NCBI GenBank assembly: GCA_963920635.1
Contig: OY987298.1
Location: forward strand, 82,655,454-82,719,453
Length of the DNA: 64,000 nt
Origin: Pseudeuparius sepicola
Lineage: Eukaryota > Arthropoda > Insecta > Coleoptera > Anthribidae
Reading direction: 5' to 3'
The notes under the pieces are model-generated. The model was not told where the DNA came from. It saw nothing but the letters and a program-made list of their open reading frames with translations, and did no database searches. Each line of letters starts with the position of its first letter. The stretch's first letter is position 1. Both the position numbers and the translations under genes were made by a program. Below, piece after piece: positions 1 through 64,000 of this stretch.

Positions 1-468
1 CTTTGACGACGCATTAACGAAGCGTTGACGAGTGTGGAAGTGCGTGGACCCTCCAACTCCCAGAATCGCAACTTACACCAGATCAAACTCAACTGTGGAA
101 TCTTGTGACGTCACAGAGATGCTACTTTACATTTCTTTTAAGTAGTTAACCTAACCTAACATTATTGTCGCGGTGACCAAGAGGTTATCGACTGGTGAAC
201 CGATTGCCATTGGATTTGGGAGAGGTGTATCAAAGGCGGATTAAGTCAGTTTTGACCAATGGTAATCGGTTCACCAGTCGATAACCTCTTGGTCACCGCG
301 ACAATAATGTTAGGTTAGGTTAACTACTTAAAAGAAATGTAAAGTAGCATCTCTGTGACGTCACAAGATTCCACAGTTGAGTTTGATCTGGTGTAAGTTG
401 CGATTCTGGGAGTTGGAGGGTCCACGCACTTCCACACTCGTCAACGCTTCGTTAATGCGTCGTCAAAG
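1..468. repeat. Long inverted repeat (foldback), arms 213 bp
   Basis: Bases 1-213 pair with 256-468 almost without mismatch, around a 42-bp loop (214-255). The left arm opens with CTTTGACGACGCATTAACG and the right arm closes with its complement. Since the left arm begins at base 1, the structure may extend beyond the window. Each arm holds the short run CTAACCTAAC and a CRE-like TGACGTCA. There is no open reading frame. It is most likely a foldback-type MITE; no superfamily can be assigned because the outer flank is missing. Confidence 0.85.
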
Positions 469-830
469 ATTCGTTAACGCGGTTTTAACGCGTCTTAACG
501 CATTGACGCGATGTTAAAGCTTCGTTAACGCTTTGTTAAAACTTTGCTGACACGTCGTTAACGTTTCGTTAACGCGTTGTTCGTTAATGCGTTGTTCGTT
601 AACGCATTGTTAACGAATCGATAACTAGTAGTTAACGCATGGATAACGCGTTGTTAACGCGTTAATAACGCTTCGTTAACGCGTAACGCATGGATAACGC
701 TTCTTTCACGCGTTTAACACGTTGATAACGCTTCTTTCACGCGTTTAACGCGTTGGTAACGCCTCGTTAACGCGCTGTCAATCCTCGTTAACGCATTGTA
801 AACGCTTCGTTAAAGCGTTTTTTAATTTGC
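469..830. repeat. Degenerate GTTAACGC-rich short tandem repeat
   Basis: The tract is built from variants of CGTTAACGC spaced about 10-20 bp apart. It continues the motif seen at the outer edge of the adjacent inverted repeat (AACGCTTCGTTAATGCG), and a short relic recurs at 2265-2290. No coding potential is visible. It could be the internal repeat array of a foldback element or a decayed satellite. Confidence 0.75.
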
Positions 831-944
831 ATTATATACGTATTTGACCAGTCATAATTAATTTAATAGTGAACGCGATTAGTCGACCACCACGCCAATA
901 ATGTTACGTAGATGGAAATAACTCTGGTGCAATGGTGTTATATT

Positions 945-2260
945 TTGCTAGACATCGGCCTCCCGAGCAACTTTTTCTAATAACTTTTAGGTCAGTCGAA
1001 GTTTTTTTTGGAAATGCTGTCTCTTTTTCATCTGCATCAAATGAATATTTTTCTAAGTCATGTCTTGGAATTTTTTTTGTCGAATTCTGTTCGAACGAAA
1101 GACATTTCCTAGGTTACCTCGACCTCCCGAGCCACTTCTTCTAATAACTATTTGGTCGGTTCTCGTTTTTTAATATTCTGTCTACTTTTAACTTGCGTCA
1201 AACACTCGTCCAACTATCATCCCGTCTTGGAATTTTTTTGTCGGATTCTGTTCGAACGAAAGGCATTTTCTAGGTTACCTCGGGCTCCCGACCAAAATTT
1301 TCGAATATATATTTTTTTGATCAGTTGCCGTTTTTCTAAAATCCTGTCTACCTTTCAATTGCATCAAATATTCGTCTTGGATTTTTTGTTTGTCAGATTC
1401 TTTTCAAACTAAAGGCATTTCCTAGGTTACCTCGACCTCCTGAGCCACTTTTTCTAATAACTATTTGGTCGGTTCTCGTTTTTTAATATTCTGTCTACTT
1501 TTAACTTCCGTCAAACATTCGTCCCACTACCATCCCGTCTTGGAATTTTTTTGTCGGATTCTGTTAGAACGAAAGGCCTTTTCTAGGTTACCTCGGGCTC
1601 CCGACCAAAATTTTCGAATATATATTTTTTGATCAGTTGCCGTTTTTCTAAAATTCTGTCTACCTTTCAATTGCATCAAACATTCGTCTTGGATTTTTTT
1701 GTCAGATTCTGTTCGAATAAAAGGCGTTTTTCCTAGGTTACCTCGACCTCCCGCGTTTTTCGGCAATTCGGTCTACTTTCCACTTGCATCAAACATTCGT
1801 CTAAGTCCCATCTCGGAATTTATTTCAGATTATATTCGGATGAAAGGCGTTTTCTATGTTACCTCGATCTCCCGAGCAAAATTTTCTAATATCTATTTTT
1901 TTTGGTCAGTCTCAGTTTTTTCAAAAAAATTATGTATACTTTTCACTTGCAAACAGTCGTCTAAAATTTTCTTGGAATTTTTTGTCAGATTCTGTCGGAA
2001 TGAAAGGTGTTTCATAGGTTATCTCAACCTCCCGATCAACTTAATATTTTTTGATCCGTCCCCGATTTTCGAAAATTCTGCCTACTTTTCACTTGCATCA
2101 AATATTCATCTAAGTCCCATTTTGCAACTTTTTTTTACTTTCTATTCGAAGGAAAGGCGTTTTCTAGGTTACATCGGTCTCCCGAGCCACTTTTTATAAT
2201 AACTTGTTTGGTCACTCACCGTTTTTTGGGAAATTCGGTCTAATTTTCACTTGCATTCTT
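945..2260 (+). repeat. Satellite of ~155-bp monomers, about nine degenerate copies
   Basis: The landmark TAGGTTACCTCGACCTCCCG recurs near 1110, 1271, 1423, 1584, 1735, 1856, 2014 and 2166, with a first partial copy near 952, giving spacings of 120-161 bp. Alternate monomers are more alike (GACCTCCCGAGCC versus GGCTCCCGACC), hinting at a two-monomer higher-order unit of ~313 bp. An isolated diverged monomer is visible at about 3709-3790. The short ORFs crossing the array change frame between monomers and are not genes. Confidence 0.85.
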
Positions 2261-2640
2261 ATTCATCAACGCGTTAACGAAATGTTAACCAAAACCTAGT
2301 TACTACTTTCGATTTCATTAGACGTATTTTCTTAACAAATTTAAAAGCTAACAGGTCGTCTTTTGATCCCAAAACTATTACTACCCATAGTACCTTTCTG
2401 CCTATAGAACTAAGATAGCATTTGTTCAATTATTAGTATATCTTTCATGATGTCCCATTTATTTGACTTACTAATTAGACGTATTTTCTCATCAAAATGA
2501 AAAGCCAAAAGGTAGTTTTTGATTTACAAACTTGTAAATTAGGCCATTTTTTTCTTGACCTGAATATTTCTCTGTTTTCGATACGTATTATAGGCTTACT
2601 ATTCACGTAAGTAAAGTCAACAGTGCGTTTTGTATTTTAG

Positions 2641-2987
2641 TTATTCATTTTTATCCGTCTAAAATATCAAGGAATACCCCCAAAAGCTAGCAAAATGGGC
2701 AAACAGTCGATAAAAATTCCGTTGAATATCTTATTACTACCACCTATGGTGCCTTTTTTATTAATCAGAAGTGTATTATATGAGTGAAAGTATTGTTTTG
2801 GTGAAATTTTTATTATTCATTTTTATCAGTCTAAAATATCAAGGAATACCCCCAAAAGCTAGCAAAATGGGCAAACAGTCGATAAAAATTCCGTTGAATA
2901 TCTTATTATTACTACCTATGGTGCCTTTTTTTATTAATCAGAAGTGTATCATATGAGTGAAAGTATTGTTTTGGTGAAATTTTTATT
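2641..2987 (+). repeat. Tandem duplication, unit 172 bp, two copies
   Basis: 2641-2812 is repeated at 2813-2987 with only a few differences, including the block around AAAATGGGCAAACAGTCG. The surrounding 2290-3460 is AT-rich and shows no gene. Confidence 0.85.
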
Positions 2988-3462
2988 AAATCGATTTAAA
3001 ATGAGCGATTTCTATGTTTTGAGGTTGTAACTCCTTGTAGGTAATATGTAAACATGATTCAAAAGGAATCCAACTGACCATTATTAAACTACAACTTTTT
3101 GTCTAAAAATTTTTTTAAAGAGTTTAGCTTCTAAGATTATAAGCTGTTACAATTAACTGTTGATAAACTAAACATATTTTAATCGCATTTACTAAACAAT
3201 TTAAGCCAATATTTTTGGATCCTCTAACTTACGACGCAAAATTAAGGCTTCACATGATATCTAGAAAATTGTGAATTGCCACTCGCAATATTTTTGATTC
3301 TAGATAATCGAGAAAATTGTCATTATTAAACCTAATTATTAAATTGAGTTGAAAGTCAACGCACAAAGATTTTTGTATGATATTTACTCTCAGGGTCGTT
3401 GTCTCAGAATTCTATAAGAGATTCTTAAGATTTTTTCCTATTATCTCAATTAGTAACTTATT

Positions 3463-3706
3463 GAAACTCAATTTACACAAAACCAATTTTCAGAGGACAA
3501 AAATCCCTTGAAAATATGATTTTTTAAATTTTATAACGTTCAGTATTTTTTATTTTGGTTATATAGTTACCACCTAGCTTGACCCAGTGAAACTGAATTT
3601 TACACAAGAACAATTTTCAGAGGATAAAAATCCGTTGAAAATATGATTTTTTAAATTTTATAACGTTCAGTATTTTTTTATTTTGGTTATGTAGTAGCTT
3701 GACCCA
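3463..3706 (+). repeat. Tandem duplication, unit ~126 bp, two copies
   Basis: A segment starting GAAACTCAATTTACAC at 3463 recurs from 3589 with small differences; both copies share TTTATAACGTTCAGTATTTT. The stretch 3791-4586 that follows holds no gene I can support. Confidence 0.8.
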
Positions 3707-3813
3707 GATGGAATTTTTCTTTTCATCAGATTCTGTTCTAACGGGAAGCGTTTATGATGTTGTCTCGGTCTATTGAACAACTATTCTAAAATAACCCAAC
3801 CTGTATAAAACAT

Positions 3814-5664
3814 AAAATGGGACAGCCACATCACTACTTTTTTTGCCTTGTATATTTCCAAACTGGCTGTTAGATGTGTTTCTCACCTTAAAAAATTAAA
3901 GCCAATATTTTTTTTGGACCCTCAAACTTGCAACACAATTAGGTTTCACATCTCTGGCATATTTCTCATTTATTTTATATATACGTAGGTATAAGTTTCA
4001 TTGTTTAATAAAACCAACTCGGCACTTTTCACGTCCTATGCGTCGCACTTGCTTCAGTAGATTCTCGGTCGTGGCCACAGATAAAGACTCTATCGAGGCG
4101 TTGTAATAAATATATGAAAAGTCTGAGTTTCGTGTTTGTTTTTCTTTGGAAAGATGGAAGTGTATCAGTACCTACTTCAGTATAATAGATACGCGTAGTT
4201 CAGTGAAATTTTGGATTACGGCAGTATCTATCTATGGAATTTGAACGGTTACTGGTTGTTTTTCCCGTGAAAATGACTGTGCCGTTAGAAAAATGATGTT
4301 TGGTTATATCTGATAGCTCGGGGATGTTTATTTTACTGTCTGGGGCATTAGATGTAACCTGATTTCTTTTTATACATCATCAAGAATCTTTCGGTGAGTT
4401 GTATTTTGTTTTCTTATCTCTAGGGTATTTTTTTTATGTACTTGCGTCGCATTTTGAAACCTATATCGTAAAACCGGTGGTGGCACCCTGTGTTTAAAAA
4501 CTATACTTCGAAAAAACATCTTGTCTGATCCAATTTTGTTATCATTTTCGTAAATGGGGTAAACAAATTAAACGTTAGCAATTATATTTGTATAAAAAAA
4601 AATTTTGTCGAAAAAGAATTTGGCAAAAAAAAATTGGCAAAAAAAAAATTCGACAAAAAAAAATTTGGCAAAAAAAATGTCAAAAAAAAATGTACAAAAA
4701 AAAATTTTGACAAAAAAAATTTTGACAAAAAAAAAATTTGGCAAAAAAAAATTTTGACAAAAAAAATTTTGACAAAAAAAATTTTGACAAAAAAAAAATT
4801 TGGCAAAAAAAAATTTGGCAAAAAAAAATTTGGCAAAAAAAAATTTGGCAAAAAAAAATTTTGGCAAAAAAAATTGTCAAAAAAAAAATTTGCCAAAAAA
4901 AAATTTTGACGAAAAAAAAATTTGGAAAAAAAAATTTTGACGAAAAAAAAATTTGAAAAAAAAAATTTTGAAAAAAAAAATTTTACAAAAAAAAATTTTG
5001 CAAAAAAAAAATTTTGGTAAAAAAAAATTTTGGTAAAAAAAAATTTTGGCAAAAAAAATTTTGGCAAAAAAAAAATTTTGGCAAAAAAAAATTTTGGCAA
5101 AAAAAAAATTGACAAAAAAAAATTTTGGCAAAAAACTTCTACAAAAAATCACAAAAAATTTTCACCTGTCTGAATGACAGTCGGTCCTCCGCCTATTAAG
5201 ATATAGCTTTTACTTCCTTTATATAAGTTTTCGTTTCCAAGATATCAAGCGGTTTATAAATGGGACAGCTGGTATATTTACATTTTTTTCTTTCTTTTGC
5301 TCATGTAATCCTTGGGAATTTTTTTACGAAAGGTTTCCAAATATCTAGCTGTTTAAAAATGGGACAGCTGGTATATACTTACTTGCATCTTGGAGCACTC
5401 GAACTGATACGTGGAATCACGCACCCTTCTTATATATTTATCTGGTCAGCAGAGCCGCGTTTGCCTACCAAGGTTTTTTCCTAACCTTATATATTTTTTG
5501 AATCCACCGGTATAAAATATCGTCATTATTTCCTTCTGTGGGGAACTAAAAAATATTTACTTTCAAATAAGGTTGAGGAAACCGGTATTTAAAAAAGTAA
5601 TAACCCCTAAAATTTTTCCAAACGAGATGAACTGAAACAGCTAGGGTGTATAAAATGGGACAGC
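3814..5664 (+). repeat. Dispersed motif AAAATGGGACAGC, four occurrences
   Basis: The 12-13-base motif occurs at 3814-3826, 5258-5269, 5356-5367 and 5652-5664, usually preceded by TATAAA-like sequence and followed by a pyrimidine-rich stretch. The two middle copies lie ~98 bp apart in a diverged tandem duplication. Between 5160 and 5800 I see no gene. The function is unknown; it may be a fragment of an old repeat family. Confidence 0.5.
4587..5145. repeat. A-rich minisatellite, unit about A(7-9)TTTTGGC
   Basis: The unit is a 14-17-bp block of seven to nine A, then TTT(T), then GGC or GAC, repeated roughly 35 times. The variable A-run length shifts the frame constantly, so six overlapping ORFs made of Phe/Ala/Lys or Lys/Phe/Gly appear on both strands. 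They have no protein-like composition and are products of the repeat. Confidence 0.95.
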
Positions 5665-5799
5665 CGCGCAATTACCTTTTTCGGTCTTGTGTATATTTTA
5701 CTGGAATAAATAATTATTTCCAATTTTTTTTTGGTACAACCTCTACATCGTATTTTTTATCAAAAGTGCGGAACTGCGCATGCGCGAAACGCGTGCAAG

Positions 5800-5934
5800 G
5801 GGGAAGGGTGGATTTTGTTCGGGCAACTACATGCCAGTCGGACGGAGGCCTTCGGCCTCCGTTCCTCCTGGCACGTAGTTGCCCACCCGCCACCCCCCAC
5901 CCACCCCGGGGTAGACTAAGTCCACCCCTCCCCA
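5800..5934. repeat. GC-rich nested hairpin / small MITE
   Basis: There are three nested inverted pairs. 5800-5812 pairs with 5922-5934 (one mismatch), 5821-5837 pairs with 5868-5884, and the centre 5843-5861 is a palindrome around GGAGGCCTTCGGCCTCC. The block is far more GC-rich than its surroundings, so it looks inserted. Short ORFs on both strands across it are incidental. The region 5945-6777 beyond it holds no recognisable gene. Confidence 0.7.
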
Positions 5935-6777
5935 AGGGGTGGCCCCAAAATCGATTGCGCTATATGAGGATTTTTTCCGATCAGCCGATCAGAAGATATA
6001 TTTGGAAATCACGATATACCTGCATCAGCAGAAAATCCGAGCCCCTGACGTACTAATTGTTTACGTTGTACATCGCATCATATACGGTTCCACGTGGTTT
6101 CTTATTTACCATAATGTATCACATTTCCTGATACCAAGGAGTCTACCTCGGATTTCCACGTGTCTAGTTGAAGATTCCGGCCTAAATCGTTTGCGTTACA
6201 TGCTGATTTTCCCAAATTTTCCGTTTATTATTCTATCTGCAATTTTTTCAGATTTTTTTATTTAGAAGATAATTGGGTGAAATTTGTAGCCTATTGTTCT
6301 ATATGCGGTTTCAGCAAAATCGCTGAGTGCTCGACCAAACAAAGCAGGCGTCTGTCGTGAACTATTCCACGTGCTTTCTCTTACTATATATTTACTATGC
6401 GGTCACGCGTTCGCAGCGAGTAACCCGATGCGACGCAACAGCTGAGTTATAATTTTGTGTACTTGAACAATTCAGGGTTTATTTGCACAAATAAATTAAA
6501 AATTATGGTTCATAAGATCACAAACGCAGACCTTATCGATAACAATTTTATTAGACTTTTTTTTTCATTATTAGCCATTACTTGACATAACCTACAATTT
6601 TCCAAATTTATGTGTATAAGTTAAGAATCACCCTGTATACACATAACAGTGGAATAGAGTGATATTATTGCTTAGAGTGAGAGTTTTATTATAATATGAT
6701 GCTTCAGGTGTTTTCCCTTCAACACAAAGATTCTTATAAAAAAACACAACAAAAGATTTTTAAACGTTTATTAAAAA

Positions 6778-6900
6778 TTAATTGTGTAAGTCAATATGTT
6801 TTATCTTCATTTTAATTTCATATAACATAAGTTCATATTTCAATGCTTCTAAATTCTTCAAATATTGTTGCAGTTTTCTTCTGTACTCCAGCTTCGTCAT
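6778..6900 (-). CDS. Small ORF (40 aa) overlapping the TIR gene as ATGA
   Basis: The start codon overlaps the stop of the preceding TIR gene (ATGA), and the frame stays open for 40 residues to a TAA, closely followed by AATAAA on the same strand. The product is rich in Lys, Glu and Leu and predicted to be helical (starts MTKLEYRRKLQQYL). A positional counterpart of 33 aa with the same ATGA overlap and similar charge lies at 59754-59855 in Polinton-2. This suggests a real second cistron translated by termination-reinitiation. Function unknown. Confidence 0.5.
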   Translation of the reverse strand: MTKLEYRRKLQQYLKNLEALKYELMLYEIKMKIKHIDLHN

Positions 6901-7205
6901 GGTTCTACAATAAATTCGATATTTGTAGATCGGCCGACGGGTCCAAGACTCTTCATGTAATACCTCCTTCCGTTACCGATATCCCTATTAATTTCTTCGA
7001 TCCGTTGGGGCGTAAACTCGGCCGTGTATCGTTGCGGCAGCACCGTCTTAAATTCTTCGAACTCTACGTAGACCTTCTCTCCGTATTGCGTGTTCACTTT
7101 GTCCACGCTCGTGATTTGAAAATTTTCATCCACGTCCATATTTTGAACGCTTTCGAATTTCTTGACGATCAAATTCTTGTTCAGGTGATTCAGGAACGAC
7201 TGCAT
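6897..7205 (-). CDS. Polinton TIR protein (~100 aa), Polinton-3 copy
   Basis: This is a 102-aa protein starting MQSFLNHLNKN and ending with a SLGPVGRSTNIEF tail. It aligns along its length with the TIR genes of Polinton-2 at 36010 and 60145; shared blocks are the N-terminal FLN-LN-N, the centre TQYGEKVYVEFEEF, LPQR, and the C-terminal LGPVG-STNI-F. The TYG-VVVE...LPQR pattern looks like a small beta-barrel, possibly an OB-fold single-stranded-DNA-binding protein serving protein-primed replication, but that is inference. A TATA box (7245-7250) lies upstream and its stop overlaps the next start as ATGA. This copy is intact. Confidence 0.75.
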   Translation of the reverse strand: MQSFLNHLNKNLIVKKFESVQNMDVDENFQITSVDKVNTQYGEKVYVEFEEFKTVLPQRYTAEFTPQRIEEINRDIGNGRRYYMKSLGPVGRSTNIEFIVEP

Positions 7206-7244
7206 TTTGAACTCGGCAAATCAGACTGTGGGAAATTGTAAGTG

Positions 7245-7250
7245 TATATA
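7245..7250 (-). promoter_or_regulatory. TATA box of the Polinton-3 TIR gene
   Basis: TATATA on the minus strand lies ~40 bp upstream of the ATG, with a CACAGTCTG initiator-like sequence between them. The arrangement matches the TATA-to-TCAGT spacing at the Polinton-2 TIR gene. Confidence 0.5.
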
Positions 7251-8360
7251 ACGGGAAAACTGCTCTTGCGCACGAATCACCCCACCAAGCCGTTGGAGTG
7301 GGGGTTGCCCCGTCGTTGGAGTGGGGGGGGGGGTCAACTGGGGGTCACACGTGGCCCAAAGGTTAACCTATCAGGATCTAGGGGTCAACTGGGGTCATCC
7401 GGTGACGTCACGTGACCTCGGGCATGACGTAGCCACTTTGCTCCCGTGACCTCGGGCCGTAGGGGACTCTCAGGATCAAGGGGTCAACTGAGGTCAAAGT
7501 GGTCCCGTACTCTCTTTGTATTACTACTGGAGTTTTGTGCTTTGATAGCTGTTAGTATCATATAAAATACAAAATATAAGGGAAACGTCAATGTTATCGT
7601 CTGAGAACTTTTGTAGCGCCCTCCAACGGGTGTTGTGAGTAGATAAGCTATGAGAGTTCGGCCTCACGATTCCCATGTTAATCGCCCATAAGAGATTTTT
7701 GCGCCGAAATCGTACCATAACCTCACTTTTTCACCCAACTATGCAGTAGGTACTAATACGCGCGACGAAGTCGCGGCCAATCTCGACGCGCTGTTTTAGC
7801 AGGGTTCCGCTGGCTCCTGCAGGCCCCACCGGTTCCCACAGACTTAGCAGGCCCCGCAGGCCTCTTTAACGACTTTCACCGCAGGCTCCAGCTAAATTAA
7901 AAATTACTATTAAAAAATAAAATATCTTACCAGGATTCGAACCTTAGCCCACATTCCAAAACCAAACACTCTGCATGTAAGTAAACAGGGCCGCGCCGTC
8001 GACGTGTGCAATGTGTGCGGCGCACACAGGCGCCAGGTACGACGGGCGCCAAAAGGCGTCGAATAGCGACCCAAAGTAATTGGACATAACCTAGGTTTTT
8101 GACATCAAACGTTGAAAACAAGAATCCCCTTAAAAACCATAATTTTCAAGATCTCCTATAATAGTTTACAAATTTAGTAATCTCTATTTAATAAATTGCA
8201 AATTGCAAACTTATTTAAAGCATGTTAAGAGATATGAAATGAATTATAGAGATCCTATAGACTAAATGCGGTCAGCAAGCCTTATTATAATCTGCATTTA
8301 AACAGGAAATTCTATAGAAACAATCCTGCCCGTTTCAAGGGTTGAAAAAAATTTAAATTT

Positions 8361-8720
8361 TGTAACTTGGAAAATTGTCATTGTATTGGCAAATTACCGG
8401 TTGATTTGCAAATTTTTTCAACCTTTAACACGGGCAGACAAAGAAAATTGTTTTCTAATACAGTCACCCCCAAGTATGGCAGCTGCAGTATATGGTCTTG
8501 TGAAACGGAACTAGAAAACTTGGAAAATTCTCATTGTATTGGCAAATTACCGCTCGGTTTGACAAATTTTATTATTTTTTCAACCCCTAAAACGGGTAAA
8601 GAAAACTGTTTACTCCCAAAGTTACCCCCATGTATGCCCTCTCTATCTAGCTGCAGTATTGGTCTTGTGAAACGGAACTGGAAAACTTGAAAAATTCTCA
8701 TTTAATTGGCAAATTACTTC
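8361..8720 (+). repeat. ~160-bp tandem repeat inside the hAT element
   Basis: CTTGGAAAATT(G/C)TCATTG recurs near 8366, 8520 and 8686, each followed by GGCAAATTAC and, later, GTCTTGTGAAACGGAACT. That gives two full copies and one partial copy. Confidence 0.75.
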
Positions 8721-8879
8721 TCAGAGTTATAGTCTTGAGCCGTAAGCGCTCTAAACTCAAAACCGTTTGCTGTACCCGCGTTTCACGAAACCCGAGAAAT
8801 AAAATTCCTCTTCAACAATCGCTACGTCAAAAATCGTGGCTGGCAAAAGCGTGACTAAGTTCACACAAACCGCTTCCGC

Positions 8880-9410
8880 CAGGTCATTATCGAAACATCG
8901 AAAAGGGTCTAAACGTCTCAAAGAACGACTTTAAAACATCTAAGCGAGTCGAAAAGTGTCTAGACGTCTCGACAAACACTCGAAAAGCGTCTAAAAATAT
9001 CGAAAAACGACGCAAAAACGTCTAGGCGATTCGAAAAGCGTCTAAACTACTCGAAAAGGGCTCGAAAAAGTCTAAGCGACTCGAAAAACATCTAAGTCAC
9101 TCGAGAAGCGTTTCGAAGAGTCTCGAGACGCGAGACGCTTCCTACGAGCGTTCTGGAGCAGACGTGAATTCATCAATATGGCCATGAGATGGGAGATTAT
9201 TGACCGTCAACTTACTGGCGATCTTTATGAATTCACTTCCGTTTCAGAACTCTCGTAGGAAACGTCTCGAGACGCTTCGAGACGCTTTTCGAGTAGATTA
9301 GACGTTTTTCGAGTCGATTAGAGGCTTTTCGAGTCACTTAGATCCTTAGATGCTGTTCGAAGCGCCTAGGCGTTTTTCGATACTTTTAAGATGCTTTTCG
9401 AGTAGGCGCA
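8880..9410. repeat. Foldback composed of ~20-bp CGAAAA..GTCTAA repeats
   Basis: 8890-9160 is a run of variants of GACTCGAAAAGCGTCTAA, and 9225-9410 carries the complementary run; the pair TCGAGACGCGAGACGC / GTCTCGAGACGC sits next to the loop. Arms made of short tandem repeats recall Drosophila FB elements in architecture only. A related motif array lies at 17830-17950 beside the Polinton-1 spacer. Confidence 0.7.
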
Positions 9411-10537
9411 AAATTTTAGCCATCCGACAGAGAGCTCTGAGCTCCTCAGCCGCCATAGCCATATTGGGTGCATTCTAGGTTATTTGTGTGCATTTCATGG
9501 GCGCCATAAAAAAAATTGCACACAGGCGCCACTAAGCATCGGCGCGGCCCTGTAAGTAAAATTCTAGGAAATGCTTGGCAGTGGGGCAATAATCTCGACG
9601 CGCTGTTGTAGCAGGGCTCCACTGGCTCCCGCAGGCCTCGCCGGTCTCTGTAGACTCAGCAGGTCCCTTTAACGATGTGTACCGCAGGCCCCGACTAAAT
9701 TAAAAAATTACTATTAACAATAAAATACCTTACCCGGATTCGAACAATAACCATCATTCCTACGCCAAACACCCGACATATATGTAGTATTTCTGCGAAT
9801 GCATCGCAGCCGGGCGCAAGGTGGATGACTCACATCCGCTACCCGGAACTTGTCAGGACAGGTTGACAATCTAAAAACAATGCTCTCTACTTAGATAAAA
9901 ATAGAATGTCCAATAAGATACATTTTTTTCACACACTTTTATATATAAGTATATATTAGAATATTATAAAATATTTAAGCCCCATATAGTTCGAATTTGA
10001 ATGGGATATTATGTTACATGGGTAATATATCTCAACACTTCGTACACAAACAAAACTCGCTCGTTCTTTACAGTTTTATTACTGTGAATTCGGTACCTAC
10101 TAAAGCGGCAGACTTGGGATGCCGCAGTAGCAAATACAATATGAAGCTCAGCTCTGATGTATACTAAAAATGTTATTATAATCAAACTTGAGACGCACAC
10201 ATATTTAAAAATATAAATACCGCCGGATGAATGCAAGGTCAATTTACGGAATATAGCAAAACAATTAGATTATGGACATGGATATTAATTTCTTTAGGTA
10301 AAGGTAATAAACATTTATAATTTATAGTTAAATAAATAATTTTACACTAAGGTATGGGGAGGGTATACTTTTATTTTAGTTTTGTGTTTAGAATTACTTG
10401 TATTTATAGGACCATATGTGACCGGATACACCAAAAATATTAAATTTACATCAGTTCTTATGAGAAACACGAACAGATCGGGCCTCGCGAGGGGGCCTTT
10501 TTGCAAAATGTTTAGTACTCCGTCCGACCTTTAAGGG

Positions 10538-10544
10538 ATATATA
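10538..10544 (+). promoter_or_regulatory. TATA box upstream of left PolB region
   Basis: ATATATA lies ~30 bp before a TTCATTC initiator-like site and ~100 bp before the first ATG (10643). The mirror copy lies at 23498-23504 on the minus strand. Confidence 0.4.
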
Positions 10545-10642
10545 GGAGGGTGTGGTGATCCAACAGTTCATTCTAGCAACAACTGTCGCTACGTCATTAC
10601 AAGTGCTCGCCGTTAGCCGTGGAACAGGTATCAACTTGCAAA

Positions 10643-10789
10643 ATGGAAACAATAAATAGCACAGTTACCAAGTTGCAAACTGAATTGTTTGATGGTAGCC
10701 AACTGGATGTAGAGAATGGATTAAAAGAATGTGGCAAAATTATTAAAGTCGTAAATGTTTACTTGAAAAAGGCTACCTCTGTATCGTAA
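10643..10789 (+). CDS. Small ORF (48 aa) upstream of left PolB
   Basis: An ATG-initiated 48-codon frame (METINSTVTKLQTELF...) ends in TAA shortly before the PolB reading frame. It is the first ATG after the TATA box. It may be the original N-terminal exon of the polymerase, cut off by a stop and frameshift, because the following ~110 bp changes frame before the conserved GGG-KR...RVKW segment. The alternative is a separate leader peptide. An identical copy lies at 23253-23399 on the minus strand. Confidence 0.35.
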   Translation: METINSTVTKLQTELFDGSQLDVENGLKECGKIIKVVNVYLKKATSVS

Positions 10790-10892
10790 AAACAGCATTT
10801 AAAAAAAAGTTAGAAATTATAAACACTTATTTAAAAGGTTTATAATTGTCGGAGGTGGAGTTAATAAGCGAAAACAGAGAGCTTCCGATAGA

Positions 10893-13800
10893 GTGAAGTG
10901 GGAAAATTTACAATCAGCATTTAGTGGAAGAATCAGGACAGGCTTAATTATTAACTTGAAGCATTCAGTAGACGTCAAGGCATTTTTGAGAGATTGTTTA
11001 AACCTTTTCAGTCGACGAATAAAAAATGCACTAAAAATTAATATGGTTAAATGTAATGCAGTGTTCTGTGGACTATTTGAGCTCAAGAAATCAGATGAAG
11101 TAATTCAAGAACTAAAATACTTTAATACTAAAAATATGGCAATTTATCAAGACACTGACCTGGTTAAATGGTTTAAGGATAATATCGAGGACGCCATTTC
11201 TATTCAATTAGATGAATTTCAGGAAAAAGAGTCTAGTTGGGCATTAAAGGCTATTATGAACATTCAAATAAATATCAACAAGTATACACCACTTTTGGGA
11301 TCATCGTACATTGATTTACCGGATACTATTAAAAGAAAGGAAGCTTGTATCAACGTGAAGAATGAAGATGAACTCTGCTTTGGATGGAGCGTGACTTCTG
11401 CTCTATACCCAGTCAGATTGAATTCTGATAGACCCAGCACTTACCCCCACCCCTCAACCGTTCTGAATTTAGAAGAATTAAACTGCCCTATGACACTACG
11501 ACAGATTCCACGATTTGAAAAGCAAAACGATATATCAATCAATGTGTACCTTCTACGAAAATCCAATAGAAACTTCAACACTTACCCTACTTATCTCACT
11601 AAAAATAAGAAAACTAAACACGTAAATTTACTACTGATACAAAATCATTATTTTAATGATGATGAAGAACTGGAAGAAGCAAGTAAAACTCCAGTTAGAT
11701 ACCATTTTGTTTGGATTAAGGACCTTTCCCGCCTGCTATCTACGCAGCTGGGCAAACGTAATGGGAAAAAATTCATCTGCGATAGATGCTTACACTATTT
11801 TCATTCTGAGGAAAAGTTAACAACGCATTATGAAGATTGTAAAAATATGAATGAGTGCAGAGTAAGGTTACCAGCAGAAGATAAAAAATTCTTGAAATTT
11901 AGTAATTTTAAAAACAAGGAAAAGGTGCCATTTATTATCTATGCGGACATAGAAAGCATTCTGAAACCTATTGAAGAGAAGAACAAGTACCAGGAACATG
12001 CACCCTGTAGTGTAGGATATTATTTGAAATATAGCTATGACGATACATTATCATTCTACAAATCATATACTGGAACAGATTGTATGGAGTGGTTTAGTAA
12101 TGAACTGAATCAGCTGGCCGAAGATATAGAAACAGTTTTCCTATGTCCGCTATCTATGGACCCGCTAACATCTCAACAGGAGATGGGCTTCAATATGTCA
12201 ACAGCGTGCCACGTTTGCGAGGAACCGTTCACCGCTGATCTGAAAAAGGTTCGAGATCATAACCATCTGACTGGAAAATTTAGAGGAGCCGCCCATGACG
12301 AATGCAATATTAATTATCAGGACGCCCATGTTGTACCCGTAGTATTCCACAATTTAAGCGGCTATGACGCTCATTTCGTGATTAAAAGCATTGCCAGTGA
12401 CATTGAAGGTCGCGTTGAACTGCTGCCAGTCAATAAGGAAAAATACATCTCGTTCACAAAATATATTCCTGAAAATAGTATCAAATTTAGATTTATTGAT
12501 AGCTACCGATTTATGGCTGGAGGACTAGATTCACTTGCGGCTAACTTGAGCAGTTATCCTATTCTTAGAAGTCAATTTGCACATTTACCTGAAGCTAAGT
12601 TTAAACTGCTTACAAGAAAGGGTGTTTTCCCTTATGATTTTGTGGACTCCATGGAGCAGCTGTATTATAATCAACTTCCACAGAAAGTTTGTTTTTATAA
12701 CAGATTAGAAGAAAGGCCTATTTATGAAAAGGAGTACGTTCATGCACAGAAAGTATGGAGGGAGTTTGAATGTAAAAATATCAGAGAATATGTTGAGCTG
12801 TACATGAAGGCAGATATACTTCTCTTATCAGACATATATGAAACGTTTAGAACCAGCTGTATAAGCACATATAAACTGGATCCTGCTCATTATTATACAT
12901 TGCCAGGATATACGTGGGACTGTATGCTGAAATACACCGGGGTTGAACTAGAACTTCTCACAGAAATTGACAAAGTAATATTTATAGAGAAAGGTATTAG
13001 AGGAGGCCTCTCACAGGTGTCAAAGCGCCGCTCTACTGCAAATAATAAATATATGCCAAACTATGATTCCGAAAAACCCTCAATATATCTGTCCTACTTT
13101 GACGTAAATAACCAATATGGGTGGTCAATGTCCCAATCACTTCCATACGCAGGATTTAAATGGACAGATCAGAATATTAATATACAAAGTATCCCAGACA
13201 ACTCCAATATTGGATACTTTCTAGAAGTTGACTTAGCTTATCCAGACTCCATACACGACGTACATAAGAACCTTCCTTTCTGCCCTACACAATGTAAGGT
13301 AGAGGGGGAATCAATAGTAGAAAGTAAAAAATGCTCAAAACTGATGGCAACCTTACATAATAAGGAAAAATATGTCATTCATTATAGGGCGTTGAAACAG
13401 GCTTTGGCTAATGGACTAATACTTAAAAAAATACATAGGGTCCTAGAATTCAAACAGTCTCCATGGTTGAAATCATATATTGATCTCAACACCAAACTCC
13501 GCACACAAGCAACTAGTGCATTCGAAAAAGATTTGTATAAACTACTAAACAACGCAGTCTTCGGAAAAACCATGGAAAACGTCAGAAATCATTCTGTAGT
13601 AAAACTAATAAATAAATGGGAAGGGCGTTACGGCGCAGAAGCATTAATTTCAAGACCAGAATTTAAATCGGTATCTATTTTTGAAGAAAACCTGGTAATA
13701 ATTGAATTAAATAAATCAGAAGTATTTCTTAATAAACCCATATACGTAGGTATGGCGATCTTAGATCTAGCTAAAACTACCCTCTACGACTTCCACTATA

Positions 13801-13904
13801 ACTACATGCTACCAGAATTTGGAAACGATTGTACAATACTTTACACAGATACAGACTCACTAATTTATGAGATACTTAATAAGGATAATACGACGAGATT
13901 GTGA
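10893..13904 (+). CDS. polB: Protein-primed family B DNA polymerase, left-arm copy (main open part)
   Basis: This 1003-codon frame holds all polymerase landmarks. The exonuclease motifs are YADIES (~350), [10 protein letters not shown] (~490) and [11 protein letters not shown] (~637). The polymerase motifs are DVNNQYG (~735), LLNNAVFGK (~885) and YTDTDS (~985). Before the second exonuclease motif is a Cys/His segment (C-x2-C ... [19 protein letters not shown]) like the zinc site of endonuclease VII-type proteins, and a CxxC...HxxxxC finger precedes the first. The first codon is GTG, not a real start: homology to the Polinton-2 polymerase continues upstream (10803-10892). The frame is lost near 13890, so the C-terminus lies in another frame. 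It is probably inactive as it stands. Confidence 0.9.
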
Positions 13905-14409
13905 CACATATTTTGATACTAGCGACTTCCCCCCAGAAAATAATTATGGTATACCACTTGTCAACAAAAAAGTGCTAGGATTGTTGAAGGAAGAAAATGG
14001 CGGTAGAATAATGACAGATTTCGTGGGGCTGAGATCTAAATTGTATGCAACTAAAGTTTTAAGAACCAGGGAAGATGAAAATATGCAGAAAATAAAGTTA
14101 GAAAGAGATGGATTAACTCTAGAAGAAATTAATGAAATTATGCAAAATGGAGATATAACCAAGAAAGCAAAGGGGATTAAAAAATCTGTAGTTAAGAGAA
14201 AAATCACGTTTGAAGACTACATATACTGTCTGGAAGAATAGAAAGAAAAAAGTATTAGCCAAAATTTAATAAGATCCGAAAAACATAACGTATACTCCAT
14301 TACACAAGAAAAAATTGCTCTAAGTCCACATGATGATAAAAGACAAATTGTATTCAATAGCTATGAAACACTTCCCTGGGGACATTACTCTATAATGCAA
14401 GGAAATTAA
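13867..14409 (+). pseudogene. polB: C-terminal part of left-arm PolB, frameshifted and with an in-frame TAG
   Basis: The polymerase resumes in a second frame after ~13890 with the conserved [19 protein letters not shown] and [14 protein letters not shown] segments. A TAG at 14239-14241 interrupts it, and the same frame then continues to a TAA at 14407-14409, ending in a ETLPWGHYS segment that matches the C-terminus of the Polinton-2 polymerase. So at least one frameshift and one nonsense change disable this copy. The mirror copy carries the same lesions. Confidence 0.8.
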
Positions 14410-16088
14410 CTATAATGTATGTGTATAATGTTATTATAATATATTATTATAGATTATATAATTAAAGGCTGAGTAAAAATCATTGTTTATGTACATACTA
14501 TGTAAAACAGAAGTTTAATGTACTTGCAACAAATATATATAATAAAATAAGTGGAAACTTCCGAACTGGTTTTATTGAAAAGTAAATACACCCTCATAGA
14601 AAAAATATTAAAAATATCATCAGGTATTAATTTATAGTTATATATCAATATAAAAATAATACTATGTTCTTAGGAATACATCTCGGGCAGGCATCTGTCG
14701 GTCGGGTTATTGATTACTTCTTGAGCACGTCCGTTTAAACTAAATAAGCAGACAGAAATTAATATTACATTTTAGGCATCGTTGTTTATTTAAAGTATAA
14801 CCCATTAGAGGTCGCTTCAGAACGGTCGGTCGGATATAGGTATATGGAGGAAAAATATTCTTGATAAATATAGATGGCGGTATCAGTACCTATTGATATA
14901 CATATATTAATAATCAGATAGTAATCAATATAAAGTAATAACATAATAGTTATTTATGTACCAAGGCACTGAAGTCCAACTTTTTATGACTCATGTGGAA
15001 TTTAGTTGCCGAGGCCTCTGGCCTTATATATATATTTTTGAAATCGGAAAAAAGTGTTTATTAGGCAAGAAAATAATCATACGGGATGATCCGTCCATGA
15101 ACCAACTGCGCGCGGCATTGCTTGACTTTTACGATCGCTCTACCTAGGTCAAGTATGACAAGACACGGCGTCTTCAAACAGAAAAACCAAACTGCTGCTT
15201 GTTGTGCAGCCTACATAACAAATCTTTTGATATTAAAACCTACTCGGAGGCTGGCGTCGTTAGACCATCCCCCGAGTCTTCAGGTGAGGTTCCGATGCTT
15301 CCGGCGCCCCCAAACAAGAAAAAACATGCGATATCTAAGTGTGATCCTGGAGGAACTATAACCGGGAATCACCGGGTGTATAGTTGGTTGATGGTTGACT
15401 TTCTGTCTTTGTTTGTAGCATGTTTTTGGAGTAGTATGGATATATTTAATCTTGGAGTCAAAATAAAGGGCATTTTAACAATGGGGCACCACGTCTATAG
15501 GTTTTGACGTCATTGGTTACTTAGTAGATAAAATAACGAGTTTTGCAGCCAGAAAGGTATATATTAACTTATTTTTATAATACCAAGCTTTCGGTCTACT
15601 TCGTGACCTTCATTTATTATTATTTATTTATTGTCATTGGTTACTTCAGTGCCGATTTCTGAGCTTTTAATGACGATTTTGGGATACTTCGCTGCCGATT
15701 TCAAGAAAAAGAATATACTCTAGAAGAGTACATTCTTCTATGGTAATAACAATCATAGGATTTTGTGGGATAGGGGATAGGTCCAAACCAATTCTGAAAG
15801 AAGTAGGAAATAGACGAAAAATTAAAGAATCATCATTTCTAGGAAATATGGACAACTGTGTTGCTGAATGTTCAGTGGAATTCACTAAAATATTATTGCC
15901 AGATATTCAAAGAGAAGTTAGCATAGATAATTAGATAAAACACAGGGTAGAATATCAGACAGGTGGCTAGGCTATTGTTTCTGTTGTCATGACATTTTAA
16001 CTTGACATCTATTAATCTACCATTTCACTTTGACGTGACATGATCTTTAAAAAAGGAGAAAGATTTTTTTTCCGAAAGCTCAGAAAAC
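14410..16088 (+). other. Left-arm tail beyond PolB, no recognised gene
   Basis: AT-rich sequence with several short ORFs (for example 14956-15147, 15199-15507 and 15740-15934), exactly mirrored in the right arm. The 15199 frame stays open upstream of its ATG and has a Cys-rich start, but I recognise none of them. They could be exons of a lost Polinton gene. Confidence 0.4.
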
Positions 16089-17953
16089 AAATTTGTTGAA
16101 GTTATTTTTTTGAGTTAAACGTTCAAAGTTTCGTTCATTTACTGTTAAGAATTTATGAATTTTCCAGGCAACTTGAAAAGGCTGTCTTTTAATCAGTTTG
16201 GTGTCGAAAAACCCAATTAAAAAAATTAAATAGATAGTTTCATGAAACTTTCGATAAAAAAATAATGATAAGTGATAAAAATAGCATAGGTAGTAAAATA
16301 AATATATAATAATTATACCATTACAACATTTTCAAAACTGTTCTTTTGATGGATAAGGGATAAAGACAAAAACGAAACCCTCACAATATTTTGTATGCTT
16401 GGTGGAAACAGTGGAATTTGTCCGAATTCTGTTTTAGTTTTTATTGTTCCAAAAAAACCGAACAAAACAGAAACTCGACTAGTCCGTTTGGTGTTTGGTT
16501 TGGTTTTCAGTAGGAGAAATAAAAAGCTTGTAAAAATAGCACAAAAAAGAAATGAAATGAGATGCTAAAAATGAGATTATTTCTCATCATATGAACAGGA
16601 TAACGATATGTACCAAAAGAGTCTGGTTGGACTTTGAAAACCGTTGTAAATTTACAAATAAACATTAACAAGTTAGAGTTTTTTACGGGACAAAACGTAA
16701 AAATTTCTATTGAAAACGCTTCGGAAGATTACTAATGATATGAATTAACTTTTTTTTGGAATATGTCTGATTGTATTACTTATAGTTAAACCATTGTACC
16801 AAGTTAGAGCTTTTTTTATATATCTTGAATGAAACAACGTTGTTTTATTCTTAACCTTTTTTTTTCATTTCCAAAACATTATCTCATGCAAGAGGTTCTA
16901 ATACAAAACCAGGTTTTAAAATTAAAAAACAGGTGCCAAAAATCCAAAGTATGACGTCACACCGCTGGTTAAAAAAGTGATGTGTGTTCCAACAACAGAC
17001 AAGAGGACCTTAGTCGTCTCCTGATCTGCTTGTAAATGCGAATTAAATCTAAACTATTTAACAAAATGTATTGCCCAATATTGACTTAATATATTTTCGG
17101 ATAAATTAGTTATCAATTAAATTTTGAAACTAGTTATTTTTGAAGAACACAGCTAATGCGTTCTTATATAAACATTGTAAACTAACTGGGCCTCATATTA
17201 GCTAAACTTCACAGCTGAATAGCTTCAGCTAAACTTCGCCGCTGTGACCGTAAAAGGATGTGCAGAACACCCGTGTAGACGTGTACTGTTGGTAAAGCCG
17301 TGTTTATTATATGACAAATTTAGTTATTAATTAAATTACCCAGACTTTTTATAATTATTTTCGGCATACCTTCGTTTTTCTGTTTTGGAGAAAATGATGC
17401 TATTGGACTGCTGGACAACAAAATTATATAGGATCCATAACACGTTTCATTCTTCAAATCGATCAATTCGACGAGAAGGAACAAATTAATTTTTTAGTAT
17501 AATAATTTTGGAAAACCACTTCTTTCGTTTCTGAAAATAAAATGCTTACAGATATGGTTTTGAACCCTGATTATTTTACACGATTTACCCTTTCGAGGCC
17601 CAACATTACGATCCACTGCTTCAAACTAAGCTGGAGAAATGTAAAATTTGTTTCGTACAGTTTTCTGTATGGAATGTTCAGCTTCAAATATGTGCTCTTT
17701 GTGTAGACAAGTTATATGGAATAAAATGAGGACATAGCTTCAATTAATACATATATTTTTTCAATAATAAAAATAATATTACGATACTCATTTTTGAATG
17801 CCCCTTATCCTACCAAGAAAAGCTTAAAGCGCCTAAGTAACTTGAAAAACGACTCAGAGAAACGACTAGACGACTTGAAAAAACAACTAGACGACTCGAA
17901 AAAACGACTAAACGACTTGGAAAACGACTAGTCGTTTTCCGAGTCGTTTAGTC
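16089..17953. other. Central spacer of the Polinton-1 palindrome
   Basis: 1865 bp of AT-rich single-copy sequence without a gene. Its right edge (about 17830-17950) is a run of ~20-bp repeats of the form CGACTAGACGACTTGAAAAA, ending in the small palindrome AACGACTAGTCGTT. This array touches the inner border of the right arm, so it may mark the fold point where the palindrome formed. Confidence 0.6.
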
Positions 17954-19632
17954 GTTTTCAGAGCTTTCGGAAAAAAAATCTTTCTCCTTTTTTAAAGATC
18001 ATGTCACGTCAAAGTGAAATGGTAGATTAATAGATGTCAAGTTAAAATGTCATGACAACAGAAACAATAGCCTAGCCACCTGTCTGATATTCTACCCTGT
18101 GTTTTATCTAATTATCTATGCTAACTTCTCTTTGAATATCTGGCAATAATATTTTAGTGAATTCCACTGAACATTCAGCAACACAGTTGTCCATATTTCC
18201 TAGAAATGATGATTCTTTAATTTTTCGTCTATTTCCTACTTCTTTCAGAATTGGTTTGGACCTATCCCCTATCCCACAAAATCCTATGATTGTTATTACC
18301 ATAGAAGAATGTACTCTTCTAGAGTATATTCTTTTTCTTGAAATCGGCAGCGAAGTATCCCAAAATCGTCATTAAAAGCTCAGAAATCGGCACTGAAGTA
18401 ACCAATGACAATAAATAAATAATAATAAATGAAGGTCACGAAGTAGACCGAAAGCTTGGTATTATAAAAATAAGTTAATATATACCTTTCTGGCTGCAAA
18501 ACTCGTTATTTTATCTACTAAGTAACCAATGACGTCAAAACCTATAGACGTGGTGCCCCATTGTTAAAATGCCCTTTATTTTGACTCCAAGATTAAATAT
18601 ATCCATACTACTCCAAAAACATGCTACAAACAAAGACAGAAAGTCAACCATCAACCAACTATACACCCGGTGATTCCCGGTTATAGTTCCTCCAGGATCA
18701 CACTTAGATATCGCATGTTTTTTCTTGTTTGGGGGCGCCGGAAGCATCGGAACCTCACCTGAAGACTCGGGGGATGGTCTAACGACGCCAGCCTCCGAGT
18801 AGGTTTTAATATCAAAAGATTTGTTATGTAGGCTGCACAACAAGCAGCAGTTTGGTTTTTCTGTTTGAAGACGCCGTGTCTTGTCATACTTGACCTAGGT
18901 AGAGCGATCGTAAAAGTCAAGCAATGCCGCGCGCAGTTGGTTCATGGACGGATCATCCCGTATGATTATTTTCTTGCCTAATAAACACTTTTTTCCGATT
19001 TCAAAAATATATATATAAGGCCAGAGGCCTCGGCAACTAAATTCCACATGAGTCATAAAAAGTTGGACTTCAGTGCCTTGGTACATAAATAACTATTATG
19101 TTATTACTTTATATTGATTACTATCTGATTATTAATATATGTATATCAATAGGTACTGATACCGCCATCTATATTTATCAAGAATATTTTTCCTCCATAT
19201 ACCTATATCCGACCGACCGTTCTGAAGCGACCTCTAATGGGTTATACTTTAAATAAACAACGATGCCTAAAATGTAATATTAATTTCTGTCTGCTTATTT
19301 AGTTTAAACGGACGTGCTCAAGAAGTAATCAATAACCCGACCGACAGATGCCTGCCCGAGATGTATTCCTAAGAACATAGTATTATTTTTATATTGATAT
19401 ATAACTATAAATTAATACCTGATGATATTTTTAATATTTTTTCTATGAGGGTGTATTTACTTTTCAATAAAACCAGTTCGGAAGTTTCCACTTATTTTAT
19501 TATATATATTTGTTGCAAGTACATTAAACTTCTGTTTTACATAGTATGTACATAAACAATGATTTTTACTCAGCCTTTAATTATATAATCTATAATAATA
19601 TATTATAATAACATTATACACATACATTATAG

Positions 19633-20175
19633 TTAATTTCCTTGCATTATAGAGTAATGTCCCCAGGGAAGTGTTTCATAGCTATTGAATACAATTTGTC
19701 TTTTATCATCATGTGGACTTAGAGCAATTTTTTCTTGTGTAATGGAGTATACGTTATGTTTTTCGGATCTTATTAAATTTTGGCTAATACTTTTTTCTTT
19801 CTATTCTTCCAGACAGTATATGTAGTCTTCAAACGTGATTTTTCTCTTAACTACAGATTTTTTAATCCCCTTTGCTTTCTTGGTTATATCTCCATTTTGC
19901 ATAATTTCATTAATTTCTTCTAGAGTTAATCCATCTCTTTCTAACTTTATTTTCTGCATATTTTCATCTTCCCTGGTTCTTAAAACTTTAGTTGCATACA
20001 ATTTAGATCTCAGCCCCACGAAATCTGTCATTATTCTACCGCCATTTTCTTCCTTCAACAATCCTAGCACTTTTTTGTTGACAAGTGGTATACCATAATT
20101 ATTTTCTGGGGGGAAGTCGCTAGTATCAAAATATGTGTCACAATCTCGTCGTATTATCCTTATTAAGTATCTCAT
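19633..20175 (-). pseudogene. polB: C-terminal part of right-arm PolB, frameshifted
   Basis: Mirror image of 13867-14409: the same second reading frame, the same in-frame TAG (complement at 19801-19803) and the same terminal segment. No difference from the left copy is visible here. Confidence 0.8.
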
Positions 20176-23149
20176 AAATTAGTGAGTCTGTATCTGTGTA
20201 AAGTATTGTACAATCGTTTCCAAATTCTGGTAGCATGTAGTTATAGTGGAAGTCGTAGAGGGTAGTTTTAGCTAGATCTAAGATCGCCATACCTACGTAT
20301 ATGGGTTTATTAAGAAATACTTCTGATTTATTTAATTCAATTATTACCAGGTTTTCTTCAAAAATAGATACCGATTTAAATTCTGGTCTTGAAATTAATG
20401 CTTCTGCGCCGTAACGCCCTTCCCATTTATTTATTAGTTTTACTACAGAATGATTTCTGACGTTTTCCATGGTTTTTCCGAAGACTGCGTTGTTTAGTAG
20501 TTTATACAAATCTTTTTCGAATGCACTAGTTGCTTGTGTGCGGAGTTTGGTGTTGAGATCAATATATGATTTCAACCATGGAGACTGTTTGAATTCTAGG
20601 ACCCTATGTATTTTTTTAAGTATTAGTCCATTAGCCAAAGCCTGTTTCAACGCCCTATAATGAATGACATATTTTTCCTTATTATGTAAGGTTGCCATCA
20701 GTTTTGAGCATTTTTTACTTTCTACTATTGATTCCCCCTCTACCTTACATTGTGTAGGGCAGAAAGGAAGGTTCTTATGTACGTCGTGTATGGAGTCTGG
20801 ATAAGCTAAGTCAACTTCTAGAAAGTATCCAATATTGGAGTTGTCTGGGATACTTTGTATATTAATATTCTGATCTGTCCATTTAAATCCTGCGTATGGA
20901 AGTGATTGGGACATTGACCACCCATATTGGTTATTTACGTCAAAGTAGGACAGATATATTGAGGGTTTTTCGGAATCATAGTTTGGCATATATTTATTAT
21001 TTGCAGTAGAGCGGCGCTTTGACACCTGTGAGAGGCCTCCTCTAATACCTTTCTCTATAAATATTACTTTGTCAATTTCTGTGAGAAGTTCTAGTTCAAC
21101 CCCGGTGTATTTCAGCATACAGTCCCACGTATATCCTGGCAATGTATAATAATGAGCAGGATCCAGTTTATATGTGCTTATACAGCTGGTTCTAAACGTT
21201 TCATATATGTCTGATAAGAGAAGTATATCTGCCTTCATGTACAGCTCAACATATTCTCTGATATTTTTACATTCAAACTCCCTCCATACTTTCTGTGCAT
21301 GAACGTACTCCTTTTCATAAATAGGCCTTTCTTCTAATCTGTTATAAAAACAAACTTTCTGTGGAAGTTGATTATAATACAGCTGCTCCATGGAGTCCAC
21401 AAAATCATAAGGGAAAACACCCTTTCTTGTAAGCAGTTTAAACTTAGCTTCAGGTAAATGTGCAAATTGACTTCTAAGAATAGGATAACTGCTCAAGTTA
21501 GCCGCAAGTGAATCTAGTCCTCCAGCCATAAATCGGTAGCTATCAATAAATCTAAATTTGATACTATTTTCAGGAATATATTTTGTGAACGAGATGTATT
21601 TTTCCTTATTGACTGGCAGCAGTTCAACGCGACCTTCAATGTCACTGGCAATGCTTTTAATCACGAAATGAGCGTCATAGCCGCTTAAATTGTGGAATAC
21701 TACGGGTACAACATGGGCGTCCTGATAATTAATATTGCATTCGTCATGGGCGGCTCCTCTAAATTTTCCAGTCAGATGGTTATGATCTCGAACCTTTTTC
21801 TGATCAGCGGTGAACGGTTCCTCGCAAACGTGGCACGCTGTTGACATATTGAAGCCCATCTCCTGTTGAGATGTTAGCGGGTCCATAGATAGCGGACATA
21901 GGAAAACTGTTTCTATATCTTCGGCCAGCTGATTCAGTTCATTACTAAACCACTCCATACAATCTGTTCCAGTATATGATTTGTAGAATGATAATGTATC
22001 GTCATAGCTATATTTCAAATAATATCCTACACTACAGGGTGCATGTTCCTGGTACTTGTTCTTCTCTTCAATAGGTTTCAGAATGCTTTCTATGTCCGCA
22101 TAGATAATAAATGGCACCTTTTCCTTGTTTTTAAAATTACTAAATTTCAAGAATTTTTTATCTTCTGCTGGTAACCTTACTCTGCACTCATTCATATTTT
22201 TACAATCTTCATAATGCGTTGTTAACTTTTCCTCAGAATGAAAATAGTGTAAGCATCTATCGCAGATGAATTTTTTCCCATTACGTTTGCCCAGCTGCGT
22301 AGATAGCAGGCGGGAAAGGTCCTTAATCCAAACAAAATGGTATCTAACTGGAGTTTTACTTGCTTCTTCCAGTTCTTCATCATCATTAAAATAATGATTT
22401 TGTATCAGTAGTAAATTTACGTGTTTAGTTTTCTTATTTTTAGTGAGATAAGTAGGGTAAGTGTTGAAGTTTCTATTGGATTTTCGTAGAAGGTACACAT
22501 TGATTGATATATCGTTTTGCTTTTCAAATCGTGGAATCTGTCGTAGTGTCATAGGGCAGTTTAATTCTTCTAAATTCAGAACGGTTGAGGGGTGGGGGTA
22601 AGTGCTGGGTCTATCAGAATTCAATCTGACTGGGTATAGAGCAGAAGTCACGCTCCATCCAAAGCAGAGTTCATCTTCATTCTTCACGTTGATACAAGCT
22701 TCCTTTCTTTTAATAGTATCCGGTAAATCAATGTACGATGATCCCAAAAGTGGTGTATACTTGTTGATATTTATTTGAATGTTCATAATAGCCTTTAATG
22801 CCCAACTAGACTCTTTTTCCTGAAATTCATCTAATTGAATAGAAATGGCGTCCTCGATATTATCCTTAAACCATTTAACCAGGTCAGTGTCTTGATAAAT
22901 TGCCATATTTTTAGTATTAAAGTATTTTAGTTCTTGAATTACTTCATCTGATTTCTTGAGCTCAAATAGTCCACAGAACACTGCATTACATTTAACCATA
23001 TTAATTTTTAGTGCATTTTTTATTCGTCGACTGAAAAGGTTTAAACAATCTCTCAAAAATGCCTTGACGTCTACTGAATGCTTCAAGTTAATAATTAAGC
23101 CTGTCCTGATTCTTCCACTAAATGCTGATTGTAAATTTTCCCACTTCAC
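20138..23149 (-). CDS. polB: Protein-primed family B DNA polymerase, right-arm copy (main open part)
   Basis: Mirror copy of 10893-13904, again 1003 codons with identical exonuclease and polymerase motifs. The only protein difference I find is one residue in the Cys/His segment, [13 protein letters not shown] here versus [13 protein letters not shown] on the left. It shares the GTG pseudo-start and the distal frameshift. Such near identity means the duplication is recent or the arms are homogenised by gene conversion. Confidence 0.9.
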
Positions 23150-23252
23150 TCTATCGGAAGCTCTCTGTTTTCGCTTATTAACTCCACCTCCGACAATTAT
23201 AAACCTTTTAAATAAGTGTTTATAATTTCTAACTTTTTTTTAAATGCTGTTT

Positions 23253-23399
23253 TTACGATACAGAGGTAGCCTTTTTCAAGTAAACATTTACGACTTTAAT
23301 AATTTTGCCACATTCTTTTAATCCATTCTCTACATCCAGTTGGCTACCATCAAACAATTCAGTTTGCAACTTGGTAACTGTGCTATTTATTGTTTCCAT
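23253..23399 (-). CDS. Small ORF (48 aa) upstream of right PolB
   Basis: Mirror copy of the ORF at 10643-10789 with the same ATG, length and stop. It is probably a detached N-terminal piece of the polymerase gene. Confidence 0.35.
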   Translation of the reverse strand: METINSTVTKLQTELFDGSQLDVENGLKECGKIIKVVNVYLKKATSVS

Positions 23400-24927
23400 T
23401 TTGCAAGTTGATACCTGTTCCACGGCTAACGGCGAGCACTTGTAATGACGTAGCGACAGTTGTTGCTAGAATGAACTGTTGGATCACCACACCCTCCTAT
23501 ATATCCCTTAAAGGTCGGACGGAGTACTAAACATTTTGCAAAAAGGCCCCCTCGCGAGGCCCGATCTGTTCGTGTTTCTCATAAGAACTGATGTAAATTT
23601 AATATTTTTGGTGTATCCGGTCACATATGGTCCTATAAATACAAGTAATTCTAAACACAAAACTAAAATAAAAGTATACCCTCCCCATACCTTAGTGTAA
23701 AATTATTTATTTAACTATAAATTATAAATGTTTATTACCTTTACCTAAAGAAATTAATATCCATGTCCATAATCTAATTGTTTTGCTATATTCCGTAAAT
23801 TGACCTTGCATTCATCCGGCGGTATTTATATTTTTAAATATGTGTGCGTCTCAAGTTTGATTATAATAACATTTTTAGTATACATCAGAGCTGAGCTTCA
23901 TATTGTATTTGCTACTGCGGCATCCCAAGTCTGCCGCTTTAGTAGGTACCGAATTCACAGTAATAAAACTGTAAAGAACGAGCGAGTTTTGTTTGTGTAC
24001 GAAGTGTTGAGATATATTACCCATGTAACATAATATCCCATTCAAATTCGAACTATATGGGGCTTAAATATTTTATAATATTCTAATATATACTTATATA
24101 TAAAAGTGTGTGAAAAAAATGTATCTTATTGGACATTCTATTTTTATCTAAGTAGAGAGCATTGTTTTTAGATTGTCAACCTGTCCTGACAAGTTCCGGG
24201 TAGCGGATGTGAGTCATCCACCTTGCGCCCGGCTGCGATGCATTCGCAGAAATACTACATATATGTCGGGTGTTTGGCGTAGGAATGATGGTTATTGTTC
24301 GAATCCGGGTAAGGTATTTTATTGTTAATAGTAATTTTTTAATTTAGTCGGGGCCTGCGGTACACATCGTTAAAGGGACCTGCTGAGTCTACAGAGACCG
24401 GCGAGGCCTGCGGGAGCCAGTGGAGCCCTGCTACAACAGCGCGTCGAGATTATTGCCCCACTGCCAAGCATTTCCTAGAATTTTACTTACATGCATAGTG
24501 TTTGGCTTTGGAATGTGGAAGGTTCGAATCCTGGTAAGATATTTTATTTTTAATAGTAACTTTTAATTTAGCTGGGGCCTGCGGTGAAAGTCGTTAAAAG
24601 GGGCCTCGGGGTCTGCTAAGTCTGTGGGGACTGGTGGGACCTGCGGGAGCCAGCGGAACCCTGCCAAAACAGCGCGTCGAGATTGGCCGCGACTTCGTCG
24701 CGCGTATTAGTACCTACTGCATAGTTGGGTGAAAAAGTGAGGTTATGGTACGATTTCGGCGCAAAAATCTCTTGTGGGCGATTAACATGGGAATCGTGAG
24801 GCCGAACTCTCATAGCTTATCTACTGTTGTGGACATTAATGTACTTTTTTTATTAGGCACTAGGTGTCGCCAGCGTATTATCTTTAGCGCGAAATTTAAA
24901 TTAATGATCAGACTGCCCTTTTGCTTT

Positions 24928-25043
24928 ATTTTGTTAAACCAGAATTATCTGTAATCCAGGATTTTTATAGAAATCATTGTCCTAACAATCATTTATATAA
25001 AAATAATATTCCTGGATTACAACTAATCCTGATTTAACAAAAT
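24928..25043. repeat. Hairpin MITE with ~45-bp arms
   Basis: ATTTTGTTAAACCAG...TAATCCAGGA pairs with TCCTGGATTA...CTGATTTAACAAAAT across a ~25-bp loop. It lies in the right remnant of the P-like transposon and contains no ORF. Confidence 0.65.
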
Positions 25044-25523
25044 GTCGCACATGGGCATTACGATCATTCATTTAAATTTCACATGCAACGAACTGTTCAC
25101 TACCAATTTTATGCAATATATATGCAAAATTTTCGAACATAACATACTTTTTTATATTATAGATATTATAAAATAATTTGTCTTTATTTTTGACCGCATT
25201 TTACCGTTGAAAATAGGAAGCGAACAATTCTGTCATGCCCTCATACCACTTAGACATTTTAATAAACAGTTTTATTATACAGTGGTGGGATTTGCACTGT
25301 TTCTTATTGCTGTGTAAAGAAATCAAAGAAGCGACTGTCTTCATTTACACATTTATTACATTCATATTTATAAAAATACAAAAAAGCACATTGACAATGT
25401 TGTAATAATATGCACTACTATAAAAACAAAACTAAAAGCATGCAAAATAGAAAGCATAAAACAAAAAGTGCTAGGTATACAAATTAAATATAAAACAAAC
25501 AAGAATGATAGGTATGAGTTAAG

Positions 25524-26206
25524 TTACACGTTTTTTTGTCGGGAAATATACTTCTTATAGGCTAGTACCTTTATTGGATCTATCCCAGGCGAATTATATA
25601 TAATAATACATCGAATAATCAGATTTTTAACATTCGTGCCTAAATTATTATGGGTCTTACAATTTAAATCAGAAAAATTTATATTGGCGGAAAGTACCAC
25701 ACTTAGCAATCTTGAAATATTATTTTTGAAACACAACCTTGGAAGCAAATAAAACAAGTGAGATATGCTTTGTCTAACGGCAAAGTGAAGAAACCCTCCA
25801 GCTTTCACCAAATTGCAATTCTCGTACTGACGAACATTAACAAATTCTGAATAGCTGAGATTTGTACCAACATTTGCTATTAGGTTAGCCTTACAAGTAT
25901 CACAAGCATTAATGAATATAGTTTTTAACTTACTAGCCACATAACTTGCTATACAAAAAATGGTATTTTCACTAACCCTAGTTCTTTTTAAAATGTTAAC
26001 AAATCCCGGAATCTCAATGTCACTATTGGGCTCTTCTAATGGAGCTACACCAGCAACCTCTTCCCTCGTTAAGAAACACCTCAAATTGGGGCATTTTTAG
26101 AATTGGCATTGAGGCTATCAAACAATTTGTCGAGAAACAAAATCAACTGTGCAGTCGGTGCAGCCTCTACATCCAGTCTTATACGATCGTTTATAGCTGA
26201 AAGAAA
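25524..26206 (-). pseudogene. P/THAP9-like transposase, C-terminal part
   Basis: An open stretch of 186 codons (25524-26084, no ATG at its 5' end) contains NTIFCIASYVASKL followed by ACDTCKANLI. This resembles the conserved Y-I-A-G-Y-V-A-x-K-L ... C-x2-C block near the end of P-element/THAP9-type transposases. Just upstream, 26093-26206 is open in a neighbouring frame (ends FLDKLFDSLNANSKNAP) and is preceded on its strand by CTTTCTTTCAG, a plausible splice acceptor, so a frameshift separates two pieces. A further ORF at 26340-26549 may be a 5' exon. THAP and catalytic domains are absent. The family call rests on a short motif and on the P-type ends of the enclosing element. Confidence 0.45.
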
Positions 26207-26664
26207 GTAAGCAAAATATGTAATATTTCACAAAAAAAAAAATAACAGTACTACTAACCCCAACTTGAAATTCTCAGCATCAGTATCAGTAATAACTCCC
26301 ATATCTTCATATCTTCTTGGAAATTTTCAACAAAGGATATCACAAGTTTTTCGCATCAAAAATAACACTTCCTGACGACTCTGCATTTAGATTACCACGG
26401 GCCAGCCTTATCTCCAGATAATCATTTAATAAAAACTTAAAACTATAAATTATACCTAAAGGAAAATTAGGTATTTTCCTTTTGTTTTTCTGCCGCCAAA
26501 TATAACCTAACTTCCTAACCAAATTTATTGATTTCTTTACATTTAACATCTGTCAAATATAAACTAGCTACAGCGCCACAAGTGGTTGTTGTGTGAAATA
26601 TAACATCGTTCAAGGTCGTCCATTTAACTTTCCCTTATATATTTGTATTTTATATGGTTAGTAT

Positions 26665-27362
26665 TGTTTTTGTTTTCACTATAAATACGTGATTCATTTA
26701 TTTCAGTAAAGTGACTGAGAAGTGAAAAGGGTTTTTTAGTAATTAGCTCGATGAAACCTATAAAACTGAATGAAATATATTTATTTTTTGTTACATGTTA
26801 TTCTGGCTACACCTGCTTTTTACATATACTGCATATTTTGTATTCTTCTGTTAACATTAGTACCTAGGCATAAAATTTAGATGATGTATGTCAATAACGA
26901 ATACCTATAGCCTTCCCACAAACATTCCTGGCCAATCAAGAGAACAAATTGGTATATCACTTTTGGTTTAATTATTTAATTTAATTCACAATAATAACAT
27001 CGGTTAATTTTTTTCCTCGAGATTTCACGGAACCTCACATACTGAGTCAAAGTAGCTTATGATGGCTAACTTAAGTTGTCATAACTGAAATTTCAGTTGA
27101 ATATCATTCATTGTGTTCTGATATAGATTTTTAATTTTTATTTACAATTTTAGACTTTGGCGTCACTCGATTCTTACACAAATGCAATACCTATCTGCTC
27201 GGTACTACATGCGAAACTCGGTAAGCACATTTCGGTTTGATGGTTCTAATTTGGAACATTAGGTATGTTTTAACTTTTGGCCATTGAAACTCGGTCTCGA
27301 CGAATATTTCCAAACTTGCTAGTTTTCTCTTGATAACCTTAAAATGTTTTTATTTATAATAT
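26665..27362. other. AT-rich intergenic stretch, nothing recognised
   Basis: Beyond the 8-bp duplication of the P-like element there is no ORF above 60 codons with protein-like composition and no inverted repeat that I can see. Confidence 0.5.
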
Positions 27363-27622
27363 CCTTGTTTATGGAATCCCTAGTTAGCCAATGTGTGACA
27401 GAGTCATAAGGATACGAGAGCAATATTGGATACAAGCAACAGATGGCGCCAAAAATTAAAGTGGCCCAGTCTTTGTCTACTAATTTTCTACTATTAAAAT
27501 CTACCAAAAAACAGCTGGCCAACTTTATTTTTTTCAAAATCTATCCCCTGTATCTACTATATTTCTGTCATGTTCTTATGTCAGTGTCAGATATTGACTA
27601 ACTAGAGTATCCATAAACAAGG
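27363..27622. mobile_element. 260-bp MITE with CCTTGTTTATGG ends
   Basis: The left end CCTTGTTTATGGAATCCCTA and the complement of the right end, CCTTGTTTATGGATACTCTA, form TIRs of about 35 bp, flanked by similar TAATAT sequences. A diverged copy lies at about 52650-53835 in Polinton-2, recognisable by CAATGTGTGACA and CAAGCAACAGAT, and was itself split by another MITE. Confidence 0.7.
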
Positions 27623-30600
27623 GTAATATCTTGAAAATATCCGATGAAACGTCACTCTACTTTGGGGTTATGCAGGATTATGTACAAAATTCATAACACA
27701 TTTGGGGGACTATTGGGAATTCAAGCTAAGCGGTACGCCACCTGGTGGCCAAATGTAGAACTAGTCTCGATGACATTCGTCTTTTCCTGTCCCATGTGTT
27801 TACATTTGCCGGCCGTGAATTTTACCATTTTTATCACATTTTTATTGTTATTTTTTGTTGAGCTGTGTTACATCCTTGTTTATTGTTATTAAATTCAATA
27901 TGTATGTGATAGGAAGTTGGTTTTACCTGGATAGTACAAAGAAGACCAAGCTAAGGAACATGGTTTCTAACTGAGGTTATTCTGTGCCCCAGTGCAATTC
28001 CTGGGTCAAAAAAACACTGAGAGAAAGTTAAGCTATATGAGTTTCCTAGGAAAAACGCAGGAAAAGTTTATGTCGAGACTTGAGACTAATAATGGGATAA
28101 AGAGTTAAGGCAGATTTTTTCTAAAAACAAAAAACACAACAGCTAGATATACAAAACAAACAAGTAGTAGGTAGTATTCAATTTTCAATGGACATGGCTC
28201 CATATAATGCCTTTTTTCTTGGAAACGTTATACACCTGCGACCTAGTCAATAATAGTAGGTATCATAAAAGCCGAAATATGCTTGCATTGCCCTCCAGCT
28301 CCTGCCTTGCATAAACAATGCATTTTTTGCTGAATTTTAGCAGTGCGAATCTTTAACTCACTAATTATCTGATGGAAATCTGACTGCAAAGCACTAGTTT
28401 GCAGGCAAAAGGCAAGAGTTTAATAAAAGTAGGTATACCATTCGTTTATGCCATGCAAAATAATGTGCGCTATAGCAAACACTTTCGCCGTCTTTCTCCC
28501 CTTCAACCACTGATCTAGAGTTAATATTGTTAGGAAATATTGTCACAATCTAAAATGATAAGGGCTATCCGAGCCATTTTTGTTCTAAAAATTCTCGAAG
28601 AGGAAGAATTCGATAATTGAGTACACACCTGCCCTAGAAACAACCTATAACCACTGTTGGATTTATGAACCTATCTCAACAAAATTAACAACAACAAATA
28701 TATACAATTATAAAATAACAACATATAAACAATAAACACACAAAACAATTACGAAAATACACAGGAAAACTAAATAAATTGTTAAAAATCATCGACCAAA
28801 AATGTGAAACAATGTCATCGACGTTAGTTCAACTAATGGCCACTTGGCGCTGCGATCTTAATTTGAATTCCCAATGACTTTTTCGGAGTTTTGACAATTC
28901 GGAATTTTGTCCCACCAACTTTACAAGATGATTTTCGCATTGGTCGGTTTTAGCAGGTCACTCTTGACGAGAGAAATGTAGTAAAGGTGTCCGGGGCTCG
29001 ATTTTTAAGAAAAAGTCAATGCCGCAAACCCCATCCTGATTATCTCGATTCGTTTACGAGATACAGTGTGTTTTTCGCTTTTTTGTGCTTCTTAAATGTG
29101 CTGTAAATGTTTGTTTATGAATATTTTTGATTCTGATAAAAACATTGTTGTTTATCTTTTCATAAAATTCATTGGTATAGAGAGATCATCTTTGAGTAGC
29201 GGTTGTAAAGAAAAAATCTCCAAATGTGCCAAATTTGAACCACAGGATTTTTTGTAATTTACAAATTAGTAGAAATAAGAATGTAGCTATTTGTTATATA
29301 TTTCAGGTTCATTGTTAAAAGTCATAGGCTTATTATCAATGCGACGTCTCAACCTTACAACTCCAGGGTCATTTCAGTCCAGAAGCAGAAGCCAATAGAA
29401 AATTATGATGTCGCCCGGCATGAATTTCAAAAAGTTTCTAAAGGACAATGAAAGCAGCTGCTGAATGAAAACTTCATCGAAGGGTCAGACTAATGATTGT
29501 TAGATCGTTACATGGTTAAAGGTAATTATACTTTATGCAAGTTTTATTGTAATATCAAAAAAAATTAAAGTTTAATTTTGTATCATGTAGATACAAGAAT
29601 CTTCAGTTTATGATATTGAAACAAAAAACATAGGGCAATGAAAAAATCCTTACTACCTCCAAGCTCAAAGAAAGGGCCTAACAGCTTCCAAGTTTGGTGT
29701 AGTTGCCAAAAGGAAACCCACTATGTGCATAAACTGTAAAAACATTGATGGGCACATTGTTTGAAAATAAGTACACGCTGGACAGGAAAGATATGGAAAA
29801 GAAAAAGACGATGTTGCCACACAAAAATTTTCTACAATAGCCATCAAAAGCTTTCTGGGAATGTGGAATAATCACCTAGTTGTGACACCTGACGAATAAA
29901 TTGAAATATACAGGGTGTTCTAATTTGTTAAGGACAAACTTTCACAGGTGATAGAAAAATAATGCATTTTAAGGTGACTTGCTCATGTAAACATAGGTTG
30001 TAAAGTTCTTCGTTTCTGAGATACAACCACACAAGATGTTATGTATGGAGAGGATATAACAATGTATAACACCAAGTTTCTAAATGAACCAGTGGCAGAG
30101 ATACTGGCAATCGGTACCACTAATTATATAACAATCCTAGGTTTGCTATACTTGGGTCTGTCCAATAAAATCCTGTTACCTTCGTTAAATATACAAGATT
30201 TATTTATCACAATTTTTAAGAGATGTTACAATTTTGGATTGTACAACTTTTAAGTTATAATGATATAAAATGAATCGACTTTAGAATAAAGTTAATATTG
30301 AGCAAATATTTAAATACAATAAATTAGAAAATTTTTAGTTAAAAATTGAAAGTTAAATTTTTCATAAAAATTGGTTTGAGAACAAATAAAAAGAATAAAT
30401 TGGCTCTACAATTAAACTGACTGTTCAGCTTCGATTATGATTCACTCTGAATGTTAAGTTTGAACTGCGTCTTCAGTCGCTTACGCTCAAACGAGGCTCG
30501 TAGTAGTGTGGGGCGTGGCTAGGGCTTCCTCCGGTCCTTGTCTGCTCGTGTAGGCGTTTCAGATGTCGTGGCTAGCAGATTTCTCAGGGGTTGCGCAGAA

Positions 30601-31353
30601 GTAGAGCTGACCAGGAGTCAACACCTATGCCAACGCAACTCCTCTCGATGCCTACGCAGCTCTCGTTACGTTGTTTGTCAACAGCGGCCTGTGGTTATAG
30701 CGTCCTCAACGATGGTGTTGCAAGCGTGAACAGATCAGAAAGAAAGTAGCATTAGACAAGGTCTAAGCCTTTTACAGAAATTTATAAACCAATAATTTTT
30801 AATTAATATTTAAAATTGAATTATGATACTAAAGTTATTAAATATTGACAAATAATGATAAAAATTAAACGTTTAGAACTATACTAAACTATGGGGAACT
30901 ATGCATAGCTCTAAATTCCCTAAATAATATTAATTAACTGACCGGAATAGCAGACTGCTAATTTAATTAAAAGAAAATATTGTGAGAATGCTCCAGCCCG
31001 AATTTTGAAATTTAAGATATTGTAACTTAATACGAAGAATTTATTTGAGACCTGAACGGTAGTACGGAATTTAAGAAAATTGATAAAACTAAAGTTGATA
31101 TGAATTTACAAGTGAAGATATCGGTGTCGGATTTATTTGAGTGGCCCGGTACCACAGAATCGAGACCTAACCCGAAAAATAACAAAGGAACGTGTGACTA
31201 ATGTGACCAAAACTTGAAAATATTCAATTAGATAACAGCCGCAAGATGGTGGGTATTCAAAAAAAGGACAATGCTATGTTTTTGAGTTAAAGATGGCCGA
31301 GGCCTTGGACGAAATGAGTGCTTAAAAAAATAGCACGTCTATAAAAAAAAACG
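27623..31353. other. Gene-free stretch
   Basis: AT-rich sequence with only short, composition-poor ORFs. ACAGGGTGTTCTAATTTG at ~29910 looks like the end of a Tc1/mariner-type MITE, but I could not find its partner. 30480-30740 is locally GC-richer without a recognisable product. Confidence 0.4.
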
Positions 31354-31415
31354 CCACAGGTGAGTAGTAAAGTTGCTGAGCTAAGCAAAAATCAAAAGAA
31401 ATTACTCACCTGTGG
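31354..31415. repeat. Short hairpin with 13-bp perfect arms
   Basis: CCACAGGTGAGTA (31354-31366) pairs with TACTCACCTGTGG (31403-31415). The arm contains CAGGTGAGT, a match to a 5' splice site, but no exon is evident. Confidence 0.6.
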
Positions 31416-32194
31416 GGTTTTCCAGGAGAAACAGCCACCACCTGCTTGCTGTGTCCCTCGCTTCCTCAGCTACGCAGCCAAAAAGGAAGGGCCTCGTCGT
31501 GCAAGCGTCGTTGCCTCACGATGCCGTGAACATAGAAAACAGAAAAACCCAAAAATATTAGTCACACGAAATCAATCCCCGATATTAAAATACAAAACCG
31601 CTCAAATAAATCACCGATGGCAAAAATTTAACTAGATAAAAGCCGAAAAATCGGAAATTTGGCGGGAAATGGGCAGATGCCTCTGCGCGACTCGATACCA
31701 ACGAAGACGGGAGCAAACTCTTCTCAGGTCGGACCCTGCCGGCCGATCGCGGGCAGGACCTACGTCATCCGACCAATCAGGTTTTGGCAAGACACGTTTT
31801 TAATCAACTAAATAGTGTTTATGTTTGAATTATGCATCAACAGAACCGAAAAATCGAGTAATTCATAATACAGATTTTCAATTACATACCTGCTGATATG
31901 GTAAACACACACTTGAATTTTCGCATTTTGAATATGCCAGGGTTCGAGGCTAGGCGTAAGTACACGGCCATTGCCGTATACGGCGCGCGAAAATTTGAAT
32001 TATTTGAAATTTGAAAGAAAGTTTTAAAATTTGAAGAAGTCGTAATAAAATCGAATACAATGTCTAGATGAACTGAAACTGTACAAAAAAAATAAATTAG
32101 TTATTAAGCATGAGATATATGTTTGAAAATAATGACTAAAGTTAATAACAAAATATAAAAACGAGTAACGGATTTTGAAATGAAAAAATCCGTT

Positions 32195-32660
32195 ACAGAT
32201 AAAAAAAATTAATACAGGCCTAAACAGAATAAAAAAGAATAACATTTTTAGACAGAGGATTTAATTTTGAACAGAAAGCGCCTCTTGACATTTTTTCATG
32301 TCACCATTTCACCACAATTTTTTGTATCAATTTTTGTGACTAATGTGTTTTTTGCCATGCAAATTACTTGGTTTTTGAAGAAAATAATGTTAGCAATTTT
32401 TCCAGTGGTGTAGACATATGCAAGTGTGGGATTAATTTTCAGATATTATGTAAATTAATTTAATAATATGTTGTGGCACTGCAAAAATTTCTAAAATTAT
32501 TTTTTACAAATTATTTCGTCGTAAAAATTGATGCAAAAAATTCTGGTGAAACAGACACACATATGAAAAAATATCGAGAGGCACTATTCGAAATCGAATC
32601 CTCCATCTAAACATGATATTCTTTTTTATTCTGTTCAGACCTGTACTAATTTCTTTTTAT
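32195..32660. mobile_element. Foldback MITE with ~145-bp arms
   Basis: Roughly 32195-32340 pairs with 32521-32660 at moderate identity; paired landmarks are CAGAATAAAAAAGAATA and TTTTTTGCATCAATTTTT. The loop is ~180 bp. There is no ORF and no target duplication could be identified. Confidence 0.65.
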
Positions 32661-33207
32661 CAAATTAGTGGTACCGATTATACCCGTATCTCTACCACTG
32701 GTTAATTTAGAAACTTGGTAGTATACATTGTTATGTGCATCCAATACATACATCTTGTGTGCCAAATCGTCTTTTTCCCTTAGGGAAAAAATTTCGATGT
32801 TGTTCTCAATTTTGTATGTTTCAAGATAACCTAATCAATTTTAACTCAAAATAAGAGTAAACAAGTTATGGGGAAAAGACGATTTTTTTTTAGAAAATTC
32901 TAGCACCCCTATATCGAAAACGAAGAATTTAAAGACGAGTCCACACCATGCCTCTAAAATGCGGACGGCTTTGTTCATGCCAGCTGGCGTCCACACCGCA
33001 CTGCCTGCTGGCTTTTTCGGGGCGGTTTGGTCGAAATGGGATGAATTTTGATTTAGTAGCGAGACCGAAAACAATGTTCGACGAGGAAGATGTTTGGCTG
33101 CTAAAATTTTGGCTGCCAGAAAATGGCTGCTAACTTCACACCTGATTTATTTTTGGTGTCCCACAAGATTTCCTTGGTACGATATAGCTCGATAAGCTTA
33201 ATTAAGT

Positions 33208-33241
33208 AATGGCAACACGAACATGTGTTCGTGTTGCCATT
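33208..33241. repeat. Perfect 16-bp palindrome with 2-base loop
   Basis: AATGGCAACACGAACA, then TG, then the exact complement. It could be a binding site or a cruciform; nothing nearby indicates a function. Confidence 0.7.
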
Positions 33242-34885
33242 CCATACTGTTACCGCCAGGACCTGCATACCTTAAAATAAACTTTTATCCAAAATTAAGA
33301 TACAAAGTGATATGGCATAAGACTTTTTTATAGAATTTAGTTCACTTTAACAACATGGTTAATTTCGAAGACAAAAAATAATTTGAGATTCAATGCAAGT
33401 CAAATTAAGCAATTCAGTATATAAAGTCCTATTTAAAGTTGAAAAGATCCACCACGTCTCAGAAAAAAAAACTCTAAAAGACTATACATATAGTGTGTTC
33501 CTCATTAAGTCTCGGAATAGGTGCTCTGCCGTAGCAAAACAATATGGTATTTTTCGCGTATACTACTTTTTTTTTTTTATTTAATATTTACTATTTTTAC
33601 CCATCATAACATTTTTAACAGTTGTATCTCGCAGAAAATACTATATCCAGTTGCAACAGGGTCCTCACGAGCTGAAAGTATGCTTGTGTCGACGTTAGTC
33701 CAAACATGGGGTTCTGAAAATATTTTTGAGCTACTGTGTATAATGTGGTAAACCATAAGAGGGATGTTTATTTAAACATTATAACATGACAGAGTTATTT
33801 TGTTTGTATAATAGCCACACGTAATGGCTATTCTGTGGAATAAGCTATAAGCTGTGTAAGTTATGGTATTAAAAATCGGTATTTGGGGCTTTGAGGTATG
33901 GCGAAACCATATGCACTATTCATTCCCAGCAAACACGTTACATCGCCAAGACATTATGTGAAGTCTCGACCTTATATCTATAAGACTTGCTAAACGGACT
34001 TCCTATTCGAATAATGATCATATAAAATTCGCGACATCGCGTTGGTCATATGATTGTAATTAAATATTACCTATTTACGCCAGATTTCACATAGAAATCG
34101 TAGTATCAACCTCGCCGTGAAATCTCCGCTTTATATCTGTAATTTAATCACCACTTTACTTCCCATTAAAAGAAAAATAATATAATATCCGCGATATATC
34201 CTTGTTAACATAATTGTAACCAAACATGAATTATTTAGATGAGATGTCCCATGGAGATTCTCGAAATAACCTCTCCGTTCTTCCCATTCAAGTAACATTC
34301 GCGACTTCGCACTGTTAACGTACGCCCTCGGAATTTTGTCGGCGGTCGCGTGTAGCCTGAATGTACGCAAAAATGAGCCTTAGTCCTTATTGCTCTTAAG
34401 GGTCATCATGTAATGTTCACTACGCGCAGCCGCGCTGACGCCACGTCCAGAATAGATTGAAGTTTGCTTTTATAGTAGTCGCACGCGGCCACGCGGGATG
34501 GATAGGAAGCCGAAGCCGGCCATTAAGAGAGCGTGTTGGTGTTGGGTACTGCCGCCCGCCAGTGGTTATTATCAAGCATAGAATCACGGGGAACTACGTC
34601 ATGTGTTCATAGGATGAAAGTGTAAGCGTGTAGTAGTGTAATACAGTGTGGATAACTACTCATAAGGTGTGTATTGCATATTAATTGTCACAGTATTTCT
34701 ACGCCCCTTATGGCGGTAGGATTATATAGATGCGACTGCCAAAGCCCTATAACTTATTAGTAAAGGCAAACATTCTGGTTTCAGACCGCAATTGCCTCGC
34801 TGCAGCGACGGAACCCGGCATCGTACGGTAAAAAACCGAATGTCTGCAGCGGGTTTTCCAAAGGCCGGTTCCCCTATTTAACTAC
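33242..34885. other. Gene-free stretch
   Basis: Only short ORFs without recognisable content. Around 34400-34900 the base composition is more balanced (GC-richer) than the flanks, without an identifiable element. Confidence 0.4.
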
Positions 34886-34894
34886 CTATACTAT

Positions 34895-35168
34895 CGCGGC
34901 CAACGAAAAATACAGGCCGTGGCGCGGCGCGAACTCACGTGACTCTAGGAGTTCTAGCATTGCATACTTTTACCATTGCTTTACTTGTAAAATAGTGTAG
35001 GAAAAATGAAATACATTGGAATTATTGTAAATATTTTATTATTTTATTTGGATACATTTAGGCACTCAATTCGAAAAAATACACAAACAAAATGCCTAAC
35101 CTAAATGAGAACTCCTAGAGTCACGTGAGTTCGCGCCGCGCCACGGCCGGTATTTTTCGTTGGCCGCG
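34895..35168. mobile_element. MITE with 61-bp TIRs and 9-bp target duplication
   Basis: 34895-34955 pairs with 35108-35168 with one mismatch (ends CGCGGCCAACGAAAAATAC). Both sides are flanked by CTATACTAT (34886-34894 and 35169-35177). A 9-bp duplication suggests the Mutator (MULE) superfamily. The TIRs are much more GC-rich than the AT-rich interior. Confidence 0.8.
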
Positions 35169-35873
35169 CTATACTATAGAAGAACCTATAGGTAGGTACT
35201 TACTAGTACTTCCGTGTTGATTTTTTTAGAGATGGCCGATTCTGTTTTATTCTAGGACACTTTAACAGGTGATAAAAAAACATAAAATTTGAGTATCTTG
35301 TGGTATAACTTTTTAGCCAAAGCTGCCGCGTTTTCGAGATATAGGGTGTTTAAAATCTCAAAAATTTTACCGTTTTATTTTTTATTTTTTCCATCCGTTA
35401 AAGATATTCAAACGAAATTTGGATCACCGCATGCCCTGATCAAGTGCCACAAAAATTAAACTGTTTTTTTTTTGCGATTTTCGCAGAAACGTGACATCTT
35501 AGCGGAGAATATCCTACACAAAAGTTGTAATTATTAAAAAGATCCGAAACTTTCGTATAAGGCATTTTTCAACATAGCCTCAAATTTTCCGAGAAAATGG
35601 CGACAAAACATTTATTCGATTTTTATTTTTCTCTCTTAAGAATACCTTAATTTACATGAAATTTTGCGCGAGTATACCTTTCCTGGCATTGAATAAGCCT
35701 AATTTTGCTGGCATGTGGGAAACAAGTAGTTAAATATTCAAATTTTTCAGAAAAAAAAAATCTTTCAACGAAAATTTTTATTGGTGTTTTTTTCGATTTA
35801 AACATTTTTCCCAGGCTCATTTTACCCGTTAAAATGTTACATTACTTACAACACCAGTAAGTAGTAAGACAAA

Positions 35874-35920
35874 GAGAGTTCTAAGCCAAACCTGTCAGAC
35901 TTGTCTGGCTTAGAACTCTC
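35874..35920. repeat. Terminal hairpin 14 bp inside the left Polinton-2 end
   Basis: GAGAGTTCTAAGCCA and TGGCTTAGAACTCTC form perfect 15-bp arms around a 17-nt loop. The same hairpin is in the right TIR at 60235-60281. Its fixed distance from the end suggests a role in recognition of the replication origin or terminus. Confidence 0.75.
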
Positions 35921-35964
35921 ATAGGGTTTTGGTGGTGGGAGAGCTCCCCCACTCCAAGAATAGC

Positions 35965-36000
35965 TATATAGGTGCGTGTGGTTCAACTAAGAGCATCAGT
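35965..36000 (+). promoter_or_regulatory. TATA box and initiator of the left TIR gene
   Basis: TATATA (35965-35970) precedes CATCAGT (35994-36000) by 30 bp, the arthropod TATA-Inr spacing. The ATG follows at 36010. This decides the start at 36010 rather than an upstream in-frame GTG-type extension. Confidence 0.6.
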
Positions 36001-36009
36001 GCAGCAAAC

Positions 36010-36342
36010 ATGTCCTTCTTAAATAATTTAAACAATAATTTGTTGTTAAAAAATCTGGTGAACGTTCGAGATTTGGAAGTAAATGAAAAATTTGAGATTC
36101 AGAGTTTTAAGAGAATAAGTACTAAGTATGGCGAGAAAGTGGTTGTGGAGTTTGCAGACTTCAAGACCATTCTGCCCCAGCGGTTTACGGATGAACTAAC
36201 TCAAGAACGAATTGACAGTTTGAATGGTGACAAAAAAAGGCGCTTTTTAACCAGCTTGGCCCCGTCGGCGAAACGACTAATATTATTTTTTCTGAAGAAT
36301 GAGAGCAACATTATATGTAGGTTTAGAAATGTAAAATTGTGA
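36010..36342 (+). CDS. Polinton TIR protein, left copy (C-terminus frameshifted)
   Basis: Starts MSFLNNLNNNLLLKNL and matches the right-TIR copy (60145-59852) for ~90 residues, including STKYGEKVVVEFADF and LPQRFTDEL. Near 36262 a base is lost relative to the right copy, so the conserved LGPVG-STNI-F tail is replaced by unrelated residues. The small second ORF behind it is also deleted. It is transcribed inward from a TATA box within the TIR. The function is unknown; a small single-stranded-DNA-binding protein is a guess from the beta-rich pattern. Confidence 0.7.
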   Translation: MSFLNNLNNNLLLKNLVNVRDLEVNEKFEIQSFKRISTKYGEKVVVEFADFKTILPQRFTDELTQERIDSLNGDKKRRFLTSLAPSAKRLILFFLKNESNIICRFRNVKL

Positions 36343-36393
36343 AAATAAAAATATTATTTGTTTGTGTGTGTTTTACTAATATTTTTGGGGGGC

Positions 36394-36400
36394 TATAAAA
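36394..36400 (+). promoter_or_regulatory. TATA box of the penton-like gene
   Basis: CTATAAAAG lies ~30 bp before the ATG region at 36430, so the leader is very short. Confidence 0.55.
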
Positions 36401-36429
36401 GTGGTACTTGAGGTTGGAATTCATCAATC

Positions 36430-37140
36430 ATGTCGCTGCTGTTCACCCTACAAGGTTTTACTTCCACACTTTCTATTGACTTTAATATTCCTATACATTT
36501 AGAACCAGATTTTGAATATGGTTTGGCACTGCTAGGATTTCACACATATAACAGCATACCCAATATAGATGTTGGTGTCAATAAATTTTATTATATAAAC
36601 GCTGATGGATATCGAAAATGTTTAGTTATTTCCACAGGGTCGTATGAAATTGAAGCCTTAGAAGATTACATAGTTCGAGCTTTAAGAAAAGAGGAACCTG
36701 ATCAGAAAAATCCAATTTCAATAAAGGCTAATAACAGTACCTTACAGTGTGAAATTTACAGTGATAAATATACAGTAGATTTTCTACCAACAGACTCTAT
36801 TGGTCATGTGTTAGGGTTTTCTCCTACACGATTAGAGTCTGGACAATTGCATACTTCCGATATATCTGTAAACATCGTGAAGGTCAGAACTATACATATA
36901 GATTGTAACGTAACATCTGGAGCATATTATAAAAATCAACCAACTCATACGATTTACGAGTTTGCAGTTAGCTGTGATCCTGGTTACGCCATAGACGAGT
37001 CTCCGAAAAATTTGGTGTACATGCCAGTTGCAAAGCGTGAGATTAATAATTTAACGCTAACTATTCTCGATCAGAACTTTCAACCTGTAAATTTTAGAGG
37101 CGAGGAAATAATTGTGCGGTTGGAGTTGAAGCGTGTATGA
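36430..37140 (+). CDS. Penton-like minor capsid protein (single jelly roll)
   Basis: 236 aa, starting MSLLFTLQGFTSTLSIDF. The C-terminal half has the layout I associate with Polinton/adintovirus penton-type minor capsid proteins: IDCNVTSGAYYKNQPTHTIYEF, then CDPGYAIDESPKNLVYMPV, REINNLTLTILDQN and FRGEEIIVRLELKR at the end. In virions such a protein would fill the fivefold vertices. It lies directly upstream of the hexon-like gene on the same strand, with its own TATA box. The frame is intact and complete. The family call comes from remembered motif patterns and gene order, not a search. Confidence 0.75.
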   Translation: MSLLFTLQGFTSTLSIDFNIPIHLEPDFEYGLALLGFHTYNSIPNIDVGVNKFYYINADGYRKCLVISTGSYEIEALEDYIVRALRKEEPDQKNPISIKANNSTLQCEIYSDKYTVDFLPTDSIGHVLGFSPTRLESGQLHTSDISVNIVKVRTIHIDCNVTSGAYYKNQPTHTIYEFAVSCDPGYAIDESPKNLVYMPVAKREINNLTLTILDQNFQPVNFRGEEIIVRLELKRV

Positions 37141-37189
37141 AAATTTCGCTATAGAGATGGTTTTGGTTTTTGGTGGCAGATACCACCCG

Positions 37190-37225
37190 TATAAAAGTCA
37201 ATCACAATGCTTTTAAAATTCACTA
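37190..37225 (+). promoter_or_regulatory. TATA box and initiator of the hexon-like gene
   Basis: GTATAAAAG (37189-37197) precedes an ATTCACTAGT initiator-like site by about 30 bp. Confidence 0.55.
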
Positions 37226-37295
37226 GTGAGTAAATCATCGAAGAGTACAGATCGTCTCTCGTTGGAAAATCAGCAATTTTTGAAAGCGCTTGGTT

Positions 37296-38513
37296 ATGTC
37301 CTTAACACCTCAAGTGTTTAATGTGCATCGCACACCCACATATGACGAATCTATTCAACGCTTAGAGAAGCGTACCTATTACCCATTTGTAAAGTCATTT
37401 AGGAATAATGATATTGTGGAAATAACCATTAATCAGGGTGATGCATGGTTGTTAATGTTTGACGCGTCGATTTTTGTCAAAGGAAAAGTGACTAAGAAAT
37501 CTGCTACCGGCGATTGTACATTAGCCAACAATGGTGCCGCATTTCTCTTCGATTCTGTTTCTTACGAACTAAATGGTAAAGAGATTGAGGTGGTGAGAAA
37601 CCCGGGAATTGTGAGCACGATTAGATCATATCTTTGCTATACTGCTAATGATGAAAAATGTATGTCAACAGCAAGCTGGGTTGGGGTTAATAAATCTTTT
37701 GCTGTTAACAATGATGGAACATTCAATGTAAGAATTCCGCTAAAACATTTGTTTGGGATATTCAACGACTATCAGCTGGCAATTTGCGGTAAACAGACGT
37801 TGAGATTGACGCGAGCTAGAAATGATAACAATGCTTTGCTGCTACAAGGTGCAGATACCGATGCTGAAATAACAATTTCCAACATTGAACTAAAGGTTAA
37901 ACATATTCGGCCGAATGATATGATTAGATTGGATCTCCTTAAATCTATAAAAATTGATCGTCCAATTATAATTGCGTTCCGCAAGTGGGAGCTACACGAA
38001 TTATCAAATCTTACTGTAAACGCCCAAAGGGAAATATGGGCTGTAAAATCATCGTCAGCAGTGTCAACCCCTCGATACGTCATCGTTGGATTTCAGACTA
38101 ATCGGAATGAAGATTCTAAAACTGACCCCAAGGCATTTGACCACATAAATACGACTGATGTAAGATTAATTGTAAACGGTGAATATTTTCCATTCGAAAG
38201 TCAGAGGCTGAATTTTGCTGGTAATGACTTTCTGGACGCCTATCACAATTATGTTGAATTTTATCCAAGTTACATGAATGCGATGGAGAGTCGACCGCTA
38301 CTTAGCTATGCAGATTACAAAAATAATGCAACCCTGTTTGTTATAGATTTTTCTCGCCGGAATGAATCTATAAAAATAAATACAGTTGACGTTAAGCTGG
38401 ACATAGAAAACAGCAATGGCTTTCCTGATAAAACTCGAGCCTACTGCATAATTGTTCATGACTGTGCCATGGAATATTTGCCCTTGAGTGAAACTGTACG
38501 AGATTTAATGTAG
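37296..38513 (+). CDS. Hexon-like major capsid protein (double jelly roll)
   Basis: About 405 aa from the ATG at 37296 (MSLTPQVFNVHRTPTYDES); a TTG two codons upstream is not needed. The position after the penton-like gene, the length and the beta-rich sequence with few Cys fit the double-jelly-roll major capsid protein of Polintons and adintoviruses. Recognisable patches are YDESIQRLEKRTYYPF near the N-terminus, a central KVKHIRPNDMIRLDLLKSI, and AFRKWELHEL. It would form hexon-like trimers of an icosahedral shell. The frame is intact and ends 50 bp before the next gene. I infer the family from context and pattern; a structure-based search would settle it. Confidence 0.75.
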   Translation: MSLTPQVFNVHRTPTYDESIQRLEKRTYYPFVKSFRNNDIVEITINQGDAWLLMFDASIFVKGKVTKKSATGDCTLANNGAAFLFDSVSYELNGKEIEVVRNPGIVSTIRSYLCYTANDEKCMSTASWVGVNKSFAVNNDGTFNVRIPLKHLFGIFNDYQLAICGKQTLRLTRARNDNNALLLQGADTDAEITISNIELKVKHIRPNDMIRLDLLKSIKIDRPIIIAFRKWELHELSNLTVNAQREIWAVKSSSAVSTPRYVIVGFQTNRNEDSKTDPKAFDHINTTDVRLIVNGEYFPFESQRLNFAGNDFLDAYHNYVEFYPSYMNAMESRPLLSYADYKNNATLFVIDFSRRNESIKINTVDVKLDIENSNGFPDKTRAYCIIVHDCAMEYLPLSETVRDLM

Positions 38514-38524
38514 AACCACATATC

Positions 38525-38554
38525 TATATAAAAGAACATTGTCACATTTCAGTT
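38525..38554 (+). promoter_or_regulatory. TATA box and initiator of the 141-aa gene
   Basis: CTATATAAAAG is followed by ATTTCAGTT ~25 bp later; the ATG is at 38564. The IAP gene overlapping its 3' end may share this transcript. Confidence 0.6.
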
Positions 38555-38563
38555 ATAATTAAG

Positions 38564-38989
38564 ATGTTGCTGAGACTGGGTCACGTTATATTATTCCCAC
38601 TAATAAATAATGTGTTCTATATTTACAACCCAGAAGATACTAAGATATCTATTTGCGAGCGGGATAAATGTTTCCCATTTAAGGCGGTAGTTGGAAAAAT
38701 TTTAGTAGCAAGACTACCTAAAAATGCTACTCAATTTAAACTTCATGCAGTATTCCAAAACCATACGACTGTTGAAACTGTGTGGAGGGAGATTCCACAT
38801 TTCACCACACCCACAATGGACATGCTCAGAGAGCTCCCCACTCAAGATCATCATATAAAAGATCTCGCATTTGTACCACTCATTTACTACATTACTATAT
38901 GTTCTTCCTTGTTAGTAGCAAAATTATTTATTGAAATAGTAAGAATATTACTGAGTGAGCAATGGAACGTAATTACGAGAGTCTTATAA
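38564..38989 (+). CDS. Unknown 141-aa protein with C-terminal membrane segment
   Basis: Starts MLLRLGHVILFPLINNVFYI and has a hydrophobic stretch at about residues 103-127 (LAFVPLIYYITICSSLLVAK) followed by a short basic tail, suggesting a tail-anchored or type II membrane protein. Two Cys (ICERDKC) lie in the N-terminal half. I recognise no family. It lies between the hexon-like and IAP genes on the same strand, and its last 28 bp overlap the IAP start in another frame, so the two are probably co-transcribed. Confidence 0.65.
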   Translation: MLLRLGHVILFPLINNVFYIYNPEDTKISICERDKCFPFKAVVGKILVARLPKNATQFKLHAVFQNHTTVETVWREIPHFTTPTMDMLRELPTQDHHIKDLAFVPLIYYITICSSLLVAKLFIEIVRILLSEQWNVITRVL

Positions 38990-39384
38990 GAACGTTTGAA
39001 AACTGGTCAAGCCCCCTATTAGCAGAAAAGCTTGCTCGAGTTGGATTTTTTTATACGAATTATGAAGATGTTGTCCAATGTCCATTTTGCAATATTGAAG
39101 GATATAAATGGGAAAAGAATGATGATCCATGGCAAGATCATGCTAGCTGGAGTCCCAATTGCCCGTTCATTAAAGGTGAAATCAAGCCTGTGGACATCCC
39201 ACCTGAAAAAGTTGACATTGTCAATCCAGACTTTTTATGTATAGTATGCTACTGCAAAAACATAGAAGTCTTGTCAGTTCCATGTGGACATTTGGCATGC
39301 TGTATGGGTTGTGCAAACTCCATGGAGAAGTGCCCGCTGTGTAGGAGTATTGTGCAGCAGAAGATTCGAGTTTACATTCCTTAA
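38962..39384 (+). CDS. iap: Inhibitor of apoptosis protein, one BIR plus RING
   Basis: 140 aa. The BIR domain (about residues 5-72) has all zinc ligands, C40, C43, H60 and C67, in the context VGFFYTN...CPFC...DDPWQDH...NCPFI. The RING domain (93-128) has C93, C96, C108, H110, C114, C117, C124 and C127 in the C3HC4 pattern. By family knowledge such proteins bind caspases or their activators and act as E3 ubiquitin ligases, blocking host cell death. Baculoviruses use the same architecture, usually with two BIRs. It overlaps the end of the preceding membrane-protein gene; AATAAA at 39407 is a likely polyadenylation signal. The frame is intact. Confidence 0.9.
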   Translation: MERNYESLIRTFENWSSPLLAEKLARVGFFYTNYEDVVQCPFCNIEGYKWEKNDDPWQDHASWSPNCPFIKGEIKPVDIPPEKVDIVNPDFLCIVCYCKNIEVLSVPCGHLACCMGCANSMEKCPLCRSIVQQKIRVYIP

Positions 39385-39412
39385 ATTTATTGTAATAGTT
39401 GTAGAAAATAAA

Positions 39413-39447
39413 TATTCTTAATTGAAAACTGTTTATTATTTACATCC

Positions 39448-39486
<39 letters not shown>
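39413..39486. repeat. Short spacer and (TA)n tract at the left Tc1 insertion
   Basis: A TA run of ~35 bp ends exactly at the CAGGG end of the next element, fitting Tc1/mariner preference for TA. Confidence 0.7.
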
Positions 39487-39489
<3 letters not shown>

Positions 39490-40055
39490 GGTTAACTATC
39501 ACTTAGTACAAAAATTTTTATGGCAGATAAAGAAAAATTAGACTTGCCAAAATAAATTTTCAAAATTTTCTAACATTTGTCTTAAGCCTAAAAAAATTTT
39601 TTTTCAAATTGTATTAAACCCCTCAAAAAACGCCGCCTATGGACGCCCGCGCGACATGTCTAAAAATTTCGCGTATGTCAATAGCGCGGCGTTGCCACGT
39701 CTATCAATTTATCCGAGGATTCACCACAAAATTTCGATTTCCTTTTAAAAACGATTACTTTCTAAGGAACATGTAGAATGCCTATGAAACACCTACCTTA
39801 CTGACATTTCCAGGATTGTTTGCACCATTTTCTGTTTTCTTGCTTTTTACATTAAAAGTCACACAACACAACATTCACATTTTCTAAATCTGTTGGGGAT
39901 CTCTTGGTTTCCCTCTGCTATTCCTTTTGTTTGAAGCGAGGTACTCAGCCTGACGACCACGACGAGGTAGATCCCCTCCGCCAGGAAAACCCCGAAGAGT
40001 AACCAAAAAATCACAACTGCACTAGCACACATTGCACAAATGCACATGCAAAGCA

Positions 40056-41324
40056 CTACAGTAGCTGTTCAAAGAGGCCGCCGTTAACTTCGATGCACAA
40101 ATTCACTCGGTTAACTAAAGAAGTCTGGATACGTGCAAAAAGTCCATGATTATTCCGGATTTGAACAGCTGCACCTTCAATTCGTTCACGTAACTGCTGC
40201 TCGTTGTCGATTTCCTGCTCGTACACAATCGCCTTCATGAATCCCCAAATACAAAAATCCATTGGATTCAAGTCTGGTGATCGCGGCGGCCATGCAATTG
40301 GCCCTCCTCTTCCGATCCAACGGTTGGGGCATTGGTCGTCTAAAAGTGCACGAACAGGTCTCGCAAAATGGGCTGGTGCACCATCGTGCATAAACCACAT
40401 GTCATGCAGTACTTGTAGTGGCAAATTATCAAACAAAACATTTGTCAGAAAATACAAGTATCGTTCAGCGTTTAAATTTTCCGGTAGAATGTATGGTCCA
40501 ATTAATCGATCTCCATAAACTACTGCCCAAACATTGATGGAAAACCGACGTTGGAAATTAAACCGCCGAACAGCATGTGGGTTCTCATCGGACCAAATAT
40601 GGCTGTTGTGTCTAAAAAAAAAACAACAAAAATTAGAAATATTCACAATTTTGGCGAAGGCGTTAGGATTGACATAGCCAATTTTATAATAAATAAAAAA
40701 GATAATATGGAAGAGAGAAAGCTATAAGTAAGTAAAAATTTACATACGTGTAAACCCCAGCACGTGTGAAGCAGCATTCGTCTGTCCAAAGAATGTTGAA
40801 AACAAAGTTTGGGTCTGGGCGATTCGATCACGTAGCCAAGTGCAGTAGGTCATTCTCACCGGAAAATCATTTGCTTCTAATGCTTGGACCTTTTGTATGT
40901 GATAAGGGTGAAGGCCGTTTTCCCTTAGAATCCTCCATGCCTGTAAATAATTTTATTGTTACATTTTAAATTTTATGTAGGTATTAGGTGCAAGCAAAGA
41001 CAATCCCATCACATGGGATAGTCTTTGGTAGAAGTCAGTTTTATTGGTTTTATTTTACTTGCCTTGTTCTGAGATATTCCCAATCTCCTTGCAATAGCTG
41101 TAGTGCTTATGGAAGGTTGCTCGCCCACCCCTTCGAGCTTGCAAAACACCAGTGTTTCGCATACGTTGTACAATGTTCACGAAAGTACGTGGGTTAGGCA
41201 TATTTGCCCTGTTAGGAAAACGAATACGGTATTCTGCTGCAGCTCGATGTGCACTTTCATCGCATCTCCCGTACATTATAACCATGTCCGTTAACTCGGC
41301 GTTCGAATACTCCGGCATTTTCAC
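40056..41324 (-). pseudogene. Tc1/mariner DD41D transposase with two introns, frameshifted in exon 1
   Basis: The gene model has three exons: 41324-41063, 40940-40748 and 40611-40056. Exon 1 encodes a DUF4817-type helix-turn-helix (PEYSNAELTDMVIMYG...). The first catalytic Asp lies in exon 2 (ILWTDECCF), the second in FMHDGAPAHF and the third in SPDLNPMDF; I count 41 residues between the last two. Intron 2 is GT-AG; intron 1 is GC-AG with the strong donor AAG|GCAAGT. A one-base frameshift near 41110, in a G-rich run in exon 1, breaks the frame. Confidence 0.75.
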
Positions 41325-41425
41325 AAAGACGCTGAACGATTTGCCGCGAAAATCAAGACCAAACTGGGAAATAACGCCATGTTACATTCGCAAATGCCCT
41401 CCGTCGGCTACTAGCCAAACTTGAA

Positions 41426-42498
41426 AAGGTTTGTTCCAACAGGACCAATAACCGTGCTCAAGCACGTTCAGCGCATGCGCACTACCCCACTGGCTGTTCC
41501 AACTGAATTATGTACCTACCGACACGGGACGATACACGCACTGTTCCAGCCGATTTATGGATCATTTGTGTATCGTCCTTGTACGATAAAAACGGTCCCT
41601 GGTCTAAAGCAATAACCGCGTGTACTGACATGCGCAGTGTATAGTCATGTGACAGAGATAAACAATAACCTCATATTTTTGTTTTTACGTAGATGGTTTT
41701 AAATCGATGGCTGGGATCGTGTTTTTTATTTCTTGTTGGTTTTTGGCTTGTTGGGTAGGGCGGGGAATCGTTGAACAATAATTTTTTAGAGTGAAGAGTG
41801 AGGTTAGCCCACCGAACATTCGGTTAGCCACATATTAAACACGCAGGTTAGGTGCGGTCACAAAACGTGATTTGGTCGATTTGATTCACAATCCGTTCCA
41901 TCTGAAATTTTCTTTGGGATCGCACATGAACGGTGCAAAACTAGCGCATGCGTTCTTTAAGGGTTATCATCTAGTTCATGTACAGTTCTGTGACGGTACG
42001 TAAATTCGAGTTGGAACAAATGATCCCAAAGAAAATTTCAGATGGAACGGATTGTGAATCAAATCGACCAAATCATATTTGTGACCGCACCTAACCTGCG
42101 TGTTTAATATGTGGCTAACCGAATGTTCGGTGGGCTAACCTCACTCTTCACTCTAAAAAATTGTTCAACGATTCCCCGCCCTACCCAACAAGAAATAAAA
42201 AACACGATCCCAGCCATCGATTTAAAACTATCTACGTAAAAAGAAAAATATGAGGTTAATGTTTATCTCTGTCACACGACCATACACTGCGCATGTCAGT
42301 ACACGCGGTTATTGCTTTAGACCAGGCACCGTTTTTATCGTACAAGGACGATACACAAATGATCCATAAATCGGCTGGAACAGTGCGTGTATCGTCCCGT
42401 GTCGGTAGGTACATAATTCAGTTGGAACAGCCAGTGGGGTAGTGCGCATGCGCTGAACGTGCTTGAGCACGGTTATTGGCCCTGTTGGAACAAACCTT
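41426..42498. mobile_element. Foldback element with ~490-bp arms
   Basis: 41426-41921 pairs with 42023-42498 at high identity; the outer ends are AAGGTTTGTTCCAACAGG. The spacer is ~100 bp. The same 64-codon ORF appears on opposite strands in the two arms, which is only a consequence of the palindrome. It is inserted in the 5' region of the surrounding Tc1 element. No clear target duplication was found. Confidence 0.8.
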
Positions 42499-43111
42499 GT
42501 ATGTACAGTTAGTTGCCTAGCTAGGAAGTTATGAAATGACGAACGGGGCAACGCGGAGCAGTCGAAAAAACGTTTCATAGACTCGACCGGGCCGATACGT
42601 CGCTTAATTCATACCGCCGAGGCTTCAGAACAATAAATCCTTTATCTATGCTTCAGAAGAGGTTAGATGGTGGACAAGAATTCATCAGAGGAGCTCCGGG
42701 GGTATTAAGAGAGACGGCTTGTGGTGTCGCGGTAATGAGCTTTCCGCGAGACTAGGAACCGGTCCGGATACGAGCTAAGGTAAGGGGAATCTAATAGCGC
42801 TGCATCTGTACAGATTCAAATCGATTGTTATTTATGTATTTTTTAAATTTGTTTGAGTAAAAAGGTATTTTCACCGTTCCTAAATCAACGGCAACACCGC
42901 GGAAAATCACTTCAGCTGTCAGTACCTTCAGAAGCCAAATTGGATGACGTCATTAAAGGCGGGGATTTACAGGGAAAATAGGGGTCTTTACCCGTTTTTT
43001 TAAAGATCGTAAAAAAAATCTAAAAATATTTTTCTATGTTTTCTTAAGCCATCCTGCGCACGTGGTAAAATTTTTTGTACTAAGTCATAGTTAACCCTGT
43101 ATATATATATA

Positions 43112-43711
43112 CAGGGTAATTCAGGATAAAATGTCAATATTTTAGGTACGTATTCGGGGACCCAAAATAAACATAAAAGTTCCTATAAACATGGGTCCTA
43201 TTCCCGGCCGTTACCGAAATACAGGGGTAAACAACATTCAATTTAAGGTTTTTATTACATTATTTATAACAGGTAGGCTAGGTTTTATAGTTTTCAAAAA
43301 TGCCACCGTTTACTTCTAAACATAAGTCAGCTCTCTGGTGAATAGCTCGGGTCGCTCTATGAATGGATACGGGCCTGTTTCTTATAGTTGCTGCTGCATT
43401 TATTATTCGATCGAGTAATGCATCTCTAGTGTTTACTTTACTTGAATATACCAATGATTTAAACCACCCCCAAAGACAATAATCCAGAGGATTAAGGTCT
43501 ACTATTGCTAAGCAACAGGAATTTCCGCCTGAATCACCCAAAACCTAGCCTACCTGTTATAAATAATGTAATAAAAACCTTAAATTGAATGTTGTTTACC
43601 CCTGTATTTCGGTAACGGCCGGGAATAGGACCCATGTTTATAGGAACTTTTATGTTTATTTTGGGTCCCCGAATACGTACCTAAAATATTGACATTTCCT
43701 CCTGAATCACC

Positions 43712-43714
<3 letters not shown>
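43112..43714 (-). mobile_element. Internally deleted Tc1/mariner element, 603 bp, ~165-bp TIRs
   Basis: 43112-43280 pairs with ~43545-43714 (ends CAGGGTAATTCAGGA and CAGGGTGATTCAGGA), flanked by TA in (TA)n. Between the arms is the C-terminal piece of a DD41D-type transposase on the minus strand (VDLNPLDYCLWGWFKSLVYS, 43278-43541), so the rest was lost by internal deletion. Confidence 0.8.

Positions 43715-43794
<80 letters not shown>
43715..43794. repeat. (TA)n microsatellite, ~80 bp
   Basis: An uninterrupted TA run between two Tc1/mariner elements. It is probably the original insertion target, expanded after insertion. Confidence 0.95.
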
Positions 43795-43798
<4 letters not shown>

Positions 43799-46700
43799 GT
43801 AACTTTGATAAGTACAGAAATTTTAAGGGCAGGTCGGGAAAAATGCACTTGTTACGCCTATGCAATTAAAATTTTTCTAAAGTGCATATTAACGTCAGAA
43901 ATAATTTTTTTTAAAACGCTATTAAAACCCCTTTTTCCGACGCTACGGCCATGGGTCCTTGACCTTGCCGGGACCAGCTGGAACTGAGGCCGGTTCCGGC
44001 GGATCCCCCCCAATTCCGCCGTGCAGCGTTGTCAGACGTATAGCTCTTTCACAGTATTTCAGGAATAGTCTTTCAACTAATTTTTGAACAAATCTTTAAT
44101 GGTTCTTTTAGCGAATAGCATGCAAAAAAACTACCTTTCGGATGCCTGGATGATTTTCCTTGCGGGTGTCGTACTCCTTTCTTATGTTATCCAAAAATCC
44201 TCTCGAAAATCACAAGAAGCACTAGGTAACTGGTTGCCAGTCGAATCGCTTTTTCCGAGGCTTTTTCGCAGTATTTGAAGAATATTGACGCAACCATGTA
44301 TCATTTGGTGTATGTGGAGATTAAATAAATAAATAAATAATTTTTGGACAACTCCTGAAAGGTTCTTTTAGCGAATAGCTCGACGAATAGCATGAAAAAG
44401 CCTACCTTTGAGATGCATCGATTATTTTTACTATTTTCTTGTGTTTAGATACTATCCAAAAATCTTCACAAAATCACATAAAGCACTAAGTACCTACCTA
44501 ACTAGTGGCACTGTTTTTATACGATGGTCGCGAAGGTATAACACTTCGTAGTCTCTTTTTACGGAAATACGAACAAAACACTTGTTTTTTTTTCACTGCA
44601 CACTTAAAGCGGCGCGATGCCAAATATTAGGGACGTCTCGGTTTCCCTCAGCTGATTTATTCCAACGGGGACTCGACTAGGTGGATTGTACAATTAGATC
44701 CATACCGTATGCGTCTAATAAAACCCGAATTTTCGCGAACCCTTGAAGCTGCTTCTTTTATCCTCGCGCGTAATTGGGGTACCTAGTAGGAACCTATCTA
44801 GCACTGTTTTCATACGAAGGCCGCGAACGTTTAACACTGCATTTCTTAACGGAAATATGAAAAAATCACTTGTTATTTCACTGCAAATTCGTAGCGGCAA
44901 TTGCAACAGGTTTGGACATCACTGCTGGTCCAAAAAATGGCGAACGGATCTGGAAAAATGTACAGAAGCAGGTTCACTTCCGACGAAGCAACGGAACAAT
45001 ATCGGTTAGCAAGACGCGACGTTTGCATACGCGTCCACGTTTTGGAAACAGAATTGTTATACCACAGAATAGCCACACGTAAGGCATTCTGTATAATAAT
45101 AAATTGCTTGTTGAAGCTGGCGCTCCCAAAAATTACAGGCGGACGCGGATCGATATCAATCAGCTGTTAAATCCCATAATAATCGGACGGACGATCTTCG
45201 ACTAGCGCGTCGGCTACGGCGCGGCGGTATGGTGACGGAGACTGCGTGCGTGCGCACAAGCTTTCCCCCATACCATCCAATACCACTATTCTGTGTTGCC
45301 GTTTATGCCGACATGTCCCCAAACTGACTTAAAGTCCCTTAAATCCGATTTTTGATTTTCGCGGATTTATACGGGGTTTCATTCGTTATAAGTTCATCTA
45401 CTATCTCGTATAATTATTACGCACAAAAACGGGTAAATCCATGTAAAAATCCACTACACAATTAAATTTATACGGAATTAAATTACTAAATCAGGTAAAT
45501 TTTCAGCACACTTGGCAACATAGTAGCGCCGCCCCGAGAGAAGTAGGGCCGCGAGCCGCGATTGGCTAATATCGCGTACAAGTTATGAATGGTGGGAATC
45601 ACCTGTGGTGTCGATGTTTGAAGTGGGTAGCCGGCGCCCCGCACCCGCGCCCCTCGCCCCGCTGTGCTGAAATTTAGTAGATCGGCCACGCGGCGTGGAA
45701 TTGGAGCAAAATCGAGTGAATCCGTGAATTTATTCGTAATTATTGCGCGATTCGGCCCGGCGTCGTTCTCGTGGTGTGCAAAAAGCGACGCAAAAAGTGT
45801 TTTAAGTTTTTAGTGTTGTGGTAGGTGATAATAGTGATAAAAGATGGCATTTTATTCCAATGCAGAAATGGTAGATATGATGAGAGCATATTTTTTGTCA
45901 GGAGAGGTAGCAATGGCCGCACAAAGAATGTATCGTGAAGAATTTCCACAAAGGAATACTCCGAATGCGCGAACTTTTGTTAGAATAGTCCAAAGGTTAA
46001 GAGATTTTGGAAACTTTGGACACCAAAGGCAAGATATTGGCCGTGAGCAAACCGCCCGAGTAAGAGAGTTAGAACCTCAAATTTTAGATGCAATTGAAGA
46101 AACTCCTGGAACGAGTACAAGAAGATTGGCCGCTAGATTCAACATTTCGCACATGACTGTTTTTCGCACATTGAAAGTTCAAGGTTTACATCCTTATCAC
46201 GTACAAAAAGTGCAAGCTCTCAAGGAGGAAGATTTGCCAAGAAGAGTAGCGTTTTGTGAATGGTACAGGCAAAAGAGCACTGAAAATGATAATTTTGGGA
46301 AACATGTCTTATGGACAGATGAGGCCGCCTTTACCCGATAGGGAATTTTTAATGTGCACAATACTCATGTCTGGGCAGATGAAAATCCGCATGAAGTACG
46401 GGAAAGCCATTTTCAAGAAAGATTTTCTTTAAATGTGTGGGCAGGAATTGTTAATGACAATCTTGTTGGACCACATATTTTTGAAGGGCGGCTAAACGGA
46501 GCTATGTACTTGGACTTTCTGAGGAATAATTTGGAAAATTTTTTGGACGATTTGCCATTAGATTTGATCAGAAATTTGTGGATACAGCACGATGGTGCCC
46601 CGCCCCACCGGGCAAGAATAGTACGAGCATGGCTAGATAATAATTTTCACGATCAATGGATCGGTCAAGGAGGGCCTGTTGCCTGGCCACCGAGGTCACC

Positions 46701-46960
46701 GGACTTAAATCCATGTGATTTTTTCTTGTGGGGTCACATGAAACAAATCGTTTACTCCACTCCTGCAAATACATTAGAAGAGCTACGAGCTCGTGTAGAA
46801 GCCGCTGCAAATGATATAAAAAATAGCCACGATACATTAGACAAAATAAAAGAATCTATGCAGCGAAGAGTTGAGGCTTGTATCAGGAATGGAGGACGAC
46901 ATTTCGAACAACTTCTGTGAAAAGACATTGATTAAATTCTATGGAAAAAGCTCGGGAAAA
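43795..46960 (+). mobile_element. Second DD41D-type Tc1/mariner element (right end unresolved)
   Basis: The left end, GGGTGTAACTTTGATAAGTAC beside (TA)n, has the same layout as the left end of the 39487 element. 44090-44900 contains internal duplications (GGTTCTTTTAGCGAATAGC twice; CACTGTTTT(C/T)ATACGA twice). The plus-strand transposase lies at 45844-46920. I could not locate the matching right TIR, so the end given is approximate. Confidence 0.5.
45844..46920 (+). pseudogene. Tc1/mariner DD41D transposase with a single in-frame stop
   Basis: A 358-codon frame starting MAFYSNAEMVDMMRAYF (DUF4817-type helix-turn-helix), then a second HTH (STRRLAARFNISHMTVFRTL), the first catalytic Asp in VLWTDEAAF, the second in IQHDGAPPH and the third in SPDLNPCDF, again with 41 residues between the last two. 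One TAG at 46339-46341, just after the first catalytic motif, splits it; the frame is the same on both sides. Unlike the minus-strand relative at 40056-41324 it needs no introns. It is otherwise complete, so decay is recent. Confidence 0.85.
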
Positions 46961-47121
46961 AGTTAGGTAGGTACCTACGTCGCGTCGTGAGTGAGAAGTG
47001 GTGAGCTGTGTAGTGAACTTAATATTGTGAAAAGTGAAACAAGTTGTAGTTAAGTGGTAAATGTGATTATTACTAAGTTACCTACGATGAGTGCTTCTGT
47101 GCTAGGTGAGTTTGATATTAT

Positions 47122-47424
47122 TTTCGGTAATTATTTAGCATAGTGCGCCCCCCCCCCAATTTTCTTGAAATTTTGGCTACCCTCAGTTTTCGAAGTCCTT
47201 GAACACGAATCGCTTGCCTTGGTTTTTGGTGCTAGGGCGTAGTTTCCGAGAAAATGAATTTGAATTTTCAACTTTGTGAAAATGTGAAAACTCATTTTCT
47301 CGGAAACTACTCCGGAGCACCAAAAGCTAAGGTCAGATTCGTGTTCAGGGGGGAACTCAGGAATAGGGGGTAGCCAAAATTTCAAGAAAATCAGCGGGTG
47401 CCTGCACTAAATAATTACCAATTT
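47122..47424. mobile_element. Foldback MITE with ~125-bp arms
   Basis: GGTAATTATTTAG...TTTTCTTGAAATTTTGGCTA at the left pairs with the complement ending ACTAAATAATTACC near 47424. The centre pairs through GTTTCCGAGAAAATGA. There is no ORF. Confidence 0.75.
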
Positions 47425-47722
47425 TTCTTTACGCGGGATGATAGGGCTACAGGCGAACACCCGCTAAAAAAAGTAACGCGCCGCTGCTCTACCCCATGGG
47501 TGGTGTGGAAATTTGCATATGTTTACAGATAATTTGTATTTTAAAACGATACTTTATTCAGTTGATTGTTGATCAGAAATTTATTGTCCCAAGGTGTCCC
47601 AAGAGATGGCTAATTATTATGATAAAAAATTGCGGCCTGAAAATCAGTTGTAAAGTAGATAGGATAGGTACTCCACAAAAGACTTGTCAAATAATTATTA
47701 AGTTTAATAAGTGCAAATTACC

Positions 47723-47926
47723 AATCCACCTACATATTTGCTAGAGGATTTAAACGGTCGACCAATAAAAGGTGGATTTTATCGTGAAGAATTACAAAAG
47801 ACTGAATATCCTGATGTATATCTGGTTGAAAAGGTGCTTCGTAGAAAGAGGGGGAAGGTGCTAGTACGATGGTTGGGCTTTGATAAAGAGCATGATTCGT
47901 GGATCTCTGAGTCAAACGTCGTGTAG
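47723..47926 (+). pseudogene. Polinton integrase remnant, C-terminal chromodomain
   Basis: About 67 residues: PPTYLLEDLNGRPIKGGFY, then EYPDVYLVEKVLRRKRG and VLVRWLGFDKEHDSWISESN. This is the C-terminal tail and chromodomain typical of the retrovirus-like integrases of Polintons, with the chromodomain aromatic pattern (Y-V-E-K-V-L ... V-W-G ... H-S-W). The first codon of the open frame is GTG, and no catalytic DDE core or zinc finger is visible upstream, where the transposon cluster ends. It is therefore a fragment. It shows that Polinton-2 once had its own integrase. Confidence 0.8.
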
Positions 47927-48060
47927 AGCTTCAAGTGGTACCATGGTTGACAGCGGCTACGAATCTGATGGTAGCAATCATGAAGAAGTAAACAATGTAA
48001 GAGAAGATTCTCTGATTTTATCATCATGCTACATATACTATTAATAATGGTTTGAGCATT

Positions 48061-48564
48061 ATGAGATATTTCAAACCGCAAGTTAATATCCGATCAACAG
48101 TGCGACGAAATGTGATTTAGCTGGACTATTTGGAATGGAAAGAATTAGTGAATCATTTAAACAACTTTACCAACAACCTGGGTACCCCGATGTTTATCAG
48201 ATTCAACGATATATTGTTAAGAACGATGTTAACTGCAGATGGAAATCAACGAGTGTTGCTTGCAAAAAATGGTGTTTGCCAATGGTTTTCCATAGCAGAG
48301 GTTTTCGAGCAATTAAATATAGAACCATATGTGACTTTAAGGATAAGCTTTTTGATTAATTTTAAATTGTATGATTTTTACCTTAGTTTTTTAGATAAGG
48401 TCAATGAACTATTAGTACGTAGTAACTATGGCATAAATGTAATGGAAATTGTATTTTTAATGTGCAATGCAGTATGTAGCATGGAAACATATTGCATTTT
48501 TGAACTCTACTGTTATTATAATCAATTTTTGTTAGCAGACTTGTATAGAAGAAGGTTGGAATAA
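48061..48564 (+). CDS. Unknown Polinton-2 ORF (~144 aa open, in-frame TAG near its start)
   Basis: The frame from an ATG at 48061 is interrupted by TAG at 48118-48120 and is then open for 144 codons (from 48130) to a stop at 48562, with AATAAA right behind. The product has a hydrophilic first half (FIRFNDILLRTMLTADGNQ) and a Phe/Tyr/Leu-rich second half. I recognise no family. It lies between the integrase remnant and the converging PolB gene. An overlapping frame with its own ATG at 48135 (74 aa) is less convincing. Confidence 0.4.
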
Positions 48565-48769
48565 AGCAATGATTAAAAATATGACTTTTATTGTTTATTC
48601 AGATACCTATTATTACCGTCTGAATGTTGACGTTAATATCACAATCGATTTCACATGCACCAACTGTCGATGTATCATGTGGCAGGGCACCATGTCTGAT
48701 TCGGTATGGTTGTACAGGGTGGAAGGGAATGAAACACTATTTGCAAAATATATTTTTTATTCATCTACT

Positions 48770-50560
48770 TCACATATGTACATCTTTATGACCCCAAGGA
48801 AGAGTTGAGACACTATCAACTAAATATCGCTTATCGTCAAATGGATTTAAACCAATTTTAGATTGTCTTATACTAAAGACGTTATGAGCAAATGATCGTA
48901 TAGAACGTTGATTTACAATTTTCTCTGTCTTATTAAATAAACAATCGAAATAATCTTGATACGTTATCTGCTTCGCCACAACACTACCTCTAACACCTTT
49001 GGATTTTTTAACACACAAATTTTTTCCTTGAACCTTATAAGTATACATTTTAGATCTAAGTCCTACAAAATGTGTTAAAATACGGCCATTTAACTCGTCC
49101 TTCATCAGTCCTGGCACCTTCTTATTTACAAGCGGAATTCCATATTGATTATCTGCAGGATAGTCACTAGTATCAAACCGATGAATGTGATTCTTAATTA
49201 CATTCTCGAACATGTCGTCACAACGGATTTCATAAACTAGACTATCAGTATCAGTATATAATAATAAGCAGTTAGTTGGCGAAAATGTTTTCAACATAAA
49301 ATCATAATGGAATTCGTAGACACAGGTTTTGGATATGTCCAGAATAGACATCCCCACGTATAGAGGTTTATCAAACATAATATTTGTCTTATTTAATTCA
49401 ACACTTATTAAGTTCTCATCCAAAATTACCCTATGTCTAAAACGAGGGCTAGAAATCAAATTTTTGGCGCCATATCTACCGTCCCACGTTCTTAATAATT
49501 TCACGATTCTGTGCTTTCTAACATTTTGCATTGTTTTGCCGTATATTGCATTATTCATTAGTTTCATTATATTTTTTTCAAAATCTAATGTTGTCACAGT
49601 TCTTAAATGAGTATTGAGTTGTATATAGGGAGCTAACCAGGCAGACTGTTTAAATTTCAAAACTTTATGAATTTTTTTTAATATTAAGCCATGTTGCAAA
49701 GCTTGCTTAAGCGCTCTATAATGAATCACATAATTGTTCTTATCATAGAGAGTGGTCATGAGCTTTTTTATTTTGGAACCTGGAGGTTTGCAGTGTTCAG
49801 GTGCGAACGGAAGGTCTTTATGAAGGTTATGAAGATTATCAGGATAGGACAAATCAACTTCTAAAATATATCCGTCATCAGCATCGTCAGCAATCTTTGT
49901 GACATCGATATCAGACACCCACTCAAATCCTCCGTAAGGAAGAGGTTCACACATCGCCCAGCCATAAAGGTTGTTAACATCAGCATAAAGAATATATTTT
50001 GATGGCATATTAACATCATAATTTTCCATATATTTGTTGTTAGCCTGAGAAAAGCGGTGGCTTACTTGGCTTACACCACCTCGAACTGCTCTCTCGAAAA
50101 ACATTAAGATATCGCTGTCTTGGAAGGTTTCTAATTTACATTTCGTATATTTAAGCATGCAATCCCAGCTGTATCCAGGTAAAGTATAGTACCAGGCCGG
50201 ATCTAAGCCATAATTTCGAAGACAAGTGGTTCTAAAATGCTCGAATATATCACTCAACAAAAGCACGTCACTTTTCATATATAGATCACAATACCCGCCC
50301 AAAGTCTTAATTCCAAAACTGTTCCAAACTAATTCAGCATGCTTGTAATCCTTTTCGTCAATATTATAATCATTTAATTTGTTATAGAAATTTTGGATAG
50401 GTGGTAATGAGGTTTCCTCTAATTTTTCCAGCGAATCGATGTAATCATAACAAAAAACACCTTTCCTAGTTAACAACTCAAAATTTTCAGAAGGAAATTC
50501 ATTTCTAGTATTTTCGAAAGTATTTATAGATGATGCGAGTTTGTCTAGAGAGAAGGCCAA
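48770..50560 (-). CDS. polB: Polinton-2 DNA polymerase B, C-terminal part
   Basis: 596 codons carrying the third exonuclease motif ([11 protein letters not shown]), the polymerase motifs [21 protein letters not shown] and [11 protein letters not shown], and the conserved tail ([20 protein letters not shown]). Its first codon is TTG in the middle of a conserved region, so it is the continuation of the frame at 50545-52500, displaced by a one-base frameshift in a run of five T at 50595-50599 (plus strand). Apart from that the catalytic residues are all present. The gene converges on the unknown ORF at 48061-48564. Confidence 0.9.
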
Positions 50561-52500
50561 GAACTTGAAAGAATCAATGAACCGAAATTTAATATTTTTG
50601 TTTCATTGTCGAATATTGTAAAGCTAATATATTTTTCATTATTTACAGGAAGTAGTGTAACATGATTCCGTTTGGCAAGTTCTCGTATTATAAAGTGACT
50701 GTCATATCCACTAAGGTTGTGAAAAATTACGGGAACTACGAACGAGTTCTTATAGTTTAAGTTGCATGTTTGGTGCGCATAACCGCGAAATACAGAAGTC
50801 AGGTGGCAGTGATCGCGGACAATGGTATCATTGGCATTGAATTTTTTCTCACAAATATGACAATAAGCAGTGGCATCTTTAAGGCTTATAGCTTCATCCA
50901 TAGGTTCAACATGATTCAATTTGGATGATACAAAATTAGCAATTTCTTCAATTTGGTTAGCAAACCATATCATACAATCATCTCCACGATAGCCTTTGTA
51001 GAAAGAGAGCGAGTTGTCAAAGGAGCACTTAAAATAATAACCAGCACTGAATGCTTCATGTCTTTGATATTTATCAGTTTTTAGCATGGTATCAGAATCT
51101 CCGTAGGGTTTTAGCATTGCTTCAAAATCTGCATACAAAACGAAGGGGGTGCGTTCTTTATGAACAAAATTTTTAAATTCGATATATTTCTCCTTCGGAA
51201 ACTCGATTTTACAATTATTTATTTGCTCGCAATAAACTGTATGCTCCTCTAATTTAGCTTGAGATCTAAAGTAATTTAAACATCTTTCACATATATATTT
51301 TCGTCCATTATGTTTGCTTGACTGTTTCGAAATCAGTCTAGATAAATCTTTAATCCAACAATAATGATATTTTATATCGACGTTCGAATCATCCGCAGGT
51401 GGAACTTCAAAGTCGTTGGTTTTCAAAAAATATTGGTTTTGAATTAGAAGTAGATTGACATGTCTATCCATTTTATTTTTAGTTAATCGAGCTGGTGAAG
51501 TGATAAATTGGCGTGGAGACTCATTTACCAACTCCAAAATGTACACATTGACAGAAATGTCATTGAGTTTCTCGAATTTTGATATTTGAGGTAGTGTCAT
51601 TAATAAATTTATTCCATCTAATTTTAATATCCGAGTATAGTGTGGGTATGAATTAGCTCGATCGGCATGATTTTTATAGTTTACCGGATGGAGCGCAGAA
51701 ACAACGCTCCAAAAAAAGCAAGCTTCATCATTATTTTTTACATTAACACAGGCTTTTTTTATCGAAATTTCAATCGGTAGAGGCAAATAGGATCCACCAC
51801 CATTTCCCACTTCGAATTTATTCACGTTGACGTTTAGGCTTAAAATTTTACGCAATCTCCACCCGGAGCCGTGCTGATGATAATCTTCAACCTTTTTTAT
51901 AATCTCATCCACAATACTATCTTTAAACCACTGCTTTAAATTAAACCCCTGGTCAATTGTAGAATTTTTTGTGTTGAAATATTTAATTTCGCTTACAGTA
52001 CCACCTTCAGATATTTTAGTAAATTCCCCATTAAATACGGCATTTATCTTAACGATGTGAAAAGACTTTAATATTCTAGTTATACGATATTTAAAGAGAA
52101 TAAATGCGTCATCAAAGAACTGCCACATATATACGTGACTCAAGTTTACTATGGAACCTGTGCGAATTCGATTTTGGAACGCCGTTTGAATATCAATCCA
52201 TTTGACTCGGGTACTTTTATTGGAACGTTTTCCACCACCACATTTGTCTAATGTTTTGAAATATAATTGTAGTCTTTTCAGATGTTGTAGGTTGGCATAC
52301 AGCTTTGTTAAAGTACCATGATTGAAATTACATCGTAGTACGGAGCAATGCTGCCATATTGACAATTTCAAATGTTTTTTCCAACGTTGCAATACTTGAG
52401 GATGTATAGCTCTGCCATGTCCATTAAGTGAATTAAAGGCTTTCTCACAAGATTTTACAGTTTTATCACTCACTGTAGATATTTCACCTTCTACAAACAT
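50545..52500 (-). CDS. polB: Polinton-2 DNA polymerase B, N-terminal part
   Basis: ~651 codons from the ATG at 52500 ([13 protein letters not shown]); a GTG five codons upstream is not a credible start. It contains a CxxC...HxxxxC finger (ICERCLNYF...), exonuclease motif I (YADFEAML), the endonuclease VII-like Cys/His segment (CHICEKKF...[19 protein letters not shown]) and exonuclease motif II ([11 protein letters not shown]). The frame ends 45-50 bases after the frameshift. The protein-primed family B type is inferred from resemblance to Polinton polymerases. A TATA-like ACTATATAGG lies ~50 bp upstream. Confidence 0.9.
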
Positions 52501-52515
52501 CTTGCAGCGAAGCAC

Positions 52516-54781
52516 TAAAGCAATGTGTCAAGATGCCGCGGCATCACAACCTATATAGTGTAAGCAGAATCATGACCAATCTGTCAACTTCAAAAGAGAA
52601 GTGGTGGGGATGTCAACACAATCTTCTAGAATTTGAGACTCCCACTAGCCTTGTTTATAAATATTCTTTTTAGACAATGTGTGACACTAACAAAAGGATA
52701 TTACAGCAATATTGAATTCAAGCAACAGATTGTGTTAAAAAGTAAAGGCAAAAAATAGACTGACAACTTTATTTTCCAAAATAAATATCGACTTTATTAA
52801 GTCCTCAGTCATGGACTGCCTTAACCCAGTCTGAAATATACAGTGTGATCATTTAAGCAAAATATAGAACTTAATCAAAATATAGACATTGCCTAAAGTT
52901 GATGCATGTTCAGTAACATATTAGATGCACTTAGAATAATTGTAAGTTAAACAGCATACAGGGTAGGTCAAAAAATATAAAAAGACAAAAGGTTATTAAG
53001 AAAAGTTGTTTAGAATTAAAAGCTATATCTAAATACCAAAACATAACTGCCTAAGGAAAGAAATTTCAACTTCCTAGGAAAAAAAATTTTTTTTCGTTGA
53101 TGAATTTTCAGTTTCTTAATAAACATTTAAAATAAAAATTTTGCATCGTAAATGAGAGTTTTTAATATACACATTATTACTTACTAATGTTTTACCATGT
53201 TCATAAGAATTTTTGCGAAATTTTAAAGTTTTGTTTAAGTAGCTTCAGTGGAGTCGTTTTCCATACTTGAGCGGATGCTATCCTAGTTATTTCGCGAAAA
53301 AGTCAACCCTAGCCGCACGTGGTTGCTTCTGGGCATACTCCTAGTATTGTGAGGGTGAGAATTATTATTATTATTATATCGTTGCAACAAACATGAAGTT
53401 TGTGATTCCCTAAAAAATCTAATTTTACAAATATGCTTGAATTTGAACAAAGTTATGCGAAATTGATATATTATTAGGAGGTTATGTTTTGGTACTTAGG
53501 CATAACTTTTAATTCTAGACAACTTTCCTTAATAACATTTTCTGAAATAATGATACTTTTTATATTTTTTGACCTACCCTGTATGCTGTTTGACTTGCGT
53601 CCATTCTAAGTGCGTCTAATATGATTATCAAACATGCATCAACTTCCGGGAATATTTGTATTTTCGTTGTGCAATAAATAAAAAATCCCATATGTTGCTC
53701 AAATGATCACACTGTATACAATATTAGCAGTATTTTTAATATCTATAGAAAGGGAATTATATAGAGCTGGAACTACATAACATCACCTGTATTTCTGTCA
53801 AACATTGGTTATCTGGAGTATCCCGATGCTAATTTGTAGGTATCTATTTCTAACGATTTTCTGATCTGTAATTTCATTACATTATGTCCACACACCCTCG
53901 TATCAGTGACTATAGAAAGGATTCTATAGTCACTGCTCGTATTTACCATAATTCTCGGCTTCGTAGCGTTTCGTTACTAGCAGAGTACTCTAGCGGATAT
54001 TTTCAGTACTCCCACGTCGCTACGTAGGTTATCGATCGACGCATAGGATCGCGATAAAGCGTCCCTTAGTTTCAATTAAAGGGTTCTAGCGACACCGTCA
54101 CACGACTGGATGTTGTCATCGATCCTTTGCGTTTCACTTCCCTAGCGGTTAGTTGTCTATATATAGAATCAGTGGCGGAGCTATGCATAAGAAAAATATT
54201 ATCTGAATTGAGAATTTTATTACTTAGATAGTTTTATTTTAAGTTTAAGTATCTTTTTGTGATATTGGAGTTTTTTATTTTGTTTGCTATGGAATATTTT
54301 ATGTTTTTTATAAATAATAAAAGGAGTGATTCATTTAATGTATTAGATACTTAGTTAATTTTAAGTTTACTTATTTTTTGTGATTTGGAGTTGTTTTTTA
54401 TATTGTTTGGAATATGAACATTTTTTTATAAAAACTGATTCATCGTTATGGCAGAAGTTTACAATTTTCGAATGTCTCCTAATGTTCATATTATCTTTGA
54501 GGAGAGGGGGAACTTTTTACTTTTTGCTTATGACTCAAGGTACTCAAACACCGCCACTAGAACACTATTTTATGTTTTCTAGCAATCCCCACAGTAAAGT
54601 TTGAAAGTTGACTAATACCCACTTTGTATGTTTTCTTTTTAGCAAATTAGTTTTTCAATTTTATTATACAAAATATTATAAAATATATAAATATATACAA
54701 TAATATACAAAATATACAAAAAATATAAAATATATAAATAAATACTAAAAATAATATTTACAGGTTGTAGAACACATATTT
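52516..54781. other. Gene-free stretch with nested MITEs
   Basis: 52650-53835 is a diverged copy of the 27363 MITE, split by the element at 52841-53714. 53836-54780 is AT-rich; CAGTGGCGGAG at ~54172 and CCGCCACTAG at ~54549 could be the ends of a decayed hAT-type MITE, but no target duplication is evident. A PolB promoter (ACTATATAGG on the minus strand, near 52552) lies at the left edge. Confidence 0.5.
52841..53714. mobile_element. Tc1/mariner-like MITE, 874 bp, CAGTGTGATCATTT ends
   Basis: The ends CAGTGTGATCATTTAAGCAA and, in complement, CAGTGTGATCATTTGAGCAA are flanked by TA. Inner inverted segments include CATACAGGGTAGGTCAAAAA and its partner near 53570. There is no ORF. Part of the interior (GAG-GATGCTATCCTAGTT ... 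CATACTCCTAGT) recurs near 56390-56490. Confidence 0.8.
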
Positions 54782-55309
54782 TTATATTGTACGTCGCACA
54801 AATTCAGCGAAGAACATTATCTCCACTCGCGGGCAATGAACTGGTTTTCCACAACTTACGACATGTCTTTCGCATTGGTTCACTTTCACACTTTCGTAGA
54901 ACTTCGTTTGTTGTTGAACCAGAACGTCAAATTTGGGGCAGCCCAGAAGTTCTATATTGTAGCCTTGATGCCCGTACCCTGCTGCTTGCAGAAGATTCTT
55001 TTCGATCTGCCCGCCCTTATAGCTGATTAGATTCTTACCAGCAGATTCACCAAGGATTCGCAGTACTGCTATCACGTTTTCCTGAGGTTCATCAGTGTCA
55101 CAGTCGGAGAATCTTAAGCCATGCAAATTTTTCGTAACCCAACGAGCACTGCAGGCGTCCTTAGAGGAGAGTGAGTTATATGACCCCACACGGAAGTAGC
55201 GAGAACTGACTTGGCGCGATTTTAAATCATAGATAGCCAACTCCTTGGTAAGAAACTTTCCGTTCACTTGAAACCCGTCAGCGTCAATAATGTATCGTAT
55301 ACCCGACAT
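54782..55309 (-). CDS. Conserved Polinton protein of unknown function (175 aa)
   Basis: Starts MSGIRYIIDADGFQVNGKF with an ATG behind a TATA box (GAATATAAAAGC, ~70 bp upstream) and a TTCACTGTT initiator. The pattern D-x-D/E-G-F ... KELAIYDL ... WVTKNLHGLRF ... ISYKGGQIEKNLL ... ELLGCPKFDVL resembles a family of uncharacterised proteins carried by insect Polinton-like elements. The acidic pair near the N-terminus, a His/Gly motif mid-protein and a K-G-x-x-E block would suit an RNase H-like/exonuclease fold, but that is inference. The frame is intact and a hydrophobic C-terminus ends the protein. Confidence 0.6.
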   Translation of the reverse strand: MSGIRYIIDADGFQVNGKFLTKELAIYDLKSRQVSSRYFRVGSYNSLSSKDACSARWVTKNLHGLRFSDCDTDEPQENVIAVLRILGESAGKNLISYKGGQIEKNLLQAAGYGHQGYNIELLGCPKFDVLVQQQTKFYESVKVNQCERHVVSCGKPVHCPRVEIMFFAEFVRRTI

Positions 55310-55753
55310 GTTATAGAAAATATGAAATTTTAATTTGGAACTAACAGTGAAAGCGTCCGGATCCCGCTTTTATATTCTTGATCCAGTATGATATAGTGGG
55401 AGCACCATCCCTAACATTTAAAAAACGTCGTTGATCTGGCAACGTTGCGCTTAGATATCTTGGTCTGCGGCGGCAGATGCTGGATGTTTATTGGATGCAG
55501 TTACGAAGGGGATCTCACCCTTAACTTTATTTCTTTAAATTTGACTCTTTGACTGGTTCAGAAAAATCGTGGTGGGAGACTAGTTGGGGAATATCTAAGA
55601 CAAACAGACTGTTGATTTGGCAACGCAGATGGTCTCATTGCAGGTTAATGGTAGCTCGATGCAGTGGAAAGGGTTATGCATATATACAGGGATCGTCATT
55701 TGATTATCAATTTGAACCTACAGTTTGATCAGTTTTGTGTTCTGTGCTTCAGC
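55310..55753. promoter_or_regulatory. Divergent promoter region between the 175-aa gene and the spliced gene
   Basis: On the minus strand a TATA box (complement of GCTTTTATATTC near 55370) serves the 175-aa gene. On the plus strand GCATATATACAGG near 55678 precedes TATCAATTTG and the ATG at 55754. No ORF is present in between. Confidence 0.45.
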
Positions 55754-58234
55754 ATGAAAACTAACACGTCAAGTCTACACCTGACAGCTGTAAGTAGAAA
55801 TTTTTTTTACAAAACTTTCTTATTTTTAATAAATTGAAACTATTGAATTTAACTTTTGTATCGCCTTTGCAATTTATTACAGTACCTTCATACTTTCTAT
55901 AAAAATTACATAATAACTTTTATTACAAACACTAGATCTTATTTACAGCGTCTTACAAACTCCGCGAAAACCATCGTTTTTCCATTATTTTTAGAAACTG
56001 ATTTTTAAAGGAATTATTTTTCTGACAATGTGATAGTTTTAATGTTATCACTAAATTATTACTAAAACAAGCTGTATCGACCTGAACTGTTTTACTTGTC
56101 AGATGAAGTGAATAGTTTTAATAAAATATATCGGTTTGTTTTTATTATAAAGAGTGTTAAATTAATTTTAACAAACTTAGAAAACGATTCTGTTTGACAT
56201 GGGGCTCATACTCTTTGATGAGATTATAGTTTTAAGGTCTTAGCTTTTTGTTTTAGGAAAAATGAATTTGCAGAGAGTTACTTTGCAAATTTGAATGATT
56301 GAGAACCATTTCCGTTTACTTAAAAAATTAACAGGTGTAGTTCTGGAATTACTACGGTTTTCTAGAGTTTTCAGTAGTACTTGAGCTAATGCTATCCTAG
56401 TTCTATCGGGAAAAAAGTCGCAAATGATAACGAAGACAAAATAATAGTAATTGTTTCCGCACAAGCGCTTCTGCCATACTCCTAGTTTGAAGCATTGCGA
56501 GGGAGAGAATTATTATTATTTATATTTTAAAACTGAATCTATTACTCTCACACTGTTGCTTTACTCGATGTATCATACCAAAATTTGTTATCAATATCTT
56601 TTGTAGTTTTTAGAATTAAAAAATCAATAATTTTAACATGTAAAAAACAAAGTTTATTTAAAAAGAATCTCTCAAGGTGATGTAATTTCTGAATCCCCCT
56701 GTATATCCATACTACATATTCCTATTAAAATTCTCAGACTTTAAAAGATGTAAATCTATATCTCTCTGGAATATGGTCTCATGTAAACCACTTACGCACA
56801 TGTGTGTTCAATAAAAGGGGAGATTTTAAAATTGAGACCTCAAATTGAGACAGGAAAACATTCTCAGACCGTGGGACCCCCATGAGTATATGTCTAGACA
56901 CATTTTTTTGTTCACTGTTGTTTATAGCTTGCGATCCGTGGGAAGATCTCCCCCAAAATATTATATGTGTCCGACAAAAGCTGGATTCATATGGGATTGT
57001 TTTTTATTTTTGGGCTAAGATGAAACTACTCTGGGGTGATCATCTCCGCTTCAAAAAGATTTGAAATCATTAAACGTTGTGATGTTAACATACCTGTCAA
57101 AACGACATTTAATTAAATAATGATCAAAACACGCTTTATTTGTGATTTTATCGAAAAAAGTTATTTGAAAATGTTGAAATTTTACCCCTATGTGCAGACA
57201 AAAATTCTGACAATGATAAATTTTTAAAAAAATATAGAGGTCGGCAGAAAGTTGGAAAACTTTTTTATTATTAATTTCTGAGAAAATTTTATTCTCGATA
57301 AAAGTTGAGGCAACATTTCAAACTCAAAACGCCCACATCAAAATTTAAATATTTCTTCGGATACGAGGTAGATTCAATATGTCAAAATAAGTACCCTTAT
57401 TTTTTAAAATACGGTCAAAAGTTACTTACAAAAGTTGTTTGGAATCAAAGGCTGATGTCAGATTTAAAGTCATAGCCACCTAGTCAAAAAAAGAAACTCT
57501 TTGTATTTTTTCAACCACCCTGTGCATTACAAAATACTGCAAATGTAACTTATCACCGGATAACAAATTTAAATTAATCTAAATCAGAGTTTAAAAATAT
57601 TAAATTTTTGCAACTTTGTGCCGGTCCCTGTATAAAACTAATAATTTTTTGTGTGTGCCATATTTGACTTTAGAACTCAACTAACATGGTTCCAACTTTC
57701 TGACTGTCACTGTACACTGTACGTCTAGAGCCGACTCTGTTGTATAAAATTTGAACTTTTTAAAATATATTAGATTGGTTAAAAATATAGTATTATAAAT
57801 TATTTTTTAATTTCAGCCAACTGACGCTGAAATTGGAGAAGCTGTTTCCACAATAATGACTCCTGTAAGTTTGTGTTAATAAATAATATTGTATAAATAA
57901 TATTCCCCTTGCTTTTATAGCTAACAGATATCGAAAGATTGTTTGAGCCATATGTCCCGATGCCCCTGGCGAGAGCTGAGCCGACGCTGCAAGCACAAGT
58001 CTCAGTACACTCCAAAAGCGATTCTGTAAGTTAGTTCTACAACAAGGAATCACTGTTCTTCAAATTGTTTCATTTTTACAGTTAGATGTATCGTCAGCGT
58101 CACCACGTCCTTCCAGCTCACGAGTGGTATCACAAACAATGAAACATGAATCAGCGAAAAGACCAGGGGGTGGAAAAAATTTAAATTTATTAAATGTCCT
58201 AGGATCTAAGCCCACTGGGAAAAAAAACTGGTAG
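55754..58234 (+). CDS. Four-exon spliced gene inside Polinton-2 (113 aa, unknown)
   Basis: Exons 55754-55789, 57817-57864, 57921-58025 and 58082-58234 join in phase 0 throughout, with GTAAGT at all three donors and AG acceptors. The last two introns are each 56 bp, a typical insect length; the first is ~2 kb and contains MITE remnants. The reading frame is open from the ATG to a TAG, total 114 codons. Exon 3 encodes LTDIERLFEPYVPMPLARAE and exon 4 a Ser/Pro-rich, basic tail with KRPGGGKNLNLLNVLGSKP. The region just after the stop could encode a Lys/Glu-rich helix in another frame. No family recognised. The splice-site and frame agreement is the evidence; expression is untested. Confidence 0.55.
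55790..57816 (+). other. Long intron 1 with transposon remnants
   Basis: AT-rich. It contains GATGCTATCCTAGTTCTATCG and CATACTCCTAGTTTG, shared with the MITE at 52841-53714, a CCCCCTGTATA end near 56700, and CTGTCACTGTACACTG near 57710, both of the kind seen at Tc1/mariner MITE ends. No gene is seen on either strand. Confidence 0.5.
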
Positions 58235-58546
58235 CAACAAGAGAGAGCTATCAACGAGAAAAGAAAAAAAACGAAACCTATAAGAAAGAGGCTATGGAGA
58301 TGGAGAACATAAAAAGAAAACTCGCATAATAATTATATAATGTACATATTTTAGATGTAAGTGTATTCTTTTAACTTGAAATGTTTATATTTTATTTTAA
58401 AATTAAGTTTTTTTAGCATTAAGTGTATTATGAATATATTTTAGTTTATTTAGTATAATATACAATAGATACGTTTCTCTCGTTTTTGGGGATGGGAAAA
58501 GAAAAATCACACTTCATATTTTGAGATTTTTATTTCTACAGAAACA

Positions 58547-58906
58547 TTACAGGTTCTCATTTTTTAAGAAATTTAAACACAAATTTCCACAATTTATTTC
58601 ATTGTAATTTTGATAAGAATTATTGTTATAAAATACTTCTATATCACTCCCTAAATATCGAATGAGTTCCTTTGGGGGTTTCAAATTGCCAAAGCTGTCA
58701 AAATATTGACACCTTTTCCCTCTTTTGCGATACGCCACCCAATGAGATCCGGAATTTTTCTGCACATCCAAATTTAAAATGGCCGACTCATTTTTTCTCG
58801 TTTTTTTAGGTAGTGTATCTCTCATATACACACCTCTAAAATAAGGAATTCCGTGGGCAAACCTAATTAAATCTAGGTTGGATAAAGGTCTGTTGGGTGG
58901 CTTCAT
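58547..58906 (-). CDS. Adenain-like (Ulp1-type) cysteine protease
   Basis: 119 aa with the catalytic triad His55 (GSHWVAY), Asp70 (QYFDSFG) and Cys106 (NCGNLCLNFL), and a likely oxyanion-hole Gln99 (SYQNY). The spacing matches the adenovirus maturation protease family, used to process virion proteins. It is shorter than adenain (~200 aa), as is common for Polinton versions. Its ATG overlaps the TAA of the upstream pVI-like frame as TAATG, suggesting coupled translation from a polycistronic transcript starting near 59700. The frame is intact. Confidence 0.85.
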   Translation of the reverse strand: MKPPNRPLSNLDLIRFAHGIPYFRGVYMRDTLPKKTRKNESAILNLDVQKNSGSHWVAYRKRGKRCQYFDSFGNLKPPKELIRYLGSDIEVFYNNNSYQNYNEINCGNLCLNFLKNENL

Positions 58907-59247
58907 TAGTTTTTTTGTTTCTTTAAAAAAAGACCGAAACCACGCCTACTTTTCCGCAAATAGAGTCCAGAACCGATGATCTTCGTAGCTTGCTTTCCAT
59001 TCCCCATCAGCTTTTTTGTATTATTTACGTCAATTATAGTTTTAGCTATACTGCTAGCACCTCCGGCTATTGATCCAAGGGCACTCAGACCAGCTAGTAT
59101 AGGCAAAAGCGGAAGAAAACCTCCTTTCTTTTCTTCAAAGGGAATAATTCTAGGTATTTTTAATTTACCTTTTCCATCAATTTTTTTAATTTGAACTCGT
59201 GCAGCCCTCACTGCCGCTAAAGACGATTTTTTAAATTTTTTAGATCA
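58906..59247 (-). CDS. pVI-like amphipathic/hydrophobic virion protein
   Basis: The frame is open from about 59247 without an ATG; the conserved part is AAVRAARVQIKK, PRIIPFEEKKGGFLPLLPI, LAGLSALGSIAGGASSIAK and the tail GSGLYLRKSRRGFGLFLKK. This is the layout of small adenovirus pX/pVI-like proteins carried by Polintons, with a hydrophobic Gly/Ala/Leu core flanked by basic ends. In relatives I recall, this domain follows phospholipase A2 in one polypeptide. Here the PLA2 frame stops 30 bases into this one, so a frameshift or loss of a start codon is likely. It overlaps the protease start. Confidence 0.65.
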
Positions 59248-59672
59248 TTCAACTCATTGGTAGTATAGGATTTTTTTAGGGTTTTTTCAACCTTCTTTAC
59301 AATGTCTCTTCTAAATGAAAATGGACGTTTCATACCCATGCCCAATTTCCTTTTAACCTTCATTGCAGTCGTAATAAGCCAAGCGGCTGTCTTTTCACCA
59401 AATTTAGCGTCTCTCGATTTGACTCTGTCCCAAGCACGATTTTCTAGTTCCCAATCAGCCTTGTGTCGGTCTTCTAGAGATTTGCTTTTACTGTAAGCAA
59501 TATCATGAATTCTACAGGCTGAATCAACTTTATTTATACCAGAATCACCTCTAGAAAGACGTTTTTCTAACTTTGTACCGGGACCACAATACTGGCAACC
59601 AGGAAGATGTAACTCAACCGGTAATTTGTCAATTAATGTGTTTACCAACCCGCTCCCTTTGACAAGCAGCAT
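59217..59672 (-). CDS. Parvovirus-type phospholipase A2 protein
   Basis: 151 aa from an ATG (MLLVKGSGLVNTL). The calcium loop YCGPGT is at residues 28-33 and the catalytic pair H56-D57 lies in SACRIHDIAYS, the arrangement of the VP1-unique PLA2 of parvoviruses, which breaches endosomal membranes during entry. A second charged region (ADWELENRAW) and a basic C-terminus follow. It is the first gene of a minus-strand cluster (PLA2, pVI-like, protease) behind a TATA box at 59707-59712. The fold is complete and the catalytic residues are present. Confidence 0.85.
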   Translation of the reverse strand: MLLVKGSGLVNTLIDKLPVELHLPGCQYCGPGTKLEKRLSRGDSGINKVDSACRIHDIAYSKSKSLEDRHKADWELENRAWDRVKSRDAKFGEKTAAWLITTAMKVKRKLGMGMKRPFSFRRDIVKKVEKTLKKSYTTNELNDLKNLKNRL

Positions 59673-59706
59673 TAGATTGACTCAAGTTTATTCAATCACT
59701 GCCTCT

Positions 59707-59712
59707 TATATA
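59707..59712 (-). promoter_or_regulatory. TATA box of the PLA2-pVI-protease cluster
   Basis: CTATATAAGAGGCAGTG on the minus strand, ~35 bp before the ATG at 59672. It lies just inside the inner end of the right TIR. Confidence 0.6.
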
Positions 59713-59753
59713 GTTAAAAAAAAACAACATACAAACAAATAATATTTTTATTT

Positions 59754-59855
59754 TCACAATTTTACATTTCTAAACTTTTTATTTATCTCGTACATAGTAA
59801 CCATCGTTTTCAGCTTTTTCAATTCCTCCACATGACTTCGCAGTCTCTCGTTCAT
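59754..59855 (-). CDS. Small ORF (33 aa) overlapping the right TIR gene as ATGA
   Basis: Starts on the ATGA overlap with the TIR gene stop. 33 residues, Lys/Glu/Val-rich and helical in character, ending in TGA directly before AATAAAAATATT. The counterpart of the 40-aa ORF at 6778-6900; deleted in the left TIR. Confidence 0.5.
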   Translation of the reverse strand: MNERLRSHVEELKKLKTMVTMYEINKKFRNVKL

Positions 59856-60145
59856 TCTTCAGAAAAAATAATATTAGTCGATTTGCCGACAGGGCCCAAG
59901 CTGGTTAAAAAGTACCTTTTGTTGTCACCATTCAAACCGTCAATTCGTTCTTGAGTTAGTTCATCCGTAAACCGCTGGGGCAGAATGGTCTTGAAGTCTG
60001 CAAACTCCACAACCACCTTCTGTCCAAACTTAGTACTTATTCTCTTAAAACTCTGAATCTCAAATTTTTCATTTACTTCCAAATCTCGAACGTTCACCAG
60101 ATTTTTTAACAACAAATTCTTGTTTAAATTATTTAAGAAGGACAT
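59852..60145 (-). CDS. Polinton TIR protein, right copy (intact)
   Basis: 97 aa from the ATG at 60145 (MSFLNNLNKNLLLKNL), ending LGPVGKSTNIIFSEE. It shares its whole length with the Polinton-3 gene at 6897-7205 and most of it with the left TIR copy. A longer in-frame extension upstream lacks a credible start and would run through the TATA box (60185-60190). The promoter and gene both lie in the TIR, so each Polinton molecule would carry two identical copies, one reading inward from each end. A role in terminus recognition or single-stranded-DNA binding is plausible but unproven. Confidence 0.75.
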   Translation of the reverse strand: MSFLNNLNKNLLLKNLVNVRDLEVNEKFEIQSFKRISTKFGQKVVVEFADFKTILPQRFTDELTQERIDGLNGDNKRYFLTSLGPVGKSTNIIFSEE

Positions 60146-60184
60146 GTTTGCTGCACTGATGCTCTTAGTTGAACCACACGAACC

Positions 60185-60190
60185 TATATA
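60185..60190 (-). promoter_or_regulatory. TATA box of the right TIR gene
   Basis: AGCTATATAGG on the minus strand, mirror of 35965-35970, with the ATCAGTGC initiator ~30 bp downstream. Confidence 0.6.
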
Positions 60191-60234
60191 GCTATTATTG
60201 GAGTGGGGGAGCTCTCCCACCACCAAAACCCTAT

Positions 60235-60281
60235 GAGAGTTCTAAGCCAGACAAGTCTGACAGGTTTGGCTTAGAACTCTC
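60235..60281. repeat. Terminal hairpin 14 bp inside the right Polinton-2 end
   Basis: Mirror of the hairpin at 35874-35920 with the same 15-bp arms, again 14 bp from the terminus. Confidence 0.75.
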
Positions 60282-60301
60282 TTTGTCTTACTACTCCAGT
60301 A

Positions 60302-61111
60302 ACTTTTTGGTTTTAGTTCAAAACTCCAAAGATAGCATAATATTTGATTCTAAATTTTTTATAATAATTTTCTTTAATGGTAAATGTAGTCACACCTTGT
60401 TTTGGTATCGAAAGTAATTAGAAATAACTTCAATTTCAGAAGTTGCTGATAATTACGAAAGTACTACACAAGAAACTGCCAATTCCCCTGAAAGTAATGT
60501 TTTTGTAACTGAATCAAATAGAAGGTGTACCTGCTTCAAACCTTTCTTCATTCGGCCTTCCAGGTTTGTTGTTTTAATTGCTTATTGCTTAGGTAGGAAA
60601 TAAAGCTCCAATTATTTTAGTTCCATGTACGTGTCAGAAGCAAGTAGTGCCTAGACTAGAATTACCTGTAGAAGTTAAATGACAATTTGGAAACAGTTGT
60701 CCAAAAGTTAACTGATAAGGGCATTTTTGAAGAAAATGATCCGATTGGAGGACTTTCCTCAATTAATAGAATTTAATAGGAACCTCGAAGCAGATTCAAA
60801 ACTTCAGAAAAAGCTGGTGAGTAGTTAAAGTTTACTGTTTTTTTACCTTACCTCTCATAGTTTAAATGTTTAATTTTGAGTTTTCTACTTAAATTGGGCG
60901 AATTCGCATGAAATAATGTTTATTTTTGAGTTATTTCCATTTTATTCTAAGAAAGGGCCTCAGAAGGGCCGATTACCTTATTAGGGTATCAAAGTGCCAC
61001 TGTTTCAGCTATAAAAAAAAATAATTATTTTTTGAGGCACTGGATATAGTTGAAACATACGAAGGCCTGGAAGGGACACTCGAATTTTTTCTATGTAGAT
61101 CCTCTCCTAAA
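60302..61111. other. Gene-free stretch right of Polinton-2
   Basis: AT-rich. A TTCAATTTCAG followed by an open frame at about 60440-60602 (EVADNYESTTQETANSPES) could be an old exon, but nothing supports it further. Confidence 0.35.
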
Positions 61112-61252
61112 ATTTCGACTTCTAAGTCGAAATATTGACCCAAAATTTCGACTTATAACTCGAAGCTTTAAACTTTCGACTTTAAGTCAAAATATTAAAC
61201 TAATATTTCGACTTATAACCCGAAACTTTAAAGCTTCGACTTATAAGTCGAA
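61112..61252. repeat. Tandem palindromic repeat, TTCGACTTATAAGTCGAAA type
   Basis: Five or six units of TTTCGACTT(A/C)TAA(G/C)TCGAA with intervening ATATT; each unit is itself a palindrome. Confidence 0.8.
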
Positions 61253-61770
61253 CCACCGTGCGGGGTTTTCGGGTTCCCCCATCGGGCGCCTACCAGGTGG
61301 TGGATAGGGAACGCCCTCCTAGCAGAGGGCACCAGGGGAATTAAATACCCTGGGGCGAACCAAAACCGGGTATTGGGAACAGCAGCGCTGAGAGGGGCGT
61401 CAGATCTATGGATGGTGGGGGTCAACCGGACTCACGTCCGGGGTCACCTGGCATCCTGGGGTCGACCGCCTCTCGTGGATGCCTGCCCAATACATACCGT
61501 AGTCGACAGGTCGGTGGTTGTAGAGGAAGTGCCAGTCGGCTATGGGGGCTTGCCTTAACCAGCCGGCCAAGTGGTTGGGAGCCACAATAAAACTCCCCCC
61601 AAGTCAAGGTGGAACAGCATAAGCCGAGGACTGCGTGGCTAAGGGGAAGCTTAGTCGCTATTATGCGGACTCCGGGTACTTTGGCGATCTCCCGGTTTTA
61701 ATAGCCTTCCTGTGGCAAGCGGGGCTCTGCTGCAGGCGACCGACATTCCCTTGCTACTCGTGGGACGAAC

Positions 61771-62643
61771 ATGGAATCGAGTAAACAAGAAGAAAAGGAA
61801 GAAAAAAAAGAAAAAAAAATAGGAAACCTCGCTGAACCCATGGAACAGGCAGAAAATCCTGACCAGAGGGCAGAGGAAGAACTGCTGAAAAGCAGCGACG
61901 AAGAGATCGGAAAATCTCTAAATGCCCTAAACATCAAGGGTAAGGGGAAAATCCGACTGAGCGGAGCTGCCAAGAAAAGGTTTAAGTACCTTTTGGCGCA
62001 AGGGCTTCCGGCTGAAGAGGCCAGACAAAAAGCCCTCCTACCAATGCCATCGTCAACGGGGGATAAAGGACCAAAGAGGCTTCGGTCTGATGGGACCACC
62101 CCAGAAAAACCAGATCCTAAGCGGACCAAGAAAGAAGGGCAACCAACTGCGGGCCCTTCAACTTCCGTGAAGTCCAAAAGACCTACCTTCAGTCAGATGG
62201 CAGGAGGTATCAAGGTCGGGATACTAGCGGAAAAATATCCGGAGGAATTTCTCACAGTGGATCAACAGAAGTCCATACAAGAAGCGATTCTCGATAAGAT
62301 TCTAGCCAACAAGCAAGGGGCCACTGTAAATCCGAGCTTCTACAGCTACCACAACAGGCCAGGATGGCTAGCTCTCCTCTGTGCCGATGAGAACACCGTC
62401 GGGTGGCTCAGGGACACTACGAGGGAACTCAAACCATGGGAGGGGGCCAATCTTAGGATGGTATCCGAGGCTGAACTGCCTCATACAGAAGTCCTAGTTG
62501 CCTATTTCCCAGGAAGTGAGGACTACTCGAACGAGAAGTTTCTCAAGCTGTTAGAGGCCCAAAATGAAGGAATCGCAGCAACAAACTGGAGGGTGCTTAG
62601 GAGATCATCCAGCAGCCCCACAGTAGAACTGACCTCTCAGTAG
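61771..62643 (+). CDS. Non-LTR ORF1 (Gag-like), first part
   Basis: 290 aa: a Lys/Glu-rich N-terminus (coiled-coil-like), the LSGAAKKRFKYLLAQGLPA block typical of ORF1 proteins that carry a DUF4780-type domain, and a globular region from SQMAGGIKVGILAEKYP through NWRVLRR. It stops at a TAG (62641-62643) reached after a frame change; the sense continues in another frame (VDHQSVEALSKRGNKV). ORF1 proteins bind the element RNA. This copy is frameshifted near 62620-62640. Confidence 0.75.
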   Translation: MESSKQEEKEEKKEKKIGNLAEPMEQAENPDQRAEEELLKSSDEEIGKSLNALNIKGKGKIRLSGAAKKRFKYLLAQGLPAEEARQKALLPMPSSTGDKGPKRLRSDGTTPEKPDPKRTKKEGQPTAGPSTSVKSKRPTFSQMAGGIKVGILAEKYPEEFLTVDQQKSIQEAILDKILANKQGATVNPSFYSYHNRPGWLALLCADENTVGWLRDTTRELKPWEGANLRMVSEAELPHTEVLVAYFPGSEDYSNEKFLKLLEAQNEGIAATNWRVLRRSSSSPTVELTSQ

Positions 62644-62987
62644 ATCACCAATCGGTGGAGGCTCTGAGCAAAAGAGGCAACAAGGTGAACTACAGATTTG
62701 GCCAAACTCAAGTAAGGCCAAGAGCTAGTAAGCCAAAGACCTCAAGCAAAGGTTCCCAGGAAAGGGCACAACCAGGTCCCTCTGGAATCAAACAGAGACA
62801 GGGCATGCAGAAACCAAGTGGCTCAGCAAAAGTAGCAGATAAAGGCAAACAAGAGCCTAAGAAATCAGCTAGTCAGCCAATTCCGCCTAAAGGCAAAAAG
62901 CCTAAGGAGGATGAAAAGAAGGCTGTTGGAGGCAAGCCAAGGGGCCAACCAGAAAGCCCCAAGGATACCTCCAAAAATGTCGAGTAA
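62643..62987 (+). pseudogene. Non-LTR ORF1, C-terminal basic tail after frameshift
   Basis: Continues ORF1 in a second frame: KRGNKVNYRFGQ followed by a Lys/Pro/Ser-rich low-complexity tail ending at TAA (62985-62987). No CCHC knuckle is visible. The stop overlaps the ORF2 start. Confidence 0.6.
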
Positions 62988-63789
62988 TATTCGATGCCTG
63001 CAGATAAATCTCCAGCACTCAAAAGCCGCCTCGAGTGTGCTTAGCAGGAGATTTATCAAGGGCAATTTCGGAATTGGGCTAATCCAAGAGCCCTGGATCA
63101 GTAGAGGACGAGTGTGTGGACTCCCATCAAAATCGTGTAAGTTACTGTATAGCACCGTACACGATAAACCAAGAGCAGCAATACTGCTCTGCAATAATGT
63201 AAACTTCATTTCCATTTCAGAATTTACAACAAGAGACTTGGTGGCCATAGAGGCGGAAGTCCCAACTGAGGGGGGCAAGAGGCGTATTATTATAGCCTCG
63301 GCCTATTTCCCCGGCAACGAGTCTCAAGCACCACCAGAGGAAGTTAAGCGCCTCATCACCTGGTGCAAGAAAAAGAACAAGCAGTACATTTTGGGCTGCG
63401 ATGCGAATGCACACCACACAATGTGGGGCAGCTCGAATATCAACCCCAGAGGTGAGTACCTACTTGAATTTTTGTCGGCTAATAACATAGACATAATCAA
63501 CAAAGGTAATACCCCTACTTTTATGAATGCAATTAGGAAAGAAGTTTTAGATATAACTCTAGCTAGTTCATTTATAACAGAATCAATCAAAAAATGGCAT
63601 GTTTCTGAGGAGGCCTCAATGTCGGATCATATGCACATACGATTTGACATAGAGGCTATATGCATCGAAGAACGTAGGAATCCTAGACTAACCGACTGGG
63701 TCCTTTACAAGGAACACATTAAGGTCGGAAGTCGAGGGAAATACCTACTCCATCGAAAGCGTAGAGGAACTGGAAAGAGCCTCTGTTAA
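62977..63789 (+). CDS. Non-LTR ORF2, endonuclease domain (frameshifted at its end)
   Basis: Begins at the ATG at 62977 (MSSNIRCLQINLQHSK), inside the last codons of ORF1. Endonuclease/exonuclease/phosphatase landmarks are QINLQHSKAA, the catalytic QEPW at ~41, CDANAHHTMWGS in the centre, DITLAS and SDHMHIRF near the C-terminus. The domain nicks target DNA for target-primed reverse transcription. The frame shifts near 63735; the linker continues in another frame (DVPWWNRELGRLKAKTRKL) to the window edge at 64000 without reaching the reverse transcriptase motifs. Confidence 0.8.
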   Translation: MSSNIRCLQINLQHSKAASSVLSRRFIKGNFGIGLIQEPWISRGRVCGLPSKSCKLLYSTVHDKPRAAILLCNNVNFISISEFTTRDLVAIEAEVPTEGGKRRIIIASAYFPGNESQAPPEEVKRLITWCKKKNKQYILGCDANAHHTMWGSSNINPRGEYLLEFLSANNIDIINKGNTPTFMNAIRKEVLDITLASSFITESIKKWHVSEEASMSDHMHIRFDIEAICIEERRNPRLTDWVLYKEHIKVGSRGKYLLHRKRRGTGKSLC

Positions 63790-64000
63790 TTTAAATAACC
63801 TAATAATATCGTCATTTGAGGACAACTGCCCGGTAACACAAAAGACTACATCCAGAGATGTACCATGGTGGAACAGGGAACTTGGCAGACTTAAGGCCAA
63901 GACAAGAAAATTATTCAACAGAGCTAAAAGCTCAGGGAATTGGGATGAGTACAGAACATCCCTAACAGAATACAACAAAGAATTGAGAAAGTCTAAAAGA

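What the first reader, a model, noticed from the sequence alone, without database searches (positions are those of the whole stretch)
7638..24825. A Polinton that is one giant palindrome with a polymerase gene in each arm
The sequence shows AG...CT termini, a 6-bp GTTGTG duplication outside both ends, and arms that mirror each other (x pairs with 34042-x from 9553 to 16088 without an indel). Normal Polintons have TIRs of up to ~1 kb around ten or so genes; here the inverted repeat covers ~6.9 kb per side and only PolB remains, twice. Because one target duplication surrounds the whole structure, the palindrome either inserted as such or arose in place. It resembles a snap-back defective genome of a protein-primed replicon. 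This could be a non-autonomous, self-complementary Polinton class mobilised in trans by a full element such as Polinton-2.
Basis: partly seen in the sequence, partly recalled or inferred. Interest (0 to 1): 0.9.

Follow-up and report, generated by a model that had tools for sequence, protein, structure and literature searches.

The report
Mobile family of giant palindromic Polintons
A 17-kb virus-like jumping element in a beetle-like insect genome is built as two mirror-image halves, and it belongs to a whole family of such mirror-image elements that have inserted at many sites, which suggests they copy themselves through a folded hairpin form.

Summary
The palindrome is real: 9551-16088 pairs with 24491-17954 over 6538 bp with 2 mismatches and no gap, between AG...CT ends and a GTTGTG duplication. 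It is not a one-off. In the window's own 769-Mb assembly, 13 of 15 loci with this PolB (85% DNA identity or more; 40 of 301 candidates scored) carry it as an inverted pair; 0 of 12 relatives at 70-80% do. Four further elements with the same ends are palindromes without PolB. Target duplications are perfect in 12 of 15 palindromes examined, and all 12 differ, so palindromes insert as palindromes. Arms of one element are sisters in 10 of 13 elements. One copy of each sub-family has an intact centre with a 42-nt or about 73-99-nt loop; 8 of 11 other centres assessed lost one side. The window 'spacer' reads as the surviving half of an inner arm. Both window PolB copies share the same private lesions; the left arm holds a nested hAT-like insert. 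Best reading: a Polinton derivative that folded back at a hairpin-forming repeat, whose integrated form is an inverted dimer. Polinton-2 is not shown to be the helper.

The parts
7632..7637 (.). target-site duplication GTTGTG, left copy
   Evidence: read directly
7638..7985 (+). left outer terminal repeat (AGTAGATAAGCTATGAGAG...); 38 other near-full-length copies listed elsewhere in the genome at 88-98% (40 of 445 candidates scored, two of them this element's own ends)
7986..9542 (.). nested hAT-like insert (label recalled from end and TSD form; no transposase tested), 8-bp duplications at 7978-7985 and 9543-9550; absent from the right arm
9551..16088 (+). left palindrome arm (inner part)
   Evidence: self-BLAST 99.97% over 6538 bp to 24491-17954
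10803..13904 (+). PolB pseudogene, left copy, main open stretch (1033 codons); disrupted near 10.8 kb and 13.9 kb, with an in-frame stop near 14.24 kb
13864..14241 (+). PolB pseudogene, left copy, C-terminal stretch in another frame
16089..17953 (.). unpaired spacer, read as the surviving half of an inner arm: the copy C1:18.17-18.19 Mb has it whole in one arm and, as far as that stretch was read, positions 1290-1865 of it in the other; C11:37.3 has positions 1-1023 in both arms
17901..17958 (.). short hairpin at the central deletion scar
17954..24491 (-). right palindrome arm (inner part)
19801..20178 (-). PolB pseudogene, right copy, C-terminal stretch
20138..23239 (-). PolB pseudogene, right copy, main open stretch; one amino-acid difference from the left copy
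24482..24825 (-). right outer terminal repeat; 94.8% to the left one, most differences private to this end
24826..24831 (.). target-site duplication GTTGTG, right copy

Best explanation
This is one old, damaged member of a mobile family of giant-palindrome Polinton derivatives. SHOWN: the family's elements are two inverted copies of one half-genome (end + subterminal repeats + PolB, or a PolB-less version); they have inserted at many sites, most with their own 6-bp duplication; arms within an element are nearly identical while PolB-type elements differ more from each other; the two intact centres found have only a 42-nt or about 73-99-nt loop inside a hairpin-forming sequence; most other copies examined have lost one side of the centre. 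INFERRED: a normal Polinton-type linear replicon that carried a hairpin-forming repeat folded back there during protein-primed strand-displacement copying. The product is a half-genome closed by a hairpin at one end and carrying a terminal-protein origin at the other. Copying round the hairpin gives an inverted dimer with two identical ends, which an integrase acting in trans inserts as a unit. Because both arms are copies of one template, each new insertion starts with identical arms. After insertion the chromosome-borne palindrome loses one side of its centre, arms mutate or are converted, and other transposons land in it. In the window the hAT-like insert separates the diverged outer end from an inner arm that has stayed identical, which points to arm-to-arm conversion stopped by the insert.
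For: Recurrence: 104 end motifs (24 bp, up to 2 mismatches; reversed control 0). PolB in inverted pairs at 13 of 15 family loci and 0 of 12 distant loci, 40 of 301 candidates scored; about 0.01 chance pairs expected. 9 of 9 end pairs fetched whole (of 13 seen besides the window) are palindromes. Distinct insertions: perfect 6-bp duplication in 12 of 15 palindromes examined, all 12 different. Arms: within-element substitution differences 0.02-0.44% against 0.62-1.89% between elements, six PolB-type elements; the only 3 sites with a left/right difference in two elements are gap-edge artefacts. Tree of 1.2 kb: arms sister in 10 of 13 elements, the other 3 almost identical and unresolved. PolB-less: a left/right difference shared by two elements at 1 site only. 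The window's PolB lesions are shared by both its arms and private to it; C11:37.3 and C2:34.6 likewise show the same frame break in both arms. Centres: 42-nt loop with 0 mismatches in the first 100 bp of stem; a second copy with 595 of 600 bases paired around its centre. One-sided central deletions with an endpoint in the loop or within about 20 bp of it in 3 of 3 other PolB-less copies. Older PolB changes show constraint, 9N:11S. The PolB-less central hairpin also occurs elsewhere (window 64-405; L006).
Against: No free hairpin or dimer molecule was seen; only one assembly was read. No integrase or capsid domain was found, so the integrating enzyme is unknown. Identity of arms could also come from gene conversion in the chromosome, and the window element itself suggests that such conversion happens. 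The tree of the PolB-less group is almost star-like with low support at deep nodes. Two of 15 family PolB loci are unpaired. Three of 15 examined palindromes lack a perfect duplication. Three PolB-type centres are altered on both sides (C1:84.2, C2:89.5, C2:111.7). In the window itself the break lies about 100 bp from the presumed centre, not at it. The PolB-type central filler was not shown to be an independent dispersed repeat.
Confidence: 0.68

Rival explanations
1. Stable palindromic transposon without a hairpin replicon: the palindrome arose once, moves as a normal duplex Polinton, and arms stay alike only through gene conversion in the chromosome.
For: Window element: 1 mismatch in 6531 bp of inner arm but 12-16 in about 344 bp of outer end, with the change at the hAT-like insert, as expected if conversion is blocked by heterology. 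Private lesions are shared by both arms.
Against: In the PolB-less group arms of one element can be as far apart as arms of different elements (C10: 0.59% within; 0.41-0.66% to C2:96.8 and C11:42.1), which suggests identical arms at insertion and no conversion since. No ancestral left/right difference was seen to persist across PolB-type elements and only 1 site in the PolB-less group.
Confidence: 0.22
2. Each palindrome formed in place after an ordinary Polinton had inserted, by an inverted duplication between its ends.
For: One target duplication surrounds each structure; the window's outer ends are more diverged than its inner arms.
Against: It would have to happen independently at the family loci with the same arm content and the same centre, while 12 of 12 distant PolB loci escaped. 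Central sequences coincide within each sub-family.
Confidence: 0.04
3. Assembly artefact, such as fold-back reads or a collapsed inverted repeat.
For: Only one assembly; near-identical arms are hard to assemble.
Against: Unique flanks with different duplications, one-arm insertions, element-specific central deletions and arm differences from 0 to 3%. Fold-back reads would duplicate the flank (reasoning, not tested on reads).
Confidence: 0.03
4. The palindromes are kept as hairpin-RNA loci: both PolB copies are transcribed towards the centre, so read-through RNA would fold into long double-stranded RNA and silence Polintons.
For: PolB genes converge on the centre; the genome carries a large, apparently recent load of capsid-encoding Polintons.
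Against: No RNA data; PolB-less palindromes exist too; DNA identity to the more distant PolBs listed is only 70-80%.
Confidence: 0.03

Closest known systems
Polinton/Maverick transposons (polintoviruses, adintoviruses)
   Same: AG...CT ends, terminal inverted repeats, 6-bp target duplication, PolB whose best named relatives are in beetles and which is 50% identical to PolB of Megastigmus wasp adintovirus
   Different: Arms of about 7-8 kb that make nearly the whole element, against TIRs of 46-1447 bp, mean 402 bp, in intact vertebrate Mavericks (PMC8097293, passage read); no integrase, capsid or ATPase found
Snapback genomes of adeno-associated virus
   Same: Self-complementary genome derived from one end of a linear replicon (PMC8235507, abstract read)
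   Different: AAV is hairpin-primed ssDNA (recalled) and these genomes are subgenomic particles; here the form is integrated, has target duplications, and belongs to a protein-primed type
[quoted passage not shown]
   Same: Inverted duplication through a hairpin or hairpin-capped intermediate (PMC10766183, PMC7467729, PMC4689423: titles and abstract starts only)
   Different: Chromosomal rearrangements, not mobile elements that pass the palindrome on to new insertion sites
Hairpin and palindromic derivatives of the yeast linear plasmid pGKL1; symmetric adenovirus recombinants (both recalled, no source read; searches listed none that I opened for this)
   Same: Protein-primed linear replicons that give inverted dimers with two identical ends
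   Different: Laboratory or rare derivatives, not a dispersed genomic family
MITEs / fold-back transposons
   Same: Inverted repeats that make up most of the element; the 325-611 bp minis here are MITE-like
   Different: The large members of one sub-family carry a polymerase gene in each arm, and all belong to the Polinton type by ends and TSD

Membership tests
Polinton/Maverick | 5'-AG...CT-3' termini with terminal inverted repeats | tested here: met
Polinton/Maverick | 6-bp target-site duplication | tested here: met
   window GTTGTG; 12 of 15 palindromes examined perfect and all 12 different
[quoted passage not shown]
   518 homologues at E 0.001 or better, among them insect proteins named DNA-directed DNA polymerase or PolB; broken in the window, an uninterrupted frame survives in the family. 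The Pfam DNA_pol_B_2 model itself did not reach E 0.01 on the window ORF. Protein priming itself not testable here
Polinton/Maverick | retroviral-type (rve) integrase | tested here: not met
   no rve hit in 22 ORFs of the window element (left arm and spacer; all ORFs of 60 aa or more listed, plus the main PolB ORF) nor in 8 ORFs of PolB-less copies; a degraded remnant in shorter frames could be missed
Polinton/Maverick | capsid proteins, protease and packaging ATPase | tested here: not met
   no such Pfam hit in the same ORFs; 0 of 76 listed MCP loci on the palindrome-bearing contigs (of 102 listed in all, 2315 candidates) lie inside a palindrome interval
Non-autonomous Polinton derivative | Polinton ends and TSD without the full gene set | tested here: met
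   as above; minis of 325-611 bp with the same ends
Snap-back (self-complementary) replicon | two identical arms joined by a short loop | tested here: met
   42-nt loop and about 73-99 nt loop in the two intact centres; not in the window copy, whose centre is deleted
Snap-back (self-complementary) replicon | hairpin or inverted-dimer molecule free in the cell | not testable with these tools
   needs DNA from tissue

The most novel reading that the evidence does not exclude
These elements are the integrated inverted dimers of a hairpin-capped half-genome: a linear replicon with a protein-primed origin at one end and a fold-back telomere at the other, created perhaps twice in this genome from hairpin-forming repeats, and passed on through insertions for as long as the family can be traced (PolB divergence up to 4.4%). 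This would be a self-homogenising life cycle that I know of for no other Polinton.
Probability: 0.45. Interest if true: 0.9.

Novelty: new variant of a known kind. Interest (0 to 1): 0.82.

Why it matters
Long perfect palindromes are among the least stable DNA structures (general knowledge), yet here a transposon family seems to live as one. It gives natural, datable replicates of palindrome insertion and of one-sided central deletion, and a genomic record of how protein-primed replicons may fold back. It also suggests that Polinton ends alone (minis of a few hundred bp) are enough to be mobilised, and it makes the question of how Polintons replicate testable in an animal. Six library searches that paired Polinton or Maverick terms with palindrome, fold-back or inverted-repeat terms listed no paper whose title or abstract start describes palindromic Polintons (in only the top 15-20 of 124-1343 papers were listed); closed-access papers and Repbase were not searched.

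Tried and rejected
Ordinary TIRs of a normal element: rejected, arms span nearly everything and carry PolB. Two Polintons inserted side by side in opposite orientation: rejected by the single TSD and by recurrence. Polinton-2 as helper: ends differ and terminal stretches do not match. IMG/VR scan with the window PolB: no match. Scan of bacterial genome contigs with a beetle-like PolB filed under a Rickettsia endosymbiont (P0009), hoping for contaminant contigs of another beetle: 16 pattern matches, none a relative. An earlier idea that the 1.87-kb spacer is the original loop was dropped after the centre of C1:18.17 was read. An earlier idea that the PolB lesions predate the family was dropped: they are private to the window element.

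Results against my reading: 3 of 13 elements without resolved sister arms; 2 of 15 PolB loci unpaired; C1:84.2 (right terminus altered) and C11:33.5 (2 of 6; its right end lacks the outermost bases) have no clean TSD and C2:89.5 has 5 of 6; three PolB-type centres are altered on both sides and the fetched stretch of C2:87 missed most of the centre; the tree of the PolB-less elements has low support at deep nodes. Rows set aside: three sites (10803-10805) discordant in two elements, as gap-edge artefacts, sites with fewer than 8 readable arms. Interiors of C2:59.19, C3:43.77, C7:30.72, C4:49.34 and C2:82.40 were not read.
Full report
1. The observation. The element runs from 7638 to 24825, with AGTAGATAAG/CTTATCTACT termini and GTTGTG on both outer sides. 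Its inner arms, 9551-16088 and 24491-17954, are 6538 bp each, gap-free, with two mismatches; its outer ends pair at 94.8%. Inverted repeats of this length do not arise by chance. The left arm also holds a 1557-bp insert (7986-9542) with CAGGG...CCCTG ends and an 8-bp duplication; the right arm shows the uninterrupted target. I call it hAT-like from recalled end and TSD features.

2. Genes. Each arm contains one PolB reading towards the centre. The main open stretch (1033 codons) has its best named database relatives in beetles at about 57-61% identity, and is 50% identical to PolB of Megastigmus wasp adintovirus. Both copies are disrupted in the same places: two short deletions and premature stops. 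None of the arms compared from five other elements has these lesions (10 arms at the first place, 8 at the other two), so they are private to this element and were copied between its arms. Somewhere in the family an uninterrupted PolB frame persists. No integrase, capsid, protease or ATPase domain was found in 22 ORFs of the window element or in 8 ORFs of PolB-less copies.

3. It is a family. The tool holds the window's assembly (769 Mb, 16 contigs). The 348-bp end has 109 matches, 40 of 445 candidates having been scored. The 24-bp terminal motif occurs 104 times with at most 2 mismatches, against 0 for the reversed control. Of 13 end pairs seen besides the window, I fetched the nine shortest in two pieces each: 9 of 9 are palindromes. 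Five carry PolB in both arms (C11:37.3, C4:42.9, C2:34.6, C2:89.5, C1:84.2 Mb) and four share the ends and part of the arm but gave no PolB match (C11:42.1, C10:8.6, C4:56.9, C2:96.8 Mb). A PolB DNA search (40 of 301 candidates scored) found family-level copies at 15 loci, 13 as inverted pairs; 12 relatives at 70-80% identity are all single in that list. About 0.01 inverted pairs would be expected by chance. One more distant relative, C5:29.17-29.19 Mb, was fetched in two pieces as a control: PolB once (73-75% DNA identity), TIRs of about 1.9 kb, a matrixin metalloprotease gene, TSD TACAGG, not palindromic beyond its TIRs.

4. They insert as palindromes. Of the 10 palindromes held whole (window plus nine), 8 have perfect 6-bp duplications, one has 5 of 6 and one has an altered right terminus. 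Of ten further end pairs, 8 have perfect duplications. Five of those ten are PolB-pair elements: four perfect, and C11:33.5, whose right end lacks its outermost bases, 2 of 6. So 12 of 15 palindromes examined are perfect, and the 12 sequences all differ. Formation in place at each site would need the same rare event many times over.

5. Arms are re-copied. In six PolB-type elements arms of one element differ by 1/6531, 11/6409, 12/4620, 10/4708, 12/2706 and 16/6012, and different elements by 0.62-1.89%. Three sites with a left/right difference in two elements are gap-edge artefacts. In a 1.2-kb tree 10 of 13 elements have sister arms; the other three (C11:37, C2:87, C4:24) are nearly identical to each other and unresolved. 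Arm divergence in that stretch ranges from 0 to 3.0%, so insertions are of many ages, and the palindromic plan reaches back at least 4.4% divergence (C3:41.6). In the PolB-less group arms of one element can be as far apart as arms of different elements (C10: 0.59% within, 0.41-0.66% to C2:96.8 and C11:42.1), which is what identical arms at insertion followed by independent mutation would give. In PolB, changes between arms look neutral (34N:8S:1 stop), private changes shared by both arms are intermediate (33N:16S:2 stops, not significantly different from neutral), and older changes shared across elements are constrained (9N:11S; P = 0.004 against the neutral expectation). The polymerase therefore seems to have been under selection in this lineage, although some of that time may precede the palindrome.

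6. The centre. C2:96.8 is palindromic down to a 42-nt loop (L019 8342-8383), with no mismatch in the first 100 bp of stem and 2 in 240, apart from an indel of about 80 bp between its arms just outside the central hairpin. Its central hairpin also occurs at window 64-405 and in L006. The other three PolB-less copies each keep one side of the centre and lack the other; the break lies in the loop or within about 20 bp of it, and the outer breakpoints differ. Among PolB-type copies, C1:18.17 keeps an intact centre: a 75-bp perfect stem, 595 of 600 bases paired, loop of 99 nt, or about 73 nt if a one-base slip is allowed. Its left arm carries the whole sequence that in the window is the unpaired spacer 16089-17953, and its right arm carries spacer positions 1290-1865 up to the end of the stretch read; C11:37.3 has positions 1-1023 in both arms. 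The window spacer therefore reads as what survived a one-sided central deletion. C11:37.3, C4:42.9, C2:34.6 (with a further internal loss) and C4:24.45 show other one-sided losses; in C1:84.2, C2:89.5 and C2:111.7 the centre itself is lost or altered on both sides; C2:87 could not be judged. So 8 of 11 copies assessed besides the two intact ones are one-sided. One-sided central loss of long palindromes is described for other systems; I recall this and did not read a paper on it.

7. The window copy. Its inner arms differ at 1 of 6531 sites, but its outer ends, beyond the hAT-like insert, differ at 12-16 of about 344 (Fisher P = 3e-15 for 12). Most changes are private to the right end. In the other nine elements the ends differ by 0-4 sites. 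The simplest reading is that conversion between the arms kept the inner part alike after insertion and was stopped by the insert. Gene conversion therefore probably contributes here, but it does not explain why nearly all family members are palindromes.

8. Mechanism (inferred). Protein-primed replication displaces full-length single strands (general knowledge). A strand that carries a hairpin-forming repeat can fold back and prime on itself, giving a half-genome closed at one end. Copying from the remaining origin round the closed end yields an inverted dimer with two identical, integrase-competent ends. The model predicts identical arms at insertion, a centre at a hairpin with a small loop, and different centres for independent origins; the data agree with all three. 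Missing are the free molecules, the integrating enzyme and a single-armed ancestor. The minis (325-611 bp, two inverted ends, perfect TSD in 7 of 11) suggest that the ends suffice for mobilisation in trans.

9. Comparison. By ends, TSD and PolB this is a Polinton derivative; it fails the full Polinton definition because no integrase or capsid gene was found. In intact vertebrate Mavericks TIRs are 46-1447 bp, mean 402 (PMC8097293, passage); a cryptophyte study kept TIRs of 100 bp to 8 kb when mining elements, and its main text holds no word beginning with 'palindrom' (PMC12220804, passages and word count). Snapback genomes are known in AAV (PMC8235507, abstract) and hairpin-capped extrachromosomal DNA in yeast amplification (PMC10766183, title and abstract start). 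I found no report of palindromic Polintons in six searches. I rate it a new variant of a known kind, with a fair chance that the life cycle itself is new.

Noticed in passing
window 35860-60295: A second, capsid-encoding Polinton: ends AGTAGTAAGACAAAGAGAG, TSD CCAGTA, double jelly-roll capsid protein (37284-38510), a BIR+RING protein (38959-39381), PolB in two frames (52527-48770), phospholipase A2-like protein (59681-59220), weak adenain-like protease; a small gene lies inside its TIRs (35914-36339 and mirror), with a look-alike at 6897-7217 beside the palindrome.
   Followed up: partly
genome G000, 102 places listed: The Polinton-2 capsid protein has 2315 candidates, 102 scored: all but one are free of stops, in frames of 404-423 codons, and dozens score identically, so this genome seems to carry a very large and recent burst of capsid-encoding Polintons.
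   Followed up: no
L067-L077 (11 places on C1, C2, C3, C4, C5, C9, C11): Mini-Polintons of 325-611 bp made of two inverted ends, perfect 6-bp TSD in 7 of 11; three (L070, L074, L075) are palindromic over their whole length.
   Followed up: partly
L027/L028 (C5:29171253-29188452): PolB element with a matrixin-type metalloprotease gene split over two frames and tandem repeats in its long TIRs.
   Followed up: partly
G000 C2:82398159-82415684 (L078, L079): The flanks of this end pair are themselves inverted repeats for 133 bp, so the end motif sits inside longer TIRs here; not explained.
   Followed up: partly
window 1-468: Palindromic hairpin repeat (93% self-complementary); part of it (64-405) matches the centre of a PolB-less palindrome at 95%.
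   Followed up: partly
window 4594-5158 and 1005-2256: Tandem or repeated arrays beside the element.
   Followed up: no
P0009: A beetle-like PolB is filed in a protein database under a Rickettsia endosymbiont of Ceutorhynchus assimilis; probably host contamination.
   Followed up: partly
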